A DNA stretch of 64,000 nucleotides from Demequina sp. B12 (GTDB taxonomy: Bacteria > Actinomycetota > Actinomycetes > Actinomycetales > Demequinaceae): the NCBI RefSeq assembly GCF_028823635.1, contig NZ_JAPEHU010000003.1, positions 1 through 64,000 on the forward strand, read 5' to 3'. Numbering within the stretch: the first letter of the stretch is position 1; each line of letters begins with the position of its first letter. Position numbers and translations under genes: made by a program. This document shows, piece after piece, positions 1-64,000 of the stretch. The notes below the pieces were generated by a model, which saw nothing but the letters and a program-made list of their open reading frames with translations, was not told where the DNA came from and ran no database searches.

Positions 1-24
1 CACACTGTTGAGTTCTCAAAGATC
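1..24 (-). promoter_or_regulatory. rRNA operon leader (boxA-like antitermination segment)
   Basis: On the minus strand this reads CTTTGAGAACTCAACAGTG, the conserved leader string found just upstream of 16S rRNA genes in actinobacteria. The 16S gene itself is outside the window to the left. Its position behind tyrS, with two promoters in between, is a common actinobacterial arrangement. Identification rests on recall of this conserved leader; the rRNA gene is inferred. Confidence 0.75.
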
Positions 25-75
25 GGACGCGCACCTCCACCAAACCAACCGGTCCAGCTTCGGGGCAACCCTTCT

Positions 76-104
76 AACTTACTCCCTTTTCGAGACGTTG
101 TCAA
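76..104 (-). promoter_or_regulatory. rRNA operon promoter, proximal
   Basis: The minus strand shows TTGACA (99-104), a 17-nt spacer and TAAGTT (76-81). This is a near-consensus SigA promoter pointing at the rRNA leader. It is one of two well-spaced promoters in the gap behind tyrS, as expected for stable-RNA transcription. Confidence 0.75.
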
Positions 105-275
105 ATCCGCCGTTGTGGCTAGATTTGAGTTTGTCCCGAGCGGGATCTCCTACTCTACACCCTCAGAATCGCGTCAGCGAACCTGAGTTCTTGGAGTGAG
201 GAGGCTGTCAACCAAGCTCTCCGTGGGCCTTGTTTCTGGCCTTCCGGAGCGCTTCCCTCGTTGGCAGCGAGGAAG

Positions 276-304
276 ACATTACGCACTTCTGGGGCCACCG
301 TCAA
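276..304 (-). promoter_or_regulatory. rRNA operon promoter, distal
   Basis: The minus strand shows TTGACG (299-304), a 17-nt spacer and TAATGT (276-281), directly after the tyrS terminator. Together with the promoter at 76-104 it gives a tandem-promoter rRNA control region. The rest of the 1-394 gap holds no convincing gene. Confidence 0.7.
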
Positions 305-334
305 ATCGGGCGAATCTCGGGCGTGTCGCGCCTG

Positions 335-383
335 AGAAACAAACAAAGCCCCTGGCAAACCCCACTATGGGCAGCCAAGGGCT
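335..383 (-). terminator. Rho-independent terminator of tyrS
   Basis: Arms 374-383 and 347-356 (AGCCCTTGGC / GCCAGGGGCT on the minus strand, one mismatch) form a hairpin followed by the T-rich tract TTTGTTTGTTTC. It lies 12 nt behind the tyrS stop codon and separates tyrS from the rRNA promoters. Confidence 0.8.
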
Positions 384-394
384 CTGCTCGATGT

Positions 395-1669
395 CTAGAT
401 GACGCGAGAAAGTCCGACAGATTTTTTTCCACGTCGCAGGACGTACCAACCACCCGCGAGAGCGGCATGCGTACCCAACACCTCGTCGACTGACGACACC
501 TTCACGTTGTTGACGTAGGCACCGCCATCCGCGACCGCTCTCCTCGCATCGGACTTCGACTTGACGATGCCTGCCTCGACCAGTGCATCCACCACGAGTG
601 CGTCGCTCCCGAGTTCAGCCGAGCCCAACTCAGCAGCGCAGCCGGCCAAGGTCGCCTCATCCAGCTTTTCGAGTTCTCCCCGACCAAAGAGTGCTTGAGA
701 AGCGAGCACGACCGCATCTGCGGCATCGGCCCCATGGACGAGTGCCGTCACGTCCCAGGCAAGCGTGCGCTGGGCCTCACGCCTAAAAGGCTCTTCCGCG
801 ACCTTGCGCTCGAGTTCCTCGATCTCTTCGCGGGTGCGGAAGGTGAAGTTCTTCAAGAACCGCACGACATCGGCATCTTCAGTGTTGATCCAGAACTGGT
901 AGAAGGCATAGGGGCTCATCATGTCCGGGGCCAGCCACACGGCTCCGCCCTCTGTCTTGCCGAACTTCGTGCCATCTGCCTTGGTGATCAACGGGGTCGT
1001 CATGGCGTGGACGGCAGCGCCCTCCGCCTTGCGCACCAACTCGACACCGCCCAGCAAGTTGCCCCACTGATCATTGCCACCGGTCTGCAAGGAGCAGCCA
1101 TGGCGACGGAAGAGCTCGAGGTAGTCGTTGGCCTGCAGCACCTGGTAGCTGAACTCGGTGTACGAAATACCTTCATCGCTGGCGAGACGGCGAGCCACAG
1201 TGTCCTTGGCGATCATGGTGCCCAGCCGGAAGTGTTGGCCAATCTCCCGTAGGAGATCGATGGCAGACAGCGGGCCCGTCCAATCGAGATTGTTGACCAT
1301 CTGGGCCGCGTTGTCTCCCTCGAAACTCAGGAAACGGGAGATCTGAGCGTGGAGACGGTCGACCCACTCCGTCACGGTGTCCTTGGTGTTCAACACGCGC
1401 TCGCCGGACATTCGTGGGTCACCGATCATGCCAGTGGCTCCACCCACCAACGGGAGGACCTGGTGCCCTGCTTGCTGGAGGTGGCGCAGCAGGATCAGCT
1501 GGACGAGGTGGCCATGGTGCAGACTCGGCGCGGTCGGATCAAACCCGCAATACACGGTGATCGGACCTTCGGACAGCGCTGCGCGCAGCTCGTCTTCACC
1601 GGTGGTCTGTGCGATCAGCCCGCGCCACGCGAGCTCGTCAAGGATGTGCTCAGTCATGATGTTCGCCAT
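395..1669 (-). CDS. tyrS: Tyrosyl-tRNA synthetase
   Basis: Cytosolic class I synthetase that charges tRNA-Tyr with tyrosine. The 424-residue length fits bacterial TyrRS. Visible signatures are the HIGH-type motif HHGH at residues 51-54, the tyrosine/anticodon-side segment with GGNDQWGN near residue 200, the KMSKS-type loop KFGKT near residue 238, and a C-terminal S4 RNA-binding domain in the last 70 residues. The start ATG at 1669 has only a weak ribosome site; an ATG four codons later is possible. It is the last gene of the minus-strand block behind the arginine operon and is preceded by a 280-nt leader with strong secondary structure. Confidence 0.97.
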   Translation of the reverse strand: MANIMTEHILDELAWRGLIAQTTGEDELRAALSEGPITVYCGFDPTAPSLHHGHLVQLILLRHLQQAGHQVLPLVGGATGMIGDPRMSGERVLNTKDTVTEWVDRLHAQISRFLSFEGDNAAQMVNNLDWTGPLSAIDLLREIGQHFRLGTMIAKDTVARRLASDEGISYTEFSYQVLQANDYLELFRRHGCSLQTGGNDQWGNLLGGVELVRKAEGAAVHAMTTPLITKADGTKFGKTEGGAVWLAPDMMSPYAFYQFWINTEDADVVRFLKNFTFRTREEIEELERKVAEEPFRREAQRTLAWDVTALVHGADAADAVVLASQALFGRGELEKLDEATLAGCAAELGSAELGSDALVVDALVEAGIVKSKSDARRAVADGGAYVNNVKVSSVDEVLGTHAALAGGWYVLRRGKKSVGLSRVI

Positions 1670-1768
1670 TGTGCCAGGAAGTCAGACCGCCATGGTGCGC
1701 CCTCGCTCCCCGGCGTGAGCCCGCGTTGGGGGAAGACCCGGCAGAAGTCACGCGGGGAGGAGAGGGTC

Positions 1769-1862
1769 GTCGCTGGACGCGCAGGACGGCGTCACGAGTC
1801 GGCGCTGAGGGGTGGACGTCCGCACGGTGTCCAACCGACTCGGTAGTCGCGCGTCCAGCGAC
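1769..1862 (-). other. Nested stem structure in the tyrS leader
   Basis: A perfect 14-bp inverted repeat (1769-1782 with 1849-1862) encloses a second perfect 8-bp stem (1795-1802 with 1835-1842). The asymmetric internal loop between them has GACTAC on its 5' side, which contains the Tyr codon UAC. It lies about 100 nt upstream of tyrS. No canonical T-box sequence (AGGGTGG-ACCGCG) is present, so this is a structured leader of unknown mechanism rather than a recognised riboswitch. Confidence 0.45.
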
Positions 1863-1894
1863 TAGTAACGACGCTAGTAGCGCTTGCCTGAGAA

Positions 1895-1907
1895 GAATCT
1901 CAGATTC
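1895..1907. promoter_or_regulatory. 13-bp palindrome upstream of tyrS
   Basis: GAATCTCAGATTC is a perfect palindrome with a one-base centre, between the kinase gene and the tyrS leader stem. It could be an operator or a promoter-proximal site; nothing in the sequence names the binding protein. Confidence 0.25.
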
Positions 1908-1951
1908 GGACATTTCCCCCACGTACCGAAGACGCCTGCGACGACGCGTCG

Positions 1952-2587
1952 CTAGTCCGGAATCACCCGCATGCCGTCCAGGACAACATCCGCTGCCGCC
2001 GGCAGACCTTGCGCCGCGAGGAACGGACGCTCCTCCGCCTGCCACGCCAGCCACTCCTGCTTCACCGCTTCTCCATCACGCTCAAGGCCTCGTGCGAGGC
2101 GGACGTCCGTCGGCGCCTCTATCCACACGACGACCGACGCAAACTCGCGCGCCGCAGTCGACGCTGAACCGACGCCATCCACGACCAGCCACGGTCTGGC
2201 GTGAACCGCAATGCGATGAGTCCGCCGGGATAGACCCCAATCCCACATCGCGAAGCCAGCCTCCTCACCACGCGACAACGGGCGAAGCACCTGATCCACC
2301 AACACGTGATCGAGAGCTCCAAGACCGGTCCATCCCTCGTACATGTCGTCGGTATGGATCACCTGGACATCGGCAGCGGCGGGTACCGGGTTCGCAGGAT
2401 CATACGTGCCCGGACCCGCTGACGACGGACCACCGAGCGCTGCACCCAACCTGCGCGCGAGCGTGGTCTTGCCCGAACCAGCAGGACCATCAATGAGGAT
2501 GACGCGTGTAGTCCCCGCCTGAGCAGTGCGACCCTGGGCCTGAGCGATGATGGATTGCAGGCCCGTATTCCCTGGATCGTGCCTCAC
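1952..2587 (-). CDS. P-loop kinase, uridine-kinase-like
   Basis: Small ATP-binding protein of 211 residues with a Walker A motif GPAGSGKT at residues 34-41, a Walker-B-like VLVDQV, and an arginine-rich lid region ending the fold, as in nucleoside/nucleotide kinases of the uridine kinase type. The substrate is not deducible. It starts with GTG five nucleotides behind the argH stop, so it is transcribed as the tail of the arginine operon. A kinase of this type in this place is common in actinobacteria, but no arginine-pathway role is known to me. Confidence 0.7.
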   Translation of the reverse strand: MRHDPGNTGLQSIIAQAQGRTAQAGTTRVILIDGPAGSGKTTLARRLGAALGGPSSAGPGTYDPANPVPAAADVQVIHTDDMYEGWTGLGALDHVLVDQVLRPLSRGEEAGFAMWDWGLSRRTHRIAVHARPWLVVDGVGSASTAAREFASVVVWIEAPTDVRLARGLERDGEAVKQEWLAWQAEERPFLAAQGLPAAADVVLDGMRVIPD

Positions 2588-2592
2588 GTGCT

Positions 2593-5231
<2,639 letters not shown>

Positions 5232-5335
5232 GTTGTTCTCCTTGTGAGTCTGATGAGTTGTTGTCGTGAAGTTGAAGTGCCGGCCACCCGGCAGGAGTCT
5301 CGAAAGTTGCAATCTCGAAGGCGGCGCATCGAGCG

Positions 5336-5824
5336 CTAGTGACCGCCTCCGACGGCTCGCTCAAGGAAACGTCGCGCCAGCCGCAGCCCGCCCTCGGGAT
5401 CCCGAGTGATGACCATGATCGTGTCGTCTCCCCCTACGGTGCCGAGAATCTCGGCGTCCTCGTGTTGGTCGATCGCGCTGGCCAGGTATTGCGCGGCTCC
5501 AGACGGAGTCCTCAGCACAGTCAAGTTCGCAGAGCCATCCGCTGCAAGCAAGAGTTCGCCGCAGAGCCGAGTCAAGCGCTGGTCGGTATCCTCTGAGACC
5601 GACAGCGAGTCGGTCGTGGCGTAGATATGCGCGCCACCCAACCCACGCACTTTGACGGCGCCAATGTCGACCAGGTCGCGAGACAACGTCGCCTGCGTGA
5701 CAGCGATCCCCTGCGCTTCAAGACGCAATGCCAGCTCGCCTTGCGAGTGAATCGCCTCCGACTCAATGAGCCGGCGGATCAGTGCCTGCCGCGCGGCCTT
5801 CGTTGCCGGAATCGTTTGGGTCAT
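5336..5824 (-). CDS. argR: Arginine repressor
   Basis: Transcription repressor that hexamerises with arginine as co-repressor. The 162-residue protein has an N-terminal winged helix with the recognition-helix motif TQATLSRDL and a C-terminal arginine-binding domain with GTVGGDDTI. The open frame extends upstream, but ATG at 5824 (or GTG six nt earlier) gives the family N-terminus two nucleotides after the argF stop. It probably acts on the operator at 11107-11141 in front of argC, so the operon would regulate itself. Confidence 0.93.
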
Positions 5825-5826
5825 GG

Positions 5827-7973
<2,147 letters not shown>

Positions 7974-7975
7974 GG

Positions 7976-8893
7976 TCAACCCCACAGTTCCGTGTCGTCG
8001 GGACGCACCATGGTGCCGATTCCGCGGGTCGTGAAGATCTCTGTCAACAGCGAGTGCGGCTCACGACCATCAATGATGTGCGCCTGGGCGACTCCACCCC
8101 GGACGGCCCGCAAGCACCCCTCCATCTTGGGGACCATGCCCGCGGCGAGCGTGGGAAGCATCTTTTCAACATCTGAAGCGTGGATGCGCCGCACCAACGA
8201 GTCTTTGTCGGGCCAGTTGGCGTACAGACCCTCCACGTCAGTCAGCATCACGAGCTTTCGAGCACGCAAGGCCACCGCGATCGCCGCCGCAGCAGTGTCG
8301 GCGTTCACGTTCAGGACCGTGGTGGGGTCGTCCATATCAGGTGCGACTGTCGAGACCACAGGAATACGGCCGGCAGAGATGATGTCCTCAATGGCGGCGG
8401 GGTTGACTTTCACCACGTCGCCCACAAGACCGACGTCCACCTTCTCGCCATCCACCGTTGCCTTGCGACGCTTCGCTTGGAGCATGCCTGCGTCTTCTCC
8501 GGACATTCCCACAGCAAGTGGTCCGTGGTCATTGATGAGTCCCACGAGTTCACGCGAAACAGAACCGGTCAACACCATCCGGACCACGTCCATGGCCTCA
8601 GGTGTCGTGACACGAAGACCGCCGCGGAACTCAGACTCAATGCCCAGCTTGTTAAGCATCTCCGAAATCTGCGGGCCGCCACCGTGAACCACCACGGGGT
8701 AAAGGCCCAGCAGACGCAGGTGAACAACATCCTGAGCGAACGCTGCCTTGAGATCGTCATCAATCATGGCGTTGCCGCCATATTTGATGACGATGGTTGA
8801 GCCCCGGAAGGACTCGATCCAAGGCATGGCGTCGATCAGGACGCCCACCTTTTCCTGCGGGGTGAGGTCGGGATAGTCGATGTCTGTGCTCAT
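7976..8893 (-). CDS. argB: Acetylglutamate kinase
   Basis: Phosphorylates N-acetylglutamate, the usual point of arginine feedback inhibition. The 305-residue amino-acid-kinase fold shows the nucleotide-binding start VIKYGGNAM near residue 37, the substrate loop [10 protein letters not shown] near residue 70, and [12 protein letters not shown] near residue 200. Its ATG overlaps the argJ stop by four nucleotides. It has the N-terminal extension seen in hexameric arginine-sensitive enzymes, but allostery is inference. Confidence 0.97.
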
Positions 8894-10065
8894 GAGCTGT
8901 AGGCGCTGTTCTCGTGTACGTAGTCGTGAGTGAGGTCGTTAGTCCAGACAGTAGCTTCTGCGGTGCCGGCGTGGAGGTCCACCACGACGGTGACTTCGCG
9001 GCCCGTGAGGTCGACGAGTTCGCGGTCCTCCCCCACACCTGCGGCACGGCATACCTGGATGCCGTTCACATAGACGTCAAGCAAGGTCGCATCGTAGGGC
9101 GCTACTGTCACAGGAACGGTCCCCGCGGCAGAGATGATGCGTCCCCAGTTGGGGTCGTTGCCAAAGATCGCGGTCTTGAAGAGATTGGACCGCGTGATGG
9201 CGCGGGCGACCGCCTCCGCAGCGTCCTCGGAGGAAGCGTTCGTGACAGTCACCGCAATGTCGTGAGCAGCGCCTTCTGCGTCGGCTACGAGCTTGCGCGA
9301 CAGCTGAGCCAAGACGCCGGTGAGCGCCTCCTCGAAGGCTGCTGCCTCGACGGCTGCGCCTGACGCGCCCGAGGACAGCAGCAGCACCGTGTCATTCGTA
9401 GACATGCACCCATCAGAGTCAACGCGGTTCAGCGTCTTCGCGACTGCCGATGCGAGCGCGTCCTTGGCGGTTCCGGCATCGAGCACGGCATCAGTGGTGA
9501 CGACGCACAACATGGTGGCCATGCCGGGGGCGAGCATTCCTGCCCCCTTTGCCATGCCGCCTACGGTCCATCCGTCACCGTCGACCTGCGCGGTCTTCGA
9601 CACAGAGTCCGTGGTCATAATGCCCTCGGCCGCGGCTTGCCCGCCGTCTGCCGAGAGCTCACTGATGGCAGCATCGGCGCCGTCGAGGAGCTTGTCCATG
9701 GGTAGGCGCACGCCAATGAGACCCGTCGAGCACACCGCGACGTCCCCGGACGATACTTCGCGACCAGCGTTCGTCAGCGCGTCGGCGACATACTCGGCGG
9801 TGCGATGCGTATCTGCGAAGCCTTCAGGCCCGGTGCACGCATTGGCGCCTCCCGAGTTGAGGATGACCGCATCCACTCGGCCGTCGGCGGCCACCTGACG
9901 TGACCAGGTGACGGGTGCAGCTTCGACCCGGTTGGTGGTGAACACTCCTGCGGCGACCTTGTGCGGGCCCTCGTTCACGACGACGGTGATGTCCTTCGCG
10001 CCCGTCGACTTGATTCCGGCGGCAACGCCAGCAGCGACAAAGCCTTGAGCTGCGGTGACACTCAT
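8890..10065 (-). CDS. argJ: Glutamate N-acetyltransferase / ornithine acetyltransferase
   Basis: Bifunctional enzyme that recycles the acetyl group from acetylornithine to glutamate. The 391-residue precursor contains the self-cleavage region [14 protein letters not shown], in which the threonine after alanine becomes the N-terminal nucleophile of the beta chain. Start and stop each overlap the neighbouring genes by four nucleotides. Having argJ means that a separate acetylornithine deacetylase is not needed. Confidence 0.96.
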
Positions 10066-11105
10066 GGTGCGACTCCCAACACCTGGAGGCCGGTAGTTTC
10101 CGGGTACCCCAGTACGACGTTCATCGACTGCAGTGCGGCACCAGCAGTGCCCTTCACCAAGTTGTCGATCGCGGCGATGACGACAACACGCCCTGCCTTC
10201 TCATCGACGGCCACCTGCACGAGGCACGTGTTGGCGCCCAGCGTGGCCGCAGTCGTGGGCCACTGGCCTTCGGGCAACAAGTGGACGAAAGGTTCATCAG
10301 CGTAAGCCGCCTCCCAGGCATTGCGGACTTGGTCCGCACTGACGCCGGCGGCCAACGGCGCCGTGATGGTGGCGAGGATTCCTCGTGCCATCGGCACCAG
10401 CGTGGGCGTGAAGCTGATCTTGACATCGTCAGCGCCTGCAACGCCAAGGTTCTGGACGATCTCCGGAATGTGGCGGTGCACTCCCCCAACTCCATAGGCG
10501 CTGGCGGCGCCAAGACCCTCTGAGGCCAGGAGGTTAGTAGCGAGCTTCTTCCCTGCACCCGAGTAGCCGTTGGCGAGAACTGCAACGATGTCGGTGGGGT
10601 CAATCACTCCGGCTTTCACGCCGGGCTGGAGCCCTAAGGTGACGGCGGTGACGTTGCAGCCTGGAACAGCGATGCGCTTCGCGCCGGGCAGGTTATCGCG
10701 CTGATGCCCGGTCGAGGTGATGAGTTCCGGCATGCCGTAGGGCCACGTGCCAGCGTGCTCACCGCCGTAGTACTCGGCCCAGGCAGTTGAAGAGGCCAGG
10801 CGATGGTCGGCGCCGCAGTCAATGACCAGCGTTTCCGGGGGCAGCTGGGCAGCGATAGCGGCGGAGGCTCCATGCGGCAACGCGAGCACGACTACGTCAT
10901 GACCGGCGAGAGTCTCAGCCGAAGTTTCGACGATCTCACGATCCGCGAGCGTCCGTAGGTGCGGCTGGTGCACCCCCAATCGATCACCGGCAGAGGAATG
11001 CGCGGCGAGCGTTCCGAACTCAACGTCCGGATGCTCTGAGAACACGCGCAAGACCTCGCCGCCTACGTATCCGGAGGCACCAGAAACTGCGACTGAAAGA
11101 GGCAT
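10062..11105 (-). CDS. argC: N-acetyl-gamma-glutamyl-phosphate reductase
   Basis: NADPH-dependent reductase and first gene of the arginine operon. The 347-residue protein has the Rossmann start [10 protein letters not shown] at residues 8-17 and the catalytic cysteine in [12 protein letters not shown] near residue 150. The open frame extends upstream, but the ATG at 11105 lies exactly seven nucleotides behind a TATAGT -10 box, so the mRNA is most likely leaderless and begins at this codon. The -10 box is covered by an ARG-box-like palindrome. Confidence 0.96.
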
Positions 11106-11106
11106 G

Positions 11107-11141
11107 TGCATAACTATACATGATGATGAATGCACTCCCGC
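11107..11141 (-). promoter_or_regulatory. argC promoter with ARG-box operator
   Basis: The 14-mer at 11107-11120 (TGTATAGTTATGCA on the minus strand) matches 11 of 14 positions of the E. coli ARG-box core TGAATAATTATTCA and is itself nearly palindromic. It contains the -10 hexamer TATAGT (11113-11118). A second half-site TGAAT starts at 11127 on the plus strand, about one helical repeat pair away, as in tandem ARG boxes. No good -35 is seen. The region is shared with the divergent gene at 11176. Confidence 0.7.
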
Positions 11142-11175
11142 TGAAGGCCCGGCCCGCGCGTGCCACGATGTCCCT

Positions 11176-12168
11176 ATGACGACCATTATCGCAGGCACAC
11201 CAGGGGGCCCCGAGGTCCTGCGTGCGACGGACCGCCCGCTTCCCCACCCTGGCCCTCACCACGTCGCAGTCGCCGTCGCGGCGTGTGGAGTCAACTACAT
11301 CGACACGTATCAACGCTCAGGAATCTATCCCGTCGAGTTCCCCTTTATCCCAGGGCTCGAAGGCGCCGGAACTGTGGCCGAAGTCGGCAGCGACGTCACG
11401 TGGGCTCAGGTGGGTGACCGCGTGGCGTGGGCCTCGACGCCTGAGTCCTACTCTGAACGAGTCATCCTCAGGGAAGACGACTGCTATCCCGTCCCCGACT
11501 CCGTGTCGCTCGACACTGCAGCAGCGCTCATGTTGCAAGGCCTCACCGCGCACTATCTCAGCGCCTCCACGTTTCCCCTCGACAACCGTCACACCGCCCT
11601 CGTTCACGCAGGCGCCGGGGGCGTGGGCTTGCTCCTCACTCAACTTGCCGTCGCACGCGGCGCACGCGTCATCACGACGGTGTCCAGCGATGACAAAGAA
11701 GATCTCTCCCGCAACGCTGGTGCAACCGACGTGATCCGCTACGAACGCTTCCGCGACATGGACACCGAGCTGCCCGCGGCAGTACGCGCACTCACCGCCG
11801 GCCGCGGCGTTGACGTCGTCTTCGATGGCGTGGGCGCCTCCACCTTCGAAGGGTCGCTCAGTTCACTGGACGTGCGCGGCATGCTCGTCTTGTTCGGCGG
11901 CGCATCAGGGCAAGTCCCGGCATTCAACTTGCAGCGCCTCAACAGTGGCGGATCGCTGTATGCGACGAGGCCGTCACTCGGACATTATCTCCGCACAGCA
12001 GAGGAACGGTCCTGGCGTGCCGGAGATCTCTTTGCCGCTGTCACCGCGGGAGAGCTCCAGGTCCGCATCGGCGCCACATTTCCGCTGGCCGATGCCGCGC
12101 ACGCCCACCGCGCCCTCGAAGGCCGTCGCACCACCGGCAAGGTACTCCTCACGACTTTCCAGAGCTGA
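11176..12168 (+). CDS. Quinone oxidoreductase-like MDR dehydrogenase
   Basis: Zinc-independent medium-chain dehydrogenase/reductase of 330 residues, probably an NADPH:quinone-type reductase. It shows a GroES-like N-terminal half with [12 protein letters not shown], and a nucleotide-binding domain with [15 protein letters not shown] near residue 140. No structural-zinc cysteine cluster is visible, as in the QOR group. ATG at 11176 fits the family N-terminus (MTTIIAG) and lies about six nucleotides behind a weak CACGAT, so it may be leaderless. It is divergent from argC; a functional link to arginine is not evident. Confidence 0.85.
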
Positions 12169-12232
12169 CCGCACGAGTGCGGACGCAACCACCGAGACCC
12201 CACGCCGACACACAATCGTGACAATCGCGCGG

Positions 12233-12238
12233 CACAAT
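12233..12238 (+). promoter_or_regulatory. -10 hexamer of the GNAT gene
   Basis: CACAAT lies exactly seven nucleotides before the ATG at 12246, the spacing of leaderless transcripts seen repeatedly in this window. No convincing -35 or ribosome site is present. Confidence 0.4.
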
Positions 12239-12245
12239 AGGCACC

Positions 12246-12755
12246 ATGCAGCACCTACGCCTCCGCGTCATGCGTGACACCGACCTCGACGATGTGTTGC
12301 GCCTCAACAACGACGCCACGCCCGCCGTGAACGAACTCACCGCCGAGCAACTTGCGGCTCTGCGCGCCATGTGTGACGTCGCGCTCGTCGCGACAGGCAA
12401 CTCCGGAGACGTGATCGCTTTCCTGCTCTCGCTCGCGGGCGGCCAGGAATACCTGTCAGAGAACTATCAGTGGTTCGAAGCACGCAAAACGCGCCACCAG
12501 TACATCGACCGCATTGTGGTCAGTTCCGGTGCGCGCGGAACCGGAGTCGGTCGCGCAATGTACGAGTCGGTGTTCGAGCGGGCTCGCGAGCGCAGCGCCA
12601 CAGAAGTGACTGCCGAGGTCAACCTGCGTCCCGCCAACCCCAGGTCTATGGCCTTTCATGAACGCCTTGGCTTCCGTCAGTTGGGCGAACAGGAGACAAA
12701 GAACGGGGCTGTCCGTGTGGCGTTGCTGAGCCGCGCAGTAAACGACGTTTTCTAA
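12246..12755 (+). CDS. GNAT family N-acetyltransferase
   Basis: Acetyl-CoA-dependent transferase of 169 residues. The GNAT core is visible: beta-4 with IDRIVVSSGARGTGVGRAMYE (motif A, acetyl-CoA pyrophosphate loop, near residues 85-105), followed by EVNLRPANPRSMAFHERLGF (motif B). The acceptor is unknown. It stands alone between an oxidoreductase and an epimerase, all on the plus strand, with its own leaderless-type promoter. Confidence 0.88.
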   Translation: MQHLRLRVMRDTDLDDVLRLNNDATPAVNELTAEQLAALRAMCDVALVATGNSGDVIAFLLSLAGGQEYLSENYQWFEARKTRHQYIDRIVVSSGARGTGVGRAMYESVFERARERSATEVTAEVNLRPANPRSMAFHERLGFRQLGEQETKNGAVRVALLSRAVNDVF

Positions 12756-12803
12756 GCAGCACGCCCGACGACCTCCCGTCGCTGAGGCAGTTACCCTTCA
12801 GTT

Positions 12804-13838
12804 ATGCGGATCCTCATCGTGGGCGGCACCGGCGTGATCTCATCGGAGGTCGTTGAGACAGCCGTGACCGCGGGGCATGACGTGACAATGGTGACGCGCG
12901 GCCGATCCACGATCGCCTCCACGCCCACGCAGGTCACATCCATCACGGCCGATGCCACCTCGCCAGCAGCACTGCGGACGGCGCTTGCTGGCGCAGACCG
13001 GTATGACGCGGTCGTGCAGTGTGTGGCGTTCGATCCTCTCCACGTCAGCCAGGATGTCGACACTTTCGCGGCGCTAACGGACCAGTACGTTCTCGTTTCA
13101 ACCTCGGCTGCGTATGCGACGTGGGAACGTCATCACCACCTCACGGAAGACGACCCGCAGGAGAACCTGTTCTGGGAGTACGCCGCACTCAAAGCTGAGG
13201 CAGAAGTCGTCCTGCGCGACCATGCAACGCAGGCGGGGCTTCCCTTCACGATTGTGCGCCCGGCGCACACGTACGGGCCGTCGAAGATTCCTGCCTATAC
13301 GGGGAACTCACGCCACCCGTGGACGATCGTTGATCGCATGCGCTCGGGGGCCGATGTAGTGGTCCCGGGAGACGGCACGTCACTGTGGACGCTGACGCAC
13401 GCTCGAGACGTGGCCACAGCCATTGTCGGACTCCTAGGAAACCCTGCCGCTGCGGGGCGCGCAGTCCACATCACTTCTGATGAAGCGCTGACGTGGAACG
13501 CGTTGTATGCGCACATCGCCGCCACTGCAGGGCTTTCCCCCGAGCAGTGGCATGCGCAACGTTTGTGTGTGCCTTCCGATGCGCTCGTCGCGGCCGCGCC
13601 CACGCAGCGAGGCTCCATTTACGGCGACAAGATGCATCCAGCGCTGTACGACAACTCCGTCATCAAGGAACTTGTGCCCGGATGGCAGGCTCGGATCCCG
13701 TTCGCCGACGGCATCCGCGAATGTGTGGAGTGGTTCGAGGCCGACCCCTCGCGGCAGCGCGTCGATTCTGACGCCAACGCCATGTTCGACTCCCTTGCGA
13801 TGATCTACCGACGAGCCCTTGCGGAGGCGGGCGCATGA
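12804..13838 (+). CDS. NAD-dependent epimerase/dehydratase-type protein
   Basis: Extended short-chain dehydrogenase of 344 residues. The N-terminus has the Rossmann glycine motif VGGTGVISSE at residues 6-15; the middle has an S...K-type catalytic region with ENLFWEYAALKAEAE where the usual YxxxK tyrosine is followed by AALK. Substrate binding is in the C-terminal half. Substrate unknown. It overlaps the downstream TetR gene by four nucleotides (ATGA), forming a three-gene coupled unit with the MDR dehydrogenase. A TACCCT lies six nucleotides before the ATG. Confidence 0.8.
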   Translation: MRILIVGGTGVISSEVVETAVTAGHDVTMVTRGRSTIASTPTQVTSITADATSPAALRTALAGADRYDAVVQCVAFDPLHVSQDVDTFAALTDQYVLVSTSAAYATWERHHHLTEDDPQENLFWEYAALKAEAEVVLRDHATQAGLPFTIVRPAHTYGPSKIPAYTGNSRHPWTIVDRMRSGADVVVPGDGTSLWTLTHARDVATAIVGLLGNPAAAGRAVHITSDEALTWNALYAHIAATAGLSPEQWHAQRLCVPSDALVAAAPTQRGSIYGDKMHPALYDNSVIKELVPGWQARIPFADGIRECVEWFEADPSRQRVDSDANAMFDSLAMIYRRALAEAGA

Positions 13839-14551
13839 GACTATTCCGGAGGTCCCGTGCGACCACTCCCGAGAGGGATGCCCGTCAGCTCGACAAACTG
13901 CTTGACGTCGCTGCATCCGAGCTCAGCCGCAACCCCCAAGCATCGTTGCCTGCAATCGCGGCTCGGGCCGGGCTGTCTACTCATGACGCAGAACGTCTCA
14001 CCGGTGGTCGCACCTCACTGATCCGTGCCACCATCCTGCGGGGCGCGGCGCGCATCGGCGACGCCGCATTCCTCGACGACGGCGACCCGGCCGATCAGGT
14101 CGCGATGCTCATCGGCCGCGTATGGGATGACCAAACCCGCAACCTTCGTCTCACTCATCTCGCATCACGCGGCCCCTACCGCGCAAGTGTCGAGGAGGCG
14201 CTCGCTCCTCTCCGCTCGACGCTTCGCATCGCCTTACGCTCGGGCGTTGACACTGAGGTGATGCGTTCCGATCTGCCGGATGCCACGCTCGCGTGGCTCG
14301 TGGAGCAGTCGGTGTGGGACGTGATCGATATGGCAGCCAACCGGCCCGAGCTCGCGTCCGACTGGCGCCAACTCGCCATGACGCACGCACTGTGCACCTC
14401 GGGACTGTCCTGGAAGCACGCGCTCGACGTCGCTCACACCGCATCGGCCCGTCTTGCTCAAGAAGAGACGGGACCGCGCCGCCGTTCCCATCGTCCTGCC
14501 CCTACCCCACTGTCCCCCGCCGCTATCCCACCGGAGGAGAACCCCTCATGA
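13835..14551 (+). CDS. TetR-family transcriptional regulator
   Basis: 238-residue regulator. The N-terminal helix-turn-helix is visible at roughly residues 20-60 (helix with ASLPAIAARAGLSTHDAERLTGG), and the rest is the helical ligand-binding domain. The last 30 residues are Pro/Arg rich. It overlaps both neighbours by four nucleotides (ATGA at each junction), so it probably senses a compound handled by the epimerase and dehydrogenase and controls its own unit. Ligand and operator not identified. Confidence 0.78.
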   Translation: MRLFRRSRATTPERDARQLDKLLDVAASELSRNPQASLPAIAARAGLSTHDAERLTGGRTSLIRATILRGAARIGDAAFLDDGDPADQVAMLIGRVWDDQTRNLRLTHLASRGPYRASVEEALAPLRSTLRIALRSGVDTEVMRSDLPDATLAWLVEQSVWDVIDMAANRPELASDWRQLAMTHALCTSGLSWKHALDVAHTASARLAQEETGPRRRSHRPAPTPLSPAAIPPEENPS

Positions 14552-15534
14552 AGGCAATCGCCGCACTTGATGTGTACGAGATTGACAATCCGCAAGCTTT
14601 CGAAGAAATCGACATGCCGGATCCGGTCGCAGGTCCGCTCGACCTCGTCATCCGTGTTGAGGCAGTCTCTGTCAACCCCATCGATACGCTCCGCCGCAAG
14701 CGCACCAATCCCCAGAAGGTGAGGGTGTTGGGTTTCGACGGCGCAGGCACCGTTGTGGCCGTCGGTGACGAGGTCACCGACTTCTCTGAAGGCGACGAGG
14801 TGTGGTGGGCCGGAGACGTCGGCCGCCATGGGGCAAACGCCGACTATCAGGCTGTCGACTCGCGCCTCGTGGCACGCAAGCCCGAGTCGTGGTCTTTCGC
14901 CGACGCAGCTGCCCTGCCACTCACGGCCCTGACGGCATGGGAGAGCATGTTTGACCACCTGCGACTGAATCGAGAAGACGACGGATCACTGCTGATCGTG
15001 GGCGGTGCTGGCGGAGTGGGTTCCATCCTGACCCAACTCGCGAAGCGCCTCACCGCAATGTCGGTGGTGGCGACCGCTTCCCGTGAAGAGTCTGCCCAGT
15101 GGTGTCGCACCATGGGAGCCGATGCCGTGGCTGACCACCGCGACCTTGTCGCCACCGCGAAGCCCCACGCCGTAGATGGCTACAGTTACGTATTTTCGTC
15201 ATATACCGACGGCAACATCGAGGCATACGCCGAACTACTACGACCCTTCGGCCACGTGGTGTCCGTCAACGGCTCCAAGTTCGACCTGGTGCCGCTGTTC
15301 CCCAAGGCCATCAGTTTCCACTGGGAGAACATGTTCACCCGTTCCCGTTTCGCAACCTGGGACATGAGCGTCCAGGGCACCATCCTCAGCGAGGTCGCCG
15401 CGCTCGCAGATGCAGGCGACATTGTCACGACCGCTGGCACCGTGATGGAGGGGTTCACGCCCGAAAACTTGCGGCAGGCGCATGCGCTTGTCGAGACACG
15501 CCGCGCGGTCGGGAAAGTGGTGGTGACGCGCTAA
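14548..15534 (+). CDS. Zinc-binding-type alcohol dehydrogenase (MDR, QOR-like)
   Basis: 328-residue medium-chain dehydrogenase/reductase. It has SVNPIDTLRR near residue 45, GFDGAGTVVAVGDEV near residue 60 and the cofactor loop VGGAGGVGSILTQLAKRL near residue 145. No zinc-ligand cysteines are evident, so the reductase is probably zinc-free. The open frame runs far upstream, but ATG at 14548 follows GGAGGAGAA and gives the family N-terminus. It is the last gene of the epimerase-TetR-dehydrogenase unit. Confidence 0.85.
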   Translation: MKAIAALDVYEIDNPQAFEEIDMPDPVAGPLDLVIRVEAVSVNPIDTLRRKRTNPQKVRVLGFDGAGTVVAVGDEVTDFSEGDEVWWAGDVGRHGANADYQAVDSRLVARKPESWSFADAAALPLTALTAWESMFDHLRLNREDDGSLLIVGGAGGVGSILTQLAKRLTAMSVVATASREESAQWCRTMGADAVADHRDLVATAKPHAVDGYSYVFSSYTDGNIEAYAELLRPFGHVVSVNGSKFDLVPLFPKAISFHWENMFTRSRFATWDMSVQGTILSEVAALADAGDIVTTAGTVMEGFTPENLRQAHALVETRRAVGKVVVTR

Positions 15535-15619
15535 CGGGGGGGTCGAATCACCTGGCAAACAGGGCGGTAGCACCGAGGATGAACTTGGCTCATCGGACCT
15601 CCTGTGCCAGGGTCGACGC

Positions 15620-16291
15620 ATGTTCCCCCGCTCAACTGTTGTCCTTGCCCTAGGTTCCTTCGCGATGGTCGGTGGCCTCGCGGCCTGCTCCCAAGCTGAA
15701 CCTGAGCCAGATCGCTCCGCCGGCGCCGAGGCCACCCAGTCAGCCAACCCGAGCGCCGCATCCGCCACACCAGACCCCACGGTCTCACCGAGCGCCTCCA
15801 CGACAGCATCGGCCGCACTCGACCCGTTCTGCGCCCCTGCGCAAGCCGGCGCTATAGCGATGAACGACCTCTTGGACGCGTCGGATCGCAAATCCGCACA
15901 AACGGGGATCGAGGACGATCGCGGAGACGTCGCGCTCATGAACGCCGCAGGCAAAGACATGCAGACAGCGAGCGCGAGCGTGCACGCAGAGTGGACCACT
16001 GCGCAAGGTCTCCTGCTGGACACGGTGGTCTCGGATGTCGACTCCAGCACCACCGCTGATGATGCTGATGCGGCATTTGACGACGTCTTGCGCTACCTGG
16101 ACGAGCTCGTGGATCCCGAGGCTGATATTGCTGCGACGGCAGGGTCGATCGCTGAGTACGACATGGCGACAGTGACCCTGCTGACTTCCCACGACGTCGT
16201 CTCGACCGCGAGCGCTGGAGCGCAAGGACTGTCGGTGGTGCTGAGTTACACCCTCGACAGGTGTGGCGAGCTCGAGGGTTTCGAGTCGTAA
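15620..16291 (+). CDS. Putative lipoprotein, unknown function
   Basis: 223-residue secreted protein. A type II signal peptide ends in the lipobox LAAC at residues 20-23, followed by a Pro/Ser/Ala/Thr-rich linker to about residue 65 and then a helical domain rich in Asp and Ala. No family is recognised. It probably sits on the outer face of the cytoplasmic membrane. CAGGGT lies six nucleotides before the ATG, a possible leaderless start. Confidence 0.7.
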   Translation: MFPRSTVVLALGSFAMVGGLAACSQAEPEPDRSAGAEATQSANPSAASATPDPTVSPSASTTASAALDPFCAPAQAGAIAMNDLLDASDRKSAQTGIEDDRGDVALMNAAGKDMQTASASVHAEWTTAQGLLLDTVVSDVDSSTTADDADAAFDDVLRYLDELVDPEADIAATAGSIAEYDMATVTLLTSHDVVSTASAGAQGLSVVLSYTLDRCGELEGFES

Positions 16292-16307
16292 AAGTTTGCG
16301 TGACCGT

Positions 16308-16772
16308 TCAAGGCCGCAAACTGGGGCTGAGTGCCTCGATCAATGCCGCTTCATCGCTCACGCCCAGGTAGACCTCCTGGCCGTCGGCAAGCGTCACGAC
16401 CACCGCGCTGCTTCCCAGCGTGGTGTAGGCGCGAGCATTGCGTCGGTCCAAGGAGTAGCGCCATCCCCAGCCGCCGAACTCTCGTAGCGGAGAGTATTCG
16501 CGCCGTTGTATTGCGGTGATCGAGTCGCGCGCAATGGTGCGCCTCAGCACGCCTGCAAGGGAGATGGTCACGCTGGTCGCGTCGACGACGATCGTCAAGG
16601 GGATGGCGCACAGCGCCACGATGAGCGCCAGAGTCCCGAGGGCAACCCACGGCGCGTCCGACCATGCGCTCGTCAGGCCAAATGCAACGGCACTGATCAC
16701 CGCACACGCGGCCAGCATCCACGCCACCACGTGGTTCTGAAACGACCACTGGCGAGATCGATACGCATCCAT
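16308..16772 (-). CDS. Two-helix membrane protein, PH-like C-terminus
   Basis: 154-residue protein. Two hydrophobic segments (near residues 14-34 and 42-62) are followed by a cytoplasmic beta-rich region with a conserved-looking VVTLADGQEVYLGVSD end, which resembles small bacterial PH-domain membrane proteins. The upstream frame is open, but ATG at 16772 gives a compact N-terminus. It is convergent with the lipoprotein gene at 15620 with only 16 nt between. Function unknown. Confidence 0.55.
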   Translation of the reverse strand: MDAYRSRQWSFQNHVVAWMLAACAVISAVAFGLTSAWSDAPWVALGTLALIVALCAIPLTIVVDATSVTISLAGVLRRTIARDSITAIQRREYSPLREFGGWGWRYSLDRRNARAYTTLGSSAVVVTLADGQEVYLGVSDEAALIEALSPSLRP

Positions 16773-16798
16773 GTCTCTACTGTGGCATGACGGCGGTC

Positions 16799-17158
16799 CT
16801 ATGCACTCCACACAGTTGCGAGCACCATCCACGTCAATGCGCTGGCAGCGACGGCAACAGCGAATGCCGTGAGGACCCCTACTCGTACGCTGGCACGCGC
16901 AAGGCTGGGGCGACTTTTCCCTTCACGGACAGCGCGAGCCACCCGGGAAAATCGCAGCGACACGGACAGATGGAGCACGAGGGCTACCGCCACACCAGCG
17001 AGTCCCATCACATACGCCAAGGGCCCATATGCCATAGCGAGCAACTGTGCACCGGCGATAGACATCAGTCCCAACCTCAGTGCCGTTCGTCGCCACGCCA
17101 GTACCGTCAACATGTGGACGTCAAACGAGTTCGTCCCGCGTACTGGCGGTGCACTCAT
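16799..17158 (-). CDS. DUF202-type small membrane protein, second copy
   Basis: 119-residue membrane protein with three hydrophobic stretches and the short cytoplasmic start LAWRRTALRLG that recalls the DUF202 signature (ER-x-x-LAWxRTALAL). Its ATG overlaps the stop of the upstream DUF202 gene by four nucleotides, so the two proteins are made together and may form a pair. Function of the family is unknown. Confidence 0.65.
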   Translation of the reverse strand: MSAPPVRGTNSFDVHMLTVLAWRRTALRLGLMSIAGAQLLAMAYGPLAYVMGLAGVAVALVLHLSVSLRFSRVARAVREGKSRPSLARASVRVGVLTAFAVAVAASALTWMVLATVWSA

Positions 17159-17508
17159 CGCGACACCACAGCACCAATGAACAACACCAGCGTCGCGATC
17201 ACGACACCGACCGTAATAACAGCGCCCACATGCAAGGTGGGCTCCCAATCGCCCCGCCGCGCGTCACGGTTGGTGGCACGCCAGCCCACATACCCCTGGA
17301 CTGCCGCCAACAGCCCCAGCACAACGAAGAGTCCACCCGAGGCGAGAAGCCACCCCGGATGAACCGGCGGGTCAAGGGCGACGAGTGCAGCGCCGGTCGC
17401 CGTCAACGCCAATGAGGTACGGACCCAGGCCAGGAATGTGCGCTCGTTCGCGAGCGCCACTTGTGGGTGGGCGGGCAGGGCCGCGGGCTGTTCCGGCGTG
17501 TCTGGCAT
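17155..17508 (-). CDS. DUF202 family membrane protein (YidH-like)
   Basis: 117-residue protein with the DUF202 signature NERTFLAWVRTSLALTATG near residue 25 and three predicted membrane helices. ATG at 17508 is preceded by AAGGAGG at good spacing, which decides the start over the open frame upstream. It lies ten nucleotides behind the phosphodiester glycosidase gene and overlaps the next DUF202 gene, so the three form one operon. No biochemical role is established. Confidence 0.82.
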   Translation of the reverse strand: MPDTPEQPAALPAHPQVALANERTFLAWVRTSLALTATGAALVALDPPVHPGWLLASGGLFVVLGLLAAVQGYVGWRATNRDARRGDWEPTLHVGAVITVGVVIATLVLFIGAVVSR

Positions 17509-17518
17509 GGGGCCTCCT

Positions 17519-18418
17519 TCAGTCGCGTACTCGGGCTGTGATGACGCCCGCATACGGCCCGTCGATAGGACCGGGATCACTCATTCCTGTGACCCACAGC
17601 CTAGAGATGTCTCCGTCGAGATACAGAGCATCGTCCACGGCTAGTTCGTCCCGAAACAACGTCGCGAAGTCCCAGAAGTTGGTGAAGCTCCACGAGATTG
17701 CCAAGTACACGGTGTCTCCCGCCGGATTCACTCCTACTCCAGAGCGGAACGCAAGGTTCGTGGAGCCTTCGTTGAACTGAGGGTGGATATCCCCGTTGAG
17801 CACCAGCGCGGGACCTGACTGGGTCGCATGGATAACACCAGTACCGCTGTAGTCGCGGCTGTCGACGACCGCTGCGGTGGCGTCCTCGTAGATCACGAAG
17901 ACGGCGTTGGGCATGAGGTGGAAGTTTCCTCCGCCTTCATTCAGGTTGATGGGCACCAGCTCCTCGCCATGGGAGACCAGCAGCCCGCCAGGCGTCACGG
18001 ATTCGGTGAAGATTCCGGCGTTAGTGGCCACCGCGACGGTGGGGTCATCACGCACCACGTCACGGAGCATCGTGCCCGGGTCGTCCGGGTCCCACTCGAC
18101 GCGCACATCCCAATCGTCGAGGGGCAGGGTGGCCACCAGATACGAGTTCCCGGCGTGCTCGATGACCTCAGCGTCGACGTCTGCGATGGGCGTGGGGTCT
18201 TCTGTGTCCGGAGTGCTTGACGCTGGCGGAGTGGCCGTCACTGTCACCACTGGAGCGGAAGGCGAGTCGTCAGTCCATGCGCATCCCGCGAGAGCAATGA
18301 TCGCGGCGGCGACGACACCGCAGACCGACGCAGTGCGCTTTGGTGTTCTCACAGTTCCTGACTGACCTGATGGTCTCCAAGCAGGGGCATCGGACGCTTC
18401 GCCATTAAGGTACTTCAC
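17519..18418 (-). CDS. Phosphodiester glycosidase-family lipoprotein
   Basis: 299-residue exported protein. A hydrophobic segment ending in LAGC near residue 46 marks a lipoprotein signal; the GTG at 18418 follows AGGAGGGG, although a GTG at 18352 would give a more usual signal length. The NAGPA/DUF2233 fold is shown by NAGIF, GGLLVSHG, QSGPALVLNG, RSGVGV and LYLDGDISRLW in order. In this family the enzyme removes sugars from sugar-1-phosphodiesters, plausibly in cell-wall polymers; the substrate here is unknown. Confidence 0.85.
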   Translation of the reverse strand: MKYLNGEASDAPAWRPSGQSGTVRTPKRTASVCGVVAAAIIALAGCAWTDDSPSAPVVTVTATPPASSTPDTEDPTPIADVDAEVIEHAGNSYLVATLPLDDWDVRVEWDPDDPGTMLRDVVRDDPTVAVATNAGIFTESVTPGGLLVSHGEELVPINLNEGGGNFHLMPNAVFVIYEDATAAVVDSRDYSGTGVIHATQSGPALVLNGDIHPQFNEGSTNLAFRSGVGVNPAGDTVYLAISWSFTNFWDFATLFRDELAVDDALYLDGDISRLWVTGMSDPGPIDGPYAGVITARVRD

Positions 18419-18542
18419 GCGCCCCTCCTGAGGTCGATCTGCTCATCGTATCGACGTGCCCGGGTGGCTTGGGACTTTGGGTGGTCGCCAGACGCCGGTG
18501 AACAGAGTTACGCTCGTCATGTTCACTTACGAGGAGATGAAG

Positions 18543-18845
18543 ATGACTGCGACTATTCGCATCGTCAGGCCCGCGCGTGCGGGCGCCGCTTCCACCTCGC
18601 GCACCTCGGCTATGGGCCAGGTGAGCGGCAAGGAGGCGGACATGATGAGCATGCGCGTCTACATCGTTGCGATGACTCCTCGTGGCCCCATCGTGACCGA
18701 CGGTGAAGGCTCTGGTGTGTGGCGTCTCGACGACCACGCCACCACGGCAGTTGCCAGCGCCATGACTGACGGCATCACGACCGTTGAGATCCTTGCGGAC
18801 GGTCGCGCCAGCATCGCGGGAACTGAGTTCAGTTTCTCCGCCTAG
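18543..18845 (+). CDS. Small hypothetical protein
   Basis: 100-residue protein of no recognised family. The start ATG at 18543 follows GAGGAG at six nucleotides. The middle holds a beta-rich stretch (MRVYIVAMTPRGPIVTDGEG). It is divergent from the glycosidase operon and convergent with the radical SAM gene. The frame is open and the ribosome site is good, but without a homologue the call is tentative. Confidence 0.55.
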   Translation: MTATIRIVRPARAGAASTSRTSAMGQVSGKEADMMSMRVYIVAMTPRGPIVTDGEGSGVWRLDDHATTAVASAMTDGITTVEILADGRASIAGTEFSFSA

Positions 18846-18853
18846 CCCGACCG

Positions 18854-19966
18854 CTAGAAGAGTGTGGGCTGACTTGTGACGACGACAGTGCCCTCGTTGC
18901 GTTGGTGTCCAGGCGCGAGTGTGACGCGCCGCCATTCGCCGTTCGTGTCGCGTGCGGATGCTCGCGCAGAAGCTTGTGGTGTTGACCCCATCGAACCGGT
19001 ATTGGGATCTTCGAGCGTGCTTGTCAGTCCGTGCGCTTGAAGGAGCGGCTTGATACGTGCAGCAAGCTGACGCCGATACGCCTTGGGCGCATAGGACGAG
19101 TCGCCATAGAGTCGCCGGTATCGCTGGGTGAGGTCGGGACGATGCGTGTTGAGCCACCGGGCGAACCATTCCTTCACGCCGGGGCGAAGGTGCATCGCGG
19201 AGTACGCAACCGACGTCGCGCCGGCATCCTTGACGCGCTGTAGCGCAGAGTCGAGTTGATCTGCGGAGTCGGTCAGGTACGGCATCACTGGCATCAGGAA
19301 CACCGCGACGTTGAATCCTGCCTGCGCTGCCGCCGTCACCGTCGCCAGACGAGCAGCCGTCGTGGGAGTTCCAGGCTCAATACTGCGTTGCAGATCGTCG
19401 TCAAAGATAGCGATCGACAGCGCCACGTCGACAGGGACGGAAGCCGCAGCCGCTTTCAACACTGGCAGGTCCCTACGCAACAGCGATCCCTTGGTGAGAA
19501 TCGAGAACGGGGTGCCGGAGCCCGCGAGCGCCGCGATCATGTCCGGCATGAGCTGGTAGCGGCCTTCTGCTCGCTGGTAGGGGTCGGTGTTGGTGCCGAA
19601 GGCGACGTGTTCGCGGGCCCACGAGGGACGCGCCAGTTCGGTTCGCAGGACATCGGCAATATTGGTCTTCACGATGATCTGGGAATCGAAGTCTTGCCCT
19701 GAGTTCAATTCCAGGTACGTGTGACTGGGACGGGCAAAGCAGTACACGCAGGCGTGTGAGCATCCTCGGTAGGGGTTGATCGTCCACGTGAATGGCACGG
19801 CGGAACCTGGACCCACCTTGTTGAGCGCGCTTTTGGCGACTACCTCGTGGAACACCATCCCCTCGAACTCGGGGGTGCGCACAGAACGGATGAGATTGCC
19901 CATTCGAGCCAGCCCCGGAAGAGTGTTGGGCTGCGCGACCTCAAGTGTCTGTTTCTCCCACCTCAT
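18854..19966 (-). CDS. Rv2578c-family radical SAM protein
   Basis: 370-residue iron-sulfur enzyme. The cluster motif CxxxCxxC is seen as CSHACVYC near residue 72, with AFGTNTDPYQRAEGRYQL and SILTKGSLLRRD typical of the SplB-like (spore photoproduct lyase-type) radical SAM group conserved in actinobacteria as Rv2578c. Reaction unknown; a role in DNA-damage repair is suggested by a perfect LexA box ten nucleotides upstream of the ATG. It is convergent with the small gene at 18543. Confidence 0.88.
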   Translation of the reverse strand: MRWEKQTLEVAQPNTLPGLARMGNLIRSVRTPEFEGMVFHEVVAKSALNKVGPGSAVPFTWTINPYRGCSHACVYCFARPSHTYLELNSGQDFDSQIIVKTNIADVLRTELARPSWAREHVAFGTNTDPYQRAEGRYQLMPDMIAALAGSGTPFSILTKGSLLRRDLPVLKAAAASVPVDVALSIAIFDDDLQRSIEPGTPTTAARLATVTAAAQAGFNVAVFLMPVMPYLTDSADQLDSALQRVKDAGATSVAYSAMHLRPGVKEWFARWLNTHRPDLTQRYRRLYGDSSYAPKAYRRQLAARIKPLLQAHGLTSTLEDPNTGSMGSTPQASARASARDTNGEWRRVTLAPGHQRNEGTVVVTSQPTLF

Positions 19967-19975
19967 ACGCCCATT

Positions 19976-19991
19976 CGAACAAACGTTCGAC
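19976..19991 (-). promoter_or_regulatory. LexA (SOS) box
   Basis: TCGAACAAACGTTCGA is a perfect 16-bp match to the actinobacterial/Gram-positive SOS box (TCGAAC-N4-GTTCGA). It lies 10-25 nt upstream of the radical SAM ATG at 19966 and therefore covers its promoter. The gene at 20141 on the other strand is 150 nt away and is less likely to be the target. Confidence 0.88.
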
Positions 19992-20140
19992 TGTGAGTCA
20001 ACGCCCGTGCGCGCGTTTCACCCGGGCGCAGGCATGCCACCCCTGGGACTTACGTCCCCTTTACCTTTTCTTGTATTGCGCAAGACTCAGCGGAGTGGGG
20101 CGCGCAGTTGCGCCCCGACCTGCACCGAAGGAGCACCACC

Positions 20141-22039
20141 ATGACCAGAACCCTTGAGGCTCTTGCCCTTGCCCCTGAAGTCCGTGCGGTGATCGACAAT
20201 GCACCGCAGATCACCATCCCCGCCACGCGCGAGGAACTGTACACACTTGCGTTGGGACCCGAGGGCGGACCCATCTTCTCCGTCGACTACGACGCCAACG
20301 GCACCACCGTGACCGAAGCGACAGTAACCCGCTGCCGCAACGGCATCGCCGTGAACTATCCCGAGGACTACATGCGCCGGCGCGACCCGCAGTGCATGGT
20401 CATCGCAGACGACCGCCCCACCGACAAGACTCGGTGGGCAGACCGCTTTGGCGGTTCCTTCGACGCCACCCGTCAAGAGACCCTTGACTGGCTCGCTGGC
20501 CAACACCTCGTGGTCGTCCCCTTCAAGGCGGGCGGCCTCACCTACGGCTCCCCCTCACTGGCGATCGTTCCCGCCAACTCCGCATTCTTCGCGCTTGCCT
20601 TGGTCGATCTCCAGGGCTGGACCACGTTCGATGAGCTTGGCGAGTTCACCCCCAGGTCGATCCTGTACGTCGCTCCCCCGTTCCGTCAGACCCACTTTGA
20701 CGGTAAGCAGGTTGTCGTCCACGACCGTACGGAGAGCCTGCACGAGATCTTCGCTTACAACCTCTACCCAGGACCGTCCGCGAAGAAGGGCGTGTTCTCC
20801 GTCCTCCTCGACATCGGCGAGACTGAAGGTTGGATTACCGCACACGCGTCTTCCGTGCGCGTCACCACCCCGTATGACAACGAGACGGTGGTCATGCATG
20901 AAGGCGCCTCCGGCGGCGGTAAGTCAGAAATGTGCCAAGACCTGCGCCGTGAGGACGATGGCCGCATCTTGCTCGGAACCAATGTCGTCACAGGCGAGCC
21001 GTATCGAATCACGCTGAACGAAACATCCGACCTGGCCCCCGTCACGGACGACATGACACTGTGCCACCCGGCAGTCCAAGACGGTTCAGGCAAGATGGTC
21101 GTCGCCGACGCTGAAGACGGATGGTTCGTGCGTGTCGACAACCTCCGCACCTACGGTGAGGACCCCCACCTGGAGAAGGCGGTCATCCACCCGGATGCGC
21201 CACTGGTGTTCTTCTCCATCGACGGAGTTCCTGACGCAACAGTGTTGCCGTGGGAGCACACCCTCGATTCCACCGGAAAACCCTGCGCAAACCCGCGCGT
21301 GGTGATCCCCCGCCGTTTGCTCGACGATGTACTGAACACCCCTGAACCTGTGGATGTGCGCACCTTTGGCGTACGTATGCCGGCCTGCACGCGGGAAAGC
21401 CACACCTACGGAATCATGGGCCTCACGCACTTTGTTCCACCTGCCATCGCCTGGCTGTGGCGACTCATCGCACCGCGAGGAGACAAGAACCCGTCGATCG
21501 GCGAGGCCGCCGATGCCGTGCAGAAACTTGAACACGGCGGCATGGTCTCGGAAGGCGTCGGCTCCTACTGGCCGTTCTCCACGGGAACGAAGGTGGCCGC
21601 GGCCAACCTTCTGCTCGAGCAATTGGTTCAGTTCGATCACACTCGCTACGTCCTCACCCCCAACCAGCACATCGGCGCCTACAAGGTGGGCTTCTCTGGT
21701 GAGTGGCTGACACGCGAGTGGCTCGCACGCAAGGGCGCGGGGCGCATGCGTCCCGACCAGCTCGAGCCGGCCCGCTGCGCTCTCTTTGGGTACACGCCCA
21801 AGGAGGTCACGTTGGATGGCCAGCCCATCCGTCGCACTCTGCTGCGTCCGGAAACCCAGTCGCAGGTGGGAGTGGAAGCTTACGACGCAGGCTGCGCCAT
21901 CCTGACCGGCTTCTTCAAGGCCGAACTTCAGCAGTTCCTGACCCCGGAACTGTCGGATCTGGGGCGCGCGATCATTGAAACCTGCATGAACGACGGGACT
22001 GTCGAGGACTACGAAGCCCTCACCCCGATGTACTACTAG
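20141..22039 (+). CDS. PEPCK-superfamily protein of unknown function (DUF4914-like)
   Basis: 632-residue cytosolic protein. The centre (near residue 268) has a kinase-1-type P-loop HEGASGGGKSEMCQD, the glycine-rich nucleotide loop of the PEPCK/HPr-kinase superfamily. It lacks the GTP-PEPCK motif PSACGKTN, so it should not be called phosphoenolpyruvate carboxykinase. I recall this architecture as DUF4914; that name is from memory. ATG at 20141 follows GAAGGAG, deciding the start. It stands alone, closed by a very strong hairpin. Substrate unknown; ATP- or GTP-dependent chemistry is inference. Confidence 0.6.
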   Translation: MTRTLEALALAPEVRAVIDNAPQITIPATREELYTLALGPEGGPIFSVDYDANGTTVTEATVTRCRNGIAVNYPEDYMRRRDPQCMVIADDRPTDKTRWADRFGGSFDATRQETLDWLAGQHLVVVPFKAGGLTYGSPSLAIVPANSAFFALALVDLQGWTTFDELGEFTPRSILYVAPPFRQTHFDGKQVVVHDRTESLHEIFAYNLYPGPSAKKGVFSVLLDIGETEGWITAHASSVRVTTPYDNETVVMHEGASGGGKSEMCQDLRREDDGRILLGTNVVTGEPYRITLNETSDLAPVTDDMTLCHPAVQDGSGKMVVADAEDGWFVRVDNLRTYGEDPHLEKAVIHPDAPLVFFSIDGVPDATVLPWEHTLDSTGKPCANPRVVIPRRLLDDVLNTPEPVDVRTFGVRMPACTRESHTYGIMGLTHFVPPAIAWLWRLIAPRGDKNPSIGEAADAVQKLEHGGMVSEGVGSYWPFSTGTKVAAANLLLEQLVQFDHTRYVLTPNQHIGAYKVGFSGEWLTREWLARKGAGRMRPDQLEPARCALFGYTPKEVTLDGQPIRRTLLRPETQSQVGVEAYDAGCAILTGFFKAELQQFLTPELSDLGRAIIETCMNDGTVEDYEALTPMYY

Positions 22040-22045
22040 AACGCG

Positions 22046-22091
22046 ACAGCCATGCCCGCGGCCTCCCACAAGAGGCCGCGGGCATGGCTGT
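22046..22091. terminator. Bidirectional hairpin terminator
   Basis: A perfect 19-bp stem (22046-22064 with 22073-22091) with an eight-base loop lies seven nucleotides after the stop at 22039 and 20 nt before the stop of the convergent gene at 22112. There is no strong T-tract on either side, so it may act as a bidirectional or Rho-assisted terminator. Confidence 0.8.
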
Positions 22092-22111
22092 ATCTCAGCG
22101 CACGCGAGACC

Positions 22112-22897
22112 TTATGGAGTCGATGCGAAAGCGATCCGCACCTCAGCGACAACGCGTTCCAAATACTCAGAGCCGTGCACTGCCTGCGTCACCACAAGAG
22201 TCCTGCCGTCCACGGACTCTCCCTCGATTCCTGAGGGCCCTACCACCCTCATGACGGTCGTGTACTCCTGGCCGTCGTCGCTGACGCTGAAAGCCCGCAA
22301 GGCGGGATGGCCGTCAATCTCGATCTCGTCGATCGTGGACTGTCCGAACCCTGTCATCGCCTCAGCAAAATCCGCCGGTGACCACACGCCATCCAGGAGC
22401 GCGATGTACATATGGAACGGGGCCGAATCACCTGTGCCGGCCCACGTCAGAGTGGCGGTACACGGCGCTTCTGACTGAAGCGATGGCATCGCCACCTCCA
22501 TCCCCATCTCCCATTGGAAGCACGCCGTATCAAGCACCCCCTCGTAGAGCACGGTCGTGACATCGCCGTTGTCGTCGTACTGCGATTGAGAGATCGACGT
22601 GCCCCCGACGCTCCAGGTGAGCGCGTCAGTACTCTCGGCTGGCGGGGCAACTCCCGGGGCAACCGCTTCCGGCACTTGCTCCAGCGCCACTGGGTCCTGC
22701 GGAGACCCTGCAGCGGTGGGGGTCGCCAGCGGAGTCTGCGCTGTGGTGTCGTGCTCTGATCCTGCCGCGGCTGTCGCAGCCGGCTCCTGGGACGCATCGG
22801 CACAGGCTGTCAGACCAAGAAGGAGCGCTCCGGCAATCGCGAACGCTCCGCGGTGCCAACGGTGGCGCTGCCGTGGAGTGAGGTTGGGTGTGGTCAT
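22112..22897 (-). CDS. Putative lipoprotein, unknown function
   Basis: 261-residue exported protein. The signal peptide (positively charged RQRHRWHR, then a hydrophobic core) ends in the lipobox LTAC near residue 31. A Thr/Ala/Pro-rich linker runs to about residue 85, followed by a compact beta-rich domain with two cysteines (ACFQWEMG, APCTATLTW) that may pair. ATG at 22897 is preceded by AAGGGGGACC. No family recognised. Confidence 0.7.
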   Translation of the reverse strand: MTTPNLTPRQRHRWHRGAFAIAGALLLGLTACADASQEPAATAAAGSEHDTTAQTPLATPTAAGSPQDPVALEQVPEAVAPGVAPPAESTDALTWSVGGTSISQSQYDDNGDVTTVLYEGVLDTACFQWEMGMEVAMPSLQSEAPCTATLTWAGTGDSAPFHMYIALLDGVWSPADFAEAMTGFGQSTIDEIEIDGHPALRAFSVSDDGQEYTTVMRVVGPSGIEGESVDGRTLVVTQAVHGSEYLERVVAEVRIAFASTP

Positions 22898-23053
22898 GAT
22901 CGGGTCCCCCTTGGTGTGAAGTGTGTGTTGTTGACGTCTTCGACGCTAGTGACGGGAACCGGGCTGGAGACGTTCTCCACAGAGTTTCCTTTCCCCACCT
23001 TGCGTTCGTCACGAGTAGCGTGGAAGTCACCGCCCTCATGGGAAGGACCCCCG

Positions 23054-23650
23054 ATGTCCGAAGTGATTGACGATGACCCGCACCGCTCAGAGTTCGACAA
23101 ACTCGTCAACGGCGACTGGTTCCGCTACCGCCAGGCCGGCTCGGAACTGACCGACCGCACCGACGCCACCCAGGCAGCGTGCCGCGAGATCAACGACGTG
23201 TATCCCAGGAATCCTCGGCGCGCCAACGAACTCATGCACGCCCTGCTCGGCTCGTGCGGCCACAATCTCGACTTCCGGCCACCCGTCTACATGGACTACG
23301 GCGAACGGGTCAGAGTGGGCGATAACGTCTTCATCAACGCCGGCTTGTTGATTCTCGGTGGAGGGCTCGTCACGATCGGCTCCGATTGCCTGATTGGCCC
23401 GGACGTGCGGCTCTACACCCCGAACCACGCACTGAACCCTCGCCTGCGCCGTGAAGGTTGGGAGCGTTCGTTGCCGATCACGCTGGAGGACAACGTGTGG
23501 CTGGGCGGTTCCGTCGTGGTGTGTCCCGGTGTCACGATCGGCAGAGACAGTGTCATTGGTGCGGGCTCAGTGGTGACGAAGGACATCCCGAGCGGTGTCC
23601 TGGCAGCAGGCAACCCTGCTCGGATCATTCGCCCCCTCGACGACGACTAA
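23054..23650 (+). CDS. Maltose/galactoside O-acetyltransferase-like protein
   Basis: 198-residue hexapeptide-repeat acetyltransferase. It has the Mac N-terminal domain (residues 10-60) and a left-handed beta helix with YGERVRVGDNVFINAGLLIL, the catalytic histidine region YTPNHALNP, then LEDNVWLGGSVVVCPGVTIG and the conserved end GNPARIIR. It would acetylate a sugar or sugar derivative from acetyl-CoA. ATG at 23054 follows GGAAGGA; the upstream open frame is not family-like. It is convergent with the chitinase gene. Confidence 0.9.
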   Translation: MSEVIDDDPHRSEFDKLVNGDWFRYRQAGSELTDRTDATQAACREINDVYPRNPRRANELMHALLGSCGHNLDFRPPVYMDYGERVRVGDNVFINAGLLILGGGLVTIGSDCLIGPDVRLYTPNHALNPRLRREGWERSLPITLEDNVWLGGSVVVCPGVTIGRDSVIGAGSVVTKDIPSGVLAAGNPARIIRPLDDD

Positions 23651-23685
23651 AGCCGCGCCCACGGCACTACTGCCGCCATGACGCA

Positions 23686-23727
23686 GCGAGGGCCGATGCC
23701 GTGGGTCACCACAGCATCGGCCCTCGC
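23686..23727. terminator. Hairpin with CATCGGCCCTC arms
   Basis: A perfect 14-bp stem (23686-23699 with 23714-23727, loop 14 nt) lies between the convergent acetyltransferase and chitinase genes, probably a bidirectional terminator. Its arm core GAGGGCCGATG recurs in other intergenic regions of this window (30854-30864 and 61307-61317). Confidence 0.75.
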
Positions 23728-23776
23728 GATAGTGCTCACTCACCTCCACACGTGGCGAGCGGGCATCTCCGTCACG

Positions 23777-25537
23777 CTAGGAACAGAGGTTCCCAGCTTC
23801 CCAAGCACCCCAAGCCTCCGCACCTGGCGCTTGTCCACGGTTGTACCAGCGGGCGGTGTGGTTGACACCGGCCACCGACACTTCGTCACCGCGGCGGTAG
23901 ATGGCCGCAGCATCCCATGCTGGTGCGCACTCGTCGATCACGATCTCGGCTCCCGTGGAGCCGCAGTCGCCAACCTTGGTCCAGCCATTGCTGGGTGCGG
24001 CGCCAGGCTCCACACCGCGGACCCACCAGTTGGCTTGGTACTCGGCACCGTTGCGGGAAACCACGTCACCCCGGGTGTAGGTGGACGTGGAGAACCATGG
24101 TGCTGCGCAGGTCTCCCCTACCGTTGGCCCAGGTGTCGCTGCCGCGAAGATAGTGCCGACTTCACTGACAAGATCGGCTTCCTTGTCTCCGGACAGGTCC
24201 CACCACATGGCGCCACCGAAGTCCTGATCGGCGATCCATTCCGACTTGGCGCGAACGGATCGCGTGTCGTCGTAGCTCCACCACTGGTCACCGTCGTAAC
24301 GCCACGATGCACCGGCGACGGGGTCGTAGTACCCCTCTCCGAGGTTCTTGATCTCGTCGTAGGTCTTGGTTCCGATTGACCCAGAAGCCGCCGCTCCGGC
24401 GATGTCACCGTCGGTCACGCCTTCCCAACCCTGGCCATAGATGGCCATGCCCATGTTGAGCTGTTCACCGGTGTATCCGGCTGCACGGTAGGCGTTCATG
24501 AGGCCGTCAGCAGCGAGGCCCCAGTTGGCGGTGGTCTGGTCGCCGTCGGGCGCAGCAGGATCGACGGGCCATTCGTAGGCGTGAAGGTTGCCCTGGTGAC
24601 CAGTGCGGTTCGGCACCCAACCGCCGTGGTAGTCGTATCCCTGAATGTTGAGGAAGTCGAAAACCGCTGCGGCGCGCGGGTCAACCCATCCACCGTTGGT
24701 CCGGGGCGACCACCCCGCAGGGGCAAAGCCGGTCAGCAGGTACTCGGCATCGTTGGCTTGTTCACGCTCGTCGAGCTGGGCACGGAACTCTTCGAGGAGC
24801 GACAAGAAGTTCTCCTTATCCACGTCCGGGTTGGGGCTGGGGTGTTCACCGTTGGCGGCGGGCCACTCCCAGTCGATGTCGATGCCGTCGAAGATCCCGG
24901 CAGCCACTCCTTCACCACCAAAACCATTCGCCTCGGGCAGGTCTCCGTCGATGTAGATGTCGAGGCAGGAATCCACCAGACGTTCCCGACTTTCGGCCGT
25001 CAACGACGCCTCGGAGAAGTTATCTGACCAGGTCCAACCACCCAGCGAGATCAAGATCTGGACGTTCGGGTACTCCTCCTTGAGTTTGCGCAGCTGGTTG
25101 AAGTTGCCGGCGAGGGCCTGCCCGGCCTTGTCAGCCTTGCCGTCCACCGAGTCCTTCTTGGACACTAGGCGTTGGTAATCGTTGAGGGGGTCACCCTCGA
25201 TTTGGCCGGGGTCGACTGCGTCGTCGGGTGCCGCCGCGTCGGTGATGTCGCACACCAGTTCACTCGTGACATTGCCGAACGAGTAGTTGATGTGTGTCAG
25301 GTGGTCGATGGCACCGGAATCAATGATGTCCGCGACCTGGTAGTCGCGGCCGTCCTTGTTGGGTGCGTGCGCTTGGAAGTAGCCCACTGAGCGATATCCG
25401 TTGATGCCATCGGGATCGGGTGCATCATCGGTGGATTTACCACCGGCCGATGCTGTGGTGGCGGCCAGGACGCTCATGCCCAGTGCCGCAGTTGTCGCCA
25501 GCGCGGTGCGCTTGAGGCGAGGTTGCCATGTGTTCAT
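23777..25537 (-). CDS. Secreted GH18 chitinase with two CBM5/12 modules
   Basis: 586-residue secreted enzyme that hydrolyses chitin by substrate-assisted catalysis. A Sec signal peptide (KR, hydrophobic core, ATTASAGG cut region near residue 33) is followed by a GH18 barrel with the catalytic DGIDIDWEW motif (DxxDxDxE) near residue 220. Two C-terminal carbohydrate-binding modules of the CBM5/12 type follow (about residues 482-530 and 539-586), each opening with CAxxW and closing with a cysteine. It is monocistronic. Upstream 25538-25729 holds two small inverted repeats that may be operators. Confidence 0.95.
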   Translation of the reverse strand: MNTWQPRLKRTALATTAALGMSVLAATTASAGGKSTDDAPDPDGINGYRSVGYFQAHAPNKDGRDYQVADIIDSGAIDHLTHINYSFGNVTSELVCDITDAAAPDDAVDPGQIEGDPLNDYQRLVSKKDSVDGKADKAGQALAGNFNQLRKLKEEYPNVQILISLGGWTWSDNFSEASLTAESRERLVDSCLDIYIDGDLPEANGFGGEGVAAGIFDGIDIDWEWPAANGEHPSPNPDVDKENFLSLLEEFRAQLDEREQANDAEYLLTGFAPAGWSPRTNGGWVDPRAAAVFDFLNIQGYDYHGGWVPNRTGHQGNLHAYEWPVDPAAPDGDQTTANWGLAADGLMNAYRAAGYTGEQLNMGMAIYGQGWEGVTDGDIAGAAASGSIGTKTYDEIKNLGEGYYDPVAGASWRYDGDQWWSYDDTRSVRAKSEWIADQDFGGAMWWDLSGDKEADLVSEVGTIFAAATPGPTVGETCAAPWFSTSTYTRGDVVSRNGAEYQANWWVRGVEPGAAPSNGWTKVGDCGSTGAEIVIDECAPAWDAAAIYRRGDEVSVAGVNHTARWYNRGQAPGAEAWGAWEAGNLCS

Positions 25538-25564
25538 TGATCAGGCCTCATTGCTCTGTTCTGT

Positions 25565-25579
25565 CCCTGAGTGTCAGGG
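25565..25579. promoter_or_regulatory. Inverted repeat upstream of chitinase
   Basis: CCCTGA-GTG-TCAGGG is a perfect 6+6 inverted repeat 28 nt upstream of the chitinase start, in its probable 5' leader. It could be an operator or a small hairpin in the mRNA. It does not match the DasR consensus. Confidence 0.3.
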
Positions 25580-25691
25580 GATCCATCACGGACAGTTCGC
25601 ACGCTAGCGATCAGGCCCAGCACTGTAGATAAGGGAAACTACGTAAATCACGCCCGCTACGCACGCGAATGTTCCACAATGCGCACAGTCA

Positions 25692-25706
25692 TTGCAAAAA
25701 GTGCAA
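25692..25706. promoter_or_regulatory. Inverted repeat TTGCA-N5-TGCAA
   Basis: TTGCAAAAAGTGCAA is a perfect 5+5 repeat, between the chitinase promoter region and the end of the DUF1801 gene. A LacI-type regulator is one possibility; nothing confirms it. The rest of this 192-nt gap holds no gene. Confidence 0.25.
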
Positions 25707-25729
25707 CAAGGATGAAGCGGTGCGATCGA

Positions 25730-26161
25730 CTACGAGTACGCCTGGACCCGCCCCGCATGGCTCACTAACTCCGCCAGCACCTCAAGATCAAGATCCCGGA
25801 CTGAGCCGAAGTTCACGGCCGCCGCCCCTACCTTGACCTTACCCAGGCGTGGCCCATAGGCCGCCGACAGATACCGCTTGCCCTCGGCGGCGTTGACGTA
25901 GAGGCTCACATGTCGCTTTTGGCGCGCGAGCCCGATGAGGAACCACTCAACGTCAGGCCCCTTGGGCCGGGGCTGGCTGATCGCCCCATAGCCCACAATC
26001 GCCTGCTCCGTGCCGCCCCAAAACGTGCCCCGCCATAGGACTCGCGTCGCGTCAGGGAGCGCGCGCACGATCACCTCATCGACCGCGGTCAATGTCATGG
26101 CGGGATCATCGGCGTCACCACCCCGGAGGAAGTCCTCGACTGACTCCGACGTCCGTTCCAC
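25730..26161 (-). CDS. DUF1801 domain protein
   Basis: 143-residue cytosolic protein resembling the YdhG/DUF1801 fold: N-terminal helices with VDEVIVRALPDA, then a strand-turn unit with IVGYGAI, WFLIGLARQKRHVSLYV and the conserved-type end KVKVGAAAVNF. Function in this family is unknown. It starts at GTG behind GAGGA. It lies on the minus strand between the chitinase and the divergent transporter unit. Confidence 0.7.
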   Translation of the reverse strand: MERTSESVEDFLRGGDADDPAMTLTAVDEVIVRALPDATRVLWRGTFWGGTEQAIVGYGAISQPRPKGPDVEWFLIGLARQKRHVSLYVNAAEGKRYLSAAYGPRLGKVKVGAAAVNFGSVRDLDLEVLAELVSHAGRVQAYS

Positions 26162-26271
26162 GAATCCTCACTCTCCTTCGCCCCAGCGCGACGCATCACA
26201 CTCCTTCGCTGAGCCTACGCACCATCCCCCACAGATGCGTCCGGAGAGATGCCTCACCCGCCTAGTTCACG

Positions 26272-26277
26272 TACAAT
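26272..26277 (+). promoter_or_regulatory. -10 hexamer for the coupled small ORF
   Basis: TACAAT is a near-consensus -10 box exactly seven nucleotides before the ATG at 26285, the leaderless spacing seen at other genes here. It is the best promoter for the transporter genes that follow. Confidence 0.6.
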
Positions 26278-26284
26278 TTCCCGC

Positions 26285-26419
26285 ATGTCCGACGGCCATA
26301 GTCCTAAGCGCCGGCCCGCAGCACACACACTGCGCCCGGCGCCAGCCCTCGCCCACGCCTCCCACGACGCTTTCGCGCACCTCACGGGAGCTCACACAAG
26401 CATCGGCCTGCTCGCATGA
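26285..26419 (+). CDS. Small His-rich ORF coupled to a CNNM transporter gene
   Basis: 44-codon ORF starting MSDGHSPKRRPAAH and holding six histidines. It begins seven nucleotides behind TACAAT, so its transcript would be leaderless, and its TGA overlaps the ATG of the next gene (ATGA at 26416-26419). The next gene has no ribosome site of its own, so coupled translation through this ORF explains its expression. The peptide has no recognised family; it may be a leader peptide rather than a working protein. Confidence 0.5.
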   Translation: MSDGHSPKRRPAAHTLRPAPALAHASHDAFAHLTGAHTSIGLLA

Positions 26420-27801
26420 CCGCGGCATGGCTGCTTCTCCTTCTCGCCCTCATCCTCATCGCCGCCAACGCACTATTCGTGGCAGCGGAGTTCGCGTTTA
26501 TGACGGTGGATCGCCCCACCGTGGACCGCGAGGCCGACAAGGGTGACAAGCGCGCAAAGTCACTGCGCGCAGCGCTACGCAAGTTGTCGACCGAACTGTC
26601 GGGTGCACAGCTCGGCATCACCGTGACCTCACTGCTGGTTGGTTTCATCGCAGAACCTTCGCTCGCCACATTGCTCCGTCCGGGTCTCGAAGCCGCTGGC
26701 CTTCCAGAAGAGTCCGCGCTGGGGATCGCCCTGACGCTGGCGTTCATCACTGCCACAGCGACCCAAATGGTGTTTGGAGAACTGGTTCCCAAGAACTGGG
26801 CGATCTCCGAACCGCTGCGCATAGGGCGTGCCGTGGCAGGACCACAACGCGCGTTCACCTGGTTCGCCGGACCACTGATTCGCGTGCTGAACGGCTCGGC
26901 CAACTGGCTCGTGCGTCGCCTCGGCATCGAACCGCGGGAAGAACTCGCGTCCGCGCGGTCGGCCCAGGAGTTCGAAGCAATCGCCTCACGCTCAGCCGCC
27001 CAAGGAACGCTGGAGCCCCGTGTCGCGGAACGCCTGGCGCACGCCTCCGAACTGAAGGAACGCACCGCATCGGACGCCATGACGCCGCGCACCCGTGTGC
27101 ACTTCATTGAAGCCGATGCCTCTGTGGAAGAAGTTCTCGCGCTCGCTTCCCGTACGGGTCACGCCCGCTTCCCCGTCACCGGGGAGGATGTCGACGAGAT
27201 CGTGGGAGTGGCGCACTTCAAGAAAGCGCTCGCGGTACCCGCACGTCAACGCAAGGCGATGACGGTGCGCGAGATCGCTTTCCCGGTCACCTCCGTGCCC
27301 TCGACCATGCCGCTATCCGCAGTGCTCGACGCACTGCGTGCAGGCTCCCAGGTGGCGGTCGTCGTGGACGAGTACGGCGGCACCGACGGCATCGTCACCC
27401 TCGAAGACCTCGTCGAGGAGATCGTGGGCGAGATTGAAGACGAACAGGACCGCCCTGTCTCCCGCTACCGTCGCATCGGCGCTCGCCGCTGGTCGTTGTC
27501 CGGCCTCCTGCGTCCCGATGAAGCCGGCGACGCCATGAAGATCGACCTCCCAGAAGCCCGTGAATCGGACACGCTCGGAGGATTCCTCACCGAACACCTG
27601 GAACGCTTCCCCCAGGTAGGTGACGTGATCGAAGTGGCTGCCCTCAACGAAGCCGAACTCGACGAAGACGACCTTCCCACCCCCGTGACCGTCCGCATGA
27701 CCGTCACCCGCCTGGACGGACACCGCGTGGACCGCGTCATTATCGAAGCGCTCGAACCCGTCGACGAAGACGCCGCACGAAAGGAGGCCGCCGATGTCTG
27801 A
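26416..27801 (+). CDS. CNNM/CorC-HlyC family transporter with CBS pair
   Basis: 461-residue membrane protein. An N-terminal DUF21/CNNM domain with about four membrane helices (residues 1-200, start [26 protein letters not shown]), two CBS domains (about 215-340, with [25 protein letters not shown]) and a C-terminal CorC/HlyC domain are present. The family is linked to magnesium/cobalt export in bacteria; some members are annotated hemolysins. No Shine-Dalgarno precedes its ATG; it overlaps the small upstream ORF by ATGA. It overlaps the next CNNM gene by eight nucleotides. Confidence 0.92.
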
Positions 27802-28846
27802 TCAGGTTGCGATCCTCCTCGCCATTGGGCTCCTCATCGGCAACGCGTTCTTCGTGGGCGCGGAGTTTGCGCTCGTTTCCGCACGTCGCTCCCAGATTGA
27901 GCCACGCGCCACCGCAGGCTCATGGAGCGCCCGCATCACCGTGCGCGCCATGGAGAAGGTGTCCCTCATGATGGCGGGCGCCCAGCTCGGCATCACGATG
28001 TGTTCGCTGGGGCTGGGTGCGCTCGGTGAACCTGCCGTCGCACACCAGCTAGAAAAGCCGCTCGCCGCTATCGGAATCGAAGGCGCCTGGCTCCACGGCA
28101 TCGCCTTCACCATCGCGTTGCTGATCGTGGTCTTCCTGCACATGGTGCTGGGTGAGATGGTGCCCAAGAACATTGCGATCGCCGGTCCAGAACGTTCCGC
28201 TCTGATCCTGGGCCCGGCGCTCTACGGCGTGGTGTGGATCCTCAAGCCCGTCATTTGGCTGCTGAACTGGGTTGCCAACGTGGTGCTGCGCATGCTGCGC
28301 GTGGAGCCCCGCGACGAAGTCGCATCCGCATTTGACGCAGACCAGGTGGCAGCGTTCGTCCACGAGTCACGTGACGAAGGCCTCCTGGACGACGATGAAC
28401 ACCAGATCATGACGGGATCGCTTCAACTGTCCTTCGAAACGGTGCGCGACGTCCTCACCCCATGTGAGGAGCTTGAAGTGCTCCCCGTCGACGTGACGCC
28501 ACAGCGTGCCCAGAAAGCGTGCGTCAGGACCGGGTTCTCACGCTTCCCGCTGGTCGACCAGGACGGCGACTATGTGGGCTACCTCCACCTCAAGGACTTT
28601 GTGGAAGTCCCGCGCGGTAGTGCCACCAAGCCCGTTCCAGCGGACGCGGTACGGCCGCTGACGTGGATTCCCGCTGACGCTTCGCTTGAACGTGCACTCG
28701 CCGCCATGCAAGCACGTGGCACCCACATTGCGCTCGTACGCGATCCGGACGGAACCGTGATTGGCGCGGCCATGCTTGAAGACGTCATCGAACGCCTCGT
28801 GGGCGAAGTCGTCGATGCCGGACAGGCGGTCGACGCAGCACGCTAA
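27794..28846 (+). CDS. CNNM family transporter with CBS pair, no CorC domain
   Basis: 350-residue membrane protein. The DUF21/CNNM domain (residues 1-195) and a CBS pair (about 205-335) are present, but the C-terminal CorC/HlyC domain of its neighbour is missing. It keeps the family N-terminus GNAFFVGAEFALVSARRSQIE. ATG follows AAGGAGGCC. The overlapping gene order suggests that the two proteins form a hetero-oligomeric transporter, which is inference. It is convergent with the metS-like gene with only seven nucleotides between. Confidence 0.9.
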   Translation: MSDQVAILLAIGLLIGNAFFVGAEFALVSARRSQIEPRATAGSWSARITVRAMEKVSLMMAGAQLGITMCSLGLGALGEPAVAHQLEKPLAAIGIEGAWLHGIAFTIALLIVVFLHMVLGEMVPKNIAIAGPERSALILGPALYGVVWILKPVIWLLNWVANVVLRMLRVEPRDEVASAFDADQVAAFVHESRDEGLLDDDEHQIMTGSLQLSFETVRDVLTPCEELEVLPVDVTPQRAQKACVRTGFSRFPLVDQDGDYVGYLHLKDFVEVPRGSATKPVPADAVRPLTWIPADASLERALAAMQARGTHIALVRDPDGTVIGAAMLEDVIERLVGEVVDAGQAVDAAR

Positions 28847-28853
28847 GTGCAGC

Positions 28854-29012
28854 TTACGTGTCAGACACGGGAGGACTCCCCAGGTCGTCGTGACCGCCGT
28901 CGGGGAGATCCTCCCTTTCTGGCATACGCGCAAGGAAAACGATCGACGCCGCGAGTCCACCCCAAATCACCACCATCGACACAATCATCAAGATCACGGC
29001 CTGGGCACTCAT
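28854..29012 (-). CDS. Methionine/alanine importer small subunit (MetS-like)
   Basis: 52-residue single-helix membrane protein (MSAQAVILMIVSMVVIWGGL, then ASIVFLARMPE) of the kind that accompanies NSS-type importers; in Corynebacterium glutamicum MetS is required with MetP for methionine and alanine uptake. Its ATG overlaps the transporter stop (ATGA), so the two are coupled. The longer upstream frame is not used. Confidence 0.87.
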   Translation of the reverse strand: MSAQAVILMIVSMVVIWGGLAASIVFLARMPEREDLPDGGHDDLGSPPVSDT

Positions 29013-30586
29013 GAGCGGCCACCTTCCTGCCGTGGCGACGCGTGACGGGCGTCCGGCTCCAACCCCAGTTGTTCTCTGCTCGGCCATGCCTCATAGTCGT
29101 GCGGGTCACGAACCCACCGAACCGCAGGCATCACCAACGCCACCACGGCTATGAACGCCAGCGTGCCCCATCCGAACACCACGACATACCAGTCCGGCAG
29201 GCCACCGTAGCCATCGCGGATCAACACCACAATCTTGTCGACGAACATGTAGACCAACAGCACTGCCACCAACGACGTTGCCGCAAGCCACACCTTGCCC
29301 ACCTTGAGTGTTGAGACCGCGGACAGGTGGCGGGCCAGTTCGTCGCCCCGACGACCGAACCACAACACCGCCACGACCATCAGGAACGCTCCACCCACGA
29401 TTCCCAACTGGTTGGACCACTGATCCATGGTGTCCAACAGGTACAGCCCCGTCGTAGTCCCGAAACCCACGAGCGATATCACCGCCATGGGCACACAGAT
29501 CCACACGGCGGCCCGCTGCGGACGCCACCCGAACTTGTCCTCAAACGCCGCCAGCACGGTCTGGAGTACGGACACCAGAGACGTCAAGCCGGCGAGGAGT
29601 AGCGAACCGAAGAACAACGCCCCGAAGAACGCTCCCCCGGGCATCTCCGCGATGACCGCTGGGAACGTGATGAAGGACAGCGTGATTCCCGCGAGGCCTT
29701 CCATCTCCGAGATGTCGACTCCTTGCTGGAACGCCAGGAAACCAATCGTCGAGAACACGCCGATGCCGGCAAGAAGTTCGAACGACGAGTTACCAAACGC
29801 CACTACCAGCGCAGGGGACGTCACGTTGGCGCGACGTTTGCGGTACGAGGCATAGGTGATCATGATGCCGTAGGCGATGGAGAGCGAGAAGAAGATCTGG
29901 CCGTAGGCGGCCACCCACACCCCAGGATCCGTCAGCGCCGTGAAATCGGGGGTGAACAGAGCGTTGAGGCCGTCAGCGGCCCCGTCCAGGAACAACGCTC
30001 TCACGACCAAGATGCTGAACGTCACGATCAGCAGCGGGATCGCAATGACGTTGAGCCGTTCGATTCCTCGCGTCACCCCCATCGCCAGCACGGCGATGGT
30101 GACAATCCAGATCACGGCGAGCGGGATGAGGACCGCGGGCACAAAGTCCAAGCTGAAGCCGGCCTCGGCGGTGCGCAGATACTCGCCAGTGAAGAAGCCC
30201 GAGGGGTCGTCGGCATAGTCGAGGTTGAAGCTGAAGACGAAGTACGACAACGCCCACGCGATGATGACGGTGTAGTACAAGCCGATGATGAAACACACCG
30301 CCACATGCCACCAGCCCACCATCTCTCCCCCACGAGCAGCACGCTTCAGCGCCAGCGGTGATGAGCCGCGGAAACGATGCCCCAAGGCGTGATCGAGGAA
30401 CAAGATGGGGATTCCAGCAGTGATCAGCGCGACGAGGTACGGAATCATGAAGGCGCCGCCACCGTTGTCGTACGCCTCCCCGGGGAAACGCCAGATGTTG
30501 CCCAAGCCAACGGCTGATCCCACCGCCGCAAGAATGAACGCAGTCTGCCCCGACCATGACTCGCGCGGTTGGTTATGGTCACTCAC
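29009..30586 (-). CDS. NSS sodium-dependent amino-acid importer (MetP-like)
   Basis: 525-residue transporter of the neurotransmitter:sodium symporter family with about eleven to twelve membrane helices. The family signature is at the N-terminus: WSGQTAFILAAVGSAVGLGNIWRFP (unwound helix 1, sodium and substrate site). With the small MetS-like partner it should import methionine/alanine or related amino acids. Start GTG at 30586 follows GAGG. A small hairpin (30608-30623, GGCTAC/GTAGCC) lies just before the ribosome site. Confidence 0.9.
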   Translation of the reverse strand: MSDHNQPRESWSGQTAFILAAVGSAVGLGNIWRFPGEAYDNGGGAFMIPYLVALITAGIPILFLDHALGHRFRGSSPLALKRAARGGEMVGWWHVAVCFIIGLYYTVIIAWALSYFVFSFNLDYADDPSGFFTGEYLRTAEAGFSLDFVPAVLIPLAVIWIVTIAVLAMGVTRGIERLNVIAIPLLIVTFSILVVRALFLDGAADGLNALFTPDFTALTDPGVWVAAYGQIFFSLSIAYGIMITYASYRKRRANVTSPALVVAFGNSSFELLAGIGVFSTIGFLAFQQGVDISEMEGLAGITLSFITFPAVIAEMPGGAFFGALFFGSLLLAGLTSLVSVLQTVLAAFEDKFGWRPQRAAVWICVPMAVISLVGFGTTTGLYLLDTMDQWSNQLGIVGGAFLMVVAVLWFGRRGDELARHLSAVSTLKVGKVWLAATSLVAVLLVYMFVDKIVVLIRDGYGGLPDWYVVVFGWGTLAFIAVVALVMPAVRWVRDPHDYEAWPSREQLGLEPDARHASPRQEGGRS

Positions 30587-30824
30587 GTGCGGCCTCGCCT
30601 TCCTCCGGGCTACATAGGTAGCCGACCCGCAAGCGCGCTGACCTCACCCGGACCTTGCTACTCCACGTCGCTGTGAAGCCACACTGCTGTCGATACGGGC
30701 GGCACCAGGCCAGATTCGCTCAACTGGCACTACGGTATCGCGCTCGCGCCCGCCTACGCCGGGTGACGCGATGCAGACGGTGAGCCCACGACTAGCGGAA
30801 CCACGTCGCTCTCCCCTCAACGCA

Positions 30825-30864
30825 CATCGGCCCTCCCCACCCAGGCGGGTGGAGAGGGCCGATG
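30825..30864 (-). terminator. Hairpin behind cellobiose phosphorylase
   Basis: Arms CATCGGCCCTCCCCACC and GGGTGG-A-GAGGGCCGATG pair over 17 bp with one bulged base and a five-base loop. It lies 15 nt after the GH94 stop on the minus strand. Its 11-nt end arms are identical to those of the hairpin at 23686-23727. The rest of the 292-nt gap up to 30586 shows no gene. Confidence 0.75.
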
Positions 30865-30878
30865 CGTAGGAGAAAGCG

Positions 30879-33293
30879 TTAGCCGAGCGTCACCACGACG
30901 GCAACGTCAGCACCCTCGGGCTGAACCGGGATGGGTGCAGCGGCGTCAACCTCAACGCCATCAACCGTCACCGAGACGACACCCTTCGACACGTGCGAGG
31001 GGTTCTTGACCTCGATGTTGTACACGGCGCCACGCCATTCACGACGGACCTCGAAGCCGTCCCAGTCCTTCGGGATGGACGGGTCAACGACCAGACCGTC
31101 GAAGGAGGTGCGGATACCCAAGATGTACTTGGTTGCGGCGGTGTACATCCAGCCGGCGGTTCCGGTCAGCCACGGATTCTGCGCCTTACCGAACCACTCG
31201 TGGTCGCGTCCGTACAAGAACTGGACGTAGGCGTAGGGCTCAGCGCCACGCACTTCGATGTTGTCGTTGTGGTTGTAGGGCAGGATCGCGTCGTAGAACT
31301 CGACTGCCTCGTCGCCGCGTCCCAGCATCGCTTCCGCGATGATGGGCCAGGCGTTCGGGTGGGAGAAGATCGCGGCGTTTTCCTTGATGCCCGGGTACAC
31401 ACGAGTCACGAAGCCGACGGTGTCGTCAATCTCCGTGAAGGCAGGCCAGTTCAGGTGGTTGCCGTACTCGGAGCCGAGGTGCTTGCGCACCGAGTCCATG
31501 GAGGCTTCACCGCGCTCCTGCGAGGTGATGCCAGCGATGACCGGCCATGCCTGGTGCTCGAGGAAGATCTTGCCTTCCTTGTTCTCGTTCGAACCGATCT
31601 TCACACCGTCGCGGGTGTAACCGCGGATCCACCAGTCGCCATCCCATAGCTGCTCGTCGGCAACCTTGGCGATGCGCTCACGCTCGGCGGAGTACTTCGC
31701 GATCGCGTCGTCGTCGCCGCGGTACTCAGCGACTTCGAGGAACGCGCCGATTGCCCACGCGTGCAGGAACGTGACCAGCGAGGTCTCACCGCCACCGAGG
31801 TTAAGGCAGTCGTTCCAGTCCGCGCGCAGACCCAGAGCCACACCGTTCTGACCGATCTGCTCTGCAGAGAAGTCCAGCGCAGCCTTGAGGTGCTCGTAGA
31901 CAGTCGCGTCCTTACCATCGGCGAAGGGGATGACCTGGTCCAGGAAACCGTAGTCGCCGGTTTCCTTCACGAACTCGACGATCGAGGGCACCAGCCACAG
32001 GTGGTCGTCCGAGCAGGTGTCCTCAAGTCCGTGGATGAGGTCATCCATGGACGGCGTGGGCACGATGGTGGGCGAGGGAACGTCAGGCAGCTTCTCTGCG
32101 TCCGGGTCGAAGGCCTTGGGCTCGAACAGGTGAATGCCGTAGCCGCTGGAGACCTGAGCGCGTAGCAGTTCGACGATGCGCTGACGGGTCTTGGTGGGGT
32201 TGGTGTGGATCACGCTCATGACGTCCTGAGCGGTGTCACGGTAACCGAGTCCAGTACGTCCACCGACCTCAACGAAGGAGGCGAAGCGCGACCACACCAC
32301 ACAGGTTTCTGCCTGGAGCAGGGTCCACGAGTTGATCATGGTGTTCATGCCCTCGTGAGGCGTCTTGATGCGCTGCTTGTCCTGCTTGTTCTTCCAGTAC
32401 TGACCCAGGCGTGAGAACTCAGCGTCGACGGTTTCAACGTCCGAGTACTTGGCCTGGATGGGGCGGGCGGCCTCATCGCGCGAGCCGTAACCCAGCATGT
32501 ACACCAGGCGCTTGGTTTCGCCGGGCTGCAGGGTGATGACGTGCTGGAGTGAACCGCAGTGGTTCTGGGTGGTTGCGGACTCGTTGGAGCCGTGACCGCG
32601 CTCGATCGCGATGGGGTTGCGCTCGTCGCGGTAGGGGCCAATGAAGTTGTCGCGCAGCGAGTCGTACGACGACGGGGTCTCCGACGAGCAGAAGTAGTGG
32701 AAGGTCCAGGGCTCGTAGTAGAAGTCGTATTCGATGATGCCGTCTTCGTAGGAGGATCCCGACGCGTAGAGCGACATCTGCAGGTTCTGGTTGTCGATCG
32801 TGATGGTGTGGAAGGAGAACTCCACGTACGAGCCGACAGTCAGTTCGCGGACCTTGTCCGAGTTGTTGGTGACGCGGACATCCCACAGTTCAACATCGTC
32901 ATCGAGCGGGATGAAGATGGTGTGCGAGGTGTCGATGTCGCGGTAGCTGGACTCGAAACGGGTGTAACCCAGGCCGTGCGCGGTCGTGTACTTGGCTGCA
33001 CCTTCGCCCTCGAAGGGCTTGCCCACGGGCTGCCATGCCGACGACCAGTAGTCGCCGTCTTCGTTGTCGCGTACGTAGACGTAGTGGCCGGGACGGTCCA
33101 GCGGAACGCCGTTCTGGCGGAAGCGGGAGATGCGGCCGTACTGCGAAGACTTGTAGTACGAGTAGCCGCCGCCGTTGTGGGACAGCACCGTGCACATGTT
33201 CTTGGTGCCCAGGTAGTTGGTCCAGGAGACCGGTACATCTGGACGGGTGATGACGTATTCGTCATTCTCGGTGTCGAAGTGACCGTACTGCAT
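30879..33293 (-). CDS. GH94 cellobiose phosphorylase
   Basis: Cytosolic enzyme that splits cellobiose with phosphate into alpha-glucose-1-phosphate and glucose, saving ATP. The 804-residue length fits the family (about 810-820). Seen in order are GYSYYKSSQYGRISRFRQN near residue 45, GRTGLGYRDTAQD near residue 345, and the catalytic aspartate in LRADWNDCLN near residue 490. It follows the phosphoglucomutase fusion gene by 90 nt, so both can be on one mRNA. The ATG lacks a strong ribosome site. No cellobiose transporter is in the window. Confidence 0.93.
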   Translation of the reverse strand: MQYGHFDTENDEYVITRPDVPVSWTNYLGTKNMCTVLSHNGGGYSYYKSSQYGRISRFRQNGVPLDRPGHYVYVRDNEDGDYWSSAWQPVGKPFEGEGAAKYTTAHGLGYTRFESSYRDIDTSHTIFIPLDDDVELWDVRVTNNSDKVRELTVGSYVEFSFHTITIDNQNLQMSLYASGSSYEDGIIEYDFYYEPWTFHYFCSSETPSSYDSLRDNFIGPYRDERNPIAIERGHGSNESATTQNHCGSLQHVITLQPGETKRLVYMLGYGSRDEAARPIQAKYSDVETVDAEFSRLGQYWKNKQDKQRIKTPHEGMNTMINSWTLLQAETCVVWSRFASFVEVGGRTGLGYRDTAQDVMSVIHTNPTKTRQRIVELLRAQVSSGYGIHLFEPKAFDPDAEKLPDVPSPTIVPTPSMDDLIHGLEDTCSDDHLWLVPSIVEFVKETGDYGFLDQVIPFADGKDATVYEHLKAALDFSAEQIGQNGVALGLRADWNDCLNLGGGETSLVTFLHAWAIGAFLEVAEYRGDDDAIAKYSAERERIAKVADEQLWDGDWWIRGYTRDGVKIGSNENKEGKIFLEHQAWPVIAGITSQERGEASMDSVRKHLGSEYGNHLNWPAFTEIDDTVGFVTRVYPGIKENAAIFSHPNAWPIIAEAMLGRGDEAVEFYDAILPYNHNDNIEVRGAEPYAYVQFLYGRDHEWFGKAQNPWLTGTAGWMYTAATKYILGIRTSFDGLVVDPSIPKDWDGFEVRREWRGAVYNIEVKNPSHVSKGVVSVTVDGVEVDAAAPIPVQPEGADVAVVVTLG

Positions 33294-33383
33294 GGGGTGG
33301 CGGTTTCCGTTTCTGTTGCGGTGGGAGGTGGTGTCGTGGTCGGGGACGGGCCGATGCGATGGCGTGGGGGGGCGTGGACCCGC

Positions 33384-35576
33384 TTACGCGGTCACGAATC
33401 CCTTGAGCCAGTCCATCAGTTCCGTGGCCTTTTCTGGGCTGTCGGCTTCGACGAACATGCGCAGGACCGGCTCGGTGCCGGAGAAGCGCAGGAGCGCCCA
33501 GTTGTCGTTTTCGAGCACGATCTTGGTGCCGTCCAGGTGGGAGATGGATTCCACCGGGTACGGACCGATGTGCGTGAGGGGGTCTGCTTCAAGACGGCGG
33601 GGTACGGCGACGCGCATTTCTGGCGTGGCGGGCACGCCCGCTTCCTCCGTGTAGAGGCGGCCGGTGATCTCGTAGATCATTTCGCGCAGTTCCGAGATCT
33701 TCTTACCGGTGCGGGCGAGCATCTCTGCCACGAGCGCACAGGCGAAGATACCGTCCTTACCGAGGATCCAACCGCGCACGGTGAGGCCTCCGGAGGACTC
33801 TCCACCCAGGACCGCGTCGATGTCTTCCATGCCGGCGGTGACGTGCTTGAAGCCCACCTTGCATTCGCGGGATTCCTCGCCGAAGTGAGCAGCGAGACGG
33901 TCGAGCAGGTGCGTCGTTGCGAGGTTGCGGACCACGCCGCCCTTCTCACCGCGGACCTCGTGGAGGTACCAGTACAGGAGCAGCAACAGGTCGTTGGTCG
34001 AGATGTACTCGCCGGTTTCGTCGACGATGCCGATGCGGTCGGAGTCGCCGTCGGTGGCCATACCGAGGTCAAAATCACCATCGGACTTCTTAATGATGTT
34101 GATCAGGCTCGACAAGCGCTGCAAGTCGGGAGCCGGAGCGATACCGCCGAACAGCGGGTTGTGCGAGGCGTGGATGAACTCGGCACGGACACGCATGTCC
34201 GACAGGATGGTGCCAAGCGTGAGCTGGCTCGTGCCGTACATGGGGTCCACGATGACGCGAAGGTCGGAGCCGCGAACTGCGTCCACGTCGATGATCTTCT
34301 CGATGGCATCGACGTAGGGGTCGGTCAGGGGCTTGTCGACGACCATGCCGGCCTTGCGGGCCAGCGCGAGGTCGAGTGAGATGACCTCGTCCACGGAAAG
34401 TGCGTTCGCTTCGTCCTGGTAACGGTCGGTTTCTTCGTCGAGGGGCAGCGAGCCGTCTGCACGGAATACCTTCACACCGTTCCACTCCGGCGGGTTGTGG
34501 CTGGAGGTGATGATCACGCCGTAGGCGGACCCCGTGTAGGGAGCGGCAAACGTCACTAGCGGTGTGGGAACGTCATCCGGCAGCAAGATCACCGGGATGT
34601 TGTTGCCGGCGAAGACCTCCGCTGCCGCTTCTGCGGACTCGCGGGAAAGGAAGCGGCGGTCGCCGCCGATGACGACACCCTTGTGCTCGATCCCCTGGCG
34701 GGTTGCCTCGTTGGCGATGGCTTGGCAGAGGCGACGAAGATTGCCCAGCGTGTAGCCCTCACCAATCACTGCACGCCAGCCGCCGGTACCGAACTTGATG
34801 GTGGTGTCGGTGTCCTTCTTAGGCATGAACAGGCGCTTCAAAACGATGTCGGCTGCCTGCTGGAGTTCTTCCGGCGTGTTGATGCCCTGGACCTCGTCGG
34901 GGTCAAGCCCGCGATAGGTCGTGACTTCTGCGCCGTCCTTGATGAACTTGCGGGCAACCTCGGTGAGGCGGTGCTCGCCTTCCGCCGCAAGCGCGTCGAT
35001 CTGGCTGAACAAGCGCGCGGGGGCAGCGACGTAGGAACCCACGTTGATTTCGTGCAGCAGTGCGTCCTCTGCACCGAGGTCCTCAGGCTCGACGATGCCG
35101 GAGACCTTGTCGCTATCGTCACGTTCGATGCGACCGTACGGCAGTGGCTGGTCGATGACCGCGGTCAGCAGAGAGAAGTCTGCGCCCGCCAAGTGGTGAC
35201 GGTTCAGCAGGCCTCGCAAGGAGTCGGTGCGCAGCAGCGGCGTATCAGCGTAAGTGACGAGTAGCGCTTCTGCATCGGCGGGGATTGCTTCGCGTGCAGC
35301 GAGCACCGCGTCGACCGTACCGACGGGCTGTGCCTGGGTGACGTAGGTGAGGTCGGCGCCGAGGCGCTCACGGAGCGCCTCGTCTCCTGCAGCAGTCACC
35401 ACCACGATGTGGCTGGCGGGAACGACGGAACGCACGTTCGCGAGCGCCAGCTCCGCGACGGTCGAGTCGCTCAGGCTCTCGCTGAGAAGCTGACGCGAGG
35501 CGTCATCTGCGCCTGCTGCTAGTACGACTGCTGCGGTTACGGGCTTGGCAAACTGAGATTCAGTTGCGGTGGCCAT
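33384..35576 (-). CDS. Nucleotidyltransferase-phosphoglucomutase fusion
   Basis: 730-residue fusion. Residues 1-245 are a GlmU/NTP-transferase-like domain: VTQAQPVGTVDAVLAA, LVTYADTPLL and PYGRIERD...EINVGSYV are present, but the nucleotide loop after VVLAAG lacks the usual GxGTRMK, so catalysis is doubtful. Residues 255-730 are a phosphohexomutase with the phosphoserine in ITSSHNPPEWNG, the metal loop TDGDSDR, the sugar loop GGESSGGL and the phosphate site RFSGTEPVLR. It would convert glucose-1-phosphate from the adjacent cellobiose phosphorylase to glucose-6-phosphate. ATG at 35576 follows GAGGAG. Confidence 0.85.
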   Translation of the reverse strand: MATATESQFAKPVTAAVVLAAGADDASRQLLSESLSDSTVAELALANVRSVVPASHIVVVTAAGDEALRERLGADLTYVTQAQPVGTVDAVLAAREAIPADAEALLVTYADTPLLRTDSLRGLLNRHHLAGADFSLLTAVIDQPLPYGRIERDDSDKVSGIVEPEDLGAEDALLHEINVGSYVAAPARLFSQIDALAAEGEHRLTEVARKFIKDGAEVTTYRGLDPDEVQGINTPEELQQAADIVLKRLFMPKKDTDTTIKFGTGGWRAVIGEGYTLGNLRRLCQAIANEATRQGIEHKGVVIGGDRRFLSRESAEAAAEVFAGNNIPVILLPDDVPTPLVTFAAPYTGSAYGVIITSSHNPPEWNGVKVFRADGSLPLDEETDRYQDEANALSVDEVISLDLALARKAGMVVDKPLTDPYVDAIEKIIDVDAVRGSDLRVIVDPMYGTSQLTLGTILSDMRVRAEFIHASHNPLFGGIAPAPDLQRLSSLINIIKKSDGDFDLGMATDGDSDRIGIVDETGEYISTNDLLLLLYWYLHEVRGEKGGVVRNLATTHLLDRLAAHFGEESRECKVGFKHVTAGMEDIDAVLGGESSGGLTVRGWILGKDGIFACALVAEMLARTGKKISELREMIYEITGRLYTEEAGVPATPEMRVAVPRRLEADPLTHIGPYPVESISHLDGTKIVLENDNWALLRFSGTEPVLRMFVEADSPEKATELMDWLKGFVTA

Positions 35577-35607
35577 CGGTGTGCTCCTCAACTCGGCAAC
35601 GTTGTTT

Positions 35608-35652
35608 GTTAGGAAACCTGCCTAACTCCTGAGGAAACTCTATCTGCAAATA
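35608..35652 (-). promoter_or_regulatory. Palindromes in the promoter of the mutase fusion
   Basis: GTTAGGAAACCTGCCTAAC (35608-35626) has perfect GTTAGG/CCTAAC ends, and TATCTGCAAATA (35641-35652) is a near-palindrome. On the minus strand TTGCAG with a 17-18-nt spacer reaches the first palindrome, which would then cover the -10 region. An operator controlling the mutase-cellobiose phosphorylase unit is likely, but the regulator is unknown. Confidence 0.4.
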
Positions 35653-35662
35653 GTGACATCGC

Positions 35663-36361
35663 CTAGGCCACAGGGCCGGGGTCGGGCAACGATTCGTCCG
35701 CATGTCCACGTTTGGCTGTCCGGTGCCCTCCTGAGATAGCCCAACACACCGCTGCCAGCACGATCCACGGCCACCCCAGTTCCAGCATCGGCGCCATTCC
35801 TTTGGGGTGTCCGGCATAGCTCAATAGCAGGTAGCCCTGAGCCCAGATCGCTGCCGGAAGGACGAGGCCCGCCCACAGCGCTGCTGCTGACGCGAGACGC
35901 CACGGGCCCGCCATGTGTCCATGAGTGAAGTGACGTCCAAGGGAGCGCGCGCGGAAGAGCCTGCTGAGGGCGAACGTCCCGAACGCAGCGGCAAACCATG
36001 TCGCCAGCACGCCCAGGCGCAGCCCCCACCGGTCCGCCATGGAGTCCACGCCCCAGAACCGGAACGTGGCGCTACCCGAGATTTCTTTGAGGTCCCCCTC
36101 CGCCATTGAGTCCGGGTTCAGCGCCTTGCTATCCAACGCCACCGTTGCTTCGGCGTGCGGCACTGTGAGGCCATTGAAGAAGTAGATCAAGCCCACCGCC
36201 ACGCACACGACAGCGATTCCCATGAGCCAACGCGAGGCGCTTGCCCACCGCCACCGGACGATGTCCTCGTGCGTGGGAGGGAGCGGAGCGTCTGCGTCCC
36301 TTGCGGAGTGCGGGTCTGGCGCGCGCGACGAGTCGTCGTTGTGCTCGTGGATGTGACCCAT
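35663..36361 (-). CDS. Membrane protein, unknown function
   Basis: 232-residue protein with a His/Asp-rich cytoplasmic start (GHIHEHNDD), a first membrane helix near residue 48 and three more in the C-terminal half. The order of helix, extracellular loop, then a helix bundle recalls DUF2975-type proteins, but the match is not firm. ATG at 36361 follows GAGGGGGAG. It lies upstream of, and on the same strand as, the mutase fusion. Confidence 0.55.
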   Translation of the reverse strand: MGHIHEHNDDSSRAPDPHSARDADAPLPPTHEDIVRWRWASASRWLMGIAVVCVAVGLIYFFNGLTVPHAEATVALDSKALNPDSMAEGDLKEISGSATFRFWGVDSMADRWGLRLGVLATWFAAAFGTFALSRLFRARSLGRHFTHGHMAGPWRLASAAALWAGLVLPAAIWAQGYLLLSYAGHPKGMAPMLELGWPWIVLAAVCWAISGGHRTAKRGHADESLPDPGPVA

Positions 36362-36531
36362 GACTCCCCCTCGACTAGTGCGCCTCCGCCGGCGGTCTGC
36401 ATGAATGGTAGTCGGACAGGTGTGCCTCGCACCGATGGCGGGCGCGGCGCGTCTGCCCCTCCCGCACTCGGTGCCGCAGGGCCATGGCTGGCACAGAAGT
36501 GACACCCATGGCCCTACAAGCGAGTGGAACG

Positions 36532-38094
36532 CTAGCGGCTGCGGCGGCGTGCTCCACCGGACTTCGCGCTGAAGTCTGCGGCTGAACGCTGGCCGCCTCC
36601 GGAGCGACCCGCGTTGGAGTGTCCGCGGCCCCGGCCGTTCCCGCTGCGTCCGCTCCCCTGGCGTGCGGCTGACACGCCGGCACCCCGACGGGGTGCCTCT
36701 CCCCGGGTTCCGGCGTCGTTCTTGTGGCCGTTGGAAGACTTGCGAGCACCAGGCTGAGCAGTCCCACGCCCGCTGTCACGGTTGCGGTCACGGCCTGCGT
36801 TCCGGCGCTCGCCGTCGTGGCTCTGTTCGTTGGTGCGGCGTGCACCGCTGCGTCCACGACCGTTGCCGCGACGCTGCTGCGGACGCTCACTGGTAGCGAC
36901 AGGTGCCACGTGAGGCGCGACCTCTCCGACCAGCGTGACAACGGCATCGGACGTAGCCGTGACCTGTTGGGGCGTCACGTCAATCTTTGCGCGACGCAGC
37001 AACTGTGCGGTGTCGCGGCGCTGTTCGGGCAGAACCAACGTCACCACGTCGCCTTCGGAGCCGGCACGCGCGGTGCGGCCCGAGCGGTGCAGGTACGCCT
37101 TGTGTTCGGCGGGCGGGTCCACGTGCACCACCAGTTCCACACCGTCGACGTGCACACCACGTGCGGCGACGTCGGTCGCGACCAGCACCTTGACGTCACC
37201 CGAGGCGAATGCCGCAAGGTTGCGGTCACGCGCATTCTGCGACAGGTTGCCGTGCAGGTCGACTGCCGGGATACCGTCGCTGGTGAGCTGCTTGGCCATG
37301 CGCTTGGCGTGATGCTTGGTCCGGGTGAACAGCACGCGCCGCCCAGTACCGGACGCGAGAGCACGAAGAACGTCCTTCTTGGCGTCTGCACCGGCTAGGT
37401 GGAACACGTGGTGCGTCATCGCTTCAACGGGGCTTTCGGCGCTGTCAACCGAGTGGGTGGACGGGTCCGTCATGAAGCGCTTGACGATCGTGTCCACCCC
37501 GTTGTCGAGGGTGGCGGAGAAGAGCAGACGCTGTCCGTCCTTGGGGGTGGCGTTCATGATGCGGGTCACGCCGGGCAAGAAGCCCAGGTCCGCCATGTGG
37601 TCGGCCTCGTCCAGGACGGTGATCTGGACGTCGTCGAGGGAGACGATGCCCTGGCCCATGAGATCCTCGAGTCGGCCGGGGCACGCCACGACGATGTCGA
37701 CGCCGCGGCGCAGCGCCACTTCCTGACGGTGCTGGCTGACGCCACCAAAAATGGTGGTGGTGGTGAGGTTGAGGTCTGAGGCGAGCGGCGAGATGACGGC
37801 GTCGATCTGCGTCGCGAGTTCTCGCGTGGGCGCAAGGATGAGCGCCTTGGGTCGGCCTGGAGCGGTGCGGCCGGGCTTACCACCAGGGTTTTTGGCGCCG
37901 ATGCGTGCGACGACGGGCAGTGAGAACGCGAGCGTCTTGCCGGAACCGGTCTTGCCGCGGCCCAGAACGTCGCGTCCTGCGAGGGTCTGGGGCAGAGTGC
38001 TGGCCTGGATGGGGAACGGAGTGGTTTTGCCGTCACGCTCGAGGTTGCGTACGAGTGTTGCGGGCACGCCGAGATCGGCGAAAGTCTGAGTCAC
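36532..38094 (-). CDS. DEAD-box ATP-dependent RNA helicase
   Basis: 520-residue helicase that unwinds RNA duplexes, likely in ribosome assembly or mRNA decay at low temperature. Motifs are in order: Q-motif region FPIQ, Walker A GKTGSGKT, PTRELATQ, VLDEADHMADLGF (DEAD), SATL, and the C-terminal-domain HRSGRTARAG. The last 130 residues are an Arg/Gly/Asn-rich low-complexity tail typical for RNA binding. It starts with GTG behind a 290-nt leader with a long inverted repeat, a common place for autoregulation. Confidence 0.94.
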   Translation of the reverse strand: MTQTFADLGVPATLVRNLERDGKTTPFPIQASTLPQTLAGRDVLGRGKTGSGKTLAFSLPVVARIGAKNPGGKPGRTAPGRPKALILAPTRELATQIDAVISPLASDLNLTTTTIFGGVSQHRQEVALRRGVDIVVACPGRLEDLMGQGIVSLDDVQITVLDEADHMADLGFLPGVTRIMNATPKDGQRLLFSATLDNGVDTIVKRFMTDPSTHSVDSAESPVEAMTHHVFHLAGADAKKDVLRALASGTGRRVLFTRTKHHAKRMAKQLTSDGIPAVDLHGNLSQNARDRNLAAFASGDVKVLVATDVAARGVHVDGVELVVHVDPPAEHKAYLHRSGRTARAGSEGDVVTLVLPEQRRDTAQLLRRAKIDVTPQQVTATSDAVVTLVGEVAPHVAPVATSERPQQRRGNGRGRSGARRTNEQSHDGERRNAGRDRNRDSGRGTAQPGARKSSNGHKNDAGTRGEAPRRGAGVSAARQGSGRSGNGRGRGHSNAGRSGGGQRSAADFSAKSGGARRRSR

Positions 38095-38278
38095 GTGAGT
38101 GGGGTCTTTCCGTGGTTTGCGCCGGACACGCCGCCGGATGGCAGCGCACAGTTGTAGTCCGTGAATGTCACGGCACCGGCTGTGGTGGCGAAGCGCGAAG
38201 GTTGACGCGTTCGTTCGCCGAAGAGAGGATTTCTACGAGCCTTGCGCTACTGCCCTAGAGGGCTGGCCACGAGGGCCG

Positions 38279-38373
38279 CTGCGCTGGCGAGAAGGAGAAG
38301 CAATCTGCGACGCATGCAAACCCACTGGGGTCTTGCACGACCACAAGTTTAGCAGGCCCTCTCGCCAGCGCGG
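38279..38373 (-). other. Structured element between the FBP and helicase genes
   Basis: A 12-bp perfect inverted repeat (38281-38292 with 38360-38371), extendable by two pairs, encloses a second hairpin (38315-38337, nine pairs with one bulge and a CACT-type tetraloop). It begins about 14 nt after the FBP stop codon and lies in the leader of the helicase. It could be a terminator for FBP, a cold-responsive leader, or a small RNA. No gene was found in the rest of 38095-38385. Confidence 0.4.
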
Positions 38374-38385
38374 TGTGCCAGGCGG

Positions 38386-38871
38386 CTATAGCTCGGCGGC
38401 GAAGGCGCTCATCCGCAGGTGGAGGCCGTCGATCTGTTCTTGGCGGGCAGCGTCAACATCAAAACCCTCGTACCAAGCAGTCAAGGGCTTCCTGACGTTC
38501 CGCGAGCACTCGAAGTCTTCGCACAGGAGCGTGCCGACCGTGTCGCCGTTGCGCCCTGCCTTGCCGGACCGTTTGGCGGCGTACAGCACCACATCGCTGT
38601 TCAAAGTGATGTCCTGGCACCAGGCACATTGGGCTCGCTTGCCCGGCCGCGAGCCAGGATGGCGGAACATGATGCCGGTGACGGTGTCACCATCGAGCCC
38701 CGGAACTACTGCGTAGGCCCGGTTGTCGAACTTGGTATCTCGCCAACCTAAATAGTCGAGCCGCCCCCAGTCCAGGCTGTCGAAGTTGGGTGGGAGGGAG
38801 AGGTCCGAGACCTCTTTGCGGGACGCGTTGATGAAGGACGCGCGGAGTTCGTTCTCCGTGAGGGGTTGCAT
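38386..38871 (-). CDS. FBP-domain (FusB-like) zinc-finger protein
   Basis: 161-residue protein with the C-terminal treble-clef zinc site CAWC near residue 87 and CEDFEC near residue 123. The FBP domain family includes FusB/FusC, which bind EF-G and protect it from fusidic acid; most actinobacterial members are uncharacterised. ATG at 38871 follows GAAAG; a GTG three codons earlier is possible. Its mRNA begins with a predicted 16-residue leaderless leader peptide, so it may be controlled by ribosome behaviour. Confidence 0.85.
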   Translation of the reverse strand: MQPLTENELRASFINASRKEVSDLSLPPNFDSLDWGRLDYLGWRDTKFDNRAYAVVPGLDGDTVTGIMFRHPGSRPGKRAQCAWCQDITLNSDVVLYAAKRSGKAGRNGDTVGTLLCEDFECSRNVRKPLTAWYEGFDVDAARQEQIDGLHLRMSAFAAEL

Positions 38872-38948
38872 GTGAGTCACTTTCGGAAATGATCCAGCGC
38901 AGCATTCATTGTCGCCGCGCGGGTGGAGGTTTTGGGGTCGATGCTGAA

Positions 38949-38969
38949 GGCCGCGACGTGTGCGCGGCC
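38949..38969 (-). terminator. Hairpin behind the FBP leader peptide
   Basis: GGCCGCG/CGCGGCC form a perfect 7-bp stem with a seven-base loop, eight nucleotides after the stop of the leader ORF and about 80 nt before the FBP start. No T-tract follows, so it may be an attenuator or a simple ribosome-dependent structure. Confidence 0.4.
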
Positions 38970-38976
38970 CGGGGCG

Positions 38977-39027
38977 TTACGACGTGATAGCGGCGCAACG
39001 CGCGCCGACCACCTCCAGATGACTCAT
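38977..39027 (-). CDS. Predicted leader peptide of the FBP gene
   Basis: 16-codon ORF encoding MSHLEVVGARCAAITS. Its ATG lies exactly seven nucleotides behind a TATAGT -10 box (39035-39040), so it would be translated from the first base of a leaderless mRNA. A GC-rich hairpin follows the stop. No homologous peptide is recalled with certainty; the call rests on promoter spacing and on the layout of leader ORF, hairpin and gene. Confidence 0.5.
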   Translation of the reverse strand: MSHLEVVGARCAAITS

Positions 39028-39034
39028 GACAGCC

Positions 39035-39040
39035 ACTATA
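39035..39040 (-). promoter_or_regulatory. -10 box of the FBP transcript
   Basis: TATAGT on the minus strand, seven nucleotides before the leader-peptide ATG. The -35 position falls inside the pheT terminator and shows only CCCTGT. The same hexamer and spacing occur at argC. Confidence 0.6.
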
Positions 39041-39058
39041 CGGCGCGGCGCACACAGA

Positions 39059-39096
39059 CAGGGGCGGGCGACAGGTCGCCCCGTCGCCCGCCCCTG
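39059..39096 (-). terminator. Terminator of pheST
   Basis: A perfect 14-bp GC-rich stem (39059-39072 with 39083-39096, loop 10 nt) lies 22 nt after the pheT stop. There is no T-tract, as is common in high-GC actinobacteria. Confidence 0.75.
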
Positions 39097-39118
39097 GTGA
39101 GCACAGCGTGAACTCGGT

Positions 39119-41722
39119 CTACCGCAGCTGCGCCCCGAAGCCTTCAGCAGCCGCCGCAATGATCGCCTCGCGCACCGCGAGCACCTCGTCGCCAGACAGG
39201 GTGTGGTCGGCGGCACGCAGACGCACGTTGACGGCAACGGACTTGAGTCCTTCGCCAATCTGTTCGCCTTCGTAGACGTCAAAGACTGTGGCGTCTTCCA
39301 CGACGTCTCCCCCGGCGGCGCGTACAGCCGCAACGAGATCGCCAGCAGCGACATCGGCCGCCACCACGAACGCGAAGTCTTCCTTCGCGACCACCTGCTG
39401 CGACACGGGGACAGCACGCGAAATGGCACCCTCACCCTCGTCGATCAGCGGGTCGAGCACCACCTCGAAGGCCACGGAACGGGCCGGCAGGCCCAGCGTC
39501 TCGCAGACCTTGGGGTGAAGCTCACCCGCGTGGCCCACGAACTCGCCTCCATGCAACCAGTACGTGGCTCCGCGACCCGGGTGCCACGGCATCCGCGCAC
39601 CCTGAGTAACCGTGACCTCAACCCCAGTGGCACGCACCACGCGTTCCACAGCGGCCAAAGCATCGGCCCAACCCCAGGCACTGGCGTGGCCGTTCCAGCC
39701 CGCACGCACCCGGTTGCCGGCCATGATGCCGCCCACCCGTCGCTTCTGACCGGGGAGGGCCTCGTTCAAGCGAGTGATCTCTTCCGGAGTGATACGACCA
39801 TCCGAGAGGTCGGCCACATGCACGTCGCCGATGGAACTTGCCTGGTAGGCACGTCCCAACTCGTATACGGCGATGTCCTGTTCGCCGCGGCCCAAGTTGA
39901 CCTTGACGGCATCGACCAGCGACGCGAGCATCGTGGTGCGCATGAGCGGCTGCTCCGCAGACAGCGGGTTCGCCAACCGCACCACGTCGCGGCGGGGGTC
40001 AACGTCCGGAATCCCCAACTCATCGAGGCGGGACTCCGCGATGAACGGATATGTGAGCACCTCAGTCATGCCTGATTCGGCAAGGGTGCGCGCCACCGCA
40101 CGGCGCACTCGCTGCCCGTGGGTCAGGCCACGTCCCGGGGGCGCTACCGGAAGCACGGATGGCAGGTTGTCGTAGCCGCGCAGACGCGCCACTTCTTCCA
40201 CCAAGTTGACGGGAGTTTCGATGTCGGGACGCCACGTCGGCGGCGTGACCAGCAGCGACTCGTAGTCGCGGTCCACCACGCAGCCCACCTCTTCGAGCGC
40301 TGCCACAACCTCATCTGGGCTGTACTCGACGCCCACAATCGTGGACGGGAACGCGATATCCATCGCGATCGGCTGAGGCGCCACAACCGTGTCGAGATCC
40401 GTGTACACGTCCTCGATCTCGCCGCCGCCGAACTCCTGCATCAACCCCAGAGCACGCTCGACTGCAGCGACCTGCAACCGCGTGTCGACTCCACGCTCGA
40501 AACGACGCGATGCTTCCGAGCCCAGCTTGTGACGGCGTGCGGTGCGCGCAATCGTGATGGGGTCAAAGTGAGCGGCCTCCAACAGGATGTCGGTGGTCGA
40601 GTCAGAGACCTCAGTCTCCGCGCCACCCATCACACCGGCCAGGCCAATGGGACGAGCACCGTGGCCACCGACGGAATCTGTGATCAGCAGGTCTTCTGTC
40701 GACAACTCACGCGTCGCATCGTCCAAGGTGGTGAGCTTCTCACCGGCATTGGCGCGACGGACTACGATCGGCTCCGTCAGCGTGCCCAGATCGTAGGCGT
40801 GCAGCGGCTGACCCAGTTCGAGCATCACATAGTTGGTGACATCCACCGCCAGCGAGATGGGGCGCATGCCGGCCTGGTCCAGGCGTCGCTTCATCCACGC
40901 AGGGGCCTCAGCAGTGGCGTCGAAGCCCCGCAGTCGGCGCGCCACAAACCGGTCGCAGCCCACACGGTCACGCACAGGTGCCTGGTCCTCGATCGCCACA
41001 GCGAAGCCATCGCCCGCAGTTCCGGTGACCGCAACGTCAGCCGGGTCCCGGAACTCCTGGCCCGTGGAGTGGCTGTACTCACGTGCGACACCGCGCACGG
41101 AGAAGCTGTAGCCGCGGTCTGGGGTCACGTTGATTTCCAGGGTGGACTCGTCCAGACCCAACAGGGAAATGGCCGATGCTCCGGGCACCAGGTCAGCTTC
41201 GCTCACCAGATCGGGGAACGTGACCTGGGACTCGCCTGACGGCGACGCCAGCACGATGATGCCGTCGTGGTCCTCACCTAGTCCGAGTTCCTTCGACGAG
41301 CAGATCATGCCGTCAGACCAGTGCCCGTATGTTTTGCGTCCACCGATGTGGAAGTCACCTGGCAGTACTCCACCGGGAAGGATGCACACCACAAAGTCGC
41401 CTTCGTGGAAGTTGTGGGCACCGCACACGATGCCCTTGGAGGCCGGGTATTCCTCCTTGTTGTCAGGCTTGTGCCCTGGGCCAGCAGGATCGTTGTGCTC
41501 CCCTACGTCAACACGGCAGTAGTTCACCGTCTTGCCGTTGGAAGCAACTTCCTTGACGAGCGTCATCACGCGGCCAATAACGAGCGGGCCCGAAACGCCG
41601 CCGCCCTCGATGCCTTCTTCTTCCAGGCCAACCTTGGCGAGCGCGGCAGCGACATCGTCAGCGGTGTGACCCTCGACCAGGTCGACGGACTCTTGCAACC
41701 ACTTGAGTGGAATCTTGGGCAC
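39119..41722 (-). CDS. pheT: Phenylalanyl-tRNA synthetase beta subunit
   Basis: Beta chain of the (alpha-beta)2 enzyme that charges tRNA-Phe. The 867-residue protein starts with MPKIPLKWLQESVDL, has an EMAP/OB tRNA-binding domain (about residues 40-160), the B3/B4 editing domain (about 220-400), B5 and a C-terminal FDX-ACB anticodon-binding domain (last 95 residues). The GTG start at 41722 follows GGAGAT, two nucleotides after the pheS stop, so the subunits are made together. Confidence 0.96.
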   Translation of the reverse strand: MPKIPLKWLQESVDLVEGHTADDVAAALAKVGLEEEGIEGGGVSGPLVIGRVMTLVKEVASNGKTVNYCRVDVGEHNDPAGPGHKPDNKEEYPASKGIVCGAHNFHEGDFVVCILPGGVLPGDFHIGGRKTYGHWSDGMICSSKELGLGEDHDGIIVLASPSGESQVTFPDLVSEADLVPGASAISLLGLDESTLEINVTPDRGYSFSVRGVAREYSHSTGQEFRDPADVAVTGTAGDGFAVAIEDQAPVRDRVGCDRFVARRLRGFDATAEAPAWMKRRLDQAGMRPISLAVDVTNYVMLELGQPLHAYDLGTLTEPIVVRRANAGEKLTTLDDATRELSTEDLLITDSVGGHGARPIGLAGVMGGAETEVSDSTTDILLEAAHFDPITIARTARRHKLGSEASRRFERGVDTRLQVAAVERALGLMQEFGGGEIEDVYTDLDTVVAPQPIAMDIAFPSTIVGVEYSPDEVVAALEEVGCVVDRDYESLLVTPPTWRPDIETPVNLVEEVARLRGYDNLPSVLPVAPPGRGLTHGQRVRRAVARTLAESGMTEVLTYPFIAESRLDELGIPDVDPRRDVVRLANPLSAEQPLMRTTMLASLVDAVKVNLGRGEQDIAVYELGRAYQASSIGDVHVADLSDGRITPEEITRLNEALPGQKRRVGGIMAGNRVRAGWNGHASAWGWADALAAVERVVRATGVEVTVTQGARMPWHPGRGATYWLHGGEFVGHAGELHPKVCETLGLPARSVAFEVVLDPLIDEGEGAISRAVPVSQQVVAKEDFAFVVAADVAAGDLVAAVRAAGGDVVEDATVFDVYEGEQIGEGLKSVAVNVRLRAADHTLSGDEVLAVREAIIAAAAEGFGAQLR

Positions 41723-41724
41723 GT

Positions 41725-42852
<1,128 letters not shown>

Positions 42853-42896
42853 CTACCGGCGCAGGCAGGCGCGTACGCGGGCCCGGCCACAAGCGA

Positions 42897-42919
42897 AGCC
42901 CGGAGGGTCTCTCCGGGCT
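42897..42919 (-). terminator. Attenuator-like hairpin in the pheST leader
   Basis: AGCCCGGAG/CTCCGGGCT form a perfect 9-bp stem with a five-base loop; the leader-ORF stop codon overlaps the first bases of its 5' arm. The 5' arm can also pair with the downstream GGCCGGGCCC block (42880-42889), giving two exclusive structures. No T-tract follows. Confidence 0.5.
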
Positions 42920-43016
42920 ACATAAAGGGCGAAGGTGCAGGGCGCAACGGCGCTCCCGACTCCCCCACCATGCGAACACGCTGCGCATTGGCTGCGGGGC
43001 GGTCGCTGATGCTCAT
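42918..43016 (-). CDS. Predicted leader peptide of pheST
   Basis: 32-codon ORF beginning MSISDRPAANAQRVRMVG and ending in SPFM before TAG. Its only Phe codon is the rare TTT, two codons before the stop and directly in front of the hairpin at 42897-42919. The ATG lies six nucleotides behind a TATGCT -10 box (43023-43028), so the mRNA would be leaderless. The layout fits ribosome-mediated attenuation by charged tRNA-Phe, though with a single Phe codon. Confidence 0.5.
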   Translation of the reverse strand: MSISDRPAANAQRVRMVGESGAPLRPAPSPFM

Positions 43017-43022
43017 ACGCCC

Positions 43023-43028
43023 AGCATA
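43023..43028 (-). promoter_or_regulatory. -10 box of the pheST transcript
   Basis: TATGCT on the minus strand, six nucleotides before the leader ATG at 43016. It overlaps the gap after the membrane-protein gene that stops at 43042. The -35 region is weak. Confidence 0.5.
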
Positions 43029-43041
43029 CCGCTCGGGCACA

Positions 43042-43494
43042 TCACCCCAGGAGGCCACCCAGTACCGCAACGATGACTCCTCCGGCGACCGTATTGACCA
43101 GCGGCAGCGCGATCCGCAGCGGCTTGGGCATGGCGACGTTCTTCACGACCAGTACCGAGACAAAGAACAACACGAGGCCCAAGAACAATCCGACCAAGGT
43201 CAGACTCAGCGTCAGAAGAAGCGGCGCGAACATCACCACTTTCTCAAGGACCGATGCGTGGGCACCAAAGCGGTAGACCTCCGTGCCGTTCCACCACAGG
43301 GTCTGGAAGCCCGGAAGCAGGCCCCGCGCACGGAGTTCGGTCTCGCCGCCCTTCGCAGGAATGGGCCATGCTCCCTTGCGGCGAGACACAGGCTCACCGT
43401 TGAGCAGCACCTTGTAGAAGATCCCTTGTGCTCCTTGAACCTGGGTGGTGCCGCGAGCGCCTGGAAGACTGAGGTCCGCGAGTTCGTTTGTCAT
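43042..43494 (-). CDS. Membrane protein, unknown function
   Basis: 150-residue protein. The N-terminal half is soluble and beta-rich, with KVLLNGEPVSRRKGAWPIP and a Trp pair (LWWNG); two strong membrane helices follow (about residues 88-116 and 128-150). No family recognised. ATG at 43494 follows AGTAGGT. It lies between the diguanylate cyclase genes and pheST on the same strand. Confidence 0.6.
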   Translation of the reverse strand: MTNELADLSLPGARGTTQVQGAQGIFYKVLLNGEPVSRRKGAWPIPAKGGETELRARGLLPGFQTLWWNGTEVYRFGAHASVLEKVVMFAPLLLTLSLTLVGLFLGLVLFFVSVLVVKNVAMPKPLRIALPLVNTVAGGVIVAVLGGLLG

Positions 43495-43527
43495 TGCTAC
43501 CTACTTTCTGCTGAGAAGGTACCAACG

Positions 43528-45156
43528 TCATGTTTCGTCTGAGTGACGGTCCTGGTGCAGGTCCGATGCTGCGCTACCGTCGCCGTACACACGACCCTTG
43601 GTGGTGCGTTTCCCCTCGACCAAGCGAGCATCGGCCAGCGTCAACAAATCTTCTAACTCGCCCCGTTCGCCCGGCTCGATCACCGCAAATCCCGCGGTCA
43701 CCCCCACCGAGGACGCTGCCGGTGATACCGATCGCGCGGCGGACTCCACGGCATCCCGGAGACGTTCAACCAGTCCCCATGCGTCGTCGCGGTGGCGGAT
43801 ACTGTGCGCCATCACGAACTCGTCGCCTCCGAACCGTGAAGCAACGTCACGGCCACGCGTCGACGCACGCATCGCAGTTGCGGCGGCGACGAGCGCTTTG
43901 TCGCCTTCCTCGTGTCCTGCGGTGTCGTTCAGTGCTTTGAAGTTGTCCAGGTCGAGCGCTGTGATCACGACAGCGTCGCCATGCTCGGAGGCCCGGTCCA
44001 TCAGGCGCGACGCGCGCGCCCGGAACTCCGAACGTTTCACCAGACCTGTCAGATCATCGCGCACCGCGTTTTCGCGCAGCCGCTTGAGCGGCCGGCGTAC
44101 TCGCCACACCAGGACCGCCGCGAGGATCGTTGCCAGCAGAGAGTACGCGGCAATCCACGCCAACTGATTGCGGGTGTCCCCCAGTCCTGAGGACAACGCG
44201 GCGTCGTCGGATGCCATATGGATGTACCAATCCACGTTGTCGTCTGCGGGAAAAGTCTGGTCCAAGATCAGTTGGTCGCCGTCCACCGTGAAGCGGGTCT
44301 GGTCCCGCCCTGGCGGCGGTGGGTCCACATCAATCCCCAGGTCAGCCGCATGGGGAGTCTGACCAGACTCGACCACCCACTCCATCATCGCGGCGGTGTA
44401 CTCGGAAGGAACCGCGATCAGTTGGGAGTCCTCTGACAGTACGAAGGCCTCCGCTCCCGCGCCTACGGGCAGGTCGTCAAGCACATCGCCCAAGGTGTCC
44501 AGACTGAGGTCTGCGCCGATCACCGCGATGGGATCAGAACTCGGTGTTTCGCGTGCCGCGATCGCAACAGAAACTAAGGGATCACGCCCAATGAAATCCA
44601 CGTAGGGGTCAGTCCACTCGACCGTGCGACTTGCAATCCCAGCCTCATACCAGGGCCGCGTACGAGGGTCGTAATCCGTTTCGATCACTTCCGGGTCAGT
44701 CAACGGCGACAGCAACGCGTCGAACCGCTGAGACGTGACTTCCCCTGGCTCAGAGCTGTAGCGAGACAGATACCCGCCCCCGTCCCGTTGGATCAGAGCG
44801 ACGCGACCATCGGGCCAGCCCACATACATGGCGCGCACGTCCGGGAGCGCAAGCATTCGCTGGTACATCGCTCCCACCAGCTCGACATCATCAGGGGTTT
44901 CACTGCCTCGTGTCATTTGCAGCGCTGTCGTGACAACTGCGCTCTCAGCCAGGTCTGCATAGCGCGCGACCCGTTCAAGGGTGAGGTCCCCTACATACGA
45001 GTAGGTGTCTTGCGCCGCGCGTTCCAGTTGGCGGTCAGCAGCAACCGCAAAGAACACCGTGGCAGCGCCTTGGACGACCGCAATCGATGCGATCAGCACA
45101 AGCGCAAGCAGGTACCCACGTGACTTTGTCAGCCGCCACCTGCGCTTGATGCTCAT
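43528..45156 (-). CDS. dCACHE-GGDEF diguanylate cyclase
   Basis: 542-residue membrane signalling protein that makes cyclic di-GMP. A first membrane helix (residues 14-37), an extracellular dCACHE sensor with the family motif YDPRTRPWY near residue 165, a second helix near residue 338 and a C-terminal GGDEF domain are present. The active site is FGGDEF, and RGRD five residues before it is the product-inhibition I-site. It is a paralogue in tandem with the upstream gene. ATG at 45156 follows TAGGGT/AGGGTG. The ligand is unknown. Confidence 0.92.
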   Translation of the reverse strand: MSIKRRWRLTKSRGYLLALVLIASIAVVQGAATVFFAVAADRQLERAAQDTYSYVGDLTLERVARYADLAESAVVTTALQMTRGSETPDDVELVGAMYQRMLALPDVRAMYVGWPDGRVALIQRDGGGYLSRYSSEPGEVTSQRFDALLSPLTDPEVIETDYDPRTRPWYEAGIASRTVEWTDPYVDFIGRDPLVSVAIAARETPSSDPIAVIGADLSLDTLGDVLDDLPVGAGAEAFVLSEDSQLIAVPSEYTAAMMEWVVESGQTPHAADLGIDVDPPPPGRDQTRFTVDGDQLILDQTFPADDNVDWYIHMASDDAALSSGLGDTRNQLAWIAAYSLLATILAAVLVWRVRRPLKRLRENAVRDDLTGLVKRSEFRARASRLMDRASEHGDAVVITALDLDNFKALNDTAGHEEGDKALVAAATAMRASTRGRDVASRFGGDEFVMAHSIRHRDDAWGLVERLRDAVESAARSVSPAASSVGVTAGFAVIEPGERGELEDLLTLADARLVEGKRTTKGRVYGDGSAASDLHQDRHSDET

Positions 45157-45211
45157 ACTTCACCCTACGCACATCACGCCTGACACCAGGCCAGATGGCG
45201 TGTGGAATCAC

Positions 45212-46822
45212 TCACGACACAGCAGGCGCCACAGGACCGTGAACACACCCTTTGCACTGGGCCTTCCCTGCAACCAGGATCTCATCCGCCGCGAGCAGCA
45301 AGTCCTCAACCGAGTCAGTACCTGCAGTATCGACTGACAAGCCGATGGTCACGCCCACCATGCTCGAACCCGGCACGTCCCTGTGCATGCGCTCCACCAA
45401 ACGTTCGCGAAGACGCTGGGCGCTTGCCACGGCCTGCTCGGGCGAATCCACAGCGAGCAGGAACGCAAACTCGTCTCCGCCGAGTCGGGCTACCACGTCC
45501 GTGGCACGCGTCCCTTCCTGGAGCGCCTTCCCCACCGCGACAAGTGCAGCGTCACCAGAGTCGTGCCCGCATTCATCATTCAGCAACTTGAAGTTGTCGA
45601 GGTCGAGGACTCCCCCCGCGACCACTGCGCCGCGCGTGTGAGCCAATGCCAGCATCGGCTTGGCGAGTTCGTCGAGCTTGCGACGGTTCGGCAGACCTGT
45701 CAGTGGATCCGTCGACGCAGCCTTCTGAAGGCGCACGAGCGGCCCACGCATGAACCAGAGCAAGAGGCCTGCAACAGAACCCGCGACCACCGTGCCGATC
45801 GCAAGCCACACCAGCGTCTTTTGGACACTGTCAAGGCCGTCCGATACCGCTTTGTGTGACGCCTCAATGTGGATCTGCCATGGCAAGCCTGTGGATTCAT
45901 CGACTCCAACGTCGAGTACGACGCCCGCGGGGCTGATGGTGGCGCGTGTCTCCCCCGACTCAAGCGCGGTGTCCGCGATCGTGATGCCTAGGTCAGACGT
46001 GCATGCCACGGCAGAGTTATCAGCAATCCATTGGTCGAGGTCATACGACGAGTCCGATTGGGTGGCGACGATCGCGCCCCCGTTCGCAACAACGTAGGCC
46101 TCCGCACCTTCGCCATACGGAACCTCATCGAGCGCCTCGGACAACTGGGAAGTGTCGACCTCGACTGAGACCACCGCGAGGATGTTGCGCAGGTCATCCC
46201 GTGCAGCCTGCGACGCCATCACCACCGTTGACTCGAGATCTGTGCTGATCTCCGGCTCCTGCCACACCACCGGCGTGTGATACGAGGCGATGCGGTACCA
46301 CTCTTCGTCCAGGACGTCGTAACTCGAGACAAAACGCTTCGAGGAAATCAGACTCCAGAACTGGCTGTACGTGGCGTGGTACGCGACCGTTCCCTCGTCC
46401 CCCCAATGGTGTGTCACCGAGTACTTTGTCGAGCCAGGAATCCGCGAGACCTTGTAGTACGACCCATCGCGCCACGCAATTGTGATCGACTGTAGTTCCG
46501 GCGTCTGGGACAACTGGCTGTACAGAGTGCGGCCCACTTGGGTGAACACGTCCGGGGTGCCGTGGTCGGCCGCCTCGATCTGATCGACGGTGGATTCAAG
46601 AGTGTGCTGCCCAGAGTGAGCAAAGTGACGCACCTTTTCCGCGGTCAACTCACCTACGTACTCCAGGGTCTGCAACTGCGCACGCTCGGTGTACTTGCTG
46701 AGGACTACAGCGCCTGCGGCAACGGACGTGACCAGGATCCCCAGGATCACCAAGACCACTACGAGGGCAACACGAAAGCCCCGCCCAGAAGCGGGGAACA
46801 TTTCGACCCATCGGTGTGCCAC
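45212..46822 (-). CDS. Membrane GGDEF diguanylate cyclase, tandem paralogue
   Basis: 536-residue protein with the same plan as its neighbour: one helix near residues 17-39, an extracellular CACHE-like sensor with EEWYRIASYHTPVVW, a second helix near residue 335, and a GGDEF domain with LGGDEF and the I-site RATD five residues before it. The start is uncertain (GTG at 46822 or ATG at 46801). A TGTGA-N6-TCACA site lies 46 nt upstream, suggesting cAMP-receptor control of c-di-GMP synthesis. Confidence 0.9.
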   Translation of the reverse strand: MAHRWVEMFPASGRGFRVALVVVLVILGILVTSVAAGAVVLSKYTERAQLQTLEYVGELTAEKVRHFAHSGQHTLESTVDQIEAADHGTPDVFTQVGRTLYSQLSQTPELQSITIAWRDGSYYKVSRIPGSTKYSVTHHWGDEGTVAYHATYSQFWSLISSKRFVSSYDVLDEEWYRIASYHTPVVWQEPEISTDLESTVVMASQAARDDLRNILAVVSVEVDTSQLSEALDEVPYGEGAEAYVVANGGAIVATQSDSSYDLDQWIADNSAVACTSDLGITIADTALESGETRATISPAGVVLDVGVDESTGLPWQIHIEASHKAVSDGLDSVQKTLVWLAIGTVVAGSVAGLLLWFMRGPLVRLQKAASTDPLTGLPNRRKLDELAKPMLALAHTRGAVVAGGVLDLDNFKLLNDECGHDSGDAALVAVGKALQEGTRATDVVARLGGDEFAFLLAVDSPEQAVASAQRLRERLVERMHRDVPGSSMVGVTIGLSVDTAGTDSVEDLLLAADEILVAGKAQCKGCVHGPVAPAVS

Positions 46823-46867
46823 ATTCCACGTTAGGCAGAGAAACCTACCAGGCGGTCACAGTTGGGG

Positions 46868-46883
46868 TGTGAGCGTTATCACA
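46868..46883. promoter_or_regulatory. CRP/GlxR-like binding site
   Basis: TGTGAGCGTTATCACA matches TGTGA-N6-TCACA perfectly, the consensus of CRP and of actinobacterial GlxR. It lies between trmH and the GGDEF gene and upstream of the latter. A weaker copy (two mismatches) is at 45201-45216 in front of the second GGDEF gene. Confidence 0.65.
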
Positions 46884-46925
46884 ATGCGCGGTTCGTCACA
46901 CGCCCAGCGCCACCGCAGTGGGACT

Positions 46926-47777
46926 TTAGTCCCTCTCGGAGTGGTGCTGCGCCTGGGCCGAGGCGTACAGGCAGACACTGGCGGCAGTCGCGAGATTCAA
47001 GCTCTCAGCACGTCCATAGATGGGGATCCGCACCACCGAGTCCACGAGCGACAACTCATCTTCGCTAAAGCCCCAGGCCTCATTGCCGAAGACCCACGCT
47101 GTCGGAGCAGACATCGCCGAAGCGTCAGCAGCGCCGTCTCCCAACGTCGCCTCACCGGAACCGTCAGCCGCCCACACCTGCAGGCCAGCCTGAGACAGTG
47201 CACCCAGAGCATCCTCGAAAGGCAAGGAACGGACCACTGGCAGGTGGAACAGGCTTCCTGCGGTAGCTCGCACCACCTTGGGGTTTGAGATGTCAACGCA
47301 TTGGCCAGCGAGCACCACGGCATCGGCACCCGCAGCATCAGCGGCACGGATGACCGTGCCCGCATTGCCGGGGTCTCTCACGTTGCTCAACACCGCAACA
47401 AGGCGCGGCTTGGCAGCGATCACATCGTCGAGCGAAACGCCCGAGTCGTCCATCACCGCCACGATGCCCTGAGCATCAGAACTCATGGCGTCCAGCACCT
47501 CAGGGGTGCCCACGTGAACGTAGCGATCTGCGGCAAGTGCGGCTTCGGCTACGTCACGATAGCGGTCCAGGGCAGCCTCAGTGACGTAGAGGTCCCGCAC
47601 ACGTTCCACGGCGTAGTGCACCGCTTCACGCACTGACTGCGGCCCTTCCACCAACAATGCGCCTGCCCGGGAACGCGCAGAACGCCCCGCAAGAGCGGCG
47701 ACCTTCTTCACGCGCTCCGCCTTGACGTTAGTCAAGGAGAGCTGGAGGTCGTACGTTCCTGCGGGGCGTCCTGTCAT
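46926..47777 (-). CDS. TrmH/SpoU-family RNA methyltransferase
   Basis: 283-residue SPOUT methyltransferase using S-adenosylmethionine on rRNA or tRNA ribose. The three family motifs are present: NVRDPGNAGTVIRAADAAG near residue 150, FGNEAWGFS near residue 235 and VRIPIYGRAESLNLATAASV near residue 250, which form the knot and cofactor site. The N-terminal substrate-binding domain is present too. It follows rplT by 11 nt, so it is part of the infC-rpmI-rplT operon; such coupling is common. Confidence 0.93.
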   Translation of the reverse strand: MTGRPAGTYDLQLSLTNVKAERVKKVAALAGRSARSRAGALLVEGPQSVREAVHYAVERVRDLYVTEAALDRYRDVAEAALAADRYVHVGTPEVLDAMSSDAQGIVAVMDDSGVSLDDVIAAKPRLVAVLSNVRDPGNAGTVIRAADAAGADAVVLAGQCVDISNPKVVRATAGSLFHLPVVRSLPFEDALGALSQAGLQVWAADGSGEATLGDGAADASAMSAPTAWVFGNEAWGFSEDELSLVDSVVRIPIYGRAESLNLATAASVCLYASAQAQHHSERD

Positions 47778-47788
47778 ACCTGTATCGC

Positions 47789-48169
47789 TTACGCGGCGGG
47801 CGCGTTCACGTCCGCGGGGAGCGCCTTCTTGGCGGTCTCCACGAGGGCGGCGAATGCAGCCTCGTCGTTCACAGCGAGTTCAGCCAGCATGCGACGGTCA
47901 ACCTCAATCTCAGCAGCCTTCAGGCCCTGGATAAAGCGGTTGTAGGTCATGCCGTTCGCGCGAGCTGCGGCGTTGATGCGCTGGATCCACAGCTTGCGGA
48001 AGTCACCCTTGCGCTTACGGCGGTCGCCGTAGGCGTACACCATAGAGTGGGTGACCTGCTCCTTAGCCTTGCGGTAAAGGCGCGAGCGCTGACCGCGGTA
48101 ACCAGCGGCCCGCTCGAGGGTGCTGCGGCGCTTCTTCTGGGCGTTTACTGCCCGCTTGACGCGTGCCAT
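47789..48169 (-). CDS. rplT: Ribosomal protein bL20
   Basis: 126-residue large-subunit protein needed early in 50S assembly; it can also repress its own operon in some bacteria. The basic N-terminus [15 protein letters not shown] and the block [14 protein letters not shown] are typical. ATG follows AAGGAG. Order infC-rpmI-rplT is the standard IF3 operon. Confidence 0.98.
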
Positions 48170-48195
48170 GTCTTACTCCTTGCGTTAAACGGGCG

Positions 48196-48390
48196 TTACT
48201 CGCCCAGCAGCTTCTTGATCTTCTTCGAGTCGGCGTCCGACAGGATCGCCGCACCGGCGACGCGGCGCTTACGCGAGGAGGTCTTCTCCTCGAACTTGTG
48301 CACGTTCATGGCGTGAGCGTGCTTCACCTTGCCGGTGCCAGTGAGCTTGAAGCGCTTCTTGGCGCCCGAGTGGGTCTTGTTCTTCGGCAT
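48196..48390 (-). CDS. rpmI: Ribosomal protein bL35
   Basis: 64-residue large-subunit protein. The family start MPKNKTHSGAKKRFKLTGTG and a basic C-terminus are clear. ATG follows GGAAGGG. It lies between infC and rplT. Confidence 0.98.
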   Translation of the reverse strand: MPKNKTHSGAKKRFKLTGTGKVKHAHAMNVHKFEEKTSSRKRRVAGAAILSDADSKKIKKLLGE

Positions 48391-48455
48391 GACTGCCCTT
48401 CCTTGACATCAGGTCCTCCGCCGCTGGTGTGGGCGTCGGACGCGTCTTAAACCGA

Positions 48456-49079
48456 CTACTCGCCGGACGACTTCTTGGCGGCCTTAGTGGCCGCACGCTC
48501 TTCACGCTCGGCGACGGCCGCGGCCTTCGCCGCTTCACGCGCCTGGCGCTGCTCTTCCTTGGCTTCCGCCTTCTTCTTCAGCGGGCCCAAGACGAGCGAC
48601 ATGTTGCGCCCCTCCTGCGAGGGTGCATTTTCGACGACTCCGTAGTCCTGAAGTTCATCCGCCAGCTTCATCAGCAAGCGGCGGCCCATCTCAGGACGCG
48701 ACTGCTCACGACCGCGGAACATGATCGTGACCTTGACCTTGTCGCCGCCCTTGAGGAAGCGGATGACGTGGCCCTTCTTGGTCTCATAGTCATGCTCGTC
48801 GATCTTGAGACGGAAGCGCATCTCCTTGATTTCCGTGTTGGCCTGGTTGCGCCGGGCCTCACGTGCCTTCACGGCCGCCTCGTACTTGAACTTTCCGTAG
48901 TCCATGAGCTTGACGACCGGCGGGCGCGAGTTCGGAGCGACCTCGACCAGGTCGAGTTCGGCTTCCTGCGCCAGACGGAGCGCATCCTCGATACGGACAA
49001 TGCCGACCTGTTCGCCCTGGGGGCCGACAAGGCGGACCTCAGGAACGCGGATGCGATCGTTGATGCGGGGCTCGTTGAT
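48456..49079 (-). CDS. infC: Translation initiation factor IF-3, AUC start
   Basis: Binds the 30S subunit, blocks premature 50S joining and proofreads the start codon. The 207-residue protein has the N-domain [17 protein letters not shown], the linker helix and the C-domain with [17 protein letters not shown], plus a Lys/Ala/Glu-rich tail. No ATG/GTG/TTG has a ribosome site at the family N-terminus; AUC at 49079 follows GAAGGAG at five nucleotides and fits exactly. A non-AUG start on infC is the known autoregulation device (AUU in E. coli). A GTG at 49110 without ribosome site is the alternative. Confidence 0.9.
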
Positions 49080-49126
49080 GGTGGCTCCTTCAAAGATGAA
49101 CGTTTGCACGGTAGCCGTCGGGCAAG

Positions 49127-49158
49127 AAAAAAGACCCTCACCCGAACACGAGCGAAGG
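49127..49158 (-). terminator. Attenuator terminator in the infC leader
   Basis: On the minus strand CCTTCGCTC and GGGTGAGGG pair over nine positions (three wobbles) with a six-base loop, directly followed by TCTTTTTTC. It is the cleanest T-tract terminator in the window and lies 48 nt before the infC start, so it must attenuate the operon rather than end a gene. Confidence 0.65.
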
Positions 49159-49309
49159 CCACCGTCAAGTCTCAGCGAACCCGTACGATTAAGCACGTTC
49201 ACACCGTGACCTGGGACCCCGGCCCAACAACTGGACCTAGGGTGGGAGGTGGACTCCACTTGCGCGCCGGGATACTTGTTCCCGACCGGTCGACTCACAA
49301 GGATAACAG

Positions 49310-49675
49310 ATGACGCAGCCCACCTCCTCCCCCGACTCTCTCGCCGACGCATCGGCCGCAGCCGCACGCGATATTGCGGAAGTAGGCGCCGCGGAACTTA
49401 TTACCACCGTAAGCGTTCACCTACTGAGCGCAGCCGCCTTGCGGTGTGGATTGGCTGAAGAGGGTGAGGAGCACAAGGACTTGGATGAAGCACGCGCGCT
49501 GATCAACGCGCTCGCTGGCCTCGTGACCGCGGCCGCTCCCGATCTAGGCAACACCCATGCACGCTCCCTGCGAGACGGTCTGCGGAGCGTACAGTTGGCG
49601 TTCCGGGAAGCTTCCGTATTCCCGGACGCACCGGGTGAGGGCCCGGGCGAGAAGTACACGGGGGCAGTGAGCTAG
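49310..49675 (+). CDS. DUF1844 protein
   Basis: 121-residue helical cytosolic protein with the DUF1844-like core [24 protein letters not shown] and [16 protein letters not shown]. Members sit next to infC in many actinobacteria, but their function is unknown. It is divergent from infC, starts behind AAGGAT, and its stop codon is followed directly by the ATG of the next gene. Confidence 0.8.
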
Positions 49676-50626
49676 ATGAGTCAGACTCCTCACCAGGACG
49701 ATGCGGAAGACGCCACGGGCGTCGACGTCACCGACCCCGCTGAGGAGACAGCAGCCGAAGAGCGCGATGCGCGAGTTGAGGGCGCGGGCTCAAGCGAGGA
49801 CAGCGCTGGCGCAGATGATTCGGCTGATCCCCCCACTCCCACAGACCACGTGAGCGGATCCTCGGATCCCAACGAAACATCACAGCCATCCGTCTTTACT
49901 GGCGTGGATACCGATGACGCCGACGAAGCAGACGGGCTCGACGCGGATGACACCCGTGCGGATGATGCCGACGCGGATGACACTGCGGAGATCGCCCCCA
50001 TCACTGCGCCCACTATCCAAGGCGTACGTGCAACGGGCGCCATCCCCATCGTGGGCGACGCGATGCCTGTCACGGGTGCGGTTCCCGTCATCAGACCTAT
50101 CTATCCTCCCAAGAGTCGCACCCCGTGGATTGTCACCACGATCGTGTTGTTCCTTCTCCTCGCGGGTTCCGTGTATTTGGGCTGGCGGCTGTGGACCGTC
50201 AACGGCGAGTGGCAGGACTACTCAGATCAACTCACTCAAGCCAACTACGACCTGGGCGAGCAGATCGCTGCGGAGCAGCTCATCGTCACGCAGAAGGAGA
50301 ACGAGGTTGCGCTGCTGTCAGAGCAACTGTCGGCTTCAAACTCCAGGCTTCTCGATGTGTCCGCGGAGAAGGCCGATGCGCTCGACAACGACGCTTGGAA
50401 CCAACAGATCGTCGAGCAACAAGGGAACCAACTCAGTCTGGGCCAGGCTGCCACCGCGTCGCTGAACAGTTGCATCGACGGGCTTGAGAACCTCGTGGAG
50501 TACGTCTCTGCCCCCGAGGACGAGTACGACGCGGACCAAGTGCAAGACTATGCCGACGGTGTGGTGGAGCTCTGCGCCGCTGCGGACACCGCCACTCAGA
50601 ACTTCCAGAACGCGTTCACCCCATGA
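49676..50626 (+). CDS. Membrane-anchored coiled-coil protein
   Basis: 316-residue protein with a long acidic, disordered cytoplasmic N-terminus (residues 1-135, Asp/Glu/Ala/Thr repeats), one membrane helix (about 145-165, WIVTTIVLFLLLAGSVYLGW) and an extracytoplasmic coiled coil (about 175-245). Two cysteines near the end may form a disulfide. No family known. It is sandwiched and coupled between DUF1844 and a protease gene, so it may work with the protease. Confidence 0.6.
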   Translation: MSQTPHQDDAEDATGVDVTDPAEETAAEERDARVEGAGSSEDSAGADDSADPPTPTDHVSGSSDPNETSQPSVFTGVDTDDADEADGLDADDTRADDADADDTAEIAPITAPTIQGVRATGAIPIVGDAMPVTGAVPVIRPIYPPKSRTPWIVTTIVLFLLLAGSVYLGWRLWTVNGEWQDYSDQLTQANYDLGEQIAAEQLIVTQKENEVALLSEQLSASNSRLLDVSAEKADALDNDAWNQQIVEQQGNQLSLGQAATASLNSCIDGLENLVEYVSAPEDEYDADQVQDYADGVVELCAAADTATQNFQNAFTP

Positions 50627-51348
50627 ATCGTCGTCTGATTGCCGCCAGTCTCGCCGCCGTTCTCGCGCTATCCGGCTGTGCTGTGCTCCCGGCCGCGCCA
50701 GAGGCGTTGCCCACGGATTGGGTTCCCGAAGCAACGGTGGACCCCGACACCAATACTGCGGCGTTGTCCCCGGACGGATTCAACGCCGCACAGCGGATGA
50801 CGGTGCGGGTGCGCAACATCGAATGTCGGGGGGTGTCTACCGGCACGGGGTTTGCACTTGACGCATTCACGCTGGTCACGAACAGGCATGTCGTGGATCA
50901 CGCAAAGAACCTGCAGGTGTCGACCCACGACGGGCGACTCATCGACGTCGAAGCAGCCTCCGTCACGACGGTGGCAGACATCGCCATCATCACGACGGCA
51001 GCGTCCCTGGGCGGCGCATTTGCCGTCCGCGCGGAGGAAGACCCCGTCGAAGGTGACGCCATCACGGTGGTGGGATACCCCAATGGGGGTCGCCTCACCA
51101 CCACGGCCGGGGTGATCCTGGGCCCAGCGGATGATCCCATTGGGGGCGCCGTGGGCACGGTCCTCGCTACTACTGCAGTGGTGGAGCCCGGTTCCAGTGG
51201 GTCACCAGTATTGAATGCCGACGGTGAAGTCGTGGGGGTCGTCTATGCCAAGAACGACGCGGACCAGAGCTTTATTGTGCCGGTCTCCACGCTGAACAGT
51301 TTGCTGGCACAGCCGAGCCTTCTGGTTCCTGAATCAACCGGCTGCTAG
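50623..51348 (+). CDS. Trypsin-like serine protease lipoprotein
   Basis: 241-residue exported protease. The signal peptide ends in the lipobox LSGC near residue 19. The chymotrypsin/HtrA-type fold has the catalytic triad His in TNRHVVD (residue 89), Asp in VADIAII and Ser in PGSSGSPV near residue 195; there is no PDZ domain. Its ATG overlaps the stop of the coiled-coil gene by four nucleotides. Target unknown. Confidence 0.85.
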   Translation: MNRRLIAASLAAVLALSGCAVLPAAPEALPTDWVPEATVDPDTNTAALSPDGFNAAQRMTVRVRNIECRGVSTGTGFALDAFTLVTNRHVVDHAKNLQVSTHDGRLIDVEAASVTTVADIAIITTAASLGGAFAVRAEEDPVEGDAITVVGYPNGGRLTTTAGVILGPADDPIGGAVGTVLATTAVVEPGSSGSPVLNADGEVVGVVYAKNDADQSFIVPVSTLNSLLAQPSLLVPESTGC

Positions 51349-51367
51349 CGGACAACCGCGCTGTCTT

Positions 51368-52093
51368 CTAAGCCTGCGTCAACTTCACTTCGAGGCTGTC
51401 TACTCGTTGCGCAATCACATCTGACTGCGCGAGTTCTCGTTGGACTCTCTCCAGTACCGCGTCGACCTCGGGCCGTGTGAGTCCCGGGACCAGGGCCAAC
51501 ACCACCGCGATCTCCGCACCATCACCAGGACGAACGCTCACGCGGACGAGCGCCTCATCGACGCTGACAGCCTCAGTCACTGCGGTCGCAATGTCCTCAT
51601 GCACGGTGCCATCATCCACCGCAGGTCGCCATGGCTCGCCCTGTCCCAGAGCCCAGACGGCGGGACGCGGAACGAGGATCGTCTCCATCCCTGGGTTGAG
51701 GACCAGTGAGGACCACCCTTCCGCCACGGCGGCAAGCGCAGCCCGTGGCCCCTCGGCAGGGATAGGACGGGCATGAGCGTTCCATTGCTTCATCGCCTCG
51801 ACGTCGGTGAACACCGGGAGGGCCGCTCTGCCATCAGGCATTTGTACCGCCACGACACCCGTCGATGCCACAGCATCTTGTTCGAGTCCGTGACTGCCCA
51901 CAAATCGCTGCTCGCCCTTGGCAACAACGGGAATGAGAACCCGTGCGTACGCAAGGGCATCGACCACTTCTGTGAGGTGGGCATGCCCGTGCGAGTGCCG
52001 GATCAGCGACTGCGCCAAATGCGCGTCCGCGGTGCCGTCATCGTCCGCAAAGATCGACTCCGGAATCTCTTTCGAGTGCTCGCCCTCGCTCAT
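51368..52093 (-). CDS. SseB-family protein
   Basis: 241-residue protein with the SseB N-terminal domain: RVLIPVV, then the block GRAALPVFTDVEAMKQWN typical of these proteins, and an SseB C-terminal-like region after residue 150. Function unknown in this phylum. ATG at 52093 lies seven nucleotides behind TAGCAT, so the transcript is probably leaderless from this codon rather than from the ATG two codons upstream. It lies downstream of priA, a common actinobacterial pairing. Confidence 0.85.
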   Translation of the reverse strand: MSEGEHSKEIPESIFADDDGTADAHLAQSLIRHSHGHAHLTEVVDALAYARVLIPVVAKGEQRFVGSHGLEQDAVASTGVVAVQMPDGRAALPVFTDVEAMKQWNAHARPIPAEGPRAALAAVAEGWSSLVLNPGMETILVPRPAVWALGQGEPWRPAVDDGTVHEDIATAVTEAVSVDEALVRVSVRPGDGAEIAVVLALVPGLTRPEVDAVLERVQRELAQSDVIAQRVDSLEVKLTQA

Positions 52094-52100
52094 AGACATG

Positions 52101-52106
52101 ATGCTA
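52101..52106 (-). promoter_or_regulatory. -10 box of the SseB-family gene
   Basis: TAGCAT on the minus strand, exactly seven nucleotides before the ATG at 52093. The spacing matches the other leaderless starts in the window. Confidence 0.5.
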
Positions 52107-52168
52107 CGCGAGGTCGCCGACGCACGGCCGCGAAGCCGGGAAAGAGCCCTGAACTGACGCCGTCGAGG

Positions 52169-52906
52169 CTACGGGCGACCGGCGATGTCGAGGGCCTGCG
52201 GCAGGGTGAAGTTGCCGTTGTACAGCGCTTTACCCACGATGGCACCTTCAACGCCCACATCGATGAGTTCCCGTAGTGCGGCGATGTCGTCCAGGCTGGA
52301 GATTCCACCTGAGGCGACGACCGGGCGATCAGTGGCTTCGCATACTTGGCGAAGCAACTCGACGTTCGGTCCGGTGAGCATGCCGTCCTTCTTGACATCC
52401 GTGACCACGTAGCGCGCGCAGCCTTCAGAGTCGAGCCGTGCGAGAACATCCCACAGGTCTCCGCCGTCGCGAGTCCAACCACGGCCGGACAACGTGGTGC
52501 CGCGCACGTCAAGGCCGACGGCAACCCGGTCACCGTGCTTCGCGATCGCTGCCGCAGTCCACTCGGGGTTTTCGAGCGCAGCGGTGCCGATGTTCACCCG
52601 AGCGCAGCCGGTGGCGAGTGCACGTTCGAGGGACTCGTCGTCACGGATGCCACCGCTCATCTCGACCTTGATGTCCACGCTCTTGACGACGCGTTCAAGC
52701 AGGGCTGCGTTCTCGCCGCGTCCAAAAGCCGCGTCAAGGTCAACGAGGTGGATCCACTCAGCGCCGCCGTTGACCCAGTCCTGGGCAGCCGCGAGCGGGT
52801 CGCCATAGCTGGTCTCAGAACCGGCTTCTCCCTGCGTAAGGCGGACGGCCTGGCCGTCAGCAACGTCAACAGCAGGGAGCAGTTCAAGGCGGTTGGTCGC
52901 GGTCAT
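52169..52906 (-). CDS. priA: Bifunctional HisA/TrpF isomerase PriA
   Basis: 245-residue TIM barrel that isomerises ProFAR in histidine synthesis and, in actinobacteria, also PRA in tryptophan synthesis. Seen are [15 protein letters not shown] at the N-terminus with the first catalytic Asp, the phosphate loop [13 protein letters not shown], the second Asp region [14 protein letters not shown] and the second phosphate loop [10 protein letters not shown]. It is separated from hisH by the opposite-strand metal-resistance pair. TrpF activity is inferred from the phylum. Confidence 0.93.
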
Positions 52907-53100
52907 GATCTCGCTTTCTCAGGAGTATCTTCCGTAGGTCACCTGTGGGGCACAGGGCCGATGCGGCTCCAAGGCTACCGCTACCCTCGCTCCCCGCTCG
53001 CCTCTGGCATCAGCGCTGAGCAGGGGGGCATCGCACTGACCTGGTATTTGATTCAGCATTTTCTGGACAGTTCATAGAATCCTGTACTAATGTGGCGGCC

Positions 53101-53475
53101 ATGACCACTCCCACGACTACGGGCGACACGGACACCGAGCACATCGCCCTGAGCGCTACGCCCACCCATACAGCGGCGCTCGCGCACTTGGGCCACGCCA
53201 TGTCGGACCCCACCCGTAGCGCAATTCTGCTCGCGCTACGCGACGGCGCTCAGTGCCCGGCCGACCTCGCTGAGGTGCTCGAGGTAAGCCGCCAGAAGAT
53301 GTCCAACCACCTGTCGACCTTGCGCGGCTGCGGGCTGGTGACCGTCGACAGGACGGGCAGACACGCCCACTACCACCTCGCACACGAGGATGTGGGGCGC
53401 GCCTTGGACGCCATGCTGACGCTCGCACTCTCTCTTGACCCCGACTGCTGCGACAACAAGGAATGCACCTGCTGA
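53101..53475 (+). CDS. ArsR/SmtB-family metal sensor (CmtR-like)
   Basis: 124-residue repressor. The winged helix (about residues 30-100) has LGHAMSDPTRSAILLALRDG and SRQKMSNHLSTLRGCGLV. CmtR of M. tuberculosis uses two Cys in SCLRGC plus a C-terminal Cys for Cd/Pb; here the first is Thr, while the end holds CCDNKECTC, so the metal site differs. It overlaps the efflux gene by one nucleotide. TACTAAT lies just upstream of the ATG. It should release DNA on metal binding. Confidence 0.85.
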   Translation: MTTPTTTGDTDTEHIALSATPTHTAALAHLGHAMSDPTRSAILLALRDGAQCPADLAEVLEVSRQKMSNHLSTLRGCGLVTVDRTGRHAHYHLAHEDVGRALDAMLTLALSLDPDCCDNKECTC

Positions 53476-54170
53476 TGGCTACCGCCACGCTCTCCCCCGC
53501 CCGCTCTGCTGTGCTGCGCCGACGCATCCGCTGGCTCGTCGGCGCCACGATCGTCTACAACACCGCCGAAGCTGCCATCGCACTCAGCGCAGGCGCTGTC
53601 GCGTCGTCCAGCGCACTGATCGGCTTTGGACTCGATTCGGTCGTCGAAGTGATGTCGGCCGCCGCGGTCGCCTGGCAGTTTTCCGCGCCCGACCCCACGA
53701 AGCGAGAACACCTGACCATGAGGATGATCGCGGTGGCGTTCTTCTCGCTCGCTGCAGTCGTGACGGCCGATGCTCTCCGCAGCCTGGTCTTTGGCGCGCC
53801 TCCCGAGACGTCCACCGTCGGCATCGTGCTCGCAGCCGTGTCACTGACCCTCATGCCAGCCGTCGCCTGGTGGGAGCGCCGCACTGGCAAGGAACTGGGA
53901 TCGTCAACCGCCATCGCGGACTCACGCCAACTTATCCTGTGCTCATACCTATCGGCCGCACTTCTCGTCGGACTGGTACTGAACTCCACCCTTGGCTGGT
54001 GGTGGGCTGACCCGCTCGCCGCCCTCTTCATCGCCGGCTTCGCCATCAAGGAGGGCCGCGAGGCGTGGCACGGCGACGGATGCTGCGCCACCTCCGGCGC
54101 ACTGCTCCACGGAGAGCTCAACGCGGACGGGTGTAGCGACGGATGCGCTGCCCCGTCGCCACAGCAATAG
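53475..54170 (+). CDS. CDF-type heavy-metal transporter
   Basis: 231-residue membrane protein of the cation diffusion facilitator kind with about six helices. The first metal-site helix shows GLDSVVEVMSA and the fifth shows ADSRQLILCSYLSA. The C-terminal tail is short and Cys-rich (GDGCC...DGCSDGC) rather than a full cytoplasmic domain. With the ArsR-type sensor in front (TGATG overlap) it should export a soft or borderline metal. The pair sits on the opposite strand inside the histidine cluster. Confidence 0.82.
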   Translation: MATATLSPARSAVLRRRIRWLVGATIVYNTAEAAIALSAGAVASSSALIGFGLDSVVEVMSAAAVAWQFSAPDPTKREHLTMRMIAVAFFSLAAVVTADALRSLVFGAPPETSTVGIVLAAVSLTLMPAVAWWERRTGKELGSSTAIADSRQLILCSYLSAALLVGLVLNSTLGWWWADPLAALFIAGFAIKEGREAWHGDGCCATSGALLHGELNADGCSDGCAAPSPQQ

Positions 54171-54174
54171 GGCT

Positions 54175-54834
54175 CTAGCCCAGGGTGGCGATCCAGTTCC
54201 TCAACAGCTGCAGGCCAGCCTCACCCGACTTCTCCGGGTGGAACTGGGTCGCCATCAGGGCGCCATTCTCGACCGCCGCGACAAAGCGGTCGGACTCCCC
54301 CTGTCTCCCCGCCTCTGACCATGTGACGAGCGGCGCAGCGAAACGTCCCGTGTCCTCGGTGGTGCCGAGCGGAAACTCACGCGCGGCATAGGAGTGAACG
54401 AAGTAGAAACGCTCGTCCTCGATACCAGCGAACAGTGCGGAACCTTGCGGAACCTCCACCGGTGCCCAGCCCATGTTCGGGACCACAGGGCTGCGGAGCC
54501 GCTCCACGACACCGGGCCACTGATCCAAACCTTCAGCTTCGACGCCGTGTTCAACACCACGCTCGAACATCACCTGGTGCCCCACGCAAATACCCAGAAC
54601 GGGGCGTCCTCCCGCGAGGCGGCGACCCACAATCTGGTCACCACGCACCTGCTTCAAACCCTGCATGACGGCTTCAAAGGCGCCCACGCCAGGCACCACC
54701 AACCCGTCGGAGTTCTCTGCAATGACTCGGTCGTCAGTCAGCACCACACGGGCGCCCACATGTTCGAGCGCGCGTACAGCGGAACGCACATTGCCGAAGC
54801 CGTAATCCAGGACAGTAACAAGCGGGGAACTCAC
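54175..54834 (-). CDS. hisH: Imidazole glycerol phosphate synthase glutaminase subunit
   Basis: 219-residue class I glutamine amidotransferase that feeds ammonia to HisF. The catalytic Cys is in [10 protein letters not shown] near residue 83 and the His-Glu pair in QFHPEKSG near residue 200. The GTG at 54834 lies seven nucleotides behind TAGACT, so the gene has its own leaderless promoter despite being close to the upstream ORF. hisF is not in the window. Confidence 0.95.
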
Positions 54835-54841
54835 GCGAGTC

Positions 54842-54851
54842 AGTCTAGTGG
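54842..54851 (-). promoter_or_regulatory. hisH promoter with the CCACTAGACT element
   Basis: CCACTAGACT on the minus strand, with TAGACT as the -10 box seven nucleotides before the hisH GTG. The same decamer at the same spacing precedes hisC and hisD. Confidence 0.65.
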
Positions 54852-54867
54852 GGTCGAAGACACGGGT

Positions 54868-55476
54868 TCAGTCGTCGCCGGAACCGTCAGGATTCGGGTC
54901 CGATTCGCGCTTGTTCTTCTCCATCGCCTTGTAACGCTTCTTAGCGTCCTTGGCGGCACGGCGCAACTCCTTGAAGGCCTCCATCTTGCCCATGCGCGCT
55001 TCAAAAACCTTGCCCGGGTGGGTCATAGCGATCTCATCGACCGTTTGCACCCCGGTCATCAGCGTTTCCAGGACCCCGGGTGCGTTGTTGAGCGCGAGAC
55101 CCGGAGCAACCTTCCCGGCGTCCTCCCCCGCCATCCAGCGCCGAATCGTGATCTGTCCGGCACGGCGATCCATTTGCAGCACCGGCTGCGACTTCACAAA
55201 CGCGGACAACACACGTGCGGCGTGTGCGGACTTCTCGACAGTCGCCTCGTCCAGCATGACAAAAGCGCCAGCAGACGTCTCAATACAACGCCCTTGGACA
55301 TCGTTCAGTGAGCAGACCGCGGCAAGCAGGCGGCCGTTCGCGATGGGAGTGAAAACCGCAGCCACCGATTCCTCAACGTGGCGCCCCGACTCCCCCACAG
55401 GTTTCGCGTCCTCGAGGGAAGACAGGTCGTCGGGAATCTCAACACCCTCGGGGAGATCGTCACCGGACTGACTCAC
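54868..55476 (-). CDS. Hypothetical protein in the his cluster
   Basis: 202-residue cytosolic protein. The N-terminus is acidic, the centre has [17 protein letters not shown]-like packing with [17 protein letters not shown], and the C-terminus is a charged Lys/Arg/Glu helix. Proteins of this kind are often found between hisB and hisH in actinobacteria, but no function is known to me. Its GTG overlaps the hisB stop, so it is coupled to histidine genes. Confidence 0.65.
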
Positions 55477-56090
55477 AGCGCACCCTTAGTCGACGGAATG
55501 CCCTTGACCCGAGCATCGGCCGTCACCGCAAAACGCAACGCGCGTGCGAGGGCCTTGAACTGTGCTTCGACAATGTGATGCGGGTCGCGGCCCGCGAGCA
55601 CTCGCATGTGAACGCAGATGCCCGCGTGGTGAGCAATCGACTCCAGAGCGTGTCCGGTCAGCGAGCCCGCATAGTTGCCACCGATCAGGTGCGTGGCCTG
55701 GCCCACAGGTTCGCCAACGTGCACACAGTACGGACGGCCCGAGACATCAACAACACACTGCGCGAGCGCTTCATCGAGCGGCACCAAAGCATCACCAAAG
55801 CGCGAGATTCCCACCTTGTCACCCAAGGCCTGCTTCAGCGCCTCGCCGATGCAGATCGCCACGTCCTCGACCGTGTGGTGCGAGTCGATGTGAACGTCAC
55901 CCTTCGCATGCACGGTGAGGTTCATCAGCGAGTGCTTACCGAGCGCCGTGAGCATGTGGTCATAGAACGGCACACCGGTATCGATATCCGTCCGACCCTC
56001 GCCGTCCAGGTCCAGTTCCACCAGGACCTCAGACTCGCTTGTCTTGCGTTCGATACGGCCCGTCCGGGTTCCGGGTGCAGCGTCGCTCAT
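55473..56090 (-). CDS. hisB: Imidazoleglycerol-phosphate dehydratase
   Basis: Dehydrates IGP to imidazole acetol phosphate. The 205-residue monofunctional enzyme shows the metal-binding blocks [15 protein letters not shown] near residue 45 and [11 protein letters not shown] near residue 72, and the C-terminal repeat [14 protein letters not shown]-like [15 protein letters not shown], then [23 protein letters not shown] at 56090 overlaps the hisC stop by four nucleotides. Confidence 0.97.
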
Positions 56091-57181
56091 GCAGTGACCT
56101 CCATCAATGCGCTGCGGAACAGCGCCATCTCCGTTGCGGTGCCGATCGACACCCGCAACCATCCTTCGGGACCCGTGACGCGGATCAGAACACCGCGCGC
56201 CAACAAGCCCTCAAATACCTTCTCACGGTCTTCAAACGGCCCGAACAGTGCGAAGTTCGCATCAGTGTCAGCGACCGTATAGCCCTGCTCACGGAGCCAC
56301 TCGACGGTGTCGTCACGCTCGGCGCGAATCTCATCAACTTGGGCCTGCAGCTCGCGGTGATGCGCGAGTGCGGCCCGCGCAACCGCTTGCGTGACATCAC
56401 TGAGGTGGTACGGCAGGCGGACGACGCGCAGTGCGTCGATCACCGCTTCATGCGCCACCAGGTAGCCCAAGCGGCCGCCCGCGAGCGCGAATGCCTTCGA
56501 CATGGTGCGGCTCACCGCGAGGTTGGGGTGGTTGGGAATGATGCTTGCGGCACTAGGCACGCCTCGGCGCCGGAACTCCGCGTAGGCCTCGTCAATGACC
56601 AGCACGCATCCGCCGTCGACGTCTTCTGTCGCGGCGTACAACGCACGTACCTCATCGAGAGTGAGCGCTGTCCCAGTGGGGTTGTTGGGGCTAGCGACGA
56701 TGACGAGGCTGGGCTGCTGTGCGCGAATCTGCGCGGTGGCGGCCTCGATGTCAATGCTGAAGTCTTCGTTGCGAGGCACCGCGATGTACTCGGTGAGCGA
56801 GTCACGCGCATACTCCGGGTACATCGAGTACGTGGGGGCGAAGCTCATGATCGCGCGCCCTGGCCCGCCAAAGGCCTGGTGCAAGTGCAGCATGACTTCA
56901 TTGGACCCGTTCGCTGCCCAGATGTTCCGCGGCTCGACGAAGTCAACGTGGCTTTCCGCCGCCAGGTACGTTGCGAGGTCTTGACGCAACAGGGTGAAGT
57001 CGCGGTCGGGGTATCGGTTGAGCCCTTCCGCCGCTTTGCGCACAGCCTGACTGATGGCGTCGACCACCACCGGGGGCGGCGAGTATGGGTTCTCGTTGAC
57101 GTTCAGCCGGGCTGCCACGGTGAGTTGTGGCGCGCCATAGGGCTCGAGTCCCGCAAGATCGGGGCGCAAGGGCAAGGTCAT
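56087..57181 (-). CDS. hisC: Histidinol-phosphate aminotransferase
   Basis: 364-residue class I/II PLP enzyme. It has [17 protein letters not shown] near residue 30, the ASPNNPTGT cofactor loop near residue 160, DEAYAEF near residue 193 and the PLP lysine in [20 protein letters not shown] at 57181 lies seven nucleotides behind TAGACT, so transcription of hisC-hisB-orf starts here; recQ is divergent from the same 50-bp gap. In most actinobacteria hisC follows hisD directly. Confidence 0.95.
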
Positions 57182-57188
57182 GGCTGGA

Positions 57189-57198
57189 AGTCTAGTGG
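57189..57198 (-). promoter_or_regulatory. hisC promoter with the CCACTAGACT element
   Basis: CCACTAGACT on the minus strand with TAGACT seven nucleotides before the hisC ATG. Shared exactly with hisD and hisH. Confidence 0.65.
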
Positions 57199-57218
57199 GC
57201 CGTGTCGGAGCTAGCGCC

Positions 57219-57224
57219 TACGGT
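57219..57224 (+). promoter_or_regulatory. -10 box of recQ
   Basis: TACGGT, seven nucleotides before the ATG at 57232. It shares the 50-bp divergent gap with the hisC promoter. Confidence 0.4.
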
Positions 57225-57231
57225 GGTGGCC

Positions 57232-59457
57232 ATGACAGAGACCTCATCTGACCTCGGGACTGCCGCCGCAGCATCGGCCACCTTGCGTGCGGAGGCTGAG
57301 GGTGCGCTCCGGAGGCTCGTGGGACGGGACGATGCGCAGCTACGTGACGACCAGTGGCGTGCCATTGAGGCGCTGGTGGTGCGCCACTCGCGGGCTCTCG
57401 TGGTGCAGCGGACCGGCTGGGGAAAGTCGGCGGTCTACTTTGTCGCAACCGCACTCCTCAGGGCTCGAGGATCAGGGCCGACCGTCATCATCTCCCCACT
57501 CCTAGCGCTGATGCGAGATCAGATCGCCGCGGCCACGAGAGCCGGAGTGCGAGCCGCAACGGTGAACTCCGCAAACGTCACGGAATGGGACGAGGTCCAC
57601 GCGGCCATCGCTCGCGGCGAGATCGATGTGCTGTTGTGCTCTCCCGAGCGGCTCAATAATCCCAGCTTCCGCGACGATGTGCTTCCAAAGTTGGCGGCCG
57701 ATGCGGGCCTGGTCGTCGTGGACGAAGCACATTGCATTTCCGACTGGGGGCACGACTTCCGTCCGGACTACCGGCGCATTCGCACCCTGCTGGAAGACCT
57801 GCCTGCTGGTATCCCCGTCTTGGCCACGACCGCTACCGCTAACTCCAGGGTCACCGCAGACGTCGCCGAGCAACTGAGCGTGTCCCGCCATCCGGCCGGA
57901 TCAGGAACTGCCGACGGTCCCAGCGAGGTGTTGGTTTTGCGGGGCGAACTCGATCGCGAGTCGCTCCACCTGGGCGTGCTGTCGCTGCCCGACCCTGCTG
58001 CACGGGTCGCATGGTTGGCGAGCTCCCTCCCGCAGTTAGGCGGCTCTGGAATCGTTTACTGCCTCACCGTGTCGCAAGCCGAGGAAGTCGCGGCACAGCT
58101 AAGAAGAGCAGGACTCAAGGTGGCTGCCTACACGGGCAAGACCGATCCCACCGAACGGGAAGCGCTTGAGGACGACCTCAAACACAACCGCGTGACCGCG
58201 CTCATCGCGACCTCGGCCCTCGGCATGGGTTTCGACAAACCCGACCTCGCCTTCGTGGTCCACGTAGGCGCGCCGTCATCGCCGATCGCCTACTACCAAC
58301 AAGTGGGACGTGCCGGACGCGGCGTCGACCGCGCAGTCGTCGCACTCCTACCAGGCACCGAAGACCAAGCAATCTGGGACTGGTTTGGCAGCCAGGCCTT
58401 CCCACCCGAGGACCAAGTGCGGACAACCCTCAACGCGCTCGCCACAGACCGGCCCACCTCCGTGGCCGCACTCGAGACAGCCGTGGACCTGCGTCGCGGG
58501 CGGCTAGAAGCGATGCTGAAGGTGCTGGACGTCGACGGAGTGGTCCGCCGGGTCACCGGAGGATGGATCGCGACAGGCAAGGCCTGGCACTACGACACGG
58601 AGCGGTATGCGCGGGTCGCACGCGCACGTGCCGACGAGCAACAGACGATGCTCGACTACCAGTCCCTCACGACGTGCCGCATGGCCTTCCTACGCCAAGA
58701 ACTTGACGACCCTGAACTCACCGCCCAGTGGGCATGTGGTCGCTGCGACAACTGCAACGGGCTCACGCTTCCCCCTGCACCTGCCTCTGAGGCCGTCACC
58801 GCTACTCGCGACGAACTCGACCGGGTGGGTGTCGAGATCGTGCCGCGCAGGCAGTGGCCCACCGGAGTGGACCGTCTAGGCGTCTCACTCAAAGGCCGGA
58901 TACCCGCAGCCGATCAGGCCAAGCCTGGACGAGCAGTCGCCCGACTCGACGGCTTGGGATGGTCAGGTGCGCTACGTGAGTTGTTCGAGTCACGCGACGC
59001 CGACGGCCGCTACATCGACGGCGAGACCCCTCTGCCGCTACGCGGCGCCGCGACCCGCGTGCTGGACGAGTGGGACGACCTGTGGGGCTCCCAAGGGCTC
59101 ACGCGAACCCTCGCAGTCGATGCAGTGGTGGGAGTAGTGTCGACCACCCGTCCCCAACTGTTGCAGCACCTGGCACCAGGCCTGGCACGCTACCTCCAAC
59201 TGCCGTTCTCCGGGTGGATCACTCCGCGCCCAGAACTGCACGAACCAGCACGACACGACGTGAACTCAGCCCAACGTCTCGCTGGGGTGGCGCACCGTCT
59301 GGTGGCAGACCAGGACGCAGCGACGCAGGTCGACGGACGCGCCGTCCTCCTCGTTGATGACTACACCGACTCCGGGTGGACCCTCACCGTGGCCGCGCGA
59401 CTCCTGACTCAGGCAGGCGCCACCGAGGTGCGGCCGTTTGTCCTTGGGGTGCGCTAA
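57232..59457 (+). CDS. RecQ-type DNA helicase fused to a PRTase-like domain
   Basis: 741-residue protein. The SF2 helicase has Walker A TGWGKS near residue 64, DEAHCISDWGHDFRPDY near residue 165, TTATAN, GMGFDKPD, and QVGRAGRG near residue 370, then the RecQ zinc site with CRMAFLRQEL and CGRCDNC near residue 510. After about residue 560 there is no HRDC; the last 60 residues are phosphoribosyltransferase-like, with the PRPP loop VLLVDDYTDSGWT. It interrupts the his cluster between hisD and hisC on the opposite strand. ATG at 57232 is chosen by -10 spacing; GTG at 57202 is possible. Confidence 0.88.
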   Translation: MTETSSDLGTAAAASATLRAEAEGALRRLVGRDDAQLRDDQWRAIEALVVRHSRALVVQRTGWGKSAVYFVATALLRARGSGPTVIISPLLALMRDQIAAATRAGVRAATVNSANVTEWDEVHAAIARGEIDVLLCSPERLNNPSFRDDVLPKLAADAGLVVVDEAHCISDWGHDFRPDYRRIRTLLEDLPAGIPVLATTATANSRVTADVAEQLSVSRHPAGSGTADGPSEVLVLRGELDRESLHLGVLSLPDPAARVAWLASSLPQLGGSGIVYCLTVSQAEEVAAQLRRAGLKVAAYTGKTDPTEREALEDDLKHNRVTALIATSALGMGFDKPDLAFVVHVGAPSSPIAYYQQVGRAGRGVDRAVVALLPGTEDQAIWDWFGSQAFPPEDQVRTTLNALATDRPTSVAALETAVDLRRGRLEAMLKVLDVDGVVRRVTGGWIATGKAWHYDTERYARVARARADEQQTMLDYQSLTTCRMAFLRQELDDPELTAQWACGRCDNCNGLTLPPAPASEAVTATRDELDRVGVEIVPRRQWPTGVDRLGVSLKGRIPAADQAKPGRAVARLDGLGWSGALRELFESRDADGRYIDGETPLPLRGAATRVLDEWDDLWGSQGLTRTLAVDAVVGVVSTTRPQLLQHLAPGLARYLQLPFSGWITPRPELHEPARHDVNSAQRLAGVAHRLVADQDAATQVDGRAVLLVDDYTDSGWTLTVAARLLTQAGATEVRPFVLGVR

Positions 59458-59467
59458 CGCTCACCGC

Positions 59468-60778
59468 TCAAGAAGGACCGTCCAGCCGAGCCTGGATCGC
59501 TTCGCCATGCGCAGGAAGGTTCTCCGCATTCGCCAAGGTGACGACCTTGTCCCCCACCGATGCCAAGGCATCGGCGTCATAACGGATGTACTGGATGGCC
59601 TTCAGGAAGCTGGTGGTGTTCAACCCACTCGCAAAACGCGCGGTTCCGCCGGTTGGCAAGACGTGATTGGAGCCCGCCAAGTAGTCGCCCAACGGGACCG
59701 GACTGTGCTCACCGATGAAGACCGCCCCGGCACTGGTGATCCGCGCCGCCACGGCATCGGCTTCCCGAGTGTGAATCTCCAGGTGCTCCGCGCCATACGC
59801 ATCGGCAACCGCCACCGACTGCTCGATGTTCGAGGTCAGGATCACGGCACTCTGCTTCCCGGAAAGTGCCTCTTTGGTGCGGGCCAGGTGCTTGGTGGCA
59901 TCCATCCGGCGCAGTAGCGCCACTTCCACTCGTTCAGCCAAGTCAGGGTCGTCTGTAATGAGCACAGAGCCCGCCATGGGGTCGTGTTCCGCCTGGCTCA
60001 ACAGGTCCGCCGCGATGAACTCAGCGTTCGCCGACGAGTCCGCGATGATCGCGATCTCTGTTGGCCCCGCCTCAGCATCGATACCCACCACACCGTTGAC
60101 CGCTCGCTTAGAGGCGGCGACATACACGTTGCCGGGACCAGTGATGATGTCGACCGGATCGCACAGCCCATCCACGCCGTACGCAAGCATGCCGATGGAT
60201 TGCGCGCCGCCGGCGGCGTACACCTCGGTCACCCCCAGGAGTGCACATGCGGCCAAGATCGTGGGGTGTGGCTGACCTCCGAACTCCTTTTGCGGCGGAG
60301 TCGTCACGGCAATCTCCTGCACACCAGCAGCCTGCGCAGCCACCACATTCATCACGACGGAGCTGGGATACACGGCAAGCCCGCCAGGGACGTACAGACC
60401 CACGCGACCGACGGGGACCCAGCGCTGCGCGAGCCTGGCTCCGGGCGCAACCTCAATTTCCGTAGCAGGCGGAACAGTGGCTTCGTGGAAGGCCCTCACT
60501 CGCGTGATCGCCTCGGTCAGCGCCTCCAACACCTCTGTGTCCTGGGTCGCGAGCGCGGCCTCGATGTGGGCGGCAGGAACGCGCACATGATCGAGTTCGA
60601 CACCGTCGAAGCGGGCCGCATACTCCACGAGGGCTTCCGTCCCTCGCGTACGCACGTCCTCGAGAATGGGCTCAACGACTTTGAGGGCTTCAGTCACGTC
60701 GACATCGCCACGGGGGACGATGCTGCGCAGTTCACGAGCGCTCAAGTTCTGGTCACGCAGATCGATTTGGCTCAACAC
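59468..60778 (-). CDS. hisD: Histidinol dehydrogenase
   Basis: Last enzyme of histidine synthesis, oxidising histidinol to histidine with two NAD. The 436-residue protein shows the family blocks GRVGLYVPGGLAVYPSSVVM near residue 120, GGAQSIGMLAYG, GPGNVYVAASKR and the catalytic EAGPTEIAIIADSSA region with the zinc-site QAEHDP. The open frame runs upstream, but GTG at 60778 (VLSQIDLR) lies seven nucleotides behind TAGACT and matches the family N-terminus. It is convergent with recQ. Confidence 0.96.
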   Translation of the reverse strand: MLSQIDLRDQNLSARELRSIVPRGDVDVTEALKVVEPILEDVRTRGTEALVEYAARFDGVELDHVRVPAAHIEAALATQDTEVLEALTEAITRVRAFHEATVPPATEIEVAPGARLAQRWVPVGRVGLYVPGGLAVYPSSVVMNVVAAQAAGVQEIAVTTPPQKEFGGQPHPTILAACALLGVTEVYAAGGAQSIGMLAYGVDGLCDPVDIITGPGNVYVAASKRAVNGVVGIDAEAGPTEIAIIADSSANAEFIAADLLSQAEHDPMAGSVLITDDPDLAERVEVALLRRMDATKHLARTKEALSGKQSAVILTSNIEQSVAVADAYGAEHLEIHTREADAVAARITSAGAVFIGEHSPVPLGDYLAGSNHVLPTGGTARFASGLNTTSFLKAIQYIRYDADALASVGDKVVTLANAENLPAHGEAIQARLDGPS

Positions 60779-60785
60779 ACTCGCG

Positions 60786-60795
60786 AGTCTAGTGG
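60786..60795 (-). promoter_or_regulatory. hisD promoter with the CCACTAGACT element
   Basis: CCACTAGACT on the minus strand with TAGACT seven nucleotides before the hisD GTG. The expected -35 position (60809-60814) falls in a run of nine C (G on the minus strand, 60809-60817), which may vary in length. Confidence 0.65.
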
Positions 60796-60865
60796 CCCGC
60801 TCCCACTTCCCCCCCCCTGGCCGCACATACACGGCGGGTTCTTGGGACCCCGGGCGTCGTGGCCG

Positions 60866-61264
60866 TCAGTCCTTGGTGGTGTGCGCGGCTCGCGCGCCAC
60901 CAATCCACCCCAGGTGCGTGTGCTTGAAGTCGTCCGACTCTTTGAACCCGTAGCCGAGCGCGCGGTCCACTCCAACGTGGAACAGCCACGACACCGCGAT
61001 CAACGCTGCGACCCGGCCGCCGGGCACCCCGAATCCCCAACTCGCGAGCGCCCACGCACCTGCAGCGGCGGGACCAATCAGTGAGTGACCCGCGTTGTAC
61101 AGCGTCGCGCCCACCCGCGGGTTTACGGCATAGCCAATCGCGCTCAGATCAAAGACCAGGAATAGTGCAAGCGGCCACCACCAGCCGTCGAGCACGAATG
61201 CCGCGCCCAACGCGACCACCGCCCCTGCCGCCGCCTCGACACGTTGCCACCCCACGGGATTCAT
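60866..61264 (-). CDS. DUF4260 membrane protein
   Basis: 132-residue integral membrane protein with about four helices and the family-type end DRALGYGFKESDDFKHTHLGWIG. Function unknown. ATG lies six nucleotides behind TAGTCT (61271-61276), again leaderless-type. It is upstream of hisD on the same strand with an 87-nt gap. Confidence 0.8.
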   Translation of the reverse strand: MNPVGWQRVEAAAGAVVALGAAFVLDGWWWPLALFLVFDLSAIGYAVNPRVGATLYNAGHSLIGPAAAGAWALASWGFGVPGGRVAALIAVSWLFHVGVDRALGYGFKESDDFKHTHLGWIGGARAAHTTKD

Positions 61265-61333
61265 GACCTGAGACTAGGGGCAGCGCATGTGATGGCGCGA
61301 CCCGAGCATCGGCCCTCCCCACGCCGAAAACTA

Positions 61334-61391
61334 ACGGCCAGGAGAGCGTGGACGCTCAAATCCCGCCGCGTATGTACGGCCAGGCGGAGGG
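61334..61391 (+). repeat. Intergenic structured repeat, copy A
   Basis: A 58-nt element that shares about 47 of 54 positions with copy B at 62368-62426. It contains the hairpin GAGCG-TGGA-CGCTC, then ATCCCGCC, then a second imperfect hairpin CCG...CGG and GGCCAGGCGGAGGG. A CATCGGCCCTC (61307-61317) lies just before it. It is upstream of the SDR gene. Confidence 0.6.
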
Positions 61392-61462
61392 CAGGGTGGG
61401 CGGATAGTGTGGGTCCGTCCGCTGGCGTGCCTGCCAGCGCCTACCGCTCGCCTAGGAGACCG

Positions 61463-62323
61463 ATGCCTCGCCTACCTCTCGCCGGACAGACCGCTCTCGT
61501 CACAGGTGTCTCGCGGCGTCGCGGCATTGGGTTCGCTGTAGCGTCGCGACTTCTCCGTGACGGCGCATCAGTTGTCATCCAGCACCACCGAGCCCACGAC
61601 ACCGCCCAACCGTGGGGTGGCGACGACATCGACGCCCTTGTCTCCGAGTTGAGCGATCTTCGCACGGCCGGTGCGACCGTCCACGACATTGGCGTGGACC
61701 TGCGCGACGGAGACGCGCCCGCACGGCTCGTCACCGAAGCCGCGAGCGCGACGGGGTCGCTTGAGATTCTGGTGTGCAACCAGGCCAAGAGCGGCGACGA
61801 CGGCTCTATCCATGACATGACCGCGGAACGGCTCAGCGCCATGTGGGAGACCAACACGCGCGCCACCTTGCTGATGACCAGTGCATTCGCGACTCTGCAC
61901 GGTGGGCAACCGGGAAGCGCTCGGCCGGGAGACCGTGGCAAGCGCGGCCCCCTGCCGGGTCCGACGGGACGCGTGATCTGGATGACGTCTGGCCAAGGGG
62001 ACGGAGCCATGCCCGGGGAGGTGGCTTACGCGGCGTCCAAGGCGGCACTGTCCGGCGTGACAGCCACCGTCGCGGCTGAGCTCCTCGAGTTGGGCATCAT
62101 CCTCAACACCATCAATCCCGGACCCGTCAACACCGGCTACCTCGACTCCGACTCGACTGACCGCGACCTGGGCCCTATCGATGAGTGGCGACAGCGCACA
62201 CCGTTTGGACGCTTCGGTGAACCCGCAGATCCCGCGAACCTCATCGCGTGGCTCGTGTCCGACGAGGGCACCTGGATGGTAGGGCAGGTACTGAAATCAG
62301 ATGGCGGGCTCAGCCTGTACTAG
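61463..62323 (+). CDS. Short-chain dehydrogenase/reductase
   Basis: 286-residue classical SDR. The cofactor motif is TGVSRRRGIGFAVASRLL near residue 13 (TGxxxxxGIG); the catalytic region has MTSGQGDGAMPGEVAYAASKAAL with the YxxxK pair and a preceding Ser; the end MVGQVLKSDGGLSLY is typical. Substrate unknown. ATG at 61463 follows TAGGAGA. It is flanked on both sides by copies of the same intergenic repeat. Confidence 0.9.
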   Translation: MPRLPLAGQTALVTGVSRRRGIGFAVASRLLRDGASVVIQHHRAHDTAQPWGGDDIDALVSELSDLRTAGATVHDIGVDLRDGDAPARLVTEAASATGSLEILVCNQAKSGDDGSIHDMTAERLSAMWETNTRATLLMTSAFATLHGGQPGSARPGDRGKRGPLPGPTGRVIWMTSGQGDGAMPGEVAYAASKAALSGVTATVAAELLELGIILNTINPGPVNTGYLDSDSTDRDLGPIDEWRQRTPFGRFGEPADPANLIAWLVSDEGTWMVGQVLKSDGGLSLY

Positions 62324-62367
62324 TGCCGCGCGTGCGTCCCCCTCGGCGGAGGCGTCGCTGAGTTCCG

Positions 62368-62426
62368 ACGGCCAGGAGCGTGTGGGCGCTCAGATCCCGC
62401 CGTGTATTCACGGCCAGGCGGGAGGG
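62368..62426 (+). repeat. Intergenic structured repeat, copy B
   Basis: Second copy of the element at 61334-61391. The first hairpin keeps the stem GAGCG/CGCTC with a longer loop; the second hairpin is perfect here (CCGTG-TATT-CACGG). It ends four nucleotides before the dnaE stop and may serve as its terminator. Confidence 0.6.
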
Positions 62427-62429
62427 GTA

Positions 62430-64000
62430 CTAGGTCGCGAGGCAGCTAGGACCGAACGCAGCTTTCAAGTCCCCGTACAGCGCAGAAGAACGCGACACTC
62501 GGAACTCGTCTCCCAGGCGCATCGTCAACGAGTCACCTGGGCCGGTCAACACCATGCGGACCTCCAAGTTCCCTGGATGCGCGGCAAGGATGTTCTTCAA
62601 CTCCCCCACCAATGCCGGGTTCACGCGTGCCGCGGGCAGGGTGATCACGACCGGTGACGTGTCCTGGACCTGCAGGTTCGGAACGCGAACCTCGACGGCA
62701 GAGAACTGCAAGCCGCCATCGCCACGTTCTCGAGCACGGACTTTGATAGCCAAGACGGAGTCATCGGTGAGATCGCGCGCATAGGTCTCGTAGGTCTTTC
62801 CAAAGAACGAGATTTCCGTCTCGCCTGACATGTCCTCGAGGGTCACGATGGCGTAGGCGTTGCCGGACTTCGCGACTCGACGGTCCACTCGGGTCACCAG
62901 ACCTGCGAAGGACGCCTGGCCACCGTCGGACAAGCCATTGGAGGGTGTGGCATTCAGGATCTGGTGCGAAGCCTCTGAACGGATGACATGGTCGAGGCCC
63001 GACAGCGGATGGTCGGACACGTACAGGCCCAACATGTCGCGCTCAAGGTTGAGTTTGGTCTTCTTGTCCCACTCTTCGAGGTCAGGAACAGTGACCGTGA
63101 CACCTCCGCCCAGATCTTCGTCACCCCCAAACAGGTCAAACTGCCCGGTGGCTTCCTGACGTTTGACGCCCACGACAGAGTCGATGGCCTGCTCGTGTAC
63201 GGCGTTCAGCGAGCGGCGGGTGTGCCCCAGCGAGTCGAATGCCCCAGCTTTGATCAGTGAGTCGATGGTGCGCTTGTTACACACGGTTGCGGGGACCTTG
63301 TCCAAGAAGTCCTGGAACGAAGTAAAGGCACCCTTCTCTGTGCGCGCCTTGATGATTCCCTCGACCACGTTGGTGCCCACATTGCGCACTGCCGACAACC
63401 CAAAGCGCACGTCCTTACCGACTGCGGAGAAGAATGCGATGGACTCGTTGACGTCTGGCGGCAAGACCGTGATGCCCATGCGTCGGCACTCCGCCAAGTA
63501 CAGTGCGGACTTGTCCTTATCCGTTCCCACTGAGGTGAGCAGGGCGGCCATGAACTCGGTCGGATAGTGAGCCTTGAGGTAGGCCGTCCAGAACGACAGC
63601 ACTCCATAGGCGGCGGTGTGCGCCTTGTTAAACGCGTAGTCGGCGAAGGGCAGCAGCGTGTCCCACAGCGCCTTAATCGCGGCATCGGAGTACCCGTTGG
63701 CCTTCATGCCAGCTTCGAAGGGCTCGAACTCCTTGTCGAGAATCTCCTTCTTTTTCTTACCCATGGCACGGCGCAGAAGGTCTGCCGCACCCAGGGTGTA
63801 ACCGGCGACGATCTGCGCGATGCGTTGCACCTGCTCTTGGTACACGATCAGGCCATACGTGATCCCGAGCACTTCCTTGAGCGGCTCGTCCAGTTCCGGG
63901 TGGATGGGCTCGATCTGCTGGCGACCGTTCTTGCGCTCCGCGTACTTGGTGTGGGACTCCATTCCCATGGGCCCCGGGCGGTACAAAGCTAGAACTGCGG
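62430..64000 (-). CDS. dnaE: DNA polymerase III alpha subunit, C-terminal part
   Basis: Replicative polymerase; 523 residues are inside the window and the N-terminal part lies beyond 64000. The frame stays open to the edge, with ALYRPGPM at the right end, then YQEQVQRIAQIVAGYTLGAADLLRRAMGKKK (polymerase/fingers region), helix-hairpin-helix motifs near the middle, and an OB-fold with GLVTRVDRRVAKSGNAYAIVTLEDMSG near residue 380 of the visible part. It looks like the main dnaE1 rather than dnaE2, but the PHP domain cannot be seen. Confidence 0.93.
   Translation of the reverse strand, partial: AVLALYRPGPMGMESHTKYAERKNGRQQIEPIHPELDEPLKEVLGITYGLIVYQEQVQRIAQIVAGYTLGAADLLRRAMGKKKKEILDKEFEPFEAGMKANGYSDAAIKALWDTLLPFADYAFNKAHTAAYGVLSFWTAYLKAHYPTEFMAALLTSVGTDKDKSALYLAECRRMGITVLPPDVNESIAFFSAVGKDVRFGLSAVRNVGTNVVEGIIKARTEKGAFTSFQDFLDKVPATVCNKRTIDSLIKAGAFDSLGHTRRSLNAVHEQAIDSVVGVKRQEATGQFDLFGGDEDLGGGVTVTVPDLEEWDKKTKLNLERDMLGLYVSDHPLSGLDHVIRSEASHQILNATPSNGLSDGGQASFAGLVTRVDRRVAKSGNAYAIVTLEDMSGETEISFFGKTYETYARDLTDDSVLAIKVRARERGDGGLQFSAVEVRVPNLQVQDTSPVVITLPAARVNPALVGELKNILAAHPGNLEVRMVLTGPGDSLTMRLGDEFRVSRSSALYGDLKAAFGPSCLAT

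Follow-up and report, generated by a model that had tools for sequence, protein, structure and literature searches.

In enterobacteria, pheST, an essential operon, is preceded by an attenuator with the pheM leader peptide. The element described here, found before pheST in the actinomycete genus Demequina, which belongs to the Demequinaceae of the Micrococcales, shares with that attenuator a leader peptide with Phe codon(s) and an RNA hairpin, but differs in having one fixed Phe codon, a leaderless-type start, no U-run terminator and, within Demequina, no conserved rival pairing. In the E. coli pyrBI attenuator, polymerase pausing on low UTP is the signal and the hairpin carries a U-run; the feature in common would be a ribosome that itself prevents the hairpin, whereas the low-UTP signal and the U-run set pyrBI apart. 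Mycobacterial polycysteine leaderless ORFs are reportedly the subject of a 2020 paper by Canestrari and, going by its title, share with the present element a leaderless short ORF with regulatory codons and differ in the Cys codons and in the genes concerned. The families of Rfam include the enterobacterial Phe leader and the T-boxes, and no match at the gathering score was obtained in the window (the whole stretch of 64,000 nucleotides that was analysed) and ten related loci.

In a re-annotation of Streptomyces lividans, leaderless leader peptides have been placed before synthetase genes, namely trpL2 before trpS and thrL before thrS; of these, trpL2 contains just one Trp codon and is not followed by a U-rich sequence, and pheS does not occur in the main text of that paper (PMC8079986). 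The leaderless leader peptide before a synthetase gene is shared with the element before pheST, as are the single codon and the missing U-rich sequence in the case of trpL2; the amino acids are different, and the portions of the paper considered here contain neither a fixed codon-to-helix spacing nor a kinase-tail version (PMC8079986). A 2005 survey of actinobacterial attenuators and the LEU element saw no conserved RNA structure ahead of the phenylalanine operons of Actinobacteria (PMC1262725). A prior description of this pheST leader element was not found in the literature searched. A leaderless sensor that relies on one codon and keeps codon and helix at a fixed distance would be a minimal system for the interplay of waiting ribosome and helix.

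The pheST leader of Demequina

In the window, the leader, pheS and pheT follow one another on the minus strand (Table 1), and the leader coordinates given in the original prediction proved correct when that strand was re-read. Six nucleotides separate TATGCT from the leader ATG (43014–43016), and the hairpin has a folding energy of -18.1 kcal/mol. The TAGACT of P2 is followed by GGAAAG, which resembles a ribosome-binding site, and then by the ATG of pheS. The 867-aa ORF of the presumed pheT lies 2 nt behind pheS, and the PheS protein is 93–94% identical to those of Demequina flava and D. globuliformis, the nearest named relatives.

Table 1. Positions of the pheST leader, its parts and its neighbours in the window
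Feature	Position	Strand	Basis
pheT, phenylalanyl-tRNA synthetase beta chain	39119-41722	-	assigned by position only
pheS, phenylalanyl-tRNA synthetase alpha chain	41725-42813	-	Pfam PF01409 (E 5.9e-95) and PF02912
Second promoter P2 between hairpin and pheS, putative -10 TAGACT	42850-42855	-	recurs in genus
Hairpin, 9-bp stem and 5-nt loop, AGCCCGGAG-AGACC-CTCCGGGCT	42897-42919	-	covariation and covariance model R1, genus-wide
Stop codon TAG, A and G within the stem foot	42918-42920	-	TAG in 38/38 leaders
Fixed Phe codon TTT, second-last sense codon	42924-42926	-	TTT in 38/38 leaders
Leaderless-type leader ORF, 32 codons, MSISDRPAANAQRVRMVGESGAPLRPAPSPFM-stop	42918-43016	-	S-P-F(TTT)-M-TAG end
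Promoter P1, putative -10 hexamer TATGCT	43023-43028	-	TANNNT before in-frame ATG/GTG in Demequina leaders
Upstream neighbour, 150-aa protein	43042-43494	-	no Pfam match
Upstream neighbour, GGDEF protein	43528-45156	-	Cache/PDC-type sensor part

What the original prediction described, a leaderless-type ORF before pheST with a hairpin and a single regulatory Phe codon, holds well beyond the window: when 44 Demequina genomes were searched with PheS, 43 of them giving a match, and the upstream regions were read, the arrangement was found in 38 of the 44. Thirty-five leaders were found at the first pass, and those of genomes G013, G036 and G037, which lie near contig ends, were recovered by a covariance model. 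The leader is absent from six Demequina genomes (G003, G017, G018, G022, G033 and G039) and, as judged by eye, from two sister-genus genomes with readable upstream DNA, the sequence of a third (G406) being truncated. Conservation of the terminal Phe codon and the hairpin in relatives had been proposed as a check, and both are conserved, with a hairpin that covaries and with TTT as the second-last codon and TAG as the stop in every leader, even though the first-pass patterns for the ORF end also admitted TTC and other stops. The length of the ORF varies from 7 to 36 codons. The distance from a putative -10-like hexamer to the start codon is 6–7 nt in 35 and 9 nt in two of the 38 leaders, and no -10 was recognisable in the leader of locus L160. 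When a start codon 5–7 nt after TANNNT within 150 nt was sought in all three frames of 34 leaders, 32 had an in-frame start, none had an out-of-frame candidate and the remaining two were those with a spacing of 9 nt. The same design was found, under the TANNNT rule, at none of 30 trpS and tyrS loci from 15 Demequina genomes, a weak negative in that some of these loci are cut or misframed.

The codon had been called a rare TTT two codons before the stop, and indeed, fixed as it is in the leaders, TTT makes up only 27 of the 594 Phe codons in 30 Demequina pheS genes; it is also uncommon in the window, where 14 called ORFs contain 224 Phe codons and 32 of these are TTT. Further Phe codons in the 37 assigned leaders number four, all TTC, three of which stand directly before the fixed TTT, and L160, which is outside this set, has a second TTT beside the fixed one. 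Demequina leaders are thus characterised by one fixed Phe codon and not by several or tandem control codons. The ratio pN/pS is 1.02 in 11 leaders of 32 codons and 1.06 in 11 leaders of 18 codons. These values of about 1 rule out a functional leader peptide and indicate that it is the codon and the RNA, not the peptide, that are conserved.

The hairpin was aligned after identical rows had been removed, leaving 29 distinct sequences from 35 leaders. In this alignment 96.5% of the cells pair, and two-sided changes are seen at four of the ten pairs, amounting to 23 cells. The covariation score is 0.239 as against 0.066 in shuffled alignments, and none of 500 shuffles reaches either the score or the cell counts, while four reach the number of two-sided pairs and 84 the number of pair types; related sequences, however, may exceed shuffles in such tests even without structure. 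All 29 distinct hairpins share the motif GAGNNCC at the loop (42905–42911 in the window) without variation, even though the five bases inside it do not pair, and the loop is of 5 nt throughout the genus except for one species with 6. With covariance model R1 of the hairpin, 38 of the 44 genomes each give a single strong match (E 2.2e-9 or better; next best E 0.005), by which reuse of the hairpin elsewhere in the genome was rejected.

An intrinsic terminator with a U-run was rejected on the T counts behind the stem: no U-run follows the hairpin, the next 8 nt containing 0–2 T in 37 of 38 leaders and four scattered T in the species of the window. Across window positions 38001–58000, U-tailed terminator-like sites number 13 as compared with 11.6 in shuffles, which is no excess. 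Elsewhere in the window, positions 22046–22091 form a perfect 20-bp hairpin with a 6-nt loop and no U-run that resembles a two-way terminator, and terminators in these sequences may, to judge from this hairpin, do without U-runs. Given long hairpins of this kind and no excess of U-tailed sites, the missing U-run alone does not disprove termination.

The 5' arm of the hairpin had also been predicted to pair alternatively with positions 42880–42889. While such a pairing can be drawn (best duplex between 5' arm and downstream region, -13.9 kcal/mol, z -1.4), it is not conserved, and downstream pairing of the 5' arm was rejected as a feature of the genus (mean z 0.19, 0/38 leaders below -2). In Demequina, a downstream partner of the 3' arm (mean z 0.35, 0/38 below -2) and a pairing of the 5' arm with the ORF (mean z -0.23, 2/37 below -2) were likewise not found as conserved features. 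A pairing of the 3' arm with the ORF was rejected as a common feature, with a mean z of -1.03 and 8/37 leaders below -2, seven of these eight belonging to the subclade with 18-codon leaders. The ORF start of L015 had been set too far upstream (234 nt), which touches only the two ORF-side z values of that locus. Hence, of the comparison with enterobacterial pheST attenuation made in the original prediction, the leader ORF, the Phe codon and the hairpin stand, whereas a run of Phe codons, a U-run and a conserved terminator/antiterminator pair are missing in Demequina.

A P2-like TAGACT or TAGAAT lies 35–47 nt before pheS (94 nt in one case) in 40 of 43 Demequina upstream regions, with one contig cut. 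Among the six species without the leader, four have TAGACT or TAGAAT and two have TAGGAT, and TAGACT is also found in the two sister-genus genomes that lack the leader.

Relatives of the element in other Actinomycetes

Outside Demequina, a first scan of 60 loci (L052–L111) for a Phe codon, one further codon and a stop together with a hairpin gave two matches only, because the stop lies further on outside the genus, and model R1 gave five matches in 396 genomes of the order, none of them before pheS when the reading frame that follows was inspected by eye. A looser scan revealed relatives. It covered 178 non-Demequina pheS upstream regions (59 named loci, 79 from the order and 40 from the class), which include seven pairs drawn twice or near-identical and thus correspond to 171 distinct regions, one of the pairs (L236 and L056) being positive. 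The search pattern, CGATT(T/C) followed by a GC-rich arm, misses other forms, that of Demequina among them, and since it demanded CGA, the constancy of CGA is not a result. Of 48 pattern matches, four (L263, L274, L095 and L111) were judged spurious, leaving a related element in 44 of the 178 regions (43 of the 171 distinct ones), with 134 of the 178 negative by this pattern. The positives span 14 of 44 family labels as well as Knoellia, Phycicoccus, Nostocoides, Sinosporangium, Herbidospora and the unclassified isolate OK074.

The Phe codon is TTT in 40 and TTC in four of the 44 relatives. A GCC(C/T) arm begins at +9 from the first T of this codon in 43 of them and at +10 in one, where the pattern admitted +7 to +12; the GCC of Demequina starts at +9 or +10. 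In the relatives, this arm pairs with a segment further downstream, the end of which lies at +45 to +147, forming a long-range helix, and the ORF stop (+22 to +40) precedes the end of the 3' arm in all 44. A local hairpin outside Demequina shares its 5' arm with the long-range helix. Own partners have a pairing score of 25.2 against 19.05 (sd 0.56) for permuted ones, the former value being reached by none of 20000 permutations of 46 distinct sequences, the four spurious ones included; since the partners had been picked for the strength of their pairing, the pairing percentage is too high, but the permutation test is unaffected. Case by case, the own partner outscores every swapped arm in 11 of the 46, and in comparison with dinucleotide shuffles z is below -2 in 17 of the 27 first-found cases (mean -2.65). 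When the arms of 43 sequences, the spurious L263 among them, were aligned, eight of eleven pairs changed on both sides, in 77 cells; none of 500 shuffles reached the cell count or the covariation score, while 33 reached the number of two-sided pairs and 23 the number of pair types. Three of the eleven helix pairs have nine or more unpaired cells in the class set, and among the 44 the helix is weak in some, such as L286 (6 bp), L307 (7 bp) and L248 (8 bp).

Two types can be told apart among the relatives. A mini-ORF holds the Phe codon, always TTT, in 21 of the 44, with an in-frame ATG or GTG 6–7 nt after a -10-like hexamer and with no out-of-frame candidate in any of the 21; the rule for the hexamer, which asked for T, C or G followed by A, had been loosened after the sequences were read, and the TANNNT rule gives 9 of 21. 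In the other 23, the element lies within the last 10–13 codons of a histidine kinase frame (...EAHGG...GAEFRFTxPxGxP...stop), the identity of the kinase being based on Pfam matches to HisKA and HATPase_c for two frames and on the motif for the others, with FRFTLP presumably a histidine kinase motif. The Phe codon of these tails is TTT in 19 and TTC in four of 23, as compared with two TTT among 92 Phe codons in the rest of the same frames. Because FRF may serve the kinase protein, only the codon choice and the helix argue for an RNA function in kinase tails.

Family f37, which we take to be Streptomyces-like and whose genomes are of 5–12 Mb, provides a further view of the kinase-tail form. The 18-mer TTCCGATTTANNNTGCCC, a search pattern of which TTT was part, occurs exactly once in 60 of 101 f37 genomes and its reversed control in none, and in each of 30 loci examined pheS lies 189–416 nt downstream. 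All 217 other Phe codons in the examined kinase frames are TTC, and CGA is uncommon in them, with 88 instances against 1521 other Arg codons. The exact 18-mer is missing from 41 of the 101 genomes, and some genera lack it in all sampled genomes.

Three Knoellia and one Nostocoides have a displaced kinase about 1.5–1.7 kb from pheS (with HisKA and HATPase_c in L056), and the displaced kinase tails contain no CGATTT, which is instead carried by a mini-ORF beside pheS. A fifth displaced kinase (L097) reads TTC-CGG-TTG, with no element found beside its pheS. In six loci without the element, a kinase adjoins pheS, and its tail reads TTC-CGG or TTC-CGC and then a Val codon in L058, L081, L086 and L105, CGG-TTC-GTC in L096 and CAG-TTC-ACC in L091. 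The comparison of displaced and element-free kinases indicates that codon and helix go with pheS and not with the kinase.

One mini-ORF, RRFTVPSG, resembles the Sinosporangium kinase tail FRFTVPTG, a likeness from which we infer that the mini-ORF may descend from a kinase tail. We tentatively hypothesize, with slightly less than even confidence, that a Phe-tRNA sensor is present across the class Actinomycetes with CGA-TTT in a kinase tail, that loss or displacement of the kinase left a leaderless mini-ORF (from FRFTVPTG over RRFTVPSG to RLFL-stop) and that in Demequina the helix was reduced to a compact hairpin next to the stop. If this were so, the leader peptide would be the fossil tail of a protein-coding gene, the case would illustrate the birth of leader peptides from a gene lying upstream, and a ribosome waiting at one rare codon would be the switch; Phe-responsive read-through from kinase genes would then be predicted in Streptomyces-like bacteria.

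A possible gauge of charged tRNA-Phe and its alternatives

We consider it on balance probable that the element is a cis-acting, ribosome-mediated gauge of charged tRNA-Phe before pheST, its mechanism and direction being inferred from sequence. By translating a leaderless-type ORF or, in other Actinomycetes, the end of an upstream histidine kinase gene, a ribosome would arrive at one fixed TTT, about 9 nt after whose first T a stable covarying helix starts. When charged tRNA-Phe is scarce, the ribosome would wait at TTT with its leading edge over the foot of the helix, the helix would be kept open and transcripts from P1 would continue into pheST. When Phe-tRNA is plentiful, the ribosome would run on, terminate and leave, upon which the helix could close and lower expression, acting as a U-run-less terminator or by another route such as Rho or decay; that the closed helix lowers rather than raises expression is suggested by the need of the cell. 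P2 would supply basal pheST expression and could bypass leader control.

A ribosome with TTT in its A site covers about 12–13 nt. In this position, the Demequina sequences retain a mean fold of -8.4/-6.4 of -22.6 kcal/mol, whereas a ribosome one codon before TTT leaves -17.4/-13.7 kcal/mol and one two codons before leaves nearly all. Only from TTT onwards, therefore, would a waiting ribosome deprive the stem of more than half its energy, which favours direct occlusion, and a lack of conserved alternative partners in Demequina is what would be expected if the ribosome itself were the switch. The Demequina hairpin is opened, too, by a ribosome standing at either of the final two codon positions, where -1.0 to -3.3 kcal/mol remain, so that the direction of control would depend on dwell times, that at the stop codon among them. 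In leaders of 7–8 codons, the polymerase may pass before a ribosome arrives. The element is missing from six of 44 Demequina genomes and, by the search pattern used, from 134 of the 178 other regions, which counts against the sensor reading.

The same parts could also work in the opposite direction, as a classical attenuator with the helix as antiterminator: stalling at TTT would leave the helix free and the operon on, while a ribosome at the stop codon would mask the 5' arm and give way to a downstream terminator or Rho. This logic has the sign expected for a synthetase operon, fits a Demequina hairpin without a U-run and draws on the almost complete masking of the Demequina 5' arm by a stop-codon ribosome. 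We nevertheless regard it as unlikely, since the 3' arm has no conserved downstream partner in Demequina and no terminator was seen there, the ribosome waiting at TTT is already close enough to cost the helix more than half its folding energy, which would defeat the logic, and outside Demequina the stop lies past the 5' arm.

Less probable still is an ordinary terminator or insulator that senses nothing, placed behind a small gene and before P2 as the true pheST promoter. The retention of a P2-like TAGACT where the leader is absent speaks for it, as do the U-run-less hairpin at window positions 22046–22091 and the near-chance number of U-tailed sites, but it would leave unexplained why a rare TTT and its distance from the helix are fixed, why the starts are in frame and why the peptide is neutral, and it does not account for a codon and helix that stay beside pheS and not in the displaced kinase. 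It is very improbable that the ORF is incidental and that a protein or DNA-binding regulator recognises the GCCCG...CGGGC repeats or the GAGNNCC loop. Although the invariance of that loop despite its unpaired inner bases would suit a regulator, and outside Demequina the 3' arm stands just before the -10 of P2 in several loci (L237, L239, L267 and L292 among them), the arms covary across many sequences rather than preserving half-sites, and both the TTT codon and the frame are conserved.

Repeats and hairpins around the leader

The window and 20 loci, mostly from Demequina, add up to 198 kb and contain 37 perfect hairpins with stems of 9 bp or more and loops of 3–8 nt, and 13 of these, counted from the list, are the pheST leader hairpin. 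The G011 pheS (contig 1 near 2486635) is matched in four pieces with one internal TGA, and the breaks are probably sequencing errors, the genome being listed as 50% complete. The sequence GCATCGTCC recurs, as judged by eye, between genes before pheS in a Demequina subclade (L016, L024, L026 and L114), and in some loci of this subclade it flanks the leader on both sides. In L009, L015 and L124, a palindrome with ATGGATCCAT lies between the hairpin and P2, with similar flanks in several Demequina species, and perhaps belongs to a small repeat family.
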